From contig CM026428.1 of assembly GCA_014871385.1 (NCBI GenBank), forward strand, positions 11,310,815 through 11,374,814: DNA of 64,000 nt, written 5' to 3'. Shown here piece by piece: positions 1 to 64,000 of the stretch. This DNA is from Ceratodon purpureus (taxonomy: Eukaryota > Streptophyta > Bryopsida > Pseudoditrichales > Ditrichaceae). How positions within the stretch are numbered: position 1 is the stretch's first letter; each line of letters opens with the position of its first letter. The notes under the pieces were generated by a model. The model worked only from the letters and a program-made list of their open reading frames with translations, made no database searches and was not told where the DNA came from. Made by a program: the position numbers and the translations under genes.

Positions 1-165
1 AAATAGACCTACTTCAGAAAGATGCGTGAGAGGCGCACACCTGGTTCGGTAAATAATCTTGTGCGTGTGCTTAATTCATCTGTCATACCGGAGGCCGTCC
101 CTGACGGATCACTTGCTCCGGGAATCGATGTGACGTTGACTACACCAGGGTTCACTGCGACATCT

Positions 166-948
166 TCATTGTTGTCGACTGGAGTGAGTTCCTACGTCTC
201 CTAAGGGGAAATTTTGTTGTGCTCCACCCCATCGCTGGCCGACTCCCGTGGGCATGACGGCATTGATGAGCAGATCTAATTTCTGGTTCACGGTTGCCAT
301 GTCCACCTTGTACTGCGACATGTGCGCGTCGACGCCCTCGCGCCAAGACAAGATACCGTCCACTGATTTCTTTAGAGCCGTTAGCTCTCTGCCGATTGAT
401 CTCGCTGCACTGTCGTTCCTAGGAACCCTGGGCAGATTACCAAGAACGTGGCTGGGAGTGCCTCTCTCTTCCGGGTTGTCCTGCTCGTGCAAGTGTCAGA
501 GGAAATACATACTCCCAATCAGAGCTTGCGTTTATTACAAACCTGACGGATCGACTCAGTGGCTAAGTTTGCCGCCGTCACTACTGTGAAAACAGGTGTA
601 CCGAATCTCAATTTACTGATTACATGACTTCTTACACATCAAATTTTTGGCGCATTGTTACCTGACATGAAGAGTCTCCCTCTTTGGAAGCAGGTGTACT
701 GGAACCACCCCTCTGCAACGACCAAAAGCGAAAACATGTACTTCACTTAATTTTGCGTTCTAGAACGGCCGCTGAGTTCTAACTCGACGGGAGAATGTAT
801 TTCACAATCAATGGATAAAAAAATGGTCTTACATTGAATTCAGGATCGTCTCTTCCGATCGAGTCTGTCAAGTCCACGCAGGGGATCGAGTTCTCGCTGT
901 AGTCGCTGTCGTCCCAAATTAAGTTTTCATCATCTTCATCGACGAGGG
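166..948 (-). CDS. Possible 3' exons of the leftward TNPA-like gene
   Basis: Two open stretches on the - strand look like continuing exons of the leftward gene. The first (948 to 833) is bounded by a CAG acceptor and a GTAAGA donor and encodes a strongly acidic segment with Asp/Glu/Ser runs. The second (492 to about 166) encodes about 108 residues with a heptad-like helix around the segment MSQYKVDMATVNQKLDLL, the sort of coiled coil often seen at the C terminus of CACTA TNPA proteins. How these exons join the Transposase_24-like exons upstream is not resolved. They could also belong to a separate small gene. Confidence 0.35.
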
Positions 949-1640
949 CTGCACAAGCTCTCGCGGTGGTCAGGTAATTTATATTCGAAATATCATAAGT
1001 ACTGAATGTAGAAATTCGCGGCCTTAAAGCTCCAGTGAACCCATGGAAGATCCTCATTCAGAAATGAAAGATTCGTCGTTACTATCCTCAGATTGTGCGT
1101 GCATGATCCCCTCCACGTGCAAACTCCCTCTTCGTCCGAGAGAAGAATCTCCCATGGTTAAGGGGAAAAAAATGGAAAAAACTTCACTGACTTACGAGCT
1201 GAACTGTGCAACTCTACTCTGCCTTGTCACTATTTAAAATTGAAAATAAGTGGGGAATACCAGTCGGTGAGGTGGGATAACGAGGAGAGAGGTTCACTGT
1301 GGGGATGAAAAACAATAGGGTGAGAGAGGAGGTTAGCGTGGACGCGGGGAGAACAGGTGAAACATATAGGAGTAACTGCAGAGTAGGCTGCCTCTCCAAC
1401 TCGGAAGTGGAGGTGAGGCAAAAAAAGGTGGGGATTCTCTCTGATGAATAGGTGTTTCGATGGAGGAACAACACGCGGCCAAGACATTACTGTCCATCTT
1501 TTTCCAATCATCACGGGATTTCAAGCAGAAGATGTCCATTACTGAAATCAAAGACATCTGTGCAAAGCATTGAAGAACGAAGTCTCTACCAAACTTCAAT
1601 GAAAGTTCACCAGTAAATGAGGGTTAGAAAATACTCTTAC

Positions 1641-3034
1641 ATCCCACGCATCGTCAATTGCAATATTACTGTGGTCCTTCCTCTCGAGGAGTAGTCTCTT
1701 CTTCTCTTTCGCTGCGTTACGGGCCTCCTTCATGCGCTTACTCTCTTCCTCGGCCTCGGCAGATTTCCAATACTTAACAAGGGCTGGAAAATACTTCTGG
1801 GGACACCACTTATGCTTCTCCCCGCGTCCTGTTTTAACCCAATGTTTACGCCATAAATACCGTGATGTACGTAAGGAGTTTTCTATAAACCACATGATAT
1901 ATCCGCTCGCAAGGGTGGGTTGAATACAAATCTGCGATCGATGTCTTCTACTACCACTTTGATGTCAGAGTCCGGATGGTCTCTGAAATGTATAGTGGAC
2001 ATTTTCAGAAACCTTCGGGCAGATGCCCTGAATTGCCGGTGGACGAATGGTCGGACGTCCTTCGGAATTCCTCCCTCTGCAGTGCATTGGATCGTCATGG
2101 GCCACTGCTGAGATTTCTCTATAAAAGAAGCTTTCCGGGCTCGTTGAGCTCTTCTCTGAGCTGTCCTCTTGGATTCTTCGTACCGAATGCCCTGGTCCTC
2201 CTCTCTCGTCACGTCCACTGGATTGTGAGGTACGATGGGCAATGCTTCGAACACCACCTGCTGCTGGCTAACATTTGGGGAGGTCATGTCCGGAGGTGGG
2301 AAGTCGAATGGAGATAGCACTGAGGCACCACGCCATCCAGGCCAAGGGACGGTACTGCCTGGGAGATATGGGGCTTGCGGTATTGGCGGAAGGTCGGAGT
2401 GATTGCTGTTATGCATCCTGGAGTCGGATCCCTCAGTGCGAGCTGTGTGACCGCTACCCTGGCCCTTACTTCCACTAGCGGTGTCTTTGCTCGCACTCCC
2501 ATCTCCGCCACGGGACCTCGGCAGCTGGCTGGAAATAGGAGAGCTTAGAGAATGTGATTGACTGGAGTTCTGCTGAATAGCGCGACTGTGACTTAGCGAT
2601 AGTCGTCGGTAATTCTCCATGGCGCCCGTGGGAGCAAATTGGGACATGGAGTTGCGGACGTGAGGCACGGGAACTGAATTGTTCTGGAGTGATGGATGCT
2701 GACATCCTTGGTAAAGATATTGCAACTGCGAAGAAGAGTCAATCGAAGGAGGAACTGCCCCGGAGTACATCATCTGCGACGCCCACGGGTGCAAGTACGG
2801 AGGTCGTTGAGGGTAATTTGAGTTCACTGGCATCTGTCCCGAGGATGTACTCTTCAAGTTCAAGACCCCGATAACATTGTTTTAGAATCAGGTATATAAA
2901 AATGTAAATGCAGCTGCGACGTGCTTATCCACCACGGACTGAGAAAAATGAACTTAGGACGGATCTGATATACTAATGCGTAAGTGTGTTACCTGTGTCG
3001 GGATGTTCGATTGACCGGAGGAAGTGGACGTCAT
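1641..3034 (-). CDS. Transposase_24 / TNPA-like CACTA protein
   Basis: This is probably the DNA-binding accessory protein of the CACTA element. Exon 1 (3,034 to 2,993) begins with ATG, encodes MTSTSSGQSNIPTQ and ends at a GTAACA donor. Exon 2 starts about 2,847 and repeats the STSSGQ motif, then runs through a low-complexity Ser/Gln/Pro/His region of about 200 residues. A basic segment with RRAQRARKASF follows, then a conserved-looking domain (HRQFRASARRFLKM). The next frame (1,895 to 1,641) contains MWFIENSLRTSRYLWRKHW and YFPALVKYWKSAEAEEESKR, typical of plant Transposase_24 (Ptta/En/Spm) domains, followed by a charged helix, and ends at a GTAAGA donor. The two main frames meet near 1,890 without an obvious intron, so there is either a frameshift or an unrecognised short intron. 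Downstream exons are uncertain. Confidence 0.55.
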
Positions 3035-3399
3035 TTTCTGGGAAAGATGTGGAGGTCCGAAATGTTGAGCTCCACCAGAGGATGATAACACCGGGATAAA
3101 ATTCTGTTAGCCATAACAAACCCCACTGTACAAGGTTAATTCAATGACACGTGAAATAGAAAGTGGAAACGAAAATGAGGAATTCCACAACAGAAAAGTA
3201 TAGAACATATACAACGTGACAATGAGCCAATATCGGTGGAAGTGTCACACTATGCAGTGCGACATATGATTATCGAAATACAATGGGCATAACCCGGTAC
3301 AGGGAGGAGGACAGGATCAAACTCCGAAATCCACTAAGATGATTACGACAATGACGTTAGCCGCAGCCGCTCTTGCCTCTCATTCTACAGAATGTGTAT

Positions 3400-3951
3400 C
3401 TATTCCTCATCGTCAGTGCCGCTTGTGGACCTCTCTTCGTCCCAGTCCCAATCTGCGTTAGCCCAGTCCGGGTCGGATTCGGAGTCTGTGTCATGGAACG
3501 GATTTTCCCCTGTTGCGGCAACAACCCGATGATCACCCTGAATCCACGCTTCTAATCCTAAAGGCCACTCCTTGCTACCTTCAGCGTATACCATCCACCC
3601 GACGCACACGCATCTAATATGACACAACATTCTGAATTTATCGACTGGTGTTTCTCCATTCATTAGCAATGGCCATATTTTGTCCTTCACTATCTCTCGG
3701 GGCAGGGAGTCCAAGAAAGTCTCCGCGGGGACATGAGCGGGATCGCAATCCGACTCTGGGCCACTACGAGGGCGCTTCCAATCCATCACCCACGGTTTCA
3801 CCGGCATGCGATGTCTCTTCAGGTACCTGTCCAAGCGGAAGATGGCTAACTCGACTACATCTAACATGGTGTGGTGTAAGCCTCCCGGTCCTTCGGCAAT
3901 CCTTCTTGCGGACATGCGGCTCGGTGACGGTACTCGTGAGTCCATCGCCAT
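3400..3951 (-). CDS. F-box-like acidic protein carried by the CACTA element
   Basis: This is a single open frame of 183 residues from a good ATG to a TAG stop. Residues 1-75 are basic to neutral. At about residues 80-130 there is an F-box-like helical stretch with SLPREIVKDKIWPLL and, about 15 residues later, IRCVCVGWMVYAEGSKEW, resembling the LPxEI...VCxxW spacing of F-box domains. The last 40 residues are very acidic, with repeated Asp/Glu/Trp/Ser. F-box proteins recruit substrates to SCF ubiquitin ligases; whether this one binds SKP1 cannot be told by eye. It lies head-to-head with the rightward transposase side of the element, across a telo-box-containing intergenic stretch. It is not a standard CACTA gene, so it may be captured host sequence. 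The F-box identification is tentative. Confidence 0.5.
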   Translation of the reverse strand: MAMDSRVPSPSRMSARRIAEGPGGLHHTMLDVVELAIFRLDRYLKRHRMPVKPWVMDWKRPRSGPESDCDPAHVPAETFLDSLPREIVKDKIWPLLMNGETPVDKFRMLCHIRCVCVGWMVYAEGSKEWPLGLEAWIQGDHRVVAATGENPFHDTDSESDPDWANADWDWDEERSTSGTDDEE

Positions 3952-4627
3952 TAAACGGCGGGTTGGGGATCTCCGTGCGCGACTTAACAGATGGAACAGT
4001 GTCCAAAAGAAACAGAGAATCTAACGAAACAAACGAGTGCAGACAACGAACATTGGGTTAGGGAGTGGACCTGAGGTTGGAAGAGAGCGCAGCAATGCGA
4101 TTGACAGAGGCCGATTAAATGTCTCTCAATAACATTGTGACACAGTTGAGAACCCCAGGGGCAGCCGCCGTCGACGTGAGCCATGGGCGACGACATCTCA
4201 TCCCTAAACCCTAGAGCCTTGCAAGAAAGTGGAAATCCCCCCCGATGAGTAAGACAAGAGCGCCCACAACTCTCCCGATCACGGCGCTCTGAACCATTAC
4301 TGCTGCTGGTCTGCAAATCAGATAAAAACGGGACGGTATGCTAAATATCACCATACTGTCCGCCATCGTGGTGCATGTGGTGGAGAGTGGGAACTCCGTC
4401 TCAGAGGAGGTATCTTCAGCATCATAGCTATCCTAGGTTTAATGGTGGAAGTCCTCACTCATGGACGTCGTGGATGGGTTTCCGAAGTGACGCCGTGTCG
4501 ATGATTACTAGAAACTAACCAATATACCCGGTTGTTTACCTGACAAGGCCGACCAGGTACAAACCGAACTTCCCCACTTAGAAATAGATAATATAGATCA
4601 AAAGCAGCTTTCGCGAGAATCCCTCAG
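3952..4627. promoter_or_regulatory. Divergent intergenic region with telo-box
   Basis: This 0.68-kb stretch separates leftward and rightward open frames and has no convincing reading frame of its own. It contains the telo-box-like motif AAACCCTAGA at 4,206-4,215. Another, TAGGGTTTA, occurs at 4,934. Such motifs are common near plant transcription starts. Bidirectional promoter function is inferred from position only. Confidence 0.35.
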
Positions 4628-4936
4628 ATGACGGCGCCTATCATTGGTTGGATGGGCCGAGGGTCGGGGATTGAAGGAGCCTCGTCGCTGAAGGTCATCC
4701 TCGGACGATGGCACCAAGAGACTAAGGTACTCTGGTTACGCACTACGGGAGGTTTGGAATGGTCTATAGGTGCATGGGAAGACATAGAATATTTCTATTG
4801 CAACGCTGTTCAGGTGGGGACGTTCCCTTCAAGAGAGCACATGCGTTCCCGCTCACCGATGTACTCTGCTTTCCTTGTTGCGCTGTTGCGTTCCGGAAGA
4901 GTGTACTGCAGACGCACACCCAACACTCCTAATTAG
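4628..4936 (+). CDS. Hypothetical ORF, CACTA leader region
   Basis: This is an open frame of 102 codons from ATG, with a short Trp-rich stretch (GGLEWSIGAWEDIEYFYC). I do not recognise it. It lies between the telo-box region and the next rightward ORF and may be a leader exon of the transposase transcript or not coding at all. Confidence 0.2.
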   Translation: MTAPIIGWMGRGSGIEGASSLKVILGRWHQETKVLWLRTTGGLEWSIGAWEDIEYFYCNAVQVGTFPSREHMRSRSPMYSAFLVALLRSGRVYCRRTPNTPN

Positions 4937-5016
4937 GGTTTACAGAGTAACGGACAATTTCTGAGGTGCTTACTCTGATCGTGGTGTGGTTGAAGTGGAT
5001 AGAGAGTACTGAGAGG

Positions 5017-5505
5017 ATGCATCGAGAGGATTTGGAATATAGCTCTGATTACGGAACAGATTCGTTACGCGTTGACCGATTTGGTGGGGCACCAAGTCTG
5101 TTAGAGAGCGCAATCCGGGTGTATGAGTTAGGAGTGCTCGGTCCTCGTCACGTCTGCATTGAGTTCTGCGATTGCAGTTCGTGTAGGAAACTTAGGTGGT
5201 TTAATAATCCGAAATGCAACTGCGCTCTCGGGAAAATGTGGGGAAAGTATTTCACCTTGGATGGAGCGATGCGGGTGAAGTGGTTGCGTTGCAGGTGCAA
5301 TACACTCTCGTCATTGGCGACGTCGGCCTCTCTATTCTGCAAGTGTCTTTTACTACTCCCTACGCAGGAATACAATCCGTCGGAAGGTAGTACACGTCCC
5401 GAAGAATACGAAGAGCCTTCTGCAGAAGTCTCTAGCTCTGATTTTCCAGCGGACTTGGTTCGGATTGAATTCGACGGCTTGGAGGAGGTGTATCGCCTTG
5501 GATAG
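5017..5505 (+). CDS. Cysteine-rich hypothetical protein upstream of the transposase
   Basis: This is an open frame of 162 residues from ATG 5,017, with an upstream in-frame extension that lacks a better start. After an acidic N terminus there is a cysteine cluster (CIEFCDCSSC, then CNCALG, CRCN and CKC), giving about ten cysteines within 75 residues and suggesting metal binding or disulphides. The C-terminal 40 residues are acidic with Glu/Ser runs. It ends 248 bp before the first recognised transposase exon. It does not match a family I can name. It could be a separate small gene or an alternative 5' exon of the TNPD transcript. Confidence 0.35.
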   Translation: MHREDLEYSSDYGTDSLRVDRFGGAPSLLESAIRVYELGVLGPRHVCIEFCDCSSCRKLRWFNNPKCNCALGKMWGKYFTLDGAMRVKWLRCRCNTLSSLATSASLFCKCLLLLPTQEYNPSEGSTRPEEYEEPSAEVSSSDFPADLVRIEFDGLEEVYRLG

Positions 5506-5753
5506 GACCAATGCTGGTCAGAATAGTTCTGCACAGAAAAGGGGATTTCGCTCAGACGCTTACATTTGTTGGGTTTGCGAGGTGAAGCATTTAGGTATGC
5601 TGCCATTCCTTGACCCGTTGGGCACCAATTGTGATTAAGGAGTTTTCGGTGGGTAGAAAGTGCTTAATTACGTAGTTACCGTGATGTACATGGCTGTTCA
5701 TTGACAGTGCGTGAGTCTGAAGAACCGCTGTCGTCGTTCTTCATGTTCTTAGA

Positions 5754-8700
5754 ATGGAAGAGGGCATTCGAAGGAATCCACCGGGGGAGGCTCGCATCCT
5801 GTCTCGGAGAGCGAAATTACTCAGGCGGGAGTTGGCGTACGCGAGGCGGATGAGTTGGACGAAACTGCCATGTCCATGTCAAATCCACATGCGGGAGGCG
5901 GAACTCACTCTCGACTCATACCGGAGATGCCTGAGGGATAATGGAAGGCATGTGTGGTTCTATGGAAGGACAGAGGTATGTCTCATATTTTCCTTCGTGT
6001 GTTGATGTGGTGCTCATATGTAAGATTAACCACGACAACTCAGGAACTCGAATTCTGAAAATTCACTTAGAGCCTTCACCTTCCATGCACAGTAGAAGAA
6101 CACAATACCGATTGGTTGATGCTATGAATTGGGATATCGCATGTCATGAAGCACCTCCTGCCTAACAGTCGAAGATGTTCTGTTGTACCAGGGATACGAG
6201 GACGACGACTCCGACGTCGAGTGGGAGGACCACATTACGTGGTACTATGGAGCGCAGGCGAGAATGCGTCCAAACGCACTACGGCGGAGGGATTTAGACC
6301 CGGGGATTGATGTGACGCAGATGGTAGTCGAAGCTCATGATATCGTGGACAGAATTCATGAAGAGGTGATGGTGGACCAGGTTCATGCTGGAGAGCATCC
6401 GAGAGGAGATCCGCACCAACAGAGATTTCCGAATGGAGTCAGCGACGACTTAGGGCAGGAGAACAGAGCATCACCCGTAGGAGCAGGTCGGGGTGGGGGG
6501 ATTCCTAGTCCGGAGAGAAGCAGTGACTCGGCAATCCCCTTACGCGAGGAAGGTAATGCAGCAGGTGAAGACGGCCGTGACATCTCCGATGCACCGTCAG
6601 TCGACGTTTCTGATGATAGCTCTGGAGACGAGGGGGCGCACCAGTGGGGAGACTCTGACGACGAGACAGACGCTTCCATCGCGGCCCTAGAGGAGGCAGC
6701 GACTACTCCCTTGTTCCCAGGATCAGAATACTCTAGCATGGGAACGACGTATGTGCTTCTAAGTAGTGGAAAGCTGCACGGCTGTTCCGACGTCTACCTG
6801 GATGAGCTATTCCGGACCTTAAGCACTACCATTCTTCCTAAGCCGAATACCTTACCCAAGACTTACAGAGAGGCATCCGAGTACTTGAGGAAGTTGGGCC
6901 ACACTTACAAGTCAATCGACTCCTGCCCCAACAATTGTTGCCTGTATCGGAAGGACCTGAAGGACGCTCGTGTTTGTCCACATTGCAGGGCTCCGAGAAA
7001 AAGAAGAGCAGGGAGATCAGAAGTGCCGTTCAAGGTTACGAGGGCCTTCCCTCTTACTCCGCGACTCAAACGGATGTTTCGAAGTGCTCTTCAGGCAGCT
7101 GCAATGACATGGTGGGCGACCCTCGCAGTCACGGACGGTGTGATGTCTCATGTCTCTCACTCAGCGCAATGGAAGTGGATCTCGGAGAGATTTCATGCAG
7201 AGTTTGGCCATGACGATAGAAACGTGCGAATGGCTCTTGTTACAGATGGATTCAACCCCCACGCAGACAAGAGGAGTACTTACTCTATATGGCCTATTCT
7301 CCTCATGAACTACAACATTGCACCGTGGCTTACGACGAAGAATTATTTTATTATGTTGGGGATCCTAATCCCGGGTCCTAAATCCGTAACAGCTGATTAC
7401 TTCGATATCTATATGGAGCCACTGATTGAAGAACTCTTACATCTTTGGGAAGAAGGGGTGTACTGCATGGATGTCGCCCGTTATAAGGAGTCGTCTCATT
7501 TCATATTGAAGGCGATGATCATCTGGACAATTGGCGACTTCCCAGCCTACGGCGTTTTAGCTGGTTGCACAACCAATGGGTTCGTTGGCTGCCCAGTGTG
7601 CGGGGAGGGCTTTAGATCACGGCGTTCTAAGGTTTTACACAAGAACGTCTTCTGTGGATGTGCCCGCAGGTTCCTTGTTAGGGCAGACCATCCCTTCAGG
7701 GGCGACAGTTCAAACTTCATAGATGAGGAGCACCGAGTGGCCCCTACTCCCGTTACCGGAAGTGAAGCATTGCAGAGGGGAGAGGAGCGTGTCAGGTGGC
7801 TTAGAGAGTATGGAAGACCGAAGGAAAATGACCCCGTCAGAAGGCACGGCATCAAGCGAGTTTCCTCACTATATAGGCTTCCTTACTGGAAGGTAAGAGT
7901 GCCACTGAGCCGCCCCTGATCCTTGTTTACAGTCTGCACATGTTGTCTTCGACGTCTCGATATTGTGTGGCTCCAGTGGCTTCATGTCATGATCACTTGG
8001 GACTCTATGTCTAGACGTCGGGGTGATGTAGCTGTCTTAACATATGTCATTGAAGTTTAGCCCAGCCTTTTTTTTCGGTGTCGATAAACTTGCTGGTGAA
8101 TGGGGTTCGAACTACCAGGCTCTGTCCACCGGGACTTCTAACCATTCATTTAGCGTATGTTGTTCTCTTAGATAGCGTATAATGACTGCTGGAATTGGAT
8201 TATATGATCATGCTGTTCGACGACATGAATTGCACATGTCGATGCTCACCTGCGCATGATCTGGTACTGTGTGACCAGATGAATATGTAGCAGACTATGT
8301 TTCTCGGTGCAATGGTCAGTCGTGCTTGCTGATCCCCCATTCTTATATTTTCAGCTGAAGTCTCACAACTTTCTTCATGGTGCTGTGAATAGGAACTTCC
8401 AGTTAGGCACACACTCGACGTCATGCATGTGGAAAAGAATATAGCGGTTACAATTACTGGATTTTTACTCGGTGAAGAAGACACGATAGCCGTGCGAAAG
8501 GACCTACAGGATCAAGGGGTCATGCCTAGTCTGCATCTTGTGCGGGATGAGTTAACCGATAGCTACCTGATGCCGCAGGCACCCTACGTTCTTAGCCCCG
8601 GTGAGAAACGACGAGTCCTACAGACGATCAAGAATGTTCAAACACCGACTGGTCACTGTTCGAACTTGTCGAAGGTAGTTAACTTGGATAAAGGGAAGTT

Positions 8701-10434
8701 CCAGTTCATGAAAAGCCACGACTGGCATGTTGTTCTAGAGGAGGTGTTACCTGCCGCCTTGAGAGGGTCGCTCGCAGATGGACCTCGGGTAGCTGTTATT
8801 CGACTAGGGCACTGCTTCAAGAAGATTTGCGAGAAACAAGTAACCGTGAGTGAGCTCCCGAACTTATTGAACTACATTGCCGAAACTTGCTCTCTGCTGG
8901 AGATATACTTCCCACTGGCGTATTGGAATATAATGCCCCATCTCGTACTTCACTTGCCAAGGGAGCTTTACTGGTGCGGGCCCGTTCATGCCCGCTGGAT
9001 GTATAGCGTGGAAAGGTACTTAGGTCACTTGAAGAGCCTCGTGCGTAATAAGGCCAGACCCGAAGGATCCATTGCCCAGGGTTATATGTATACGGAAGCC
9101 ATCGGATTCGTCACAGAGCATTTCCAAATGTATCCAGGAGTTGCGAGACTACTCTGGGACATGGAAGAAGACGAACAGGACGCAGGGGAGGTGATGGAGG
9201 GGCAGGGTCGTGAGCAATTCTGGGACGACATTGAATTGAAGAAACTTCACGAACATGTTTTGCGTCACTGCGTCCACACGGAGGACCTCTATAGGTATGC
9301 TACCCTCATGCGTACTGTTTGGGTCAGTGTCATCGCATTGGTGACTAAATAAAGAGTGCTCTAACTGTTATTAAAACGAGTACGTAGAGTACTGTTTAAC
9401 TCTACAGCCGTTTCTGTTGCAGTATTTTCTCAGAGGAAAGAAGATCGCTTAGGGGTCGCAATCCAAGGAGACTCGTTCCATTCGCAGACTGGATCGAAGA
9501 GAGAGTGCGTCAAATGGGAATCGATGGTCATAACCCCTCTCCAGATCTGGTGACTATGTCCAGACTTCCGTCTCCGTACGTAAAGCATCATAACTCGATG
9601 TGGGCTTTCGGCTACCACTTCAGAACTGACGAAGAGGACGGGAAACAACACGTAACCTTCGACGCTGGAGTGGCAGCCATCATAAACCAAACCTGCCGTT
9701 CTTCAGTGTCGGATGTGAACCAAATTGAGTCGGAGCTCCTTTATGTAGGAATTATTAAGGACATACTGCGCGTTGACTACGGACATTTGAAGTTCAACGT
9801 ATTGAGGTGTTCATGGATCAAGCCTGATCTCGCAGGGGAGCCGACAATCAAAGTAGACCAAGACGGTTTTTGGCTCGTAAAACACGCTGCTCGACAGAGT
9901 GCAGACGTCGAGCCGTATCTCATGGCCGCACATGCCCGTCAGGTCAGTTAATCGACGCAATTCCCTTTCATTCGTACAGTCTCCCAATGTTTGCATTCCG
10001 GTCTAAGCTGAACCTCTGAATTGCATCATGAGCATCGTATCACTTATCACAGTCGTCATTATGGACTACCCAATGCCGAACAGGTTTATTTTGTCGATGA
10101 TCCATACAATGAAGAATGGAAGGTTGTGAGGTACAAGGAGCCGAGATCACGGCGGGTCACTGATGGGCTACCAGACGCTTCTCTTAGCGCACCAGGTCGG
10201 ACCACTGCCACCGAGCTTAACATTGCTAGAGGACAAGGCGAGGCTGCAGCTGAGCCTCAGAGGCAGCCAGTACTAGAGGCCGACGTGGTGCATGTCATGG
10301 CACACGAAGAGGTCGACGAAGAAGCAGCTTACATGCAAACGGACCACATCCATTCCGATTCAGAGGACGACATCCCCAACGACGAGGCAGCAGTTCCAGT
10401 GATTCCCGTACCTAATGCGATTGACGATGCATAA
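5754..10434 (+). CDS. CACTA TNPD-type transposase (multi-exon)
   Basis: This is the catalytic transposase of the element. Exon 1 (5,754-5,975, ending at a GTATGT donor) encodes the Transpos_assoc-like zinc segment, with LPCPCQIHMREAELTLDSYR and then a WFYGRTE end. The large exon (about 6,169-7,892, donor GTAAGA) has an acidic linker, then the Transposase_21 core: LVTDGFNPHADKRSTYSIWP, PGPKSVTADYFDIYMEPLIE, GDFPAYGVLAGC and a CPVCGEGF cysteine knuckle. The Asp residues in LVTDGF and GDFPAYG are candidates for the catalytic acidic residues. The next exon (from about 8,405) has LDVMHVEKNIAV and the DUF4218 region (WCGPVHARWMYSVERYLGHL). The final exons (about 9,425-9,941 and about 10,090-10,434) carry DUF4216 features (GIIKDILRVDYGHLKFNVL, VYFVDDPYNEEWKVV) and an acidic tail. 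Phases do not close perfectly at two junctions, so small exons are probably missed. Confidence 0.85.
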
Positions 10435-11793
10435 CTCTAACGAGTTTGAAATGCCATCAGCCCTTCACGCAGAGCTTGAACTCGGTGTTACTACGGCATT
10501 CCCTAAGACATTGGTACGTCAATTCAGCGAATGAATCCTTCATTACAGTCTCTCACAGCATTCTGCAAACTGATCAGTTGAGGTTACTCTCTGAGGTCAG
10601 TAACTGAATAACTCCCCAAAAGTTTTTCCGCAACCTCTATATTCTAGGTTCTGTTCAGAGAAATACCGTGTGCTTCTCTGGCCATGGGGCATCAGTAGGT
10701 CCACGGTTTAGTATATCCACATCCCTCTTAGGTAATATGTTCACACGTCCAAACTGAGTCAGAGGCTCGTCCCATGTACTGACTTGTCAGAACTTGCTTC
10801 ACGTACGAGCCAAGGTTCTGACGGAGGACGGTCATGTCACCAGCACCGGACACTGAGTAGGCGGAGCCTCTTTCACCTGTCACAAAATCTTAGCCTGTTT
10901 GTCTATTCAGGAAGTCCATCTAATCAATCATAATCCAGAGGACGAGTACATACGCATGTCAGTTCCAGCCGTTTCGAGTCCATTCCATCAAAGTAGGCGT
11001 AGGTCATGCCGTCATGGGGCACTGAAGTAGACATGAGTAGAACGCATAGCATCCCATCAGCGAGGCGGCTCCTTCTAGTTTCACATGTCATTATTCTGTC
11101 ACCTCTGGGCTGTAATTAGCAGCAGTCTGCCTCGCTGTATCGTCAATGAGTGGAAGGTGTTGTGGAGAATTGACAGGTTAGTGACACAATGACCATCGTG
11201 GCGTATCCACACCCGTCACGCATTGGATTTCAGCATCATATTATGACAGGGAGCAATAGATGTGAGGTGACTACCAGCCCCAATCAATTGTCGGCTGTCT
11301 TCTAGAACCCTAATTTCCTCAGAATAAAGCGAGTCGCCTGAGAGATGGAGAGGCGGATGCTCCTCAATGCTTCCATCGCACAGGTGGGCGGAGCCTCCAG
11401 AGTGCGAACCCGTCGACTGATGCTTTCTGGCGTCTGTGTGCTAATCCACTCCTTCCCCGGTGCGTGCGAAGCAGAATCACGGGCTTCATTACTGAACCAG
11501 GTACGCGCTTCCATCTATGATATTATGTTCCGAATAGTATTTCCATGTGCTTGTACCATGCTGACTTCTCCATATCTTGTCGACGGTCCAGACGCCCTTC
11601 TCCTCCATATTGTGTGTGTTTGAATGACTCGTAACCATTTCATCCTCCGAATTTGTTGGGTTCTCGTTCCTCTTTGCTGGAGTTGTGTAGTTAGTGCGCC
11701 TTTTTTTATTTACAATGGAATAGAATTTAACCCTTGCTGTCTCGGCTATGGAAGACTTAATCAATATGATGTCTTCTGTATGTCTTCGCAGAC
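10435..11793. other. Non-coding spacer between the two rightward CACTA genes
   Basis: No convincing coding frame was seen. A telo-box-like AACCCTAA occurs near 11,306, about 490 bp before the next rightward start codon, so the promoter and 5' leader of the second gene may lie here. I see no repeats or hairpins of note. Confidence 0.4.
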
Positions 11794-13950
11794 ATGGCCA
11801 TCGACAGCCATGACATTCCACGGAACCCTCATCGGGGATCGCCACGATGGTTTTTCGTGGACAAGAAACTGAATAACTACGGATACTTGCCGGGAGCCCC
11901 GAGACGCGACCGGGACGCACTTCCAGACATAGTCGTGAACGAGGAGAAGTGTGCGAAGCGATGGGGACCAAAGCAACACGGCAAATTCTGGTACGCGCGG
12001 CCAGGTTCGAGCGAGAGTCCGAGAATGATACAGAGGATTGAGAGTCTGTACGAGGTTACCCACCAGCGCCCAATGGGGAAGCAGCGCTGCATTGGACTCG
12101 CCTTTGCACGGGGACTGATTGCAGAGAAGCTCGGGCACGCAGTGGATTGGGCCTCCTTTGCCGCCAAGCAGTGTCAGCGGGGGGGGCGTCCGTTCATATC
12201 CTTAGAAGAGCTGAGAAGCAAAACAAGACGGGAGTCCGGTTGGTGGCCACGGATTGAGGCGTCGGAGCTGAACGCGAATGACTTGGAGGGGGCTCCGGAT
12301 GACTGGGAGGTTAATAGGCATCCTCGGCAGATGAACATGAGGCTCATCAACGGCTACGACTTGAAGGATGCCTTGCCAACGAGGCCGGACACCGTCGTCT
12401 CCCCACCACTGTACGGGCGAGTGGTTCATATCGGAGGTCAGCCCCCCTACCGTTTCCCTTCAAGTACCTTGAATATGAATTCTACTCCGCTACTCTGACA
12501 TGAAATTACATTGTTCTGTACTGAAATAGATGCTGGCTGTTTGTACATAGTGTCGTCGCATGCAGACAGTGATACTGCAAGCTCTGGGAGTGACTCGTCG
12601 GAGAAGATAGTTAATAACCACGGTGAGTCTCCTGTCATCCATTATGTACGCTGATGTTCAATCCAGTGTTAGTTAAATAATCCTACAATTGGAGGACATT
12701 GTGCTTGGTGGAATCCACTACGTCTGCCAATCATTAGAATGTATCGAGGCGTGTGGTCCAATTCGTGCAGGTACAGCTCCACTCTCGGTTGAAGAGGTCC
12801 AATCCGCGGAAGTACCACCTATTGCAACACAAGGATCACCAATCGTAGAAGGAGGCAACGAGTGGGACAGCTGCCCCGTGTCACCAGGACCAGGTACTAT
12901 TATGTACTCCAGAAATAGCCTCGGTTTAGCTTGTTAGTAGATTTGAAGATATAACACTTAAGTGTTTAGTCGAATAGAAGCACTTTTTAACTTGCTAATG
13001 GGTGGCCGTCAGCAGTTTCTCCTGTCGGTGGTCGCCAGGTTGGACGATCCACATCGGACTCTGATTACGAGCCGTCCGACAGGCATAGGACTGAAACGAG
13101 TATCCACCCATCCGCCGGCGTGGAGCGCGACCTCGAGGACATTGTTAGCGATGAGGATGTCCTCGGAGTAGACATCTCCGACCGTGTTCACGCCGAATGT
13201 GAGTTTTCAAGAGTTCCCCTGTCATTGTCTCATCCTGAAATTGTAGTCGAGAAGTGAGACACCTAAACCTTACTGAACCTATTCGACTTCAGAACCACAA
13301 CCCGTCTTGATTTTTTTTTTAATCTCATGCGACGACGTGGGCTTACTGTACCTCTGAATTTTGCAGTGGATCACTGGGCCGTGGAGGCTGGATTCTACAC
13401 AATCGAACCCGAAGCACAGTTGACCTTCCTCCAAGAGAAGGAGACGGAGTTCAAGAGAGAGTCGAAGAAGCGGAAGGCGGAGGAGGAGGCACAGGAAGGG
13501 TGGCTTACGAAGATGAGATGGAAAACAATTGACATGGCTTTTCCACCTGAGGGGAATGAGGCGTCGCAGGTGCCGGATTGCAACATCGTAGTGGACAAGT
13601 ATGTGGCGGATTCCAACGTTTCTGTGAAGTTCTCACCGCTGAGGTTCCAGCGACGTCCACTATTACTCCCTCGCGGTGAGCGATCTATCACCTTTCACTT
13701 ACATAAGGATAATCTCTACTGCTGAGTTGCTTACGTACTCATGAATATATATAACGTATCACTTTTTGTGAGTGCTGATAGTCGTAGCCATGTCTCCTGT
13801 AACAGCAGTTACACTTATAGAATATCTCTGTACTACGTGTGTGAATTTGACGCAGAGGTTGCGGCTTCTGGTTCGGGATCGGGAGATTACGATGCGAATG
13901 TTGGAAGGAATATGGGGAGCATCAATATCGGGGACACCGATAGCGACTGA
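11794..13950 (+). CDS. Unknown acidic multi-exon protein, second rightward gene of the CACTA element
   Basis: Exon 1 begins at ATG 11,794 and is open to about 12,437. It encodes about 215 residues, including a Trp/Arg-rich region (PRWFFVDKKLNNYGYLPG, GPKQHGKFWYARPG) and a helix near MGKQRCIGLAFARG. Later exon candidates, flanked by GT/AG sites, encode Ser/Asp-rich acidic segments (12,529-12,623 with SDTASSGSDSSEKI; about 13,041-13,199 with SDSDYEPSDRHR). A lysine/glutamate coiled coil (about 13,366-13,675, FLQEKETEFKRESKKRKAEE) follows, and then a glycine/aspartate C terminus ending DTDSD at 13,950. I recognise no domain. Its place downstream of TNPD is where the second CACTA gene usually sits, so it may be the TNPA equivalent, or cargo, given that a Transposase_24-like gene lies on the other side. 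Exact exon joins are not resolved. Confidence 0.45.
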
Positions 13951-14823
13951 TGTGTTCAGAATTGGAGGGCTTCAGTAATAGTATGAGTACTGGGGGGTTT
14001 TGGTCTGTACATAAATCATTTTGATGCACATCCGGACGGGCTGATATAGAGCTTTAAAATGAACTTGACGACTGCCGGAGAGTTAGTGTGATCGTAAAGT
14101 AGGTGTGATCGGAAATTAGGTGTGAGCTTAACATTTTCTTTGAACTCACTCGGGTATCATGTGCGTGATTGCACCGGACTGAGCGTATCCGCTATGTGGT
14201 GCACTCGTTACATACTTCTATAATGGATAATTGAATTTCGTTTCTATCTTCGTATTACTACAGGCCCATGAATTCCACTGCTTTTTCTGTGAAATGGCGT
14301 GCTTGTCATGTACTGGACTGGATGTGGTCGTTCAAAGTATTAGGAAAAAAATTGCATCCCTCAGACGTCTATTTGAATCTAAGTGACGACGCGGTACAAC
14401 TACCGTAATGTGGATCAACAGTAATATCATCAGGAAAAAAAGCGTACTGTACACATTGAGGTCATTCTCCCACATGAAGCACCGGGCATCAACCGGCACC
14501 CGAGTCACCCCAACGAGGACGACCTCGAAATCGTGGGACCTAAAATTCCCGGCGTCTTGGACCAGTAATCTCGTAGCTATGTCGAGGGAGGGTCGTAATT
14601 CATACGTGGCTCGCGCTTGCTTATTACCCTGTCCGAGGTGGTTCCACCCAGGATAAATCCAGTACCATCGCGCATCCTGATTCGATGTTCAGCCTTCCAA
14701 GGAGTGGCCCACACCGCCCACACCGGCGACCACGCAGGGAAAGACAGAAACCGCCGGAGGAGCGCCTAAGCCGCGACCCAGCCCTTACAGTCCGGAGTGA
14801 GAAACGACCACTTCGCTAGTAGT
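13951..14823. other. Right subterminal region of the CACTA element
   Basis: No coding frame was seen. Short motifs recur, for example GTGATCG...AGTAGGTGTGATCGG near 14,088-14,112, as expected of CACTA subterminal regions that bind the accessory protein. The region ends at TAGTG (14,820-14,824), followed by TTG and the interrupted D27 intron. Confidence 0.5.
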
Positions 14824-14863
14824 GTTGATGCTCTTAAAAGTCAGCTAGTTTGACATGCAATAC

Positions 14864-16020
14864 CTGCATTTTTTAATGAGCACTCCACTTTTCTGCATTA
14901 CTCCATTGACCTCCACTTCTTTTACCTGCATATTTCCAACAGCATTAATCCATGGCTACCTGTTTATTTCTCTAGAGTTCAAAAGGTTCACGAAGATTTA
15001 ACTCAAAAGAAAATCGGTTTTGAGCCAATTGTGCAGCTGAACCTGATTGTGTTGGCATACCTCACATGGCCCCACCAGCCATTCAGCGTAGAGAGTCGCT
15101 GCTGCAAACGTCTCGGCAGTTTTTTGATTATTGGGGACAAATCTTCTTACCTGCGCAGAAAACAGAGTCAGCGCAAATCGATACCGTCTCCACGAATTTA
15201 TTCAGCAGTGTGTCACAGCTATAAATTATTCCTCCATGACAAGTTGTAAGAGCACCTTCCCACAGTAAAGTAATGTGCAGCGCAAACTTAGAACTAGTCA
15301 ATTCTGTAACTCGTGCAAAGATGTAATCACTTCTTGCAGGAAATTGATTCGAGAGCATATAAGGTAAATCTGAAAAGGTATAAATTCCGTTACAATTTTT
15401 AGAAGCCAAGGGGGAACGGCGGAGTGGAGCATTCGCATAGACGACGCACGCTGCAACAGGGGGCTCCGAGATTGCATCACCTTTCGTGTGACCTCGACAA
15501 ACCCGTCGTATCCCTTCACAGTTGTGGACATTCCTGCGAATTCATTTGAGTCACCCAATTATTCATGCTCAGATTCACTAATCACACACCTCCCTGCTGT
15601 ACAAAATAGGCAATGATGCGCAGTAACAACTCCTCTAAATACTCGTGAGAATTTCCTGTTATTTTGATGCATTTACCAACTTTGTAGATATTTGAACAGA
15701 GATGACTCCTGATTTGTGGAATAATTTTTTTATTATGTTTCTACTAGGGTACCTGTGAATTTGCCTAAGCGACGTACGCAGAGGCGTAGAATGAAATTCT
15801 CCATCCAGGAATCTTTGTAAACAGTTTTCTGGCCCATGGGCGCCGGCTTCCCCGACGGCTCCGCCATCCTGCACCGAGGATTAACCACGGTCACCCCATG
15901 GCCAGGCAGACTCACACGCTGAGGTGCAGCAGGCTGCTTATGCAGCTTCAGATTGCACGGTGCAACAGGGCTGATCCTCATCGCCCCACCGCCCTGGATC
16001 GCTTCCAGCTGCTGCATCAT
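14864..16020 (-). CDS. D27-like: D27-like beta-carotene isomerase, exons 1-4, interrupted by a CACTA element
   Basis: D27 proteins are plastid iron-dependent carotenoid isomerases; DWARF27 makes 9-cis-beta-carotene for strigolactone synthesis and its paralogues have broader roles. Exons: 16,020-15,753, 15,533-15,394, 15,150-15,061 and 14,925-14,864, all with GT-AG borders and compatible phases. They give 186 codons plus two bases. Family signatures are KTVYKDSW in exon 1, VKGYDGFVEVTRKVM at about residues 95-109, YAEWLVGPCE at about 157-166 and VKEVEVNGV...SGVLIKKC at 167-186. The family's Cys-rich C-terminal part (CVGMCVN-like) should follow but is absent. Intron 4 begins at 14,863 and meets the CACTA end at 14,824. 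The N terminus starts MMQQLEAIQ and has no clear transit peptide; an upstream leader exon is possible. Function of the split gene is unknown. Confidence 0.8.
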
Positions 16021-17222
16021 CTCGTCCAATTTGCAGGTATAATATTATCACACCCTGATCCACAACGCAGATTTAATCCTCTCCCAATTCAGCACCATAC
16101 CATATACAACTTGTAATTAACTCATCATCCAAAGTCATCAACAAAACAATTCTCTACTTCACATCTTCAGGTCAAAAGCTCATCTCGAGAACCCTCAGGA
16201 ACTACAATTCAATCAAAACTCCTAAATCATAAACCACTGTCCACCAACAAAACTCATCACAAGAATACTCCTCCAACAATCCTGCGATCGAAATCAGGAA
16301 AAATTCACCAGTAGCTCCCGGAATTTAAAACCACTGCTATATCACAACCGATGAAAAAAACCCCCAATTACCAACTCTCCTCCACAGATAGCAAGTTAAA
16401 TATTCCAGCTCCATAACCACTACCTAAACTTCCAAAACTCCACAACCTCCACAAAATCCACCCCAGTCATGCCACAAAAAACCGATCTGATCGATCCCAA
16501 AAACACTTCACACGATCGACAACAGTGATCATCGATCAGACTCACTTATGAGTACCAGGCAGACTCCACCAGCAGGTGAAAGAGCGTGGTCGAGAACAGG
16601 GCAGACACGGGGCTGTCGAGAGCATCCGAACACGCACATCGTGCCGGAAGCGGCCCATAAATCGGGGTGCGAAGAGAGGAGCAATGGCGATGGTGGTTGC
16701 TTGCACTCCAGTGCACGGCGCCAGGGCAGTTGCTGGTTCGGAAGCGTAGACGGCTCCGGATCTGTTTGCACGGCCGCGATGCTTCATGGCCCCACGTAGA
16801 GGCGATCTGCGCCGTCGGATGCGTCACGTCACATGGAATGGCGTGTTGTACGATCCCAGGACTAGTTTAAGTATTTGTGGGAGTCTTTGGGCTATTTATT
16901 GGGCTAGTGTGTAGGTTTTGGGAGAGTGTTGAGTGTTGGGGTTGAGGTTAATTTGTCTATGCAGATGTGTGACTTTCCACCTCTTTGGTGTCCAGGTGTT
17001 GTCCGATGTTGTCATGGGCTTGTCATGGGCAGTGAAGTAATGTTCACTTGTTTAAGTCCAGAGTGCACAGTCCCGGAGTTACTTGGAATTACTCCATTCA
17101 TAGATAAAAACTAGCTTGACTACTTATGGATTTGGAAAAGAGATCCGAGAGAGGTGTAGAGATCCGAGAGAGGTGTGGAGCTCTCACAAAAATAGGGTTA
17201 GAGATGAGCACATGCAACCAAT
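16021..17222. other. D27 5' region
   Basis: On the - strand a GC-rich segment (16,870-16,546) ends at a good GTGAGT donor (16,545). It could be a non-coding leader exon of the D27-like gene, since none of its three frames joins in phase with the first coding exon. Between 16,050 and 16,540 the sequence is A/C-rich with nothing recognisable. A 19-20 bp direct duplication (GAGATCCGAGAGAGGTGT) lies at 17,139-17,179. Confidence 0.35.
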
Positions 17223-17469
17223 AACCATCATATTCATTAATTGGGAATTTAGTCCAATTTTTGAAACTTCTCAAAATTTCTTATATTATTTCTAAAAATT
17301 ATTTTATTCATGTTTTTGTGTATAAAAACATATAGTGCGTATTTAAAATAACGTCCAAAAATAATATAATAGATACAAACTTCACTTATTTGGGAAAAAG
17401 ACTATAACTCATGTAAAAACTACTGTCACTTGGAACCATGGAAATTCCCAAATTAATGAATATGGTGTT
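17223..17469. mobile_element. MITE-like foldback element, 247 bp
   Basis: There are 28-bp imperfect terminal inverted repeats: 17,223-17,250 (starts AACCATCATATTCATTAA) and 17,442-17,469 (reverse complement starts AACACCATATTCATTAAT). The interior of about 190 bp is AT-rich and non-coding. I could not see a clear target-site duplication, so the superfamily is not assigned. Confidence 0.5.
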
Positions 17470-20288
17470 CAATTTAGATACCCGTACCCACGGTTTAATC
17501 CAGTAAGCTCATAGCGTAGATATTTTGTTGGATTGAATAAATTAAAGATTTATAATTTTAAGGGATGACGTTTATTGGTGTTTGGAGGAAAAAATTTATT
17601 TTTCTTGGTGCATTGGTTTTGAGCATATATGAATTACGAAGAAAGAAGATTATTTTATGAGTTTTTACACTTTATTTCATATTGAAGTGAATTTTGTAAA
17701 ATTTATGAGATTTTAATTTAAAGTTTTTCTTGAAATAATTGATTGAGGTATAAAAGAATGTTATGAAATTCACCACTACTAAAGTATTACATTTCAACTT
17801 GATGCATTAAATTTTGAAATTTGAAATTACCAGATTTAAAGATTATACAAAATTATTTGTGATAGCAATGATACATCCAACAACATGAATGTAATATGAA
17901 TTCATGATCTACAATTTCAATTTATATACCAACTTAAAAGTTGTACTCCTTCTAGTTGTGGTATATTCTATAATGGATCTTTGCAATTCTATAGAGAAAG
18001 ATATGATGTTTTAAAGGTTAATGCATAGAGAAAATGTTATTATCTAGAATGTGTGTTGTTTTACTTTTGGAGCTTAGTGAGATTATATAGGTTGAAACTT
18101 TGATTTTATTATAAAAAGTTCATTGTAGATTGCTCTTATATAAAAATTCATGATTCAAATATGAAAGTTTACAAATATAATCATTTCATCTATTAAGTAT
18201 TTGATTTTTTTTTAAATTATGATTGTCAATTATGCAAAACAACACTTTCATATTTTTCTTTCTTATCAAAGATAACATTGATACACCATCAAATTCTAAA
18301 GGTGTTGTATCATATTAGAAATGAGTTTGCTCCATGTCTCATTGCGATATTAGTTGCTTGTATTCATTTATTTGCTTGTATTATCTAATAAATGACACAC
18401 ATCACATATTGTTTTGCACAAATGGTGAATCCACCATCAAACGCAATCAAGGCTTTCAACATTTGCCTTATACATCTATCTACATGAATGTGTCTCGGCA
18501 AAGTAAACAATTTTGCGCCTAATCCATCCAAGCAAGGGCATATTTTGTGAGATGAACATCCAGCCTTCATCAAAGACGGAGATGAAACCTTGACCTTCTT
18601 TCTCATTGAAGGTCACGGCCGATATTTCTCTTTTGAAGTACAAAACTTTGAGTATAGCATTCCTTTGTGGGTTAAGAACTTAAGAAGTGTATGGATGAGT
18701 ACTCTGACAATCGCAATAGTAATGAGTTGCGCCTAAATGATAAGGACTATTATTCTAAGATTGAGAAGTCAATAAAACAAGTTGAAAGTGGAGAGGATGC
18801 CATTAATTTTCTTCCTAGCCCCAGTATTCCTGTCATTGTTCTTTGTGATGATGACTCCACCTTGCTAAAGTAGTTTTTCATGCTAAAAACAATATCCCTT
18901 GTCACATACTTCATCATAGACATTTTCACCCCTTATACTTATTTGTTGATCAATTCAAATAGAGTTTTTCCAAGATCAAAGTTCTCAGAGCCAATAAGGC
19001 TCCAAATGGATTCTAGATACTCACCTTTCAATTTTATAAATTTTGTTATATATTAATCAAGTGTAGTTTTTTTTTATACAATCTTGAAACTCCATCAAAC
19101 GAGCATCTTGTATAAAATACTTGACCCACTTCTTAAAGCTTCTTAATTATAGGCATTTATTACAGCGCTTCAATTCTCTTGTAGATCATTGAGTGTCTTT
19201 GAAATTTAACTAGGAATTTATCAATTACATAGTATATTATTTCTTTTATGGAGAATAAGACCTTAATTCAACCATTAATATATTTTGGTTCTAAAGTAGT
19301 CTAAGTTATAATGTTAAATTGTGAGTAACTGAGGCCTATTTAAATTAATGTTGACTCTTTTCCAAAAACTATAACTTTTGCATTTTGACTTGAATTTCTT
19401 CAAAATTTCAAATACAATTTTATTGGTAGAACATGATTAAATATAACTCAAATATAAGTTATAATTTAAACGCTTAATTTAGCAACACTAATGATTATCT
19501 TTATTAATTTTAAAGCCATTAGGTTTTTTGCGAGCTTATTCAATAGTGCAAACCACTAGCATTTCAAACGTTACCAACTCAAATACATTTCTATGACCCA
19601 TTAAATTTTCAACCAATATATAAAGAATAAACATTGTCTATACTTATAAACAATTGTAATTTCAACTAATTACAGTATTATATTTCAAATGATTTCTTTT
19701 GAAATTTTCTTTAAAGATGAAGATTTGCCAATATTTTGAAAAAATATATAATTATATTTTCTATCAAATATCAAGAAAAAAATGATGTTTTAAAAATTTG
19801 TCTTTTTATAATTTTAACAAGTTAAGTAATATTAATTACATTCATCTACAACCTAAAATATTTTATTTACATAGATTTATTACACAAAAATAGGTGATTA
19901 AAATTAAATTGCAAAAATAAACTATAATACAAACATATTTTACTTCAAAAGGATTTTAAAATTTCTATTTTCATTAAATAACGTAAAAGTTTTATTTTGT
20001 TTCAAAAAATAAAAGTGAAATAAAAAACAAATTTGGTATGGGAAGCAACGGAATGAAAATAAGTGGTAAGAACTAATATTAGTGGATGGATGGTAGAAAT
20101 GAATGGCGTGGCTTAAGAAAGAAGCAAATTTGTAGATGTATTGTCTATTGGTTGTAAGTGGGGATAGAAATGGCTCAACAAGAAGAAAACTTAATAAGTG
20201 ATAAGAAGTATCATTATGGCTTAAAAGAATAAAAAATAAAAATGATGATGAAGGCCACAAGTTGTGGGATTGGTGAGTGTTTTGATAG
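17470..20288. other. AT-rich intergenic DNA
   Basis: This is about 2.8 kb of very AT-rich sequence without a convincing gene. A slightly less AT-rich island at 18,400-18,880 has short open frames but no domain I can recognise; it may be decayed repeat. A stretch of about 50 bp at 20,175-20,226 recurs in similar form at 24,990-25,045, so the two flank the LTR-like and LINE block in direct orientation. Confidence 0.4.
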
Positions 20289-20907
20289 TGTTGCGGACGG
20301 CAACTCTAAGATAGAGCAAAGGACTAAATTGAGGGGATATCTCAAAAGGAGACAAGAATAGACTAGAAGTGAGGGGATTCCTCACACAAGACTCAGAATA
20401 ACACTTGAAGTGGGAAAACTAGAAGTGATATTGATAACTGGAAGAGTGTGTACAACTGGTGTTGAAGAGAGTGAGGAGGAATGGCCCTCGAGTCTCTATT
20501 TATACTAGACTAGAGGAAACTTCCAAAGAAAGGTCCTAGAGACCTTGAAAAGCATCCATAGGACCTTCCGGAAGCTAATGGGAGCTTCAAGAATCTAAGA
20601 AGGTCAAGCGGAACCTTCCGAAAGCTTATGGAAGCTTCCGAAAACAATTGGATCCGTATGCAACCTTCCAGAAGCTTGTAGAAGCTTGTAGAAGCTTACG
20701 GAAACTACTAGAACTATAAGGAAGCTTGTAGAAGTTTCTGGAAACTACTAGAACTACAAGGAAGCTTGTGGAAGCTTCCGAAAACTAGTGGAAGGTTCTA
20801 GAAAGTAGTAGAAGCATGTAGAACCTTCTAGAAACTAATAGTATCTAAGCACTCTTAGCCACCGCTCTTAGGGAAAGCTCTTGAGAAGCTTCTGTGTTGT
20901 GGAATCA
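20289..20907 (-). mobile_element. Possible solo LTR (fossil)
   Basis: This is a block of about 619 bp that starts TG and ends CA and contains a complete leftward promoter (TATA box plus enhancer-like repeats). It abuts the LINE remnant on its right. That structure is what a solo long terminal repeat of a plant LTR retrotransposon looks like. The flanks (GATAG left, GTATA right) do not give a clean 5-bp duplication, and no internal retroelement coding region is next to it. Family and age cannot be assigned; it may instead be an isolated promoter segment. Confidence 0.35.
20496..20833 (-). promoter_or_regulatory. Heat-shock-element array with TATA box, leftward
   Basis: Read on the - strand, a TATAAATAG box lies at 20,504-20,496. 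Upstream of it (20,540-20,833) the sequence is packed with GAA/TTC modules. Three are perfect trimers of the form GAAnnTTCnnGAA: 20,731-20,743, 20,791-20,803 and 20,821-20,833. Many dimers (TTCCGGAA, GAAGCTTC) occur in between. This is the binding site of heat-shock transcription factors. No protein-coding gene follows to the left, so it probably drives a transposon-type or non-coding transcript. Confidence 0.6.
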
Positions 20908-21699
20908 GTATAGGTCTCACGGTAAATTCGTAGGGCGTGGATGAAGTCCGGTATGGCACGTCCGTGACAGATAGTGGCATGTGGGCATTGTTGGGCAATT
21001 ATTAATAGATTGTTGGTCCATGTGTATTTCTTGTACAATATCTTCAGGGCTAGTTAGAATATTATTTTGTATGCCAATGATGGAATCTAGAGCTGAAGTT
21101 TCAGAGTTTTTGAAGACTTTCCTATTTATTTTCTTGGGGCTTTTTTCATACACTTGGCGGTATTTTGAGACTCCTTTACAAATGCAGTCTTTAGTATATC
21201 TCGTTGTAATTTTTCTGGCTTATTTATTGGCGGATTTAGTAATGATAGCTATGACGTCAATCCATTCATTTGATATGGTGTCTATTATTGGTGAGTAGGG
21301 GATTTACACATTTTGGTGATTGTGTATTTCATCGAGGATAGGGTATATTTGCCATTGTGGGTCATTCTTTACAATATATATAGTTTTTCTGATGAGGTGG
21401 TATGTAGCAAGGTATTTTTTCCATTTTTTGGCAAGTTTTCGGAGTAAAAAATCACCTTGTTGTGCGGTTCTATTTGTGAGATTTGGTAATGGAGGTGCTT
21501 TACAGGTTTTTTTAATGGTCTTTGAGATTTTGTCTACAATTTCGTCTAGGGATGTACAAGCTATTTCCCGGTGGTCGTGTGTGAAGTGGTCGTGGTTTTT
21601 TAATAATAGGGTTAATTCATTTATTCTTGTAGAATTTCCTTTAAAGAATTCTATATGAAATTTTTCTAAGTTTTCTTGTAGAATCGGATTAAGTATTTA

Positions 21700-22538
21700 A
21701 TTTTGAGTAATATTTATTGAGAGTGGTGGTCTAGCTATTAGCATATTTGAGGGATGTGTAATGTGACTGGGTAGTGATCTGAGTTTAGATTCATATTTAT
21801 GTTTGTAGTGGAGGTGAATCTGCTAGTGTCTGGTGAATTTATATAAAAGCCGTCTATTAGGCTGACAGATGTATAATAATAGCCACCTTATCTAGAGAAA
21901 TTAATGTTCGTTGGGATATATTTGAAGTTGAGAGATGTGGTGAAGTTTTTCTAGTGAGTGTCTTCTTTTTGTCGTGGTATGTGAATATTGTAGTTTTGTC
22001 GTCCAATAAGTGCAATGTCGCGGCTAAAATCACTACATAAGATGTATATGTGGTTTAGATGTGCAACAATTTGGTTAGTGATTGTAGTTTCAGGTGGGCA
22101 ATGAGACGTATATCTTCTAAGTGTGTAGGTACATACATATATATAATTAGCTAGGGCAATTATGAGAATTTTATTAATGTTACTGAGAGATGCATATTTA
22201 TTGTGAATAAGTGTGAGTAGGCTTCCTCTTCGGATAGTGTAGGGCATTCTTTGTTGTATGCATCTTGTGAGAGCATGGGTATTGTTAAAGATGAATTTGT
22301 ATTCGGGAAATAGATTTTGTATGTATTTTGTAGACTTCGTTGCTGTGAGTTTAGTTTCTTGAATATTTATAATTGCTGTATTTGTAATGGAGTTATTTAT
22401 TAAGTTTTGTAGGTTTCGTAAGGCGGTATTAAGTGATGAGGCATTCCAAGTATTTATGTTAGTTTCTTGGTTAGTGGTAATGTCTATTCTTGGTGCTGGT
22501 GTGGGTGCTTGGTACTGGAGGTGGATGTGAGTATTCAT
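21700..22538 (-). pseudogene. LINE ORF2 endonuclease domain, decayed
   Basis: Translation from 22,538 shows endonuclease/exonuclease/phosphatase motifs in order: NTWNASSLNTALRNL, IINIQETKLTATKSTKYIQ, and CSDFSRDIALIGRQN, where the family has DFN and this copy has DFS. Further on, after at least one frame change, the NLNSDHYPVTLHIP motif near 21,770 supplies the catalytic SDH. The altered Asn and the frame changes mean this copy is not active. It would have nicked target DNA for target-primed reverse transcription. Confidence 0.6.
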
Positions 22539-22571
22539 TTATGTTTTCTAAAGAGCAAAGTGATTCTGTTA

Positions 22572-23717
22572 TTAATTTATTTGGGGGGAATAAAAATTTT
22601 CTTTGAAGTGTGATAATTGAAGGTGTGGTTTCTTGACTGTGAATGAATTTGTATGGTTCAGTATGTATTTTTTGGGGAGTATTAAGTCTTGATTATTCTC
22701 GATGAATTTACATGATAGTTTTACTTTGTTGAGATTTCGTGCAATCAACACCACTTCATTTTTTCTTGCCTTATCATCCTCGGACAATTTTTGGTTGCTT
22801 GCGAAATTTACATCGAACGTTTCATTTGAAAATGAAAGTTTACGTACTTTGAATCTTTTGGCTGCCTCTGGAGTTGGTGCTTTGATCAAAGGAAAGTCTT
22901 CATCTACTGATTTTTGCACATTTATAATTTCAAACTCATGGCAATGGAGAAAACTATTCACAACAATGTCTTCAAACAAGTTATACCAAGTTTTGCATAC
23001 TAGTGAGGGGCTTGTGATTTTTATTGAGAGCATGCTTGCAATTGCTATGGAGTCAAAGGATTTACAAACCTTCCCTCTAGAGAAAGTAGATTTGTCGAGA
23101 TTAGGGATGAAAGGTCTTAAACCTTGAAGGAGAGCATATTCATCCGCATCAGGGTTTTTAAGGTGAAATTTGATAATCCTACTCCACCTTTTAGACCCAT
23201 GGAAACATAGAATGCCTATAAGTTCTCCAATGATATCACCAACCTCTATTTTCATCACTTTTAATCTCTCCTTTGTCATTTCAAAAACCTCATCTATATT
23301 CAAATTTCTATCATCAATTTCATAATGGATGAATATGTGGTAATCAAGAGCAAAGTCATGCTCACACACTTTCACATCAAAGAGAATTTGTGTGAGATTG
23401 AAATGCATTCCATCTTTTCTATCCGTTTGTTTAGAAGGCCATTCTTTTTATGATACGAACGGAAAAGATATAATGTTTTCCACATGGTTTTGTGCTTCTG
23501 ATTTAGACATACCTCTTTGAATTAAGGTGGAGAGAGACGGGTTTTTTTCCATGGGCAAATCTGTGAATTTTGCAAGAACATTCATTGCTTGAAAGCCAAG
23601 CCAGAAAGGAGGGAATTGTGCCACCGTAGGAACGGTCCCCTTAACTTTTATCTCGCTTGATAAAACCACATCAAGAAGTACGTTTACGACTAGAATTTTT
23701 GACATTTTCCTTCTCAA
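22572..23717 (-). pseudogene. LINE ORF1-like protein, one in-frame stop
   Basis: This is a leftward frame of about 380 residues interrupted by a single in-frame TAA at 23,450-23,448. The N-terminal part (from 23,717) reads MRRKMSKILVVNVLLDVV. The C-terminal part has a long charged region (MTKERLKVMKIEVGD, KSFDSIAIASML, KARKNEVVLIARNLNKVKL). Its position directly upstream of an endonuclease ORF makes it the LINE ORF1, probably an RNA-binding chaperone. No RRM or zinc knuckle is evident. Apart from the stop it is open throughout, so it is not very old. Confidence 0.5.
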
Positions 23718-25590
23718 ACAATTTTTGTGAAAGTGTAGGAGTGGTACTGTTGCTCGCCTTTCTGAAGCTTACAATGAGTTTGTAAGAAAGTGTTTGAGTG
23801 TAGTATTGAAATTTTTCTCTTATCATCTTTGAACTTTCACACTTTCAAAAATTAAGTTATGGGCCAACTAAGAAGGGAGTTGCAAAGAAGAGGTTCGGAT
23901 GGAGTACAATCTTCCATTTGCCTAACATATCTAAGTTGTCTAACATATCATAAATCTCTAACATATCATACTCCTAACGTTTAGGTTGCAATGACACCTT
24001 TGGAACCCTTGGCCATCTAGAATTTGAATTGAACTTTCATCACTACTCATACATATTTTTTTGACAAATGCAATACATAGGAAAAAAACTTACTCATCAC
24101 ACCACACGAAAAACCTCACATAGAAATGCAAAAAAGTAAACTACGGAAACGCTTATGTAGTTTTTACCCAAAGAAACCCTAATAATACCAAACATCTAAA
24201 AGATACAAAATAAATATAAAGGTGTTAATACAAACACATATTACACTCCTCCAAAGCCATGTCTGAATACAAATGTATTGGATCGAAGCACTAAACACCA
24301 TAATAATCTCATACAAATTGATAATAAGCAATTATCATTTTCAAAAACAATATGCCTGCATTGACAAAACTCATATATAGATATAGCAGACTGAAAAATT
24401 AAACACAAATAAGATGAAATATGTCAAATACAAACAAAAACTTGGGAAACAAACACTTTAAAATCAATCATATCATAAATAAAAACATAGCTTAAATCGG
24501 ATAGCACCTCCTCTTAAGTTAAAAAGAAGAATATGACAATTGAAATTACTATGATTTTCTTATAAAATCTTTCAAGCGTACAACTACACACAACTGCTAA
24601 GCCTTTATTAAAACTTGAATCCGGGTTGATTACATTTTCAAAACACATAAAAACCTAAAAATCCCTACATTGGATGCCTATCACAAAATACTACAAAAAC
24701 TTAATCCATAAAGAACACCCATACAAAACGTACTAAACACCATTAACACAGAAGTGTACACGACTAGTAATAGTCATAAAAATAAATAAACAGTTCTTAC
24801 AAAGTCATACAACCGAAAATTAATATTAAATCCAAGAAGAATCTAAGGAGGCCAGACACCTACAAACAACATTCTTACAAATTAAAGTGCCTTTTATTCA
24901 CACCGATATTATAAATATAACATAGTTAATTATATATTAATACTACTTTAAGTTAATACGTAAAAGTATGCTTAAAAAAGGCTTAAAATGAAGAAGAGAA
25001 AGACTTAACAAGTGATAAGAAGTGTCCTTGTGGCTTAAAAAGAGCCAAAAGTACAAATCTCATCAAAAACTACCAACAACACACGTCCCTCAACCCCAAC
25101 ATTTTTTGGTTTTCTATTGCGATCTTTACTTGATTCACAAACATTAATCCATTTAATATTAATTCGATTTACTGATTTATTTACATGAGGGGTGCCTCAC
25201 CTCAAAACACCGCCACGAAAGGACACAAAAGCGGTGAAGCAACCGACTCCACCTCGACGCCCTCGTCGTCCTCGACGATTCTACACAAAGCCCGTCGTCA
25301 TCTCAGCCCCTAACACCGCAACCCAAAAGGCACTGAACCGAGTCTCCATGACCGTGCGAAAAGCGGTGAAGTGAACCGACTCAACCTCACCCTTTCTGGA
25401 CAAAACCTTCCTCCGCTGTCCACGGTTTCCATCGACACTCGTCTTCTCCAACAATTCTACCCAGAACCCGACTCCTTCGTGGACGGCACACGCCCCTTAA
25501 CGTATCTTCCTCGACAGTTCTAGGCGGAATACGTCGTCTTCTTCGAATCAACACCGCGAGAGGAAATGCAATGAAATCACATTCTTCGAA
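23718..25590. other. AT-rich spacer and NDUFS7 upstream region
   Basis: There is no gene between the LINE and about 25.18 kb; the sequence is AT-rich, A-biased on the + strand and unremarkable. From 25,190 to 25,560 it becomes abruptly GC-richer, with short imperfect repeats (CACCGCCACGAAAGG, CCTCGACG, GTCGTCCTCGACGATTCT). It probably holds the promoter and leader of the next gene. An open frame of 60 codons here is not convincing. Confidence 0.4.
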
Positions 25591-25594
25591 TTGA

Positions 25595-25607
25595 AGGGTT
25601 TAGGGTT
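25595..25607 (+). promoter_or_regulatory. Telo-box upstream of NDUFS7
   Basis: AGGGTTTAGGGTT lies 122 bp before the NDUFS7 start codon. Telo-boxes are typical near the transcription start of plant genes for translation and energy metabolism. Confidence 0.6.
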
Positions 25608-25728
25608 GCAGAGCAAAATTTCGGAGCTTAGTCTCTGGGGAAGCATTGCAGTAGAGGTTCAGTTTGCTTGATTTCGTTTTGAATTTGGTGCTGGAGTGGT
25701 TTTTCTCGTTCTTTTGAGGGGTTTGGCG

Positions 25729-27050
25729 ATGGCGCTCTTGCCGAGGGCAGCGCAAGCTGCATCCCGGGAGGCCATGAGGAGGATGGTGCACACGAGCGCG
25801 CCTGCGATGATGGCGTCGACGACTTTGAACGCGCCGACGTCGAGCACGACGGCCAAGGGCGGTCCTGGTGCGGAATTCGTCTTGTCCAAGGTGGATGCGC
25901 TCATGAACTGGGCGCGGACGGGGTCGATTTGGCCTATGACGTTCGGGCTGGCGTGCTGTGCGGTGGAGATGATGCATACGGGCGCTGCGCGCTATGATTT
26001 GGATAGGTTTGGGATCATCTTTCGGCCTAGTCCGAGGCAGTCGGATTGTATGATTGTGGCCGGGACGCTCACCAACAAGATGGCCCCTGCTTTGCGCAAG
26101 TAAGTTGGTGATTTCTCATGGCCGTGGTTTGGAGATTTTTGATGAGGTTCTGGTTTGGTTTTCGGTCATCATGTTCCAATATTAATGCATGCAAGCATTG
26201 GCAAACGCTTGTGAATTTCTTTTTAGGGTTTGGACTTAGGATTTGAATCCCAAGTACATGATTTGTAGGAAGATCAATTACATGATTTATAGGAAGATCA
26301 GTTGTAGGTTTTAGGTTGTCGTCCACCCGGTTCGCTTTGGTAATTTACCTCGTTAGCTAGTGAAACAGAGTGTACTTCAATTAAGGTGTATACATCGAAA
26401 TCATACACTTTGGCTATTGGAATACAGTATATTGGAAAATAGGTGTAGAAAAATATTTTGATTGCGCGCTAGAATTTATAACTAGGAACCGAACTGAAAT
26501 TTCTCCTCCTAAGTTTGTTTTGTGAGAGCTGCGAGTTGTGGGTTCCAGCTACGAAAGATCTGTTGTTGCTACATATAGAGCTTTCCGAGTCATCTGAGTT
26601 CCTCTGATTATAGCTAATTTATTTGAAGTTGATGATAGTGGACGTCACTCTTAGACAAACATCTCTATTCTCACAGTGGAGGTTTTTTTGGTGTCCATGC
26701 TAGTTCTTGTGCTTCAGCGTGCCGATCATTATTTTTAATTTTATTTTTATGTTGCTGGATGTCCTTTGTGATGAGTTACAAGATTAAGCTTACAAATGTG
26801 GTGTTTGGTGTTCAGGGTTTATGATCAGATGCCAGAGCCAAGGTGGGTAGTTTCTATGGGCAGCTGTGCCAACGGAGGGGGCTATTATCACTACTCCTAC
26901 TCAGTCGTCCGTGGCTGCGATCGTATTGTGCCTGTGGATATCTACGTACCTGGATGCCCGCCGACCGCCGAAGCTCTTCTATACGGTCTGCTTCAGCTGC
27001 AGAAGAAGATCAACCGGCGCAAGGACGTGACATTGTGGTGGAACAAATAA
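25729..27050 (+). CDS. NDUFS7: Mitochondrial complex I subunit NDUFS7 (PSST/NuoB, 20 kDa)
   Basis: This subunit carries iron-sulphur cluster N2, the last electron carrier before ubiquinone, in the peripheral arm of complex I at the matrix side of the inner membrane. Two exons, 25,729-26,099 and 26,816-27,050, are joined by a 716-bp GTAAGT...CAG intron that splits the Lys-124 codon. The protein has 201 residues, the usual length. Residues 1-45 are Ala/Ser/Arg/Met-rich and acidic-poor, a mitochondrial targeting sequence. The core has [20 protein letters not shown] (cluster cysteines 76 and 77), [19 protein letters not shown] (Cys-141) and [18 protein letters not shown] (Cys-171), so all four N2 ligands are present. 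The ATG at 25,729 is chosen over the in-frame upstream ATG at 25,696 because the presequence starts naturally there, though the longer form cannot be excluded. It looks intact. Confidence 0.97.
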
Positions 27051-29289
27051 GCGTCATTGGTCAAGCTTATGGTATAATTCATTGTTGGCTATGATGAAAA
27101 TGGATCAGCACAAGATTGTTTTTTTCAGACATAAAAGATCGATTCTTGATATGCGCAAGAGTTGCTGGTGGCAGCTCTGTGCAAGCTAGAATAGAGCTCC
27201 TTGACCCAGGAGTTACTTGGTTTCTGCAACAAATATCTTCACAAGAAATGTACATGCTGCAGACAAGTAATCCTACCTGCTTCTGAAATAAGAGCGTTTC
27301 TGTGGTTATGTAAAGCAATTCCCGGATGTCGGTGTCTCATCTTCCAGATATTGTCAAGGTAACTTGCATGTTTCCTCGAGCGCACAAAGAACTCGTCTCT
27401 AGTCGTAAAATTATTGTGTCACAGCCTCCTTAATCAATTGTGAAGCGATTTTCGTGAGTGCGTAGTTTTTACTACGTTTCAAAGTGATAAATTACATCGA
27501 TGCTTTTCAAGTACCCTACTGCGATTTACATTTTGTGCAGTACCTTCGAAATGGACGTCTATTTCATCATTGTACCACGCTGAGCTGTGCGTCATGGCTC
27601 AGCTGGCTTCACAAGTTCACATATTACTACAGAAGTGACACCCGTTTTGTCACTGTGCCCTCATTTAAATTACACACTTCGTTGAATTTGAAAACCATTT
27701 TTGTTACCGTGTTAGTACAAAGCTACTGTATAGTACAGTGCTCCGATTGGATCACCATTTGTCACGACTGTATTTTCCCCAGTGCTGTTTTCACAGCTAC
27801 TGTACCTACACTCCGATGTTGATGCTCATGTTCCCTCTGACCCTCAATTATTTATACTCTGCTGTTCCAAAATTGACTCCCATGTTGTGTCTGGCCCACT
27901 GAGCTGAATTCACACAGCCTGTAACTTACACGACACCATGACGTTTGGAACTTCAGCAGTAGCCAGGCCCAGGCTGAAAATGACTCCAAAGGCCGTCCTT
28001 CATGTGCACATTGAAGAACTAACGGAGTTGAACAGCCGTTGGGTAGCAGAGAAACTGATGGAGATTAGAAAGCCATTGATTGTGTCAAGCTCATCTCGAT
28101 AAATTCGACTTACTAGACTTGAGGAAAATGGAAACGTTCGTGTATCACAATGTTTCTTTTTTCTTTTTATCACTTAGTAACAAAATTTACAAAAATGAAC
28201 AGACTTAAGTGTATGATTTGGCAACTACAATATTTGATGTTGAAATGGACAAGGGTATTTTAGAATTAATATCTTTCTTTGAAAAAGAAATTTACCACGT
28301 TGTAGTTGAAACATTGAACGAAAATATTGTACACCAGCCAAATTTTGCACACAAAACTTCTGTTAATCTATAAACCAGAACACAGAGAAGTTGCGCCATG
28401 AAATCTGACATCATTCTGCATTGAACGAAACACAATCGAGTGATTATAGATGTGCACAATGCATTCCAATCCAACAGAGATAATATGATACTCGAGATCC
28501 AAAGCAAGCAGTAAGAGCCCAGAAACTGTTCTACAAAATCTGGAAAGCACTAAGTATTACCATAACAGTACAATCTCCATTCCCCTAAGGAACAATTGCC
28601 GATCCCGAACTCTGTACAAAAGTCCTCATACATTGAGGTGAAAATTAATGAATAAATGGGTTCTGGTTCCAATCTGTCTCTAGGAGTTGTCATGCCAACC
28701 ACATAAGGTTTGCAATTGATAGCAGATGGCTATCAAAAACTATTGTGACTAGCGCTTAACAACAACCAAAATGCAGACGTGATCTACCAAGTGTAAATCT
28801 TCGTCCAAAAGAAGTGAAGGACGGCAAAACGATGAGAGTCAATGGCACTGAACTAAGGAGATTGTACTGTAGATGCCACCAGTCTATATAATAAAAAGAA
28901 GTCATGGGACTGACCTGCTCAACGCCTTTCTAAATCTGTAATTCGAAATTCTAAGGCCTTTCAATAATGGGCATGTCTACCAAATATGAACAAAAAGCGA
29001 AAGGCTGATGCTAACAATACTATGAACACATCTATTATTCGCGCTTGATGCAGGTTCAGGTCACTGTGGAGCACAGACGAAGATACAACTAGATACAGCA
29101 TTTAAGTTGTTCTAACCCAAAATTGGAATAAACTTGGAGGTGTGGTCTCCCAGTGAACCATGTCTTCCAAAATTCATCCACACCGTGGCCCTCCTAAGTG
29201 CAGTCCATGCACTGGCTAATGGTGTTGCTGCAAGTCCAGTCGAAGGAGTACAACTCAATTGACATGCTCTCGATCAATAGGCAAAGTCA
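27051..29289. other. Intergenic region between convergent NDUFS7 and UBE4
   Basis: This region contains the 3' UTRs of the two convergent genes. No further coding region was recognised; the short open frames at 27,484-27,822 and 28,292-28,550 have no domain signature. Confidence 0.5.
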
Positions 29290-32200
29290 CTACTTTGAGT
29301 GACTCGCAAGATACTCATCGATTTTTTTCTTCAGCTCGTGGTCTGGTATTAACATATCGGTAGTTAACAGCGATCGGTTGAAAGGATCCGTCTGCGCAGC
29401 AAAGCAACAGAAAAGATCTGAGATAACTTACAGCCTGAAAAGACGCTTCAAGGAGAAAGAATGAATGAAAATAACAGACTCATTTACCGATGTGGAGTGC
29501 TTTAGCCTACCTGATCACTGAGAAGGTGCCTCTGAATAACAGAGCGATCGATGGTGGTTCTTGATGAAGGCAAAATAACAGGATCTGTCATCAATGTGTA
29601 CTGCACAATAAAGTATCACCAACTTCGTTCAATAAGGGATTGTGTATGAATTTCTGATGAAAGATATACGGGTTCAAAGACACATCATTGCAGAACACAA
29701 AATAATGAACACGGCCCGACAGTTTTACAGAAATGCTACCTGAATAGGATCGAGAAATTCCTCGGGAATATCACCAAGCAGAGCTTCAGCATCCATCATC
29801 TCCTGTGCCTGTGCTTTCGACTTTACGCCCAGTGTCTCAAAATCATCAAGCATTTGCATAGGAATGCCACCATATGAGCGTAACACGCCGGCAGCTCCTG
29901 TAAACAACTGTAACAGAGAATATAAACTCAACAATAGCACTTATACCACTGATACGTAGTGCAGGAGCCTCTTCAAAAGATATCTGATCAAGTAATTGTT
30001 ACATAGAGCCTGCAATTATATCCAATTTGGCATGAAAAGTAACAAAAAATGCAAAGAACGGCAACAGGTTCTATGATGTTACCTCATCTCTATAAGAGCG
30101 ACCATCGCTGGAAATTGCTCGTGCAAAGACCCCTTGGGAATCGCCTCTATCGAGATGCACATATATGGTTACAATCTGCCATACCGTAAGTACAACCAGA
30201 ACTTAACTTAGCGAGCAGAATTACATTTGATTGAAAACTGAAGTCGATCGAGTAATTCACAGCCTACGACCTTCCATCGGATTGTATAACACAAATAGGC
30301 ACCAGCGTTTGACTTCACAATATATTAACCAAGTACCAAGTCTCCAGAATCAATAATTACGTTCCTCCCGCCATACCTGTGCAAGAAGTTCCTTAGGCCT
30401 GAACTCATACTTTTCAGGATCATTCAGCCTGAGAGCCTTGCGTTGAGGTCCAACAAGTTGCAACAAAAAGTAGTTTAACATCGCCGCTATTCTCTCAGCC
30501 TGCGTAAGTATTGTTACCCACTCAAACATGTCATTGCCTCAAGTATGTCATTATACAAGAAAGTTTTGGTCAATCTATACTTCTATATTCACGATATACA
30601 CCAAAAGCATCAAAGTAAGAGAGGGATGAGCGCACCATCTCAGGGAGTAAGAACGGTGCAGTAATCTCTTCGGATGTGTACTGGATCATTTTCACATCTT
30701 CATTGGCCAGCATCATGTCAATTCGAACAACCTGCATTCGCCCAACACGCCTGAGTCCAAAGCTTTAGTAAAAATGCACACTCGCCCTCAGAGATGATGA
30801 TATTAGCTCAAAACAAGAACAAGTCTTTGACACAGGTTGAGATTGCACATTCTCTTGTTGGTGATAATGGCGCTCCCTCTCCTGCCTTTCTTGAGCTGGT
30901 CTTCTGCTCCATACAGCTGGGTCAGCAAGTTGGGTTTCCATTTCTTTGAGTTCGGGAATCTTCTTCAGGCTTTCGTCAAGGAGAAAGATACTGTCGTTGA
31001 TTAGTAGATTCAGAAATTTCAAATAAGAACCCTTCTCTTCCTTAATGGCAACCTGTTAAGATAACCACTCTTTGCAGTTAGACACGTCACATTACATATC
31101 ATGGCCCAGAATAAAAAGCTCAGACGGCACAATCTCGCAACTCCCCTGTAACCATAATAACATAAAGAATATCTGAAAGAAAGAATAAAGAGAAAGAACA
31201 AGGGAAAATCACCTGCTTCCAAGCGTGGTGATGACTGGGTACACTCCACAAGTACTCCAGCAGCTCCGCAATATTGTGACGAATATTGAATTTGTCGTAA
31301 AACTGCATTGAACGAGTAGATGTTAAAAGCATCCCCGGGTGAATATGTACAAAACTGTGACACTCCCTTCCACTTTGCAACAGAAATAAATAAGCCAAAA
31401 AATATATCAACGAAGATACAACATATATCTCACAAACTCACCTGATTGTGGGCTCCCGTGAATTCAATATCAACATAGAGTTGAAGAAGGTTCGGCACCA
31501 GATATTGCAAAGCCAATTGATGTCCTTCAAAAAGAGATGACATGCTACTGCCCAGAGTTGGAGAATAGCTGCATCCAGAAATGAAAAGAACAAGTTAGTG
31601 CACCCATCAGACAAAGCTAATGAAACTGGTGCATTTACTGAAAACATACAAAAAGCATTGCAAAAAAATGGTCTCACCATTTTGAAGGCATCCATGCATT
31701 CAACACTTCCACCATCTTTGCTCGTAAATATGGGTTTTTCACATGAAGTGGGCTTCCCATAAACATCACAATGAAACTCATGAACTCGTCCTGAAAAAGA
31801 AAACCCATGCATCAATAAACAATCAAAAGGGTGGTTAAGTTAGCCAGCACAAGACTTGTCCATTGTTTCTAATCACAAACTAGGAGGTATTTTTCTAGAA
31901 GCATGAATACTAATAACATAGAATGGCCTCTTTTGTAAGTGATTCAAATGACACAAAACGACCTACATCTTGCAAAAAGGTCTCAGCTTACCAAAATTAC
32001 ACCATCAAGAGCCTTGGGAATGCGGGAAGCAAATAGTAGCAACTCCATGGCATCTTCCACAAAGTGCTCTGGCATGGAGGCAAAATCCATGGGGCATTGT
32101 GCCGGAAGTGGCATGTGAAATCCACCTACTAGGCTGGCAAGCCACACTACCATAAGCCTGTAGTAAGCTAGGGCTTCTTGCAGCAAGTCCACATCCTGCA

Positions 32201-34682
32201 GAAAAAACCAAACATCTGAGATGAAACATATTATTTCAGATAAATCTGAACCAACCAAAAAACTTCATATACATGTCAAGGCAAAAACTTCATATACTTC
32301 ACAAACTCACACAGCATGTTAAGGCAAAGTAGATCATACTTTGAGGAGCTGCGAATCATAACACAGCCGATCCTGTGATAGCTGCTCAACAACTGCTTCA
32401 GCTTGAGCAATGTCTTGTTCAATTCCTGGTGGTGCTCCATGACCACGCATATTCTTCAGTGTCGCAAGTTCATCTTTTCGCCTAGAGAGGTCCTGCAATC
32501 AAAACGGGACGTATGAAGCTGACCCTCAGAAAGTAAAGCACAAAAAATTCAGCGGACGCCTTTGGTGCTGACATCTTTCATGTGCCTTTAACAACATTTA
32601 AAGGACCATTCTATTTGCAGAGTGTAGACTGCTTACTTGGACCAAAGACTTGAAATCCAGCAGTGCCTTGATGAGTCCCAAGTTCAGCACTCTTGCAGTG
32701 AGGAAAAAACATTCGCAGATGAATGAAAACTTAACGTTGTCCGGCGCTGCAGAGGCCATGGATTTCAGAGAAGATTGCGAGCTGTTTGTCATTGAAGTCG
32801 AAGGTTCCTCAGCCTGCAAACGGTGCATCTCTACCTGCTCTCGAAGCTGCGTTACTTGGCGAAAACCTTCGGTGCGGGAACGATTACCACTATCCACCCA
32901 TCTCGCCAACTCCTCCGAAGTGGTGAGGATTGCTGTTAATCCACTGCCAACAGAATTACGTAAGTATCACAACTATCAGAAGCAACTATCCTTGTGAGAC
33001 ACGACCGTACCATGGAAGAATAAACTTTTCACATGAAATTAGATTTCTGTAGGAAGCACCAGTAATTTCCGGATAAAATCAGATCTCTTCAAGATCACAC
33101 AGACAAGGAAAGACACTTATATGCATCGCACACCAAGGAGGAAACTGTTCCACTAATCCATACCTGAAGTCGATGCGACCTCCTTGGAAAACGTATCGGA
33201 TATCAATCTTGTCTTTCTTGCTTGAAGAGGCGTCCAAAAACGGTGAACAAAGTTTAAGCATGACTGCACTCAAGCTTACAAACATTCCACTGCTTGCAAT
33301 TGCAAACGGGTTTGACTGAACACACCAAACAACATCAGACCATTAGTTACTTATCTGACTTCTGCCTGGAGAGTAAGAGAAACTTGGGCCAGGATTCAGC
33401 ATTGACTAATAATCAACTCAACATAATCAAAGAAGCAAAACGTTTGAAAGAGGCTCCGAACCTGCATTTGGCTCCGGTTTACGTTCTTTTGAACTACCTC
33501 CCCCAAGTATTGGAGGGCAGACTCTCGTGTATCAGGTGTTCGAAGCAGAACCATTAAGACGTCATATAAGCCACGATAGAGCTGATGCAGAACCGCTTTT
33601 ATCATGGCATACGAAGACATCAAGTCTGCAGCTCGGCGGCTTGAAACTTCAGAAAAGCACTGTTGCCTGCAGCAACCAGACACCCACCGAACCACCCAGT
33701 TAGTTAGTATGTGCTCCGGTATCCACCACAAAGTCAATCTAGTAATATAAACAAGAAAGATCCAATGAAACAAAACACACAGTTTCTTAAGTGCGCTTCA
33801 TCTAACAAGTAGCAAGGGAAAGACGCATTACCTCACGTTAGGCTCTCCACTTCCAAAGACTGGGTGATCGGGTATAACGCTGATGTGAAAGAAGGGTCCC
33901 AGAATACTGCTCACTTCTAAGACCCGTCCATTGACATGATGACCCTTGGGGCACCACATTGGGTGCTCCACCAACACTTTCGCTAGCGGAGGATGCTGAA
34001 CCAACATATGCAAAGTCCTTATACATCGCTGAAACGGACCCAACGGAGACAACTTCATAACAACATGCTGCAAATCCTTGTACAACTGTTCAAAGGTAGT
34101 TCTGAAGCCCTCCGGCTCATCTTCAAACCTCTTCAACAAGCCATCAAAGAACCCCGCAGGCAGAGGCTCTACACCAGTGCTGGTGGCATAATATGCACTA
34201 TTGGAAGTCCCCTCTGAAAGCAACGAAACCAGCAACAGAGAGTTTGGAGAGAGTGAAGGCTCCAGAGGTTGAGGAAACATGTTGTCCTTCACATGCACCA
34301 GCATGAGCACAGAGTACGACACCGCCAAGTCTTTCACTTGCTGCAAAGCATCTTGGATCACAGCAAGAGCTGCTTTGTCCTTCATGGTCTGAGCCTTTCG
34401 GCTCTCGCTAAACGCTCGCCGGTAGCAGTTGACAAGATACAGAAAGGGCGGCTCGGATCGGTCATAGAGAAAGCCCAGCCTTTCCATCAACAACCTCTCG
34501 AGAAGATCCCGAGAGAGGACCGCTGGCCGCCCTTCACTCATCAATTCCGCAGCCAGCTGCTCCAGATAAACAGATTTCACATGGCCTTCTTCTTTCCCCG
34601 GCCGGATTGACACCAGCAAAACGCGACGCAGCACTGCGTCTTCAAGATCCACCAGTGTGCGTCCTGCTCGTGGCTGTGCCAT
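29290..34682 (-). CDS. UBE4: Ubiquitin conjugation factor E4 (UFD2/UBE4, plant PUB1/MUSE3 type), U-box E3/E4 ligase
   Basis: E4 enzymes extend ubiquitin chains on substrates already marked by an E3; the plant orthologue controls turnover of proteins such as NLR immune receptors. Sixteen coding exons were traced: 34,682-33,832; 33,666-33,462; 33,315-33,164; 32,943-32,637; 32,492-32,340; 32,195-31,992; 31,790-31,678; 31,568-31,442; 31,302-31,213; 31,052-30,849; 30,731-30,636; 30,499-30,377; 30,175-30,083; 29,907-29,740; 29,600-29,511; 29,391-29,290. All phases close, giving 1,025 residues (family about 1,000-1,040). The Ufd2 core fills most of the protein, with [20 protein letters not shown] and [19 protein letters not shown] well conserved. 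The C-terminal U-box (about 952-1,022) has [20 protein letters not shown] and [20 protein letters not shown]. The introns after exons 10 and 11 use GTGCAA and GTGCGC donors. Upstream, GTGAAG at 35,711 and a TAG acceptor near 34,742 suggest a leader intron of about 970 bp. The gene appears intact. Confidence 0.96.
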
Positions 34683-35779
34683 GATTGCAAGTTCCGTTCT
34701 CAGCTGCAGTTGTGCTTGTCCGTCACCTATGCCCCATCCCTACAAGACCAAACACCCTGTAAATACACTGCCTCATTTCACTACACACCCATTAATTCCA
34801 AGCTCTCAGAAACTAGATCAACTAAAGATCAAAGCCACCACCACACAAGACACATTCCACTTCTTCGATGAAACATCCCACGATCTTCACTGCAAATGAA
34901 AGATCGTGTCCTAACTTATACTGCTTCCTCTCATACTCATTGCCAGAACGTCCAAAACCTTGTTCTCTGAATTCTAATTATGCACCACCCAGCTCGCTAC
35001 TGAGCTCCACCAACTTAGCCCATTGCTACAACGCCTTTGCAATCAACACCTCACAACAAAACAGAAGGCGCTATTCTCATCACATTGTGCTGAATGCGAG
35101 CAAACAAGCACACGATCATTCTAGAGACAAACCACCGTCACCGCGAAACCCAATTCACGCAACTTGGAACTGTAGACACCCCCTCTGCAGAGAAACTCAC
35201 CTAAATTCTCCTGTAGTTTTCTGCCCTAAAAACCCAACCAAAAACCAGGAATAAAATAAATTCACCAACACCAAACAACTAAAAACACCGACTCCTCACT
35301 CACTGAAACTCAATCTAAACCCACTCACACCTCCCAAAGTAAAACCAATCACCCCCACACCACACACAACCACCCTAATTTATCACTCTCCTTTCCACAA
35401 CTCACAACTCACACCTGATCATCCCCATCTCCAACCAATCCATGATCTCCCAAAACTCACTCCCTCACTCCAATCCACCTGACCACCTCCACCAATTCCC
35501 TTCACTCTGCAGCAGAATTACCAACACAGTTCAACCAAAACCAATACAAAAACAACAAACAACAAACAACAGAAAGCCAGATTACCACACACACATATGC
35601 ATTCACTCACAAGCCAGAGATAAAAACAACACCTTTGGCTCACACAAAGTGCCAGTTTTAATGATAGAAAAGAGAAGCAGAAATGCAAAAAAGGGGAAGG
35701 AGGTACTTCACCTGTGAGATAGATGCTGTGGAATGGGAATGAATGAACGAGTGTGGAAGTGGTGATGGAGTGGTGATGG
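34683..35779 (-). other. UBE4 5' leader and probable leader intron
   Basis: This C/A-rich stretch has no coding frame. On the - strand a good donor (CAG/GTGAAG at 35,712/35,711) and a pyrimidine-rich acceptor near 34,742 suggest a leader intron. The segment 35,712-35,755 would be the first, non-coding exon. Confidence 0.45.
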
Positions 35780-35786
35780 ATTTATA
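35780..35786 (-). promoter_or_regulatory. TATA box of UBE4
   Basis: TATAAAT on the - strand lies about 30 bp above the presumed transcription start near 35,750 and 68 bp above the leader-intron donor. Immediately upstream is a CT/GA-rich tract. Position and spacing fit a core promoter. Confidence 0.55.
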
Positions 35787-35820
35787 GAGTGGTAGAAGTG
35801 GGGGAGAACTTCTGTGGGAG

Positions 35821-35866
35821 AGAAGAGAAGAGAAGAGAGAGATGAAAGAGAGAGAGAGAGAGAGAA
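35821..35866. repeat. GA/CT microsatellite in the UBE4 promoter
   Basis: Purine-only GA-rich run on the + strand (CT on the gene's strand), including about ten uninterrupted GA units. CT-rich tracts just upstream of the start site are common in plant promoters. Open frames reading across 35.8-36.3 kb come from this low-complexity composition. Confidence 0.7.
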
Positions 35867-36649
35867 GGGGAAGGGGGTGGAGTCAGAGTGTTGTACAGTA
35901 GTACAATACTGTACTATTGTGTGTCTGTGTGTGTGTGTTTATGGGAGTGGTGTAAGAAGAGAACAGAGCAGGGACATGATTTGCATAAGTTGGCCCCTCC
36001 CCTGCAAGACAAGCGAAGGGAGGGAGAGAGAGAGTTGTGTTCGGAGAAGGGAGAAGAGAGAGAGTGTTGCCTTTGTGTGCTGGAGCCTGGAGCAGCTTCT
36101 GGGAGAGGAGGGGAGCACACACATTGTACTTAAGTTACTGTAGAGTAGGAGGAGTAGGAGTGGGCTCTGCTGGAGTCAGCTCCAGCTGCAGCGGCGCTCT
36201 GCTTTTTCTTAATGTTTTTTTGTTTTTGTTTTTGTTTTTGTTTTTTTTTTGGTTTTTTTTATTTATTTAGTTTTTGGTTGAAACAACGGGCAAAGCCTTT
36301 ACATAAAAAGATTTTTCTTCATGTTTTGATTGGTGTGGGCACGGGTTTGTAGGGGAATGGTCTTTTGGGGGTGAAAGGGTTGGATAGTTTTGTCCAAATG
36401 GTGGGTTGGGTTTTGGAAAAGGAAAGGGAATTTGGGTATGATTGATGTTCTTGGAAGTTTTATGGAAAATATAGGAGGTTTTAGGAATCTATGAAATAGT
36501 TTAGTGTAGTGAGTCAATAAATTATTTTATATAAGAGTCAATATTGTGATGTTTATTTTTTTGAGGATAATTTTATCACCTTATTGTATGTTTTCTTTCT
36601 TCATATTTATCCATTATTATTAGGATCCATAGACATCTTATAAATCTTG

Positions 36650-38720
36650 AATTTTAATCAACTTTAATCCATATTTGTGATAAAAGAAAATTCATGTTTT
36701 GGATCATATTCGGTCAAGTTGATGTAATGTCTGCTTGGTTTTTCTCTGCAATTCATGAACTTTGTCTGAAACAAAGAATCTATGTCTTAGATCAGGTTGG
36801 ATTGGGTTGACATGATGTCTACATAGTCCTTTACGGTTTAAGAGCTTTGTCTGCAAATAAGAATCTATGTCTTAGATCAGGTTGGGTCAGGTGGACATGA
36901 TATCTACATAGCCCTTTACAGTTCAAGAGCTTTGTCTGAGAGTAAGAATCTATGTCTTAGATCATGTCAGACCATGTCAATATGATGCATGTGTGATCCT
37001 TCTTTAGAATTCAAGAACATTGTCTGTAAATAGATTGTCATCTCGTCCACTTCATCTGTAGACACTAAGAATCTATGTCTTAAATGAGATTGAATCCAGT
37101 TGAAATGATGTCTACCTGATCATTTCTCAAATTCAAGAGCTTTTTCTGTCTCAGATCCAGATTAGACTAAGTTGACTGATGTCTACATGGCCCTTATCTG
37201 CAGTTCAAGTCTCTGCAATGCAATGGTGAGACTGTCTCCAAAAATATTGAATTTGATTGACATCATATTTACTTCTACTTAATAGATTAAGACTCTATAC
37301 ATAAGTCCAAATTATGTATAGATGTCTGGAATTGAAACTTGGATAACTTGATTGGCTGAATCCAAATGATATTGGCTAGATTGGCATATTTAAAAGATTA
37401 ATCTGAGAAAAAACTCAATTTAATTGACATCTTGTTCCTTAACGTGGTATCCATCTCATCTGTAAAGTCTTGATAATAAAAATCCATGTATTGGATCATA
37501 TCAATCAGATCACGTGGACATTTTGTCAAGCTAATTCATATCTAGAAGTGAAAAGTCCTTGTCTTAAAAAGACTAAATTCAATTGGCATATTGTAGATTT
37601 TATTAGTGTTTGTAATTTAGTATTTTTCTTGTGGAAAATACTTGACTGAGATCACAATAAATTATAGTTGACATCTTATGATCTTGATTCATATATACAG
37701 GTGAACGATTTGTCTTGAATTAGCTTAGACCATATTTGGCATATTATTGGTTTGAAAATTCAATTTCTTTGTTTTCAAAAAGAATGGACTCTGACAATAA
37801 TTGGATTAGATTATAGTCTACACTTTATCAATCCAATCTATATGATTCAACAACAAAGAATCTTTATCTCACATAAGATTAGACCATGGTTGAGATCTTG
37901 TTGACATCATTCATATACCGTAACACCATAGCAGGTTTGTTTCTTGTCAAACAAATTTTATTTTTTTTGGAAATATAAAATACGTCCTTCAAAAATTGAT
38001 TTTCTTGATTTTTGTTGACTAGCAAAAAAAATCACTAAAAACAACATAAATGGCTTAGATATAACAAAATATCACAAAAAACAATTTATTCTATTTTTGT
38101 CTTTTTGTCTTCATAATTTTTTAATTTTTAAGTTTTTTTTACAAATTATTCATAAACAAACCTACTGTAGTATTACAGTATACAAAGAAGAATTTTTGTT
38201 GCGAAGAAGACATATTTTGGTTGACAAAGGTTGCTCCATATTGCAACTAAAAGTCTTGATGGGCAAGTTGCTAATCAACTTTTTGTGTTGTACAAAACTT
38301 ATCTTGATCATTAAAATCTTTTTCTTACGTTATATCCTATATAACATCTTATTTAATAAATCCATGCATGCTATCCAAAATCTTTGTTCCAAAAATGACT
38401 ATATTTGATTAACATTTTATAGCCATTAACTTTACTTATTAAACAAGAGTAAACTTTATTGCCATCTTATGAGCGTGATCTATATTTACAATCTAAATTA
38501 TTGACATCTTCTTACATTCTTTTTTAAAAATAAGATGTAAAAATCATTTTATCATAAAAGATTGAAACCTATTAATATTATCAATTTCATTGGAAAAAAC
38601 CTGGAATCCTGTTTGAGATTTTATCAACTTAATTCATATGAATAAAGATTATTTTAGATAGGATTGAAAAATAATTGACATCTCATCAATAAAATCTAGA
38701 TGGAGTTCGTAGAAATAAAT
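36650..38720. repeat. Decayed tandem array, unit about 84 bp
   Basis: The phrase GAATCTATGTCTTAGATCA recurs with a spacing of 84-85 bp (36,777; 36,861; 36,946). Each unit also holds a GACATGATGTCTACATAG-like middle and an AAGAGCTTTGTCTG end. Units become more diverged to the right but traces (ATGTCTTA, TTGACATC, GTTGACATCTT) continue to about 38.7 kb. No open reading frame is maintained. Confidence 0.7.
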
Positions 38721-40493
38721 CTTACAGATAAGATTGAAACACGATTTCTGAAATGTTGAAAAGAAGTGGGGACACGGTGCTCATGCATGCATACTGGTTT
38801 TGCCCAACACTGTCTTCATGTACCCAGACGGTCTTTGAGCACTTGCTTGAACGAGTGCAGTTGCAGAGATCCATGGACACCAGAACTGAAGATGCAATCT
38901 GGTATAATGTGTTTTAACTTTTTCTGAAGTACATATTGGCAGCTTGTATCTTCATGTCCAAGTGTACCTCACGTCTCTTTAGTAAAAAGGAGGCACCCAG
39001 CTGCCAGGGCTTCACGAATGTACACACCACGGCCCAGAGCAGCGTCGCTATGCGATCCAGAGCTTGTCCTCTCTCGGTCTACAAAAGCTTTCCTGATGCT
39101 GCTCATGACACCGTTCTGTCTAACATGATCGAAATTAATGCCACGGCCCACCTGTTTTTCTTCAATGTGATCGGCTACAAAGAATGAATCTTCTGTGTTG
39201 AGCCGTTAATCCAAGCTGTATAGACTTCGCCATTTTGAGGAAAGGAGCAGCTTCGGCGCCTCACCGCACACAGCTTGTGAGTGAAGGATGACTCCATGCT
39301 CTTGAAACGAACGTCGATGTAGTTGTCACTTGGAACTACGAAGACGTAGTTGTTGTGTGAATTCATCTCGAAAATAACTAGGATAGTACCGACTAAAACC
39401 CTTCAGTGTTAATTAAGAATCTTATGATTGGAGATGATCCACCATCTCAGAAGAAAGATGAAAAGGAATCCGCTCAATGATTGGTAGCCAGTCAGTCCTG
39501 CTGGTTAAAGAATATGCCCTTGTGTGATGAAGAACGTGAAGGACGTGCTGAACAAAGCGACCACACTATAGAAGAAAGATTGTCTAGATTGTATTGAACA
39601 TCCTCGAAAGAGTTGACAGGGACGTCTGTAGAGAGAAATACTGAGAAGGTAAAGTTGGCGATTGCACTGACACTCTGAGCAAAGGGCTCCGCAGAACGAA
39701 GCAAAGGCGCACACCAGAATAAAATGAAAACAAGCTGGAACCACTCGCACCTGGGACAGCGTGACAGTTCGGCAGAAACTGGATATGCTTGGATATGCTT
39801 GGATCTGCAAACAACGTGAATCTCCTTGCTAGGCTGGCAATCTACTATGCCTTGGAATGAGACGGAGCGAACCTGTAGAACAAAAAGACACCTTACGAAT
39901 TAATCCACGAATACATATAATTCAAAAAAAAAAAAAATCAAAATAGTAGACGTTTAAGAAGAGGACGATCTTGAGGAATGCTGCATACATACCAACCACT
40001 AAGCTCGGAATCTTCGGCAGACTTCGGCAGATTTTCGCGAGCTCGGGGACTTCAGTACCAGTGACCCTACGGTCTCAGACTCATGACTGATGCATATGCA
40101 AGCTCAGAACCCAATCTAAGTTGAGTGTAAGTCTCTTTAGAGTCAGTACTAAACATGATAAGCCACCGTATATGATATTATATCTAAACAGTCTCCACAG
40201 CCACCAAAAACCGAGCAATAATAATAACAGCTGAACCCCTACATGATGCCATCAGATTCATTGCACATCGACCTAAATTAGGACCAACATCATAAGCCAT
40301 GTGCACTCTAATGATAATGTTCCGACATAAAACTCTTCAGACGTAGTGAGAGAACTCAATCTCCAAAATCATGTATTGAAATTCGACGAATCATTTGCCC
40401 CACCGATCCCGAGCAACATGGTAAATAAATGTCAAGATTATGACTTACTAATCTAGCTACACGTGCGTACATGCTTAGAAAATGATAGAAAAT
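38721..40493. other. Unassigned, moderately GC-rich segment downstream of uL29c
   Basis: At 38,760-39,370 the composition rises to near gene level and short open frames exist on both strands (on the -, 39,366-39,175 with YVFVVPSDNYIDVRFKSMES; on the +, 38,936-39,187), but none shows a domain I know. The region 39,490-39,820 is similar. It may be a gene fragment or decayed transposon. A short A run lies at 39,925. Confidence 0.3.
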
Positions 40494-41417
40494 TTACTTC
40501 TTCTCTTGTTCAGCTAAGCTGGCAGCATACGATGGAGGAGGCCTGATAACAATGTTCCTCTTCCATTCCCTATCTAGCTTCCTCGATTCCCTAATCCCAA
40601 TTCCTCTTTCTATCTCCCTCTCTCTTTTCACCGTCAACATCCTTGCAATCTGTCCACGCCAAGCCACATAATCCATCAACACATAATGCAGAAGGATCAA
40701 GCAATCAGCGAAATGCGACCAAATCATAATCTCAATTGGCAAAACAGGCTTCTCAACTGCGTTTCCCAAATCAATACGATAAATTCTAGAAATGCAAACA
40801 AAAATTCAAAATTTCACTTCAGGACAATCCAGGAGTAAATGTCGCCAAAATGCAGAAAATCAAGAAATTAACAAATTACGACCTCAACTACCACATTAAC
40901 ATGTCAGCTTAATATCCCCTATCCATACCACAAATTCCAAGAGATATGAAACGAAATTCAATTTTTGAACCTCAATCCACACTCACAAAACATTCCCACT
41001 GTCATGAACCACACATGAACTCAAATTCAAATACGGATAAGTCTCCAGTCCACTCACATTCTTACGAATGCGGCGAAACTCGCTGCTCTTGAACTCCTGC
41101 CGCGTCGCCTGCTTCGAGCGCAAAATAAACAACTCCCCCTTCAAATCCACAACAGTCTGGTTGATATCCTCGTCGCTCATCTTCCGAACCGACACGAGCT
41201 CCTCCTCGCGCTTCGCCATGTCCACCACCACCGGCGCAACCGCGCTCCTAACCCTCACCTGGGAGACCGACGCAGACAACGCCCTCGCTCCCGGGGCGAA
41301 GAACGGCGACGCAGACACCGACACCCTGGCCATCGAGGCACCATTGCCGGACACGGAGACGGAAGCCACGCCGGCGCAGAGCGCAGCAGCGCGGGTCACG
41401 TCGGCGACGTACGCCAT
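40494..41417 (-). CDS. RPL29: Chloroplast 50S ribosomal protein uL29c (L29)
   Basis: This is a nuclear-encoded component of the plastid large ribosomal subunit, bound near the exit tunnel. Two exons, 41,417-41,058 and 40,649-40,494, are separated by a GTGAGT...CAG intron of 408 bp. The product has 171 residues. Residues 1-65 are Ala/Val/Ser/Arg-rich with almost no acidic residues, a chloroplast transit peptide. The L29 domain spans about residues 72-135 (EELVSVRKMSDEDINQTVVD, ELFILRSKQATRQEFKSSEF, RRIRKNIARMLTVKRER). A charged plastid-type C-terminal extension follows, ending with AASLAEQEKK. The ATG at 41,417 is preferred; an in-frame upstream ATG would add seven residues. A telo-box sits just upstream. 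The gene looks intact. Confidence 0.95.
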
Positions 41418-41436
41418 AGCTGGGGTTTGCGACCAC

Positions 41437-41446
41437 AAACCCTAGA
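41437..41446 (-). promoter_or_regulatory. Telo-box upstream of RPL29
   Basis: TCTAGGGTTT on the gene's strand, 20 bp before the ATG, is the telo-box commonly found in plant ribosomal protein gene leaders. Confidence 0.6.
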
Positions 41447-43150
41447 GAATTCGCCACAATACGATGATCTCAGATAACTCTGCGCCTCTGCAAAGCGAGC
41501 ATCGCAACTGTGAGCTCCGAGACCAGCATCCGGATGCGTGTCCAAACCCCGTCACTGTATCTCAAGAACCGGCACTATCTAAATCCTCTATACATTCAAC
41601 GATGACAAATCTATTAAATTACTGGATGTTTGAATGTTAGTTTAGAGTGTCGGTCATGGGGTGGCTCAGAAGAGAAGGTGCGAGAGGAGCAAGCAGATGA
41701 CTGTCCAAAATCCATCACTGTGCCCCACAACCGGCATTGTCTATGTATGGTGTAGATTTTGTGATGTGAAATCTATAAATGTAGTAGGTTTTTAGGCGTT
41801 AGTGAAGAGTGTTGGTTTTAAGGGCTGGTGTTCAGCAGAGGAGGTGCGAGACGAGCTTCGAGTTGTGGATGAGGATCCGAAAGCCGTTACTTAATCTTCC
41901 GAACAATGTTATCTAGAAACTGTTTAGATATGGTGTGGTGGAGTCTGATTCGCGTGTGTTCAGAATGTCGCGTTTTGGTTCAAATCTGTTGGAGGGATCT
42001 TATCTAGGGAGGTTGTAGAGTTTATGCAGTGGAATCTATTGGAGGGTGGTGATAGAAGGGCGTTAGTGGAGAGTGTTGCATATTGAGTTGCAAGTGAGGA
42101 GGGAGATGAGTAGGCCTATGTTTGAAAATTGAGATCTAAGTTTACATCCTTGGATTTTAATAAGAATGGTTCAAATAAGAGCTCATATATTATCAACTAA
42201 GGTGCTATTTTTTAATTTTTTTTTGAAAAATCGTCATCTTGTTGGTATTCCAACTTTTAGTAAATTATGGTCTCATCATTCTTCTTCCATTATAGAATCT
42301 TGGTAATGCCAATATTAATTTTATGTAAAAAAAATCTTAGTCTTCTCACTTTTTTGTATGTCAAAGAATTTTAATTTGTCTTTACTTTAGAGTTTGATCT
42401 TGATTACATCAGTACTTTAAAATCACAGTCATTTTGCTATTTGAGAGGATCTTGGTCTTATCTTTGATACAATGCTAGATTTTTTACTAAAAATATCTTA
42501 GTCTTGTCATAGAGAGAATCCTAGTCTTATCTGAACTTATTTGTCTCATCACTAAGAAAATCCTTGTATGGTCTGAACTTCTTGGTCTTATCATTGAGAG
42601 GATCTTGGTCTTGTCTGAACGTCTTGGTCTTTGTCATTGTAAGGATCTTGATATTGTCTAAGCGTCTTAGTTTTTTCATTTGGAGGATCTTGGTCTTGTA
42701 TGAACGTCTTGGTCCAGACATTGACAAGATCTTGGTTTTGTCTGAACGTTTTGGTCTTTGTCAATGGGAGGATCTTGGTGAACGTCTTGGTCTTTGTCAT
42801 TGGGAGGATCTTGGTCTTGTCTGAACGTCTTAGTCTTGTCATTGACAGGATCATAGTCTTGTCTGGCCATCCTCATCATGTCATTGACAGGATCATAGTC
42901 TTGTCTGGCCATCCTCATCATGTCATTGAGAGGATCATTGTCTTGTCTGAGCCCCATAGTCTAATCAATCACAAATATTTTGGTCTTATTGGTACTAGAA
43001 GGATCTTGGTATGGTCTGCGCGTTTTGGATTTGTCATTAAAAAGGATCCGGCTCTTGTCTGAGCCTCTTCATCATGTTAGTCAGAGGATCTTGATCTTGT
43101 CTGTACCTATTAAGGCTATTCATTGGAAAAATCCCGGTTTTACTCCTTAA

Positions 43151-44072
43151 CCCCTAAAGGACCATTGTCCTAGAATGGGTTTTTTAAAAATTCGGGCATG
43201 TACATGTGACTTCAATTGAAGCTGAGATTTTTTGAAACTTTTTGTGAATGTAGGCCATAACAAGAGCTTGAGGGAATTTTTTTTCTTTTCAATTTGACAT
43301 TTATAAAAATAGTTATGGTACCCCAAGTGGAAAAAGCTGTTAAGTGGGCAATTCGGGCAGCCATGCTAAATACATCAATCATCTTAAAATATTTCTATAA
43401 ATAATTCATGATGTCATCTTTGAGGTTTCCAAAAAAAAAAACGACTTTGAGTACATAATGTTCACTCCACAAAATACCAAAATTTTCTCACCGTTTCGGG
43501 CAGTGTACAATAAAAACTTCTTCTTTCCTTCATAAAAGTTAGGAAAAATATTATTTTAGGTTTAAATGTTTTTCACTAAAAATATGGGCATCAATCTTTA
43601 CTTTGACCGTTTGGATTGGGACTTTATTGAATAATGGAATTTCTATGAAAAAAATAAGATTTAGCACTCTTTTGTATTCAACATAATAAAAATATTTTTT
43701 TCAACATGTTACACTTGACTTTTTGGTGTAATTTTTTTTATAAAATTATCTAACTTAGTCTTCTTTGACATGCACCAAAACCGCCAAAATCCATAATGCA
43801 AAAAACCTAGGGGAGAAAAAGTTAGAGTGTGTCAACCTAGTCAAAAATCTTGTCATAAAAGTTTGTTTTCAAATTTCAATTGCTATCATCTTCTAGTCTT
43901 TACAGCCGATTATATTGAAATTTTTTTAGTTGTAGACTAGTACAATAATCTAGTTGAAGATCTTACGGTTAGAATTAGAAAATAATGATTTTTAGTCATT
44001 CAAGCTTTTTACATTGGAAATGGCAATTTTGGAGGGTTTTTTGGTGAAACATAGTTAAGGAACTTTAGGGGG
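43151..44072. mobile_element. Non-autonomous DNA transposon with TTAA target site, 922 bp
   Basis: The element is flanked on both sides by TTAA (43,147-43,150 and 44,073-44,076). It starts CCCCTAAAGGACC and ends with the reverse complement CCCCCTAAAGTTCC. It interrupts the 42-bp minisatellite. The interior is AT-rich and non-coding. TTAA duplication and a CCC start are features of piggyBac-type elements; Kolobok is the other TTAA superfamily. Only the ends support this. Confidence 0.55.
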
Positions 44073-44520
44073 TTAAACGATCCGGGTCTAGTCTCACGGT
44101 CTTGGATATGTCATTGGGAGAATCCTCGTCTTGTATGAGCCTAAATCTTTATTAAGGCATTGAAAGGATATTGGTCTTGTCCAAGCCTCATGGTCTCCTC
44201 ATGGACAAAGATCTTCCTCTCATCATTATTGAAAAAGTCTTAATCTTTTTAGTGTTTGAAAGAATTTTAATTTTGTCACAGCTTCAAAGAATCTTGGTCT
44301 AGTCACTAATTGAGATGATATTGATTTTGCCATTGATTCTTCACACAATCTTAATTTTGTAAGAATTCCTAATTAATTACTCTCTTTAAAAATCTTTCTT
44401 GTACGGTAATTAATATACCGTAAGGTGTGCTTTAGTTTTTAGTCTTGTTGTTTTCTTGCAAGTAATTGTCAAAGATTTGTGATCTTAGTATTAACTTATC
44501 ATTAAAAAAAGATGAATCAA

Positions 44521-45245
44521 GGGAGAAGCACAATAAAGTGGACCAAAAAAGTGCTTAACTATTTGTCAGTTTCCACCCTTTTGCAAAAATTGCACAAAAG
44601 TAATGGAAAGATGTAATTGAAGTCAATTTTTTTGCTAATATAGATTCTCAACTTGTTTTTCTACAACTTGGAAAAGTTTCGTGCAAAGTAGACAGTTTAA
44701 AAGTTATTGTATGAGGGCTTTAAATCCAAACAATGTGAATGCAGTCATTTGAAAAAGTGGCTAAAAAGAATAAAAACTATCGAAAATTCACTTTTGATGA
44801 AGTGGTGCCCTTTGTATGTTTAAGAGGTATTCTAAAATAGTCATTTCATATACTCATTAATTTGTTTAGGGTTCCAAAAGTACCGCAAGGATCTTTTTTA
44901 AGAGCGTCACTTCTGCGGTACTTTATGTGAGTTTTTTTTCAATGAACATTGTTTTTTAAATTGAAAAAAAAACATCATCTAAAGACAATAGAGGGCACCA
45001 AATGGAGAAATTAAGACTTTGAAAAAGTTCATTTCTATGATTTAGAATTAGTGGTCAAATTTAGTTTTAATTGAAGATACGTGTAAGATACCTTATGACA
45101 CCCTAGAAAGTGACTAAAATGGTCAAAAACTACACCAAGATACTCAAAATCAGCTTTGAGCTTTAAAAAACAGCACACTTCATATTCACTTCCTAGTGAT
45201 CACATCATATTCACTTCCTAGTGTTGCACTTTGTGGTCCTCTCCC
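44521..45245 (+). mobile_element. Copy 1 of the 730-bp TIR element family
   Basis: It starts GGGAGAAGCACAATAAAGTG and ends with TGGTCC...CTCCC; the ACTTTATTGTGC part of the right repeat is missing here. Internally it shares long blocks with copies at 50.7, 51.7 and 58.5 kb (for example GGTTCCAAAAGTACCGCAAG-type and CAAAATCAGCTTTGAGC). No coding capacity. Confidence 0.75.
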
Positions 45246-45589
45246 TCATCATGTCTTTATCCTTTCTTTTACAAATATGAGAGTTCTAGTCTTCTCAATC
45301 ATTTCTCGTTCTCAAAATTATATTATTATTTTTTCATGAATCCATTCATAACCAAAAAATGCTGATCTAAGTATTTCCTTTCTTGAATATTAAAACGGAT
45401 TCTCAATTTTCATTTTATTCCAGAAAATTTCTAATTGATTTTTTTGGAACACTTTCCATGTACTTAATGCAGGCAAAGCTTTACTATTTGTTTTGCACAA
45501 AATTAGAGACCAATCTAAGAAAGAAAGTTACACACCATGAACACAGTTTGATTTACTAATATTAATCTCAATTCAGGTTACTCTATTTC

Positions 45590-46640
45590 AATATTACATC
45601 ACTAAATTGTGAGCTTTTGAATATAATTGTCATCTTCTTCTTGAGAATTTCTTCAAATACAAATCTTGAATAGGTATCACATCATCAATCTCTCAATTTT
45701 TGATTTCTATTAGGATCCTTACAATTTTTTATTTTTTTAAGAGTTATCTTTGGATGGTCTAGCTATGGTACCATCCTAATATAATATTTGATGATTGAAA
45801 TAACACTAAAAAGACACTATATTAGTACAGGAATTTTATTGATTCTCTTCAAGAAATCTCATTATTATGCTATCAATTTTGAACTATGCCCTTCTTTTGT
45901 GGGTTTTAAACAAGTATCAAGTTTTCAAACCATCAATTTCTAACGGTCTATTCCTTTTGTAAATTCTTTGTAGGCCTTCACATTATGAAGTTGTCTATAT
46001 TCTCCCTATTACTTCCATATTTGGAAGTTAATCAATATTTAATTTTAAAATTGCCTAGTCTTCATACTCTAAGATCTTTGTAGGTTCCAAATTTATCTCC
46101 CTCTCAACTTTTTGGCTGTCCAATTCTTTGGTACATTTAGTCCAAGCCTTCACTTTCTAAATAAGCTTTTTCATAAAAAAAAATTCAACTTTGTTATAGT
46201 CATTTTCTTCTGTGAATTCTTAATATGCCCTCTAATTGTCAAAGTGTGAATTTGTAAACTCTCTCTATTGTGACATTGTCCCTAAATTCTCTTGAGTCAA
46301 ATATTAAATTATATAGTTGTCTCATTCTCTTCTAGATCCTTTCTAGGCCAACAGATAATAAAACTATCAATTTTCTATTCGTCTAATATATAAGTGTCCT
46401 TCTCTTCTCTAGATTTTCGTCAAATGTAGATCCTGAAACGGAATCACATCTGAATCAATCTCTCAATTTTTGACTTCTAAAGGATTCTCCACATTGAGTA
46501 TCACATCACCAAATTGTGAGCTTTTGAAGAGTTGGAGTAACTAAAGCAAGACTATTACATCAAAAAAATAAATTGACATACAACCCAAATTCCTCTAAAT
46601 TTTGACCATACAATAGAATCCCTCAATTTTTACAAATCAA
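45590..46640. repeat. Spacer tandem repeat, unit about 0.9 kb, copy A
   Basis: A long non-coding unit recognised by TCACATCATCAATCTCTCAA, GGTCTAGCTATGGTACCATC, CAAACCATCAATTTCTAAC and CTTGAGTCAAATATTAAATT in that order. The same order returns at 60.08-60.80 kb and, interrupted, at 57.3-60.0 kb. A second partial unit begins near 46,430, so copy A is itself followed by a repeat. Confidence 0.7.
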
Positions 46641-48916
46641 GCCCAAGAGGGTTTTATACTAGTGCACAACTAGAAATTCAAGTTATCCTACGTGCCACCC
46701 TAAGTGACACTATTTTGGGGCCAAAATGTTTGGATGCAATTGGAGACCAAGTTTCTCCCCCCCACACTGACAACTTGGGTCTTGAAAGTTTAAAAAAATT
46801 AAATAACTTAGTGGAATTCTTTATAAAAAATTTTGTTTGATATTTGAATATTTTGAAAAGCTCTAAAAATAAACATGTCCAAATGGCTTAAAAATAGCAA
46901 AATATCAGCATTAAAAAAATGTACTCTATTTTTGTTTCGAGCCCTAATGAATATTGAATTTCCTATTTCTACTGTAATACTCATTTATAAGCAAGCTAGC
47001 CATATGGTCTGATGGTAAAATAACATTCGATGATTGAAGTTATCCTGAAAATGTACACTAATAAATTGACCTAAGAATGTGGTCATGTCTGTATTATCAA
47101 AATTCTAAATCTAAAATTTAGGTGATAAATTACTACAAATTTCTAAAAGCAAAAGAGGGCTTTGAACAAAATAAAACTAGAGTTATAGCATATAGATACT
47201 ATGTAAACAGGTGAAGCTCATAATTTCTACTTCTGATTTTTAATGTACATTTTATATCAATAATTACTCATTAAATTACGTAATATGTTACAGTACCCAG
47301 GTGTTACTAAAACACCAGTAACTTATGCGAGGCCTTTCCGCTGGTCAGTTATGATCGTGCACTCGGTCAAGTACTGCACATGGGTCCAGACTGATAATTT
47401 GGAAACTGAGGCCACGCTTGTGAGTTGTAAGGATTTCTCCACAGTCTGTCAACTCACTTTGCTCGCAATTCATTGCAGTGAGAGCGACATCTCACTCACC
47501 CACTTGAATCCTTTCTTCACACCCATGGGCCAACTTACTTACGTCTCCCACTGAAACATGATTCTGTCCACTTGCCAACTTTTGCAAAACAATCAGATGA
47601 TGCTAGCAAGCTCAAGGATTATTCTGTGAGCCTCTCACAACGAGGTGTTGGTATCCAATTAAAGTGGACTTAGACGAATGCCCTCGTCAATGGTGTTCAA
47701 ACCGTTTGAAATGTCCACCGGTGAAGGTTAGTCTGAAGACATTCTAGATTTGAATCAGTTAGTCTAGAGACATTGTAGATTTGGATCAGTTTTAATTTCT
47801 TCTATTGAATAATTTCGCGGCTGCATGCATTCATCTAATGAGAATATATATCTTAGTGGTGTAGTACACACACGATAATGCATTTCAGCTCCAATCTTCT
47901 TGTCCACTGGTCGCGGATGGGTGAGACGTCGCAATCACAATTATGTGTGTGTTCATCAGTCTGTCTGTGTGGAAGTGGAAAAGCAAGCGATGGGCTCTTG
48001 ACCCATGTGCGAGTGGCACGATGACATGAGTAGGTGGTGGATCAGACTGACTTCCTCGCAGCAAGTTACGCTGGATCTTTAAGGATCTTTGCGGTGGACC
48101 AGGTTGGTACTCTCCCAAGCAGGTTCTGGGGCGGGTAAGAAACCTTGTAGGAGCTGGCCATAAAAGGGGACGCAGCAAGAGAGAAAGCAAGCGAGCCTTA
48201 TGTGAACCTTCTTGCTATCCTCACACAGTTGGAACTTGGAGCTGCTCGTTTCCTCTTTTAGCTACTCATGTCTTCACAATCAAGCGCCTTGGAGGTATCC
48301 TGTAGAGTTCCGCAGAGAACTTCCCATATAGTGCCATGGGATTATGATCAGAGGATAGTGGCAGATTGAGCCTTCCGGCCTGCAGGCTGTTGGTCTCAAT
48401 CTCCATGTCCTCTGATCTTAGTCCGTTGCACTGAGTTTACTTGGAGAGGGAACTTGTAGAGTTCCGCAGAGACTTCCCATGGTACTCCCATACTGGAACG
48501 GTGTTTTCTCTTAGTATGACGAGTTCTAGCAGTTTGAGCGTTCTTGTTGGAACTAGCCAATTCTGAGCGCTCAAATTGTCAAACTTTGTCATCATGGAGT
48601 TTGGTTCCGAACCCCTTCCATGTACACATATGCTCTCTTGATCTTGTCATTGTAGAGCTATGAGTACGGTCCAATATTCCTGCGTTGTTGGCGGGTCAAG
48701 TGGGGCACCGAGAGCAGCACAGGGAGGATGTCAACACTGCTGCCTTTGGATCTGTAGTTCATGTGCAGCTGCGTTGAACGTTCTTCTTGAGTTGTTCTCT
48801 GCGTCCCTCTTGCGCCGCCCCCAACGTCTCACCATCCTCATTTTACTTGGAAGCTAACGCAATACTGTAGTATCGGATTCCTGCATGTTTCCAGCTTGTA
48901 TCTTCGTCTTATGTAT
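46641..48916. other. Intergenic DNA without recognised gene
   Basis: AT-rich to 47.28 kb, with a diverged trace of the spacer repeat near 46,990-47,080 (GGTCTGATGGTAAAATAACATT). From 47.28 to 48.85 kb the composition is more balanced, with open frames of 60-100 codons of no recognisable family. A direct repeat TGTAGAGTTCCGCAGAGA occurs at 48,301 and 48,453, followed each time by a CTTCCCAT-type end. Confidence 0.4.
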
Positions 48917-48926
48917 ATTTATCACG

Positions 48927-49001
48927 TAGCAAAAGACAGTGATTACGTTTTTGTCATTTACGAAGTAAGGATGGCAAAGATGTAATCACCGTCTTTTGCT
49001 A
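48927..49001. repeat. Foldback hairpin 1
   Basis: A left arm of 34 nt (48,927-48,960, begins TAGCAAAAGACAGTGATTAC) pairs with a right arm of 36 nt (48,966-49,001, reverse complement begins TAGCAAAAGACGGTGATTAC) around a 5-nt loop. Most differences leave G-U pairs if transcribed from the + strand. Weaker pairing continues outward a further 10 nt. Confidence 0.75.
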
Positions 49002-49075
49002 ACATGATAACTACAGACTCCGTAGTGAATATCATGCCGGCCCTTGGAGATAAATACCAGTTTTGATTTTAAGGC

Positions 49076-49202
49076 ATTCTAAGCACTAGAATTTTAGTTC
49101 TCACATACACCGGTGCTTGAAGCAACTGTAAGACATTAAAATGCCTTTAAATGCCTTTCAAAATACCGGTGACTGTGAGAATTAAATTTCTAGTTCTAGA
49201 AT
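49076..49202. repeat. Foldback hairpin 2
   Basis: Arms of about 40 nt (49,076-49,115, with CACTAGAATTTTAGTTCTCA; and 49,163-49,202) enclose a loop of about 47 nt that itself repeats AAATGCCTTT. The arms end in ACCGGT. Confidence 0.65.
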
Positions 49203-49252
49203 ATTTTTCTTCCTACATATCCTTTCCATGCAGAATCAAGCAGGTTTGTTCT

Positions 49253-49320
49253 GGCTTTCGAGTACATCGGGCTTCCTTTTGACAGGTTCTGGAAAAGGAA
49301 GCCCAATGTACTCGAAGCCC
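49253..49320. repeat. Foldback hairpin 3
   Basis: Arms of 28 nt (49,253-49,280 and 49,293-49,320, sharing CGAGTACAT and GGGCTTCCTTTT) with three mismatches around a 12-nt loop; pairing extends outward to about 36 nt. Confidence 0.75.
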
Positions 49321-49797
49321 ACAACAATTCCGGCATCAGATTCCAGGGCTAGGCGATTCAAGATTATCTCTTAGCATGAGGCCCGAGAGTTTGAGAAATA
49401 ATTGAAGGATTTGGAAGATCGATTCATAGGCTTGATGCAGCGTCATTATCGTAATCACAATTGATTAGCTGTAGGCGGACATATACAGATGTTGTAAGGG
49501 AACTCTATTGTCCAAATTCACAATTGAATGCCGTCTATCTGTGCCTTATTTGTGATGTTGAACGTCAATATTCAAGTATGTGAAAATTTGATTTATTATA
49601 AGTATTTGGTTTGTTATTATGGAATAATCGTTTTGGGCATTCAAATGTACAAATATTAGCCAAAAAATAATAGCATCTCAAAAAAATATTTCACTGTTCC
49701 AAAGTAAAATTCCTCCAATGCCTAAACTACATTAGTAATACACTACCACTCTTAATTACAACCATCCTGGATTCCTCATATTAGCAACTCGTATAAA

Positions 49798-50407
49798 CCC
49801 CCTAACGTACATGAAGCCTGATATTGGCTTTTATGGCTGGTTTGTGGCCTATTATTTTTTCTTCGACAAGGAGTTAGATTCTGAGACCAACTAGAGAGTT
49901 GGGCAGGCTGAAGTTAGCAATCCAATCTACTTTACCTCACATGAATCAAAGTCTCCAGTCAAAAGTTATGGCCATTTGAGTGGCAGGGGTATGAAAAAAG
50001 CCAGAAAAGCTCCTTGTGACTAGCAAATTTTCTCAAATTTTCTCTAAGGAATTTGGGATTTGATCCATCTTTGAACATCAATATCTTTAGCTAGGATATG
50101 CGGATTAGATTACTTTCAATTCCCACAGATTTCTCATGCCTGGATGCTCCCAGAATGCAGCTTCTCTCAAACTTTTTAGAAGAAAAATAAAAAATAAAAA
50201 AAATAAAATGTGTGATGAACGTTGTTTTCAGTGAAGCAATTCTCAGCTTTTTTTGGACAGATGTGTTACATGGCAATTGCCATACTACAAATCCATCCGT
50301 ATGGTTAGAATACTTGAAAAAAGTGCCAAATTTGAGCTACAAAGCTTGCAATTAGACCCTATCCAGAATCCCAAAACAACCTAAAAATAGTTGTGGACAT
50401 TAGGGGG
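49798..50407. mobile_element. Second TTAA-type non-autonomous element, 610 bp
   Basis: It starts CCCCCTAACGTACATGAAG and ends with the reverse complement CCCCCTAATGTCCACAA, followed by TTAA at 50,408-50,411; the left flank is TAAA, one base off TTAA. The ends match the 43,151 element (CCCC(C)TAA). The interior is not obviously related to that copy and has no coding capacity. Confidence 0.5.
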
Positions 50408-50739
50408 TTAAGATAATGGAGTCTTTTGCAAAGTTGATTCCAAATTTAAGTTAGTAATGCTAAGTTATAAAATGTAAACCTTTAGCCTTTGCTTTACAAA
50501 AATTTCAATATATGTAAATATCCAAAATCATAGAGAAATATGTTCTTGTTTAATGATTGTTTTTTCCACAATGAATTTGATCTTTCTAAAAATAAAAGTT
50601 GATTGTTGAGATTCAGAAATAAAATGTTGATGTTTTATTGTGTGAACCAAAATTTCTAGATTATGATTAGAATTCTTGGAAACAATTTCTTTACTTAGAT
50701 CATTGGAAAAGGAATTTAAAATAAAATAGAATAATATGC

Positions 50740-51499
50740 GGGTGTAAGCATGGTAAAGTGGACCAAAAAAGTGCTTAACTATTTGTCAGTTTCAGCCCTT
50801 TTGCAAAAATTGCACAAAAGTGACGGAAAGATGTAATTGAATTATTGAAGTCAATTTGTTTTGCTAATATGGATTCTCAACTTGTTTTTCTACAACTTGG
50901 AAAAGTTTTGTGCAAAGTAGACACTTTAAAGTTATTGTATGAAGGCTTTAAATCCAAGCAAAGTGAATGCAGTCATTTGGAAAAGTGAACATAACGGTTT
51001 AGGGTTGTGTCAGAAATCACTTTTAATTTTGCGGTGCCCTCTATATATTTAAGAGGTATTCTAAAATAGTCAATTCATATACTCATTAATTGGTTTAGCG
51101 TTCCAAAAGTACCCCAAGGATGTTATTTAAGAGGGTCACTTCCGTGGTACTTTTTGTCACTTTTTTTTCACCGAACATTGTTTTTTAAATTGGAAAAAAC
51201 TTCCTCCAAAGACAACAGAGGGCACTTTGGACAAATGAAGAAATCAAGACTTTGGAAAAGTTCATTTTCATGATTTACAACTAGTGGTCAAATTTAGTTT
51301 CAATTCAGAATGTTTTTTTTATGAAGATGTATGTAAGATACCTTGCGACACCCTTAGAAGTGACTAAAATGCTCAAAAACTACACCAAAATGCTCAAAAT
51401 CAGCTTTGAGTTTTTAAAAACAGCACACTTTATATTCACTTGTAAGTTGTTAGTGGTCACATGTTGCACTTTGTGGTCTACTTTATTGTGCTTACACCC
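50740..51499 (+). mobile_element. Copy 2 of the 730-bp TIR element family
   Basis: It begins GGGTGTAAGCATGGTAAAGT and ends ACTTTATTGTGCTTACACCC, giving a TIR of about 25 bp. ATGC is duplicated on both sides (50,736-50,739 and 51,500-51,503). At 760 bp it is the longest of the four. It lies next to copy 3, which is in opposite orientation. Confidence 0.8.
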
Positions 51500-51581
51500 A
51501 TGCAAAACAGCCAAAAGGTAATATGCAAAACAGCCAAAAGGTAATATGCAAAACAGCCAAAAGGTAATATGCAAAACAGCC
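51500..51581. repeat. 23-bp tandem repeat between two TIR elements
   Basis: About 3.5 units of GGTAATATGCAAAACAGCC plus four A. The ATAATATGC on the left side of copy 2 matches the unit, so copy 2 appears to have inserted at the edge of this array. Confidence 0.8.
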
Positions 51582-51703
51582 ACCGGCATGCAATGGTTGT
51601 GCTCCAAAATGCACTAGTTACAGATGCACAAGTTCATGGTTGTTCCACCCATACAACTCCATTGATGTGGCCTCATTTACAGTAGTTGTTTGCACTTGGT
51701 CAC

Positions 51704-52432
51704 GGCAGTGAGCACAATAAAGTGGATCACAAAGTGCATCATGTGATCACTAGGAAGTGAAAATTATGAAGTGTGCTGTTTTTTAAAGCTCAAAGGTGAT
51801 TTTGAGCATTTTGGTGTAGTTTTTAGCATTTTAGTCACTTTTTAGGGTGTCGCATCTAAATCATAAAAACATCTTCAATTGAAACTTAATTTGACCACTA
51901 GTTTTAAATCATGAAAATGAACTTTTCCGAAGTTTTAATTTCTTCATCTAGTGTCTTATGTTGTCTTTAGAGGATGCTTTTTTTCAATATAAAAAACAGA
52001 ATTTGGAAAAAAAAAACTCACAAGAAGTATCGCAGAAGTGACCCTCTCAAAAAACATCCTTGCGGTACTTTTGGAACCCTAAATCGATTAATAAGCATAT
52101 AAATTGACCAATTTAGAATATCTTTTAAACATACAAAGGGCACCACTTCATCAAAAGTGATTTTTAGATAATTTTTGATTCTTTTCTAGCCACTGTTTCA
52201 AATTACTGCATTTAATTTGCTTGGATTTGAAGCTTTCATACAATAACTTTAAAGTGTCTACTTTGCACAAAACTTTTCCAAGTTGTAAAAAACCAAGTTG
52301 GGAATTTATACTAGTCAAAAAAAATTGAATTTAATTACATCTTTCCATAACTTTTGTGCCGAATTTTTACAACAGGGAGGAAAAAGACAAATAGTTAAGC
52401 ACTTTTTGGGTCCACTTTATTATGCTCCACCC
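51704..52432 (-). mobile_element. Copy 3 of the 730-bp TIR element family (inverted)
   Basis: It starts with AGCACAATAAAGTGGATCAC (outer bases diverged) and ends CCACTTTATTATGCTCCACCC. All internal blocks are the reverse complement of copies 1, 2 and 4. With copy 2 it forms an inverted pair separated by about 204 bp. Confidence 0.75.
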
Positions 52433-52799
52433 TTCTCCTCATGTGTATCACCTTTTTCTGTACTCTGCAAAACATTATTTTGGATTCTATCACCAAATTG
52501 ATTCACTAACTCTAAGGTTCTGTATTCCAAGAAACAATTTTTGTTGTATCATCCGTGTAGCAATTTATGGGAAAGTGATGTTCCTCAAACCTGTTGGCCA
52601 TAGTTGCGATGATCCAGGTGCTGTTATTTGCCTAGTAACAGCCCTGGTGATACTAATTCATTGCCATATTCATAAAGCTAATTCTCTTCTCTAGTATGGT
52701 AGGAACATGCACAATTTTTTAAATATTTTTTCGATTTACCAATTTGGAGAAAATGGGTTTGAATATAAGTGTCACTCTGAATTTTATTTTTTTCAACAT

Positions 52800-52990
52800 G
52801 GCCCTTTTTATGGGACCTTAAGGAAGCGCCTACGCTCCCAACACAGGGAACGCAGACGCTATCAGAGGTTCCCTGCGATGGGAACAGTGGAATCCCGAGT
52901 TCTGGCCGCGGAGACCACGGTTCGAATCTCATCAGCCGTGTGGGACTCGACTGGAGTATCGTGCTGCTGAGTTGTGCCTGTTGTCCTGAT
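52800..52990. other. Possible tRNA-derived SINE or tRNA-like fragment
   Basis: This GC-rich island in AT-rich DNA contains CCGCGGAGACCACGGTTCGA, then ATCTC; GGTTCGAATC matches the RNA polymerase III B box. No full tRNA cloverleaf and no clear A box could be made, so a SINE head is only a suggestion. Confidence 0.25.
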
Positions 52991-53027
52991 TGAGGTGTTT
53001 TGAGTACCTTTGGGAAGGTGGCGACTA

Positions 53028-53320
53028 AGGTACAATGCTCTTAAACCGTCCGAATAAGCGATTCAGCATTGTTGTCGACTTCGTGTCTATTATTTGAAAT
53101 TTTTCTTGAATGCGGAAACAGGAGGGAGAGTGAGTGCAAAAATTTCCACAATTAAATAGCAAAAGCTGAATTTGCTAGAAATTTCTGAAGTCAAAAGTGT
53201 ACATGACCTTAAACCGCTCACTTACTCAAATGTACAAATGAGGTACATCTGTTCTTTTACAATCTAGGAATGGGGCCTGATCGGTTTTGGGGTGCCGGAC
53301 GGTTTAAGAGCATTGTACCT
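53028..53320. mobile_element. TA-flanked MITE, 293 bp
   Basis: Nearly perfect 25-bp terminal inverted repeats begin AGGTACAATGCTCTTAAACC on both strands. TA lies on each side (53,026-53,027; 53,321-53,322), as in Tc1/mariner-type insertions. No coding capacity. Confidence 0.7.
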
Positions 53321-53950
53321 TACTTCCTTCTTGATTCTAGTTCGCTCCTTCTGAGAAAGATCACCATGACCACTGTTCAGGTCGACGTACTTTTTCACCA
53401 TCTGATCAGCTCTTGTCTCTAAACCAACCACATTGGATTGTTCAGACGTTCAGAGCAGATCAAGTGTTTCAAACAATCTTGCAACTCCATTCAATTGCTA
53501 CGCTTTAAACATATCTCCTTCTGAGCATGTTGTCTCCCTCTTTTTCCAACAAATTGAGATTTGGATGGTCACATCTCTTGCGGTTTGGGGCACTAGATTT
53601 GTATTTGGTAGATCTAATCTCCAGTCATGGGCGAGTTGTAATCAAAAGATTGTAGCCCCATCTGCCAGCAAACAAATTCAAGAGCGTTTTGTAATTAACT
53701 TATTCAAAAAGCTGTATATCAATTTTGATGATGATCTACCCTGCAAGATTATAACATTTAAAGTCACTACCAAAGTTTTTTTGGAACGAGTTTTTGTGAG
53801 TTACCACCAAAAGAATATTTAAAACTGTATAATCACTTATATATTTCACATTGTATAAGTTTAAAAAAAATATTGAGACGTATCTATATCCAAATACAAT
53901 AATAATCTTAAATGCAATGCTTTGATCAAATGTAACAACAATATCATTAC

Positions 53951-54756
53951 GCACTTCTTTTCCTACTTGTATATGTTCATACTTCTACCTTGAACCCTAT
54001 ACTTTAGTTTCAACCCTTAAGTGGAACACTATAAGTTTTGTTGCTTTGGATATTTTGTGTTGTTTTGAATGTATAACCACTAGCTTTGACCCGTACCCTA
54101 CACTAGTAGATAGTGTTTAACAATGCTCCCGTGCATGTGATACAAAAGTCAAATAAAAGTAAAAGAAACTCTTACATGCATAGTAAAAATCACAGTAAAA
54201 ATTAGAGTATAGTATCTGTAAAAGTAAATACAATTATTAATTTTAAAATTATTGTATTAAAATATTTTGGTTGATTGTGGTCCAATCTCAAAATTCTCAT
54301 GTTGAACCATGAATACATGAATTGGCTTTAGTATATAATAAATATTTAGAGTATGATGTTTTGAAGGATGAAAGTAATGTTTTTGTAAGAATATGTATGC
54401 AATGCATGGACTCCTATAATTCTATACAATATTATACTCTTATATCTTCATGTGAAAGCCCATTACTTCAAGATGATGAAAAAAATTCTATAAGTAAAAG
54501 TAAAAACGAATTTAAAAAATTAAAAATTAAATCATGTATGATCTATAAATTAGTGTTCCTTTGTTTGATTTAGACTTCCACCTTGAGGTCCATATGTCAT
54601 TGTATCATTTCTTGCTATGGAACAAGCTTTTAACTTAGTCATAACTTTTACATTATTCTCTACTTAGGTTGTTAACCTTTACATTAATTTCTAATTATGA
54701 GAATTTTCAAGGTTCAAGGTAGGAGTATGAACATATACAATTAGAGAAAGAAGTGC
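53951..54756. mobile_element. Foldback element of about 806 bp
   Basis: 46-bp imperfect inverted repeats are seen at 53,951-53,996 (GCACTTCTTTTCCTACTTGT...) and 54,711-54,756 (reverse complement GCACTTCTTTCTCTAATTGT...). A third, single copy of the arm lies at about 56,308-56,352. There is no clear target duplication. The interior is AT-rich with no gene. Confidence 0.5.
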
Positions 54757-57299
54757 ATCAAGCCAACATCAAATAAGGGCACTATCAGGTAGCATGGTGC
54801 ATTGAAGCAAAGCAATAGATTTGTATTTAAAGAATTTGAAGTAGGTCATCACAAGGTAGAAATTACACAACACAAATTACAAATACAAAATTATTTACAA
54901 AATTGATTAATGAAGTTTGATCAAAACATATTCTTGGAAAATTTGTCACTTGTCCGAGCAAAAAGATCTAGTGTACTTAAAATATAGTGGCTAAAAATAG
55001 AATTTCATTACTGCTCTCCATTTTTTACATTTTTCTTTATATGGAATTTTAGAAAAATTCAACAATGGCAACAAGGCACACCAATCATTTTATCTATCAT
55101 AGGCTCTTTTATCTTGTGCGGATATGTGATTTTGGAACATCAGACTTCAGTATTGAAGTATGAAGAGATCTTCTCGTTCAGAAGTCAAAATTATTGATCC
55201 ATATGAAATCATTATTATTTTGGGAGACCTTGATGCAATTCTCTTGTGTGAAGCAGTGTAAATCCTATGATTTATGGTTTGGTGCTAGGGTGGCCACAAA
55301 GATTGCATTGGGAGCGAATTTTTGGCTTCATCAATTTTTTTTTATGGAGAAGCCCTTTGGCAATCCCTGTTTTTTTCCCACTAATTTTGGGTATTATGTA
55401 GTTTTATGTCATTAAACACCTTAAAAAGTGCAATTTGTTGGGGGAATGATGGCTCCACCCAAGTTACACGTTGGATAATTTTTGGCTTCGACCAATCAAT
55501 GATTTTAGGACTTTATAGCCAAATATAGAAAATTTCTATTTTTATTTCGCCATTAGGCTCCATTTTGCAGTAAAAGAAACACTGGTGTGAAGTTGTAGAA
55601 CAATGTGATTAAAAATAACAAATCTATTCAAAGATACAAGAAAGTGTTCATTTAATATTTAGCTTGGTCATGCATCAAATATACCACCTGAGAAATCCAA
55701 TTGAGTATACAGATAGTTAAGTTGTTTTTCACTACAAAACATAACTTTATAGTTCATAAAAATAGTTGTTTATTATAAAAGGTGATACGAATAATTGATA
55801 AAATCTATACATATTTTGAAAGAATAGTCAATGCTTGATAAAAAGTGTAGAATATTTGAATGATTTCATTTGGAAAAGATGTGGATATTAGTCAAGTTTT
55901 CGATTTCGATTTAAAGATGGGAGTTGGAGCATCTTCACAAGAATAATATTCAAGGCAATCACAAATTGCAATTCATATGATACGAAGTTCAACATCAATT
56001 TCATCCTTGATATCGTGAATTCAATAACTATATCTAAAAGAAGCAAAAGTAGTGTATCTACAACTTTGAGTTATCGGAGGTCTACTAGAATATCTACCTT
56101 TACAAACTTATTAACAAAATTATTTAACAACGACAAAATTGTTAAAATGCATACTACTGTAGATTCACAACTGAACAAATTATATTGGTAAGGTATCACA
56201 ACATGCATTGATGATGAAACCTGTGTTTATATTGCAAAATTATTACAAAATTTTGGGACCATGAAACCCCGGAAATGCAAAACCTTAAGTTGTAAGCTTC
56301 ATGCAATTCTTTTTCTACTTGTATATCTTCATATACTCTTACACTTGAACCCTATACTTTAGTTTCAACTTTCTCCAAATTTAGTATTTGTAGGTGAACC
56401 TTGAGGTCCCACACGTCTTGTTGCAAAATTCAAAAGGGTTTCTGATAAATCCAAAACGGTGAAGCCATAAAAGAGTGGTTATAGAAGCATTACTAAAAAC
56501 AAAAATTCTAAAAAAATAAATCCACAAGGAGAGATCTTCATTTCAGTTTTCAATGTGTTCAAAGTTTGGTTGAAACATTTTCATTATAGAAACACTAACT
56601 TCACTGTAGAAACATAGGACCGACTCATGTTCTTTCTTTTTTCTAAAATCAGGATTTCACTTTTTCACAAAATTTTAGCATATTCTTATTGCCAACTTGA
56701 TTCTAAAGAGGTTAGGAACAAAAAACACTCAAATCCGACCCTTCTAGGGCATTTTACGGGGTTTTCAATTTCTGGCGCAACCCAAAAGTGGTTGCTTTGC
56801 CCTTTAGGGGTTAATTGGCGAGTCTTATTTCTATAAGCCATGACACTAATGTTATAAAATGAGCTGACGTTGTACAAATTTGTGCCGCCAATATAAACTT
56901 GATTGGCCAATTTTATGAATATGGGGATATTCTTTTACAATTGAATTAGCATGTATTCTTGCACTAGGAGGTAGTTGAACGGAAACTTGTATGTACACCA
57001 ATGTTTTAGTAAATTCTTTGCCTACGCTATTGTAAGAGATTTATATGCTACTTATATTTATGTTGCAATGGTCTCTTTAAATATTTTGAATAAACAAAGG
57101 ATATAATAAGTAATGAGGTTATGTATGTCTTATAAGAAGAGTACTATTGTCAATCAATTGGACAAATATATTTTTTTGGGTGGAAAATAAGGTTCAAACT
57201 CTATAAAAAATGTTCTTGATTGGTTTTCAAAAAAAATCTAAAATGCTAAAATAGAACCAAAATGGTTTAGAAATAAAAAAAAGAACTTAAGAAATTTAA
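54757..57299. other. AT-rich intergenic DNA
   Basis: No gene recognised. It includes the lone foldback arm near 56,308. At 56,801-56,814 a CCTTTAGGGG followed by TTAA resembles the right end of the TTAA-type elements, but no matching left end was found. Confidence 0.4.
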
Positions 57300-57539
57300 T
57301 TCTATTTTCATTTTATTGGCCTCATAAGTTTTCATTTTTCTAAGAGTATGGTCTAGCTATGGTTTTATGATAAATTAATATTTGATGATTGAAACAAAAA
57401 TAAAAATGATTAAATTGATAGACAAATTTTGTTGATTCTCTTCAAGGACTCACATTATTATACCATCAATTTTGTAACTATGCCTTTTTTGGTGGATTTT
57501 TTACAAGTATGAAATTTTCAAACCATCAATTGCCAATAG

Positions 57540-59689
57540 CATTAGTAGAAATACGGGGTGTCTAAAAGGACGTTTGGGTTTCTCGCGTGCCTAAAATTTT
57601 GCTGTAGCCCGTGCACTTTATGCTGTTGGCACCAATGGTGTGAGGAGGTCACCACCTTTGCTTAAAACGGGTCATTCGTCGCAACGAAGTGCGTGTGTTC
57701 TCTTGCGAGTGTGTTGTCGGAGCTAACAAGAAGCGCCTGTGTCGCGCACAAAATCCAACCTCTCAGAAGGTTGTCAGTGGTGGAGGGCATTAAGAATTTC
57801 TACAAAAATTGGCGCAATTCGGTCACCTACTTGACTCGATTCTTGCTCCACCTTTGAGACGCAATGTCCGCAAGGTGTTTGGCTGAAATGCTGCCAACAG
57901 TCATTCCAAGCAAGCGCTATTGTGGGAGATTTGTTGGGGTGGCGTTGTCGATTTGGATGGAGCGTTGGAGGCCTCCGAAGGGCTCATTGGTTTGATCAAG
58001 TCAAAAATCCAAAGAGTTGATTGAATCTACCCTAGGCTACTCAGTGACGTGCAACTAACCGATAAATCTTGTTATGATTCTGGAGTACCGTCAACTCAAA
58101 AAAGGAATGTGAACAAACTCCCTAAACTGTAATTGTTGTTGCTGGACTACCAAATTCACAATCACAACTACTTCTAATATAGTTTGGTCCAAACATGGGC
58201 CACACAAGTGACTCAAAAATTGCAAAAACCTCTAATGCGTTGGTTTCGGTGGGCTAAACGCAGGAAACCGCAACTTGGATCCCTACTCTGTTTGAAATCG
58301 TTGTGGCAGCAAGGTATGAGGGTACCAAATTTCAAATTCTTAAAATCCATTAAGCTACAAACACCCGACACAGGTTCATTGTGGCAAATCATCTTTCCGT
58401 CAAGTACATGGATTTCCATCTTTTAAGGTCGCCGACTTAGAATGAGCCTTTGGGCCCGTTGCTGACGTAAGTGGAAGGAGAATCCAGGGGGGAATCACAA
58501 TAAAGTGGACCACAAAAGTGCTTAGCTCATTGTCGATTTCAGCCCCTTGTGTAAACACGCAAGAAAGTGGCATCTAAAACTTCTTGATGGGAAATTAAGT
58601 ATGGGTTACGGAAAGTAAACTTGATGTACTACAACTTCCGAAATTTCCGTTCGTTGTTGTTGAGTTGAGACACCTCTATGAATACCACAAAGTTGAACAA
58701 AGTGAATGCAGTCATTTGGAAAAGTTACCATTTTACATTGTAGTTTTGACAGAAATCACTTTTGACTTCGCGGGACCCTTTGTTTGTACATTTCGCTTGT
58801 AGAAATGATCCAGGTGGCTGTGTTTGGAATCCTAGATTGGCGAGAAGTACCGCAGGGACGTTTTTAAAACATTGTTTTCCGTGAAACTTTTTGTGAGGTT
58901 TTTTCACTGAACATTGTTTTTTAAATTGGAAAAAACTTCCTCTAAAGACAATAGAGGGCCCCAAATGAAGAAATTAAGACTTTAGAAAAGTTCATTTTCA
59001 TGACGTAGAACTAGCGGTCAAATTAAGTTTCAATTGAAGATGTTTTTTTTATGGAGATGCCTGTAAGATACCTTATGACATCTTACAAAGGAACTAAAAT
59101 GCTCAAAAACTACACCAAAATGCTCAAAATCAGCTTTGAGCTATAAAAAACAGCACACTTCATACTCACTTCCTAGTGATCACATATTGCACTTGGTGGT
59201 CCACTTTATTGTGCTTGCCCCCTCCAGAATTAAATTTCTCACCACCAATCTAGGGCACTATCAAGATTTGGAATCTTTGGATAAGATCACTTTGAATTGT
59301 GCGCCTCATTATAGCATAATCGAATTGTAAGAAGTAGAACTCATGGCTGCATTTTCTTGGTGGTGAACGGCGTAGAGCTTGTCGCGCCATCGCGTTGTAA
59401 CAGTTGTGGCAACAAACCGACAAAACCATAGATTAAGGTAACGAATCAAGGGAGTTTATTGTTGGCAGAGTAGAAAATTCTACTCCGTCGGCGTTCACCG
59501 AACATCGTCGACACCTCGACGCCAACGAGGCATAATCCAACCACGTAGCTCCCTTCTAAACCGTGTCATGCGACTACGGGCAGCGTTCTTTATTCATGCT
59601 GACACCAACAAAGGAGTGTTTGGGCAGGAAGCTTCCCTAATCCAGGCTGTCTTACAAGGCCTTTTGAAGACCCCATATTTCTCTTAACG
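57540..59689. mobile_element. Non-autonomous CACTA-like element, 2.15 kb, with nested insertion
   Basis: The left end CATTAGTAGAAATACGGGGT and the right end (reverse complement CGTTAAGAGAAATATGGGGT) form a decayed CACTA-type inverted repeat. It interrupts spacer repeat copy B, whose uninterrupted relatives at 45.9 and 60.4 kb show the empty site. The flanking triplets TAG/TAT are close to a 3-bp duplication. The interior is GC-richer than the surroundings, with no transposase frame, and contains copy 4 of the 730-bp family. Confidence 0.6.
58488..59222 (+). mobile_element. Copy 4 of the 730-bp TIR element family
   Basis: It begins GGGGGAATCACAATAAAGTG and ends CCACTTTATTGTGCTTGCCCCC-type sequence. 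TCCAG is duplicated on both sides (58,483-58,487 and 59,223-59,227). The left 250 bp is more diverged than the right half. It is nested in the CACTA-like element. Confidence 0.8.
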
Positions 59690-60989
59690 TATAGCCATTT
59701 TATAATTTCTTCTTCAGACCTCACATTATGAAATAATTGTCATTTTTTCACTATTCCTTCCATCCTTCATATTGAATCAATATTAAAATTTTGAACTGCC
59801 TAGGTTCTCTTCTCTAGATTCTTTGTAGGTTCTAAATGTATCTACATGTCTATTTTCTACCTGTCCAATTCATAATGAAAATGTCAGTTTTCTCACTGTC
59901 ATTTTCATTTGTCAATTCTCTATATGTCCTCACATTGTTAATGTGTCAATTCAATAACAGTCTCTATTGCCCTTAGATTCTCATGAGTCGAATAAAAAGT
60001 CAAATCTTTAGGTTGTTCCTTTCTTTTGTAAGTTCTTTGCGGAGCTTCAAATAATCAAATTGTTGAATTTCTAATAGTTCAAAAAAAATACAATTGTCAT
60101 CTTCTTCTCAGGATTTTCTTCAAATACAAATTCTGAATAAGTATCACATCATCAATCTCTCAATTCTTGAATTCTAGGGAATCTTCACAATTTTTTGTTT
60201 TTTTAAGAAATATCTTTGAATGGTCTAGCTATGGTACCATCCTAAGTTCTAACATAATATTTGATGATTGAAATAACACTAAAAATACACTAAATTAGTA
60301 AAGAAGTTTTGTTGATTCTCTTCAAGAAATCTCATTATTATGCTATCAATTTTTTAACTATGCACTTCTAAATTCTTTTGTGGATTTTTTATAATATCAA
60401 GTTTTCAAACCATCAATTTCTAACTGTCTCTTCCTTTTGTAAATTCTTTGTCGTCCCTCACATTATGAAGTTGTCTATTTTCTCCTTATTCTTTCCATCT
60501 TCAAAAATTCATCAATATTCAATTATCAAATTGCCTAGTTTTCCTACTCTAGGATCTTTGTAGGTTCCAAATTTATCTGCCTCTCAACTTTTTGACTGTC
60601 CAATTATTTGATACATGCTGTCCAATCCTTCACTTTCTAAACAAGCTTCTATATAAAAAAAAAATTCAACTTTCTAACTGTCATTTTCTTCTGCCCTCAA
60701 TCCTCAAAGAGACAATATGATAACTGTCACAATTGTCCCTAGATTCACTTGAGTCAAATATTAAATTATATGGCTGTCTCTTTCTTTGTAGTCTAGAGTC
60801 TATGTACACTAGTAAAAATGCGGTCCTTTATGACTAGTCTTCAAAGCCAAAATGTGGCTCGTATGGGACAGAATTGGTCCCAATCGACTGTGTCGCAAAA
60901 TGCAAGTCGCTTCGGACTCTGACTCATTTCGGACGAGTCCAGTCAGCGTCGTCTAGGACAGTGTCCGAAACCTCGCCCTGTCGCGACGG

Positions 60990-63026
60990 ACCATATTTGC
61001 GAATGTATTATCTTTGTATAATCAACATGTTGGAAAACGGGAGTTGTACCTAGAACGTAGTTAATCTTCCAAGTACGGTCTACGTCTACTGAACATACTC
61101 GGAGAATCTTATATTCGTCATGACCTTCTTGTATCAACATAGAATCACCCAACTTTGTGGATCCATATCTTCCCACGTGGAATTATTGTCGACTTTCCAT
61201 CCGAGGTTTAGGGAGCACTGCAGTTCGAAGTGGACTATTTTGTGGAGTGCGTGAACTGATGGGGTCTGCCGTGTACATTGTAGCGTGTGACACTTGTGAT
61301 CTTCTGATTGGTTCTGATGGTCAAACTTAAGAAACCCTGAAATCTTTGTCCAGTTTGCATCGGTGTTACATACTGGCACGTGTGCGTTTCATATTGGTTA
61401 TAATTGCTGGATGGCAAGGAATTGGACTGGGTTTATACTGTTGTCACACTAATTACTGTATAATGAAATATTTAAAAAAATGTAAAAAATTAGAGCCTGC
61501 AAGCATGTGCTCACATCTACAGTCGCCTTCACATCAACATAATCCCTTTCCAACGCATAATCTGTTCGACAACGCATTTGCAACTTGCAGTAACAATGTG
61601 CAAAACGACAAAGTAATTTCGCAATTCCTCTTATGTGACGTTTAAATATTCAAAATGAAGAACAAATGTTCAAATATAACAGTCATGCCGAACTCCAGTA
61701 CTGTAGAGAACGGACAGTCATTGGTTATATCACATCTTCGCTACCTAGAACTTACCTATTACCCCAACATCTAAAATACAAATATGGGTCCTCATATATA
61801 TTACCGCACAATGAAAAAAAAAATCCGAACCAACATATGTACCTGTCCTACTCGTCTCGTACTTCCGGCGTATCGCCCCTTCTTCCTCTATTTTCCCGAA
61901 AAAAAATAAGAATCACTGACCTGTTCATTAAGGCAGCAGTTAGAATTATCAGAGGAACTTATCTCATTCCTATCTAAAATAATTCAGACAAACAACGTGA
62001 TCCGAATCAAATGTCCACCACCTACAGTGTCGAACCAAACACAACCAAAACAAAAAATAAAAAAATAAAAAAAATAAAAAAAAATAAAACGTATAAACGA
62101 TGACAAATAGAACCTCCTCGTTAAACATCGACTAATGCCAATACCAATGTCCAGATATGTATATGAAATTTCAGAGATTAAAATGATTCCAGTAAGGTAG
62201 AATGAGACAAAGGTTATGATTCCATCCAACAATTTCAAAGAAAGAGAGTCAACATTCAGTGCGCCGTGAAGCTCAGCTTATTACCTGCTCATTCCACTGC
62301 GCTGGTTTTCATCGATCGTTCATAAAACCTACAAAATCAATCATATTACACAGTGAGCAATCAGTTTCAACATATATTTCATTCCTGCGCGACCAGCACA
62401 ACAATTTGTACTTACATAAGTTACTCCTCCTTCCGTTACTAGGTTGTAGAATCGCGATTTCTATCAGCCTACAAGCCTTGTAAATTCCCTGTGGTTTAGG
62501 AGCATTTCATGTGCAATACACCAGTCGTCCAGAACAACGGAATTCTCGGTAATTCTATGATTCATTTCTTATCTATGAGGGTACATCGCATTCTATTTTG
62601 TATCAAATTTCATGTCACTATCCCTGCACTCTTGGAGGTGGATAGCATATATCATCAAGGGGATGGATTCATCACTTACCTTGGAGACTAAAGATCAGGA
62701 CTCTCAACCCCACGCTTATCTGCCATCAGTCACGATCAACGCTTCTTAAAAAAATAAATACATATTAAATTACGAGCAAGATAAACTTACTCATCTACCT
62801 GAATCGGTGTTCTTATATCAATTATATACTATTGTTTATGCGTAACTTCTTACACTACCAACTGTCCACTAAATTGCACAATCAATGAGTACATGCAGAA
62901 TAGCCAACGGAAAATCATACAATGCATTGCTAATTGATGTGCAAATAAATTGATAGAAATAGAAAAACAACAAGAATCATTGGGTGAAGCAGGGCAACGC
63001 ATTATACACATGGATTTCTTCGTTAT
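60990..63026. other. Interior of the second CACTA element without clear gene
   Basis: Short leftward frames (61,417-61,134; 61,176-60,943) have no family I can name. The region 61.4-63.0 kb is AT-rich with A-rich simple sequence at 62,050-62,085. It may hold introns and the 3' UTR of the leftward gene. Confidence 0.35.
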
Positions 63027-64000
63027 TTAACTATACCTTGGACGAAGTTCCGCCACATGTGACCGCTTCCAAAGGACTACCCCCTTAATCGTGTCCCCAA
63101 GTACAAACTGATCTGCAGGCTCGTGCGGCAGCATAAGCGGGATTTCTTTATCAAACACCTCCATCACATCAATTCGTAACCAACCGTGAGGTATTGGTTT
63201 GAGATGAAACAAGTCCATGTCCATCCCGCTGATTTCGCCAATGCCCACCTTGTGTTTTGGATCTTTTGGATCCAGCAAATAAACTCTGTCGGCTTTCTTA
63301 AACTGCGGCTACAAAATCATATCATCCGATGCGGTTTAGAGGACAATCTCATTTGCAATGAGATAAAACAGACACAAAGCATAATATGCACAATGTTTAT
63401 ACCCAGTTTCATACCCTACCTTTTCATGCACCCTCTCCACTGTACGTACTGTTGATCCTTTGTTTCTGGAAGCTCTTTGTGGAATTCCTACATCCGCAAC
63501 CCAGTCCTTTGCAGTTGTGTCTACTTCCTATGGTCAGCCAGAAAACCACAACTAGAAATCAGTTACAGGCATCGTGAGTCAAATTATTGAGGGGGAGTAG
63601 TGACAGTCCCGGTAATCAGTACTACTTGCGTGGAGGCTTTCCAATGGCTTCATTTATTGTAAACAACATCTACACCTCATAACGCTTAATGAGTATTACT
63701 CTATAACAAATCTCACTATTAAGGTCGTGCACTCTTCTGAGGCTCCTTGGATTGCCTAATATGCAGCAGATTAAAGTTAAAGAATCCGCACTGAGGATAC
63801 GGTTGTCGAAACTCACCTGTGATTCTTCTAAAGCCACGTCCACATACCCAACGGAGCCCGGCTTTCTCCGACTACTCTTCTTCACGGTCCCGGTTTTTTT
63901 TCGTCCTTGTTTTGAAGTTGTTGTTGCTGCACTCCTGTACTCCAATGGATCCGCAACAGCAGTGGATGTGCGAGTGTTAATTCTTCTTGTGCCACACGTG
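63027..64000 (-). CDS. CACTA TNP1/Transposase_23-like protein, C-terminal part
   Basis: Three exons with good splice sites are visible: 64,000-63,818 (open to the window edge), 63,527-63,420 and 63,308-63,027. The first encodes a basic Lys/Arg/Thr-rich stretch (SKQGRKKTGTVKKSSRRKPG) and YVDVALEESQ. The second encodes AKDWVADVGIPQRASRNKG. The last encodes DRVYLLDPKDPKHKVGIGEI, then MEVFDKEIPLMLPHEPADQF and GDTIKGVVLWKRSHVAEL. The latter matches the pattern of the plant TNP1/En/Spm (Transposase_23) domain, which ends with a tryptophan after 'GDA.G..v.W'. It is probably the accessory DNA-binding transposase protein of the CACTA element. The joins across both introns are in phase, so this part looks intact; the N terminus is outside. 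Confidence 0.65.

Follow-up and report, generated by a model that had tools for sequence, protein, structure and literature searches.

A CACTA transposon of the CMC superfamily (En/Spm type), about 17,610 bp in length when the window and contig C125 are joined, was found in intron 4 of a D27-like gene of Ceratodon purpureus, and the filled and the empty allele of this gene were both present in one assembly (362.5 Mb in 151 contigs). The window is the whole stretch of DNA analysed (64,000 nucleotides; C8:11310815-11374814). Both states were found at 20 of 30 sites of the same family, the D27-like site included. Ceratodon purpureus is a dioicous moss with a haploid gametophyte. The account that we consider probable, read from the contigs, is that of a recent insertion and of transposition in an isogenic culture, both states of which were assembled; here 'isogenic' refers to the absence of substitutions in the compared stretches, we infer the haploid state of the culture, and mosaicism and allele frequencies would follow from the contigs. 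The CACTA family is probably very young and still active. With somewhat less confidence, we lean towards a haploid reference culture that is mosaic for ongoing transposition of the 17.6-kb element, two thirds of the sampled insertions, the D27-like one among them, being missing from part of the cells.

The element and its insertion point

On the window side the element ends in TAGTG at position 14824, 39 bp inside intron 4, the donor of which (GTATTG) starts at 14863; the original prediction had placed the exon 4 donor and the element terminus at exactly these positions, and its coordinates were borne out. The CACTA and TAGTG termini form an inverted repeat, identical at 25 of 29 bases, TTG adjoins both ends of the insertion (a 3-bp target duplication), and the element stands opposite in orientation to the D27-like gene. 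Since the two termini, the TTG copies flanking them and an empty site were all recovered, the prediction that a CACTA element had inserted into an intron of this gene is supported. The transposase domains sit in long open reading frames in the order Transposase_21-DUF4218-DUF4216 (Table 1). With regard to subterminal repeats of the kind that TnpA binds, a repeat search between 12500 and 14900 gave only short two-copy direct-repeat families, and a 17-bp unit is present in 2.4 copies at 14086-14125. A search of a plasmid collection returned no match. The element had also been described as cargo-bearing, a view that was dropped: the domains above threshold were the transposase domains proper to CACTA elements, the 16 element ORFs scanned (part of all ORFs) had no non-transposon domain above threshold, and a MATH match in one of them was sub-threshold (18.3 vs 21.2 bits).

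Table 1. Positions of the element, of the D27-like gene and of its empty allele (window coordinates unless a contig is named), with the sites that have an element-free twin
Feature	Position	Strand	Remarks
CACTA element, right-hand 14.8 kb	1..14824	+	Element positions about 2787-17610; base 1 directly after 10,000 N
Right terminal inverted repeat	14796..14824	-	25/29 bases common with left terminus on C125
Target-site duplication TTG, right copy	14825..14827	.	Left copy C125:20987-20989; single copy in C15 empty site
Transposase_21 (tnp2) ORF	6150..7919	+	PF02992, E 3.3e-58, profile 1-209/213
DUF4218 part of transposase gene	8393..9352	+	PF13960, E 2.5e-28
DUF4216 part, two pieces, probably spliced	9400..10434	+	PF13952, E 7.2e-4 (12-58/73) and 0.012 (53-73/73); both under cut-off
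Possible TnpA-like ORF (Transposase_24, Ptta/En/Spm), weak	1596..1964	-	PF03004, E 0.0038, 17.8 bits vs cut-off 28.7
D27-like exon 1 as counted here	15753..16020	-	Start codon uncertain; upstream exon possible
D27-like exon 2	15394..15533	-	In-frame join
D27-like exon 3	15061..15150	-	In-frame join
D27-like exon 4	14864..14925	-	Donor GT at 14863-14862
Intron 4, first 39 bp	14825..14863	-	Interrupted by insertion; intron 180 bp in empty allele
D27-like 3' exons in empty allele	C15:21572-21678, 21867-21971, 22159-22214		
Sites with element-free twin			L016, L017, L019, L021-L024, L027-L029, L032-L035, L037-L041

The D27-like gene

The four exons of the D27-like gene in the window (minus strand) splice together in frame, and when they are joined with the 3' exons of contig C15, the product covers the whole PF13225 (D27-like_C) profile (1-88/88, E 3.9e-39), so that the spliced product of the empty allele contains the domain with the Cys motif. 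The C15 allele has an open reading frame of 275 amino acids, counted from the Met at 16020, should this be the start codon. By its motif the gene looks D27-LIKE1-like; it is not a proven D27, and a role in the strigolactone pathway, suggested in the original prediction, is putative. Four further PF13225 loci were found in the genome (two on C1, one each on C4 and C3), and the function of the gene may therefore be redundant; its nearest relatives in the genome, a pair arranged in tandem on C1, show 78% over 37 amino acids. A solved-structure search for D27 gave no relevant match. Elsewhere in the window, a Ribosomal_L29 exon lies at 40983-41438 (minus strand), while 25672-26100 (plus strand) weakly resembles the NADH dehydrogenase 20-kDa subunit, with a score under cut-off.

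The filled allele

The Cys-rich exon was absent to the left of exon 4 in the window, as the original prediction had noted, and also in 50 kb of C8 beyond the gap, and the left end of the element was likewise found in neither stretch. The prediction had also allowed for an intron of more than 14.8 kb reaching to the end of the gene on the C8 scaffold; instead, exactly 10,000 N adjoin the window directly on its left. Base 1 of the window is most simply the start of a contig inside the element, and the run of N is more likely an assembly gap, on the basis of its round number and of an overlap with C125. This contig (34,273 bp) reads ...GGTCAC-TTG-CACTACTAGCATACTGG..., with the 3' exons of the D27-like gene on the outer side. 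Its element part is 13,284 bp long, and positions 2787-13284 correspond to window positions 1-10493, where the two differ by 17 one-base indels and by no substitution. The indels were taken for sequencing noise; 6 of the 17 sit in transposase ORFs, and the frame of the copy in the D27-like gene is thus not certain.

The missing Cys-rich exons were located on C125 and also in the empty allele on C15, and the left end with its TTG duplication, the lack of which would have pointed to a rearrangement, is present on C125. A rearrangement that had split an old pseudogene, with a CACTA terminus occurring by chance, would account for the absence of the 3' exons from the part of C8 that was read, but the left end, the TTG duplication and the intact empty allele (C125 and C15) refute it, and we give it practically no weight. 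What makes the gene end appear lost on C8 is primarily a break in the assembly. To call the gene broken would be too simple: the assembly gap cuts its reference model short, and there is an intact allele beside it, which the proposed choice between a giant intron and a broken gene had missed.

The empty allele

The flank of the D27-like insertion matches C15 (130,626 bp) at 100% and is there element-free. At the empty site a single TTG (CAA on the gene strand) is followed by the rest of intron 4, which is 180 bp in total. C15 and the window differ by no substitution over 2,726 bp, 9,706 bp and about 300 bp, the last of these with 3 gaps in a poly-T tract; this comparison of about 12.7 kb leaves out C15:301-8999. 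The start of C15 is offset by about 20 bp relative to window coordinates. C125 and C15 were compared over 1,753 bp and 1,800 bp, with no mismatch. At its other end, C15 runs into a tandem array (C15:115945-130626; units of about 6.3 kb, at least three copies at 100%), which is probably the reason why the contig ends; diverged arrays similar to it are carried by C7 and C6. The far end of C15 was not matched by the 50-kb stretch of C8 fetched beyond the gap, so that the sequence placed next to the window in the scaffold is a putative neighbour.

Copies of the family and their age

The terminal 500 bp of the right end gave 40 matches at 100%, one of them at its own place (best 40 of 75 candidates), and the terminal 500 bp of the left end also gave 40 (best 40 of 72 candidates). 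All 29 other right ends that were fetched begin CACTACTAGCGAAGTGGTCG, each beside a different flank, and the first 20 bases of the terminus are common to 29/29. A generic terminus pattern gave two matches, equal to chance expectation; the terminus in the D27-like gene is not a chance occurrence, because of the 40 perfect matches and the 29 copies that share its start beside different flanks. Both ends were found on one contig in 18 pairs, 15 of which are spaced 17,593-17,622 bp apart (two of them, L017 and L035, with mismatched flanks) and 3 of which are spaced 24.6-26.9 kb apart.

The full 2,000 bp compared matched the window copy in 27 of the 29 right ends; that of L034 runs into N after 1,317 bp, and for L038 the comparison was stopped 1,514 bp in, at a poly-A tract of differing length. 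Summed over the 29 right ends, 56,831 bases were compared with the window copy without a substitution. Using a rate of 9e-9, taken from PMC7466625, the 95% upper bound on the mean age of the copies is about 2,900 years, a rough figure, as copies are related, and one that holds for this sample of best matches only (40 of 75 candidates scored, 30 fetched), from which older copies may be missing.

Filled and empty states at other sites

For each of the other copies fetched (29, in sets of 19 and 10), the outer flank was tested, and the junctions of second copies were read. At 19 of these sites (Table 1) a second place was found with the same flank, one target triplet and no element. The 100-bp flanks scored equally at both places for the 19 sites (for L037 within 2 bits), and the listed flank identities were 99-100%, with 97% at both places for L039. 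Filled and empty states in one assembly would also arise if the DNA had come from a diploid, from pooled sublines or from sibling gametophytes, with two genotypes closely related to each other, the two states then being ordinary inherited alleles. Unrelated genotypes should, however, differ, and the flanks of the D27-like insertion are without substitution over the 12.7 kb compared, while the short flanks of the 19 other sites score alike at both places; sublines of one clone would amount to the same thing as the recent insertion in an isogenic source that we favour. Two genotypes in any other sense appear unlikely. From random unplaced contigs, 14 stretches were taken as a control, of which C105 turned out to be the CACTA element itself and C135 to be all N; the 6 of the 14 that were searched consisted mainly of repeats in several copies, and C46 had a 100% twin on C11. 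Since most of these stretches were repetitive, they do not constitute a clean control for heterozygosity.

A recent segmental duplication, by which one of two D27-like loci would be filled and the other empty, agrees with the identical flanks on C8 and C15. The same pattern at 19 of the 29 other sites would nevertheless have needed a perfect duplication for each, and in 14 of the 19 the element-free twin lies on a small unplaced contig (29-61 kb), so that we assign a very low probability to this reading.

The far side of the insertion was readable at 9 of the 19 sites. In 7 of them (L019, L021, L024, L032, L038, L040 and L041) it is identical to the empty site, as is the far side at the D27-like gene, and in 2 (L017 and L035), which are probably chimeric joins, it differs; because of these mismatched flanks, the assembly must be regarded as unreliable across the element. 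The predicted far side was N at L027, L028, L029 and L033, and six more of the 19 fell outside the comparison. The target triplets match in 14 of the 16 copies with both sides read (the D27-like one included), the exceptions again being L017 and L035; 7 further copies tried for the far-side triplet were N. CACTA elements can excise, and somatic loss of a fixed element from some cells would leave mixed states that look identical in contigs. Excision of CACTA elements usually leaves altered target copies, however, and the 19 twins and C15 each have exactly one target triplet and no footprint; excision is thus highly unlikely as the source of the empty sites, if slightly less so than duplication. 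A recent insertion, polymorphic in one isogenic source, is the simplest explanation, because there are no SNPs and no footprints, and because a duplication would have to be repeated for each site.

At 10 of the 29 sites a clear empty twin was not found. Four candidates were rejected: L026 (flank identity of 98%, likely a paralogue), L044 (a paralogue, its far side being unlike the element-free copy), L045 (an ambiguous inverted-repeat flank with three element-free copies) and L025 (the twin on C111 is filled too). For the other six (L018, L020, L030, L031, L042 and L043), no second copy at 100% was present among the best 40 of 54 candidates, beyond which a twin is possible.

Two arrangements were observed in passing. 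L022 and L023 face each other (C12:13093965-13122257; C36:28782-31348), and their element-free flanks are 2.4 kb apart on C36, for which local transposition is possible. The flank of L045 occurs twice, inverted, about 16 kb apart (C5:4706160-4722145), and C23:4510-20496 has both element-free.

Distribution of insertions and neighbouring repeats

C6 has a length of 110.5 Mb (31% of the genome), the other contigs up to C13 with a size shown being 16-29 Mb and C14 0.15 Mb. Among the best 40 candidates for each end, C6 carries 4 of 39 chromosome-placed right ends (binomial 0.0025) and 3 of 38 left ends (binomial 0.0008). The scarcity of insertions on C6 for its size is taken as a lead. The flank ORFs scanned (n = 4) comprised a protein kinase, an AAA ATPase, one with a weak DUF4216 match and one without a family. 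The weak match (28.0 vs 30.6 bits) belongs to an ORF near the outer flank of L041 (C6:2217290-2220789), and the DUF4216-like ORF is possibly a relic of an older CACTA element. The window itself contains a 1.74-kb repeat at about 20970-22709, with at least 34 full-length copies elsewhere (79-80% identity), and a degenerate minisatellite at 42496-42950 (period about 42 bp, 10.9 copies).

Discussion

In the explanation that we prefer, a 17.6-kb element of the CMC (En/Spm) type would have entered the 180-bp intron 4 at 39 bp from its start, duplicating TTG by the usual transposase reaction. This insertion would be recent and would segregate in the culture from which the DNA was taken, isogenic and probably haploid, the family transposing during vegetative growth of that culture. 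The assembler would then have broken inside the 17.6-kb copies, identical as they are, and would have given each state a contig of its own, and it is because the two states were assembled separately after a break in the element that the reference D27-like gene would look truncated. In filled cells the intron would be about 17.8 kb long, which may lower or abolish correct splicing, and in the other cells the gene would be intact. When the sequence is read from the gene into the window part of the element, the first AATAAA lies 3,115 bp in and an ATTAAA at 1,502, and premature polyadenylation inside the element is possible, judged from these motifs. PMC10856949 names GG1 and R40 as reference strains and gives the main bryophyte phase as haploid.

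If this is true, the reference genome records at least twenty insertion sites as they were before and after the event, and target choice, silencing and fitness cost would be open to direct study in a haploid; a bryophyte would harbour, in this element, a live DNA-transposon mutagen of natural origin, possibly usable as an endogenous tagging tool. A caution follows for genes such as the D27-like one, which can look broken in the reference only through assembly breaks inside the element.

Active CACTA elements are well known in angiosperms. For bryophytes, no report of an active CACTA element was found in the open-access literature searched, an earlier mention in the Ceratodon genome paper being possible. 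The element resembles other members of the CACTA/CMC superfamily (En/Spm, Tam1; tnp2) in its inverted CACTA termini, its 3-bp target duplication and the order of Transposase_21, DUF4218 and DUF4216. It differs from En/Spm and Tam1 in its size of 17.6 kb, in the possible second ORF on the opposite strand and in the 25/29 identity of its terminal inverted repeat, and its family differs in showing filled/empty pairs within one assembly. The interrupted gene shares the PF13225 domain over its whole length with the D27, D27-LIKE1 and D27-LIKE2 family, in which D27, D27L1 and D27L2 are given as separate groups of beta-carotene isomerases in PMC6728956.

Recently mobile elements in a haploid moss have a parallel in the accessions of Physcomitrium patens, where the polymorphisms counted in PMC7466625 were nearly all LTR retrotransposons (PpTc1 making up 1 of 509) and the term 'CACTA' has 0 occurrences in the main text. 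The differences described there are between accessions, whereas the CACTA element of C. purpureus varies inside one assembly. The proposed movement during laboratory propagation would be shared with mPing of rice, for which PMC2715021 describes transposition in tissue culture; mPing, however, is a MITE, whereas the long element described here encodes its own transposase.
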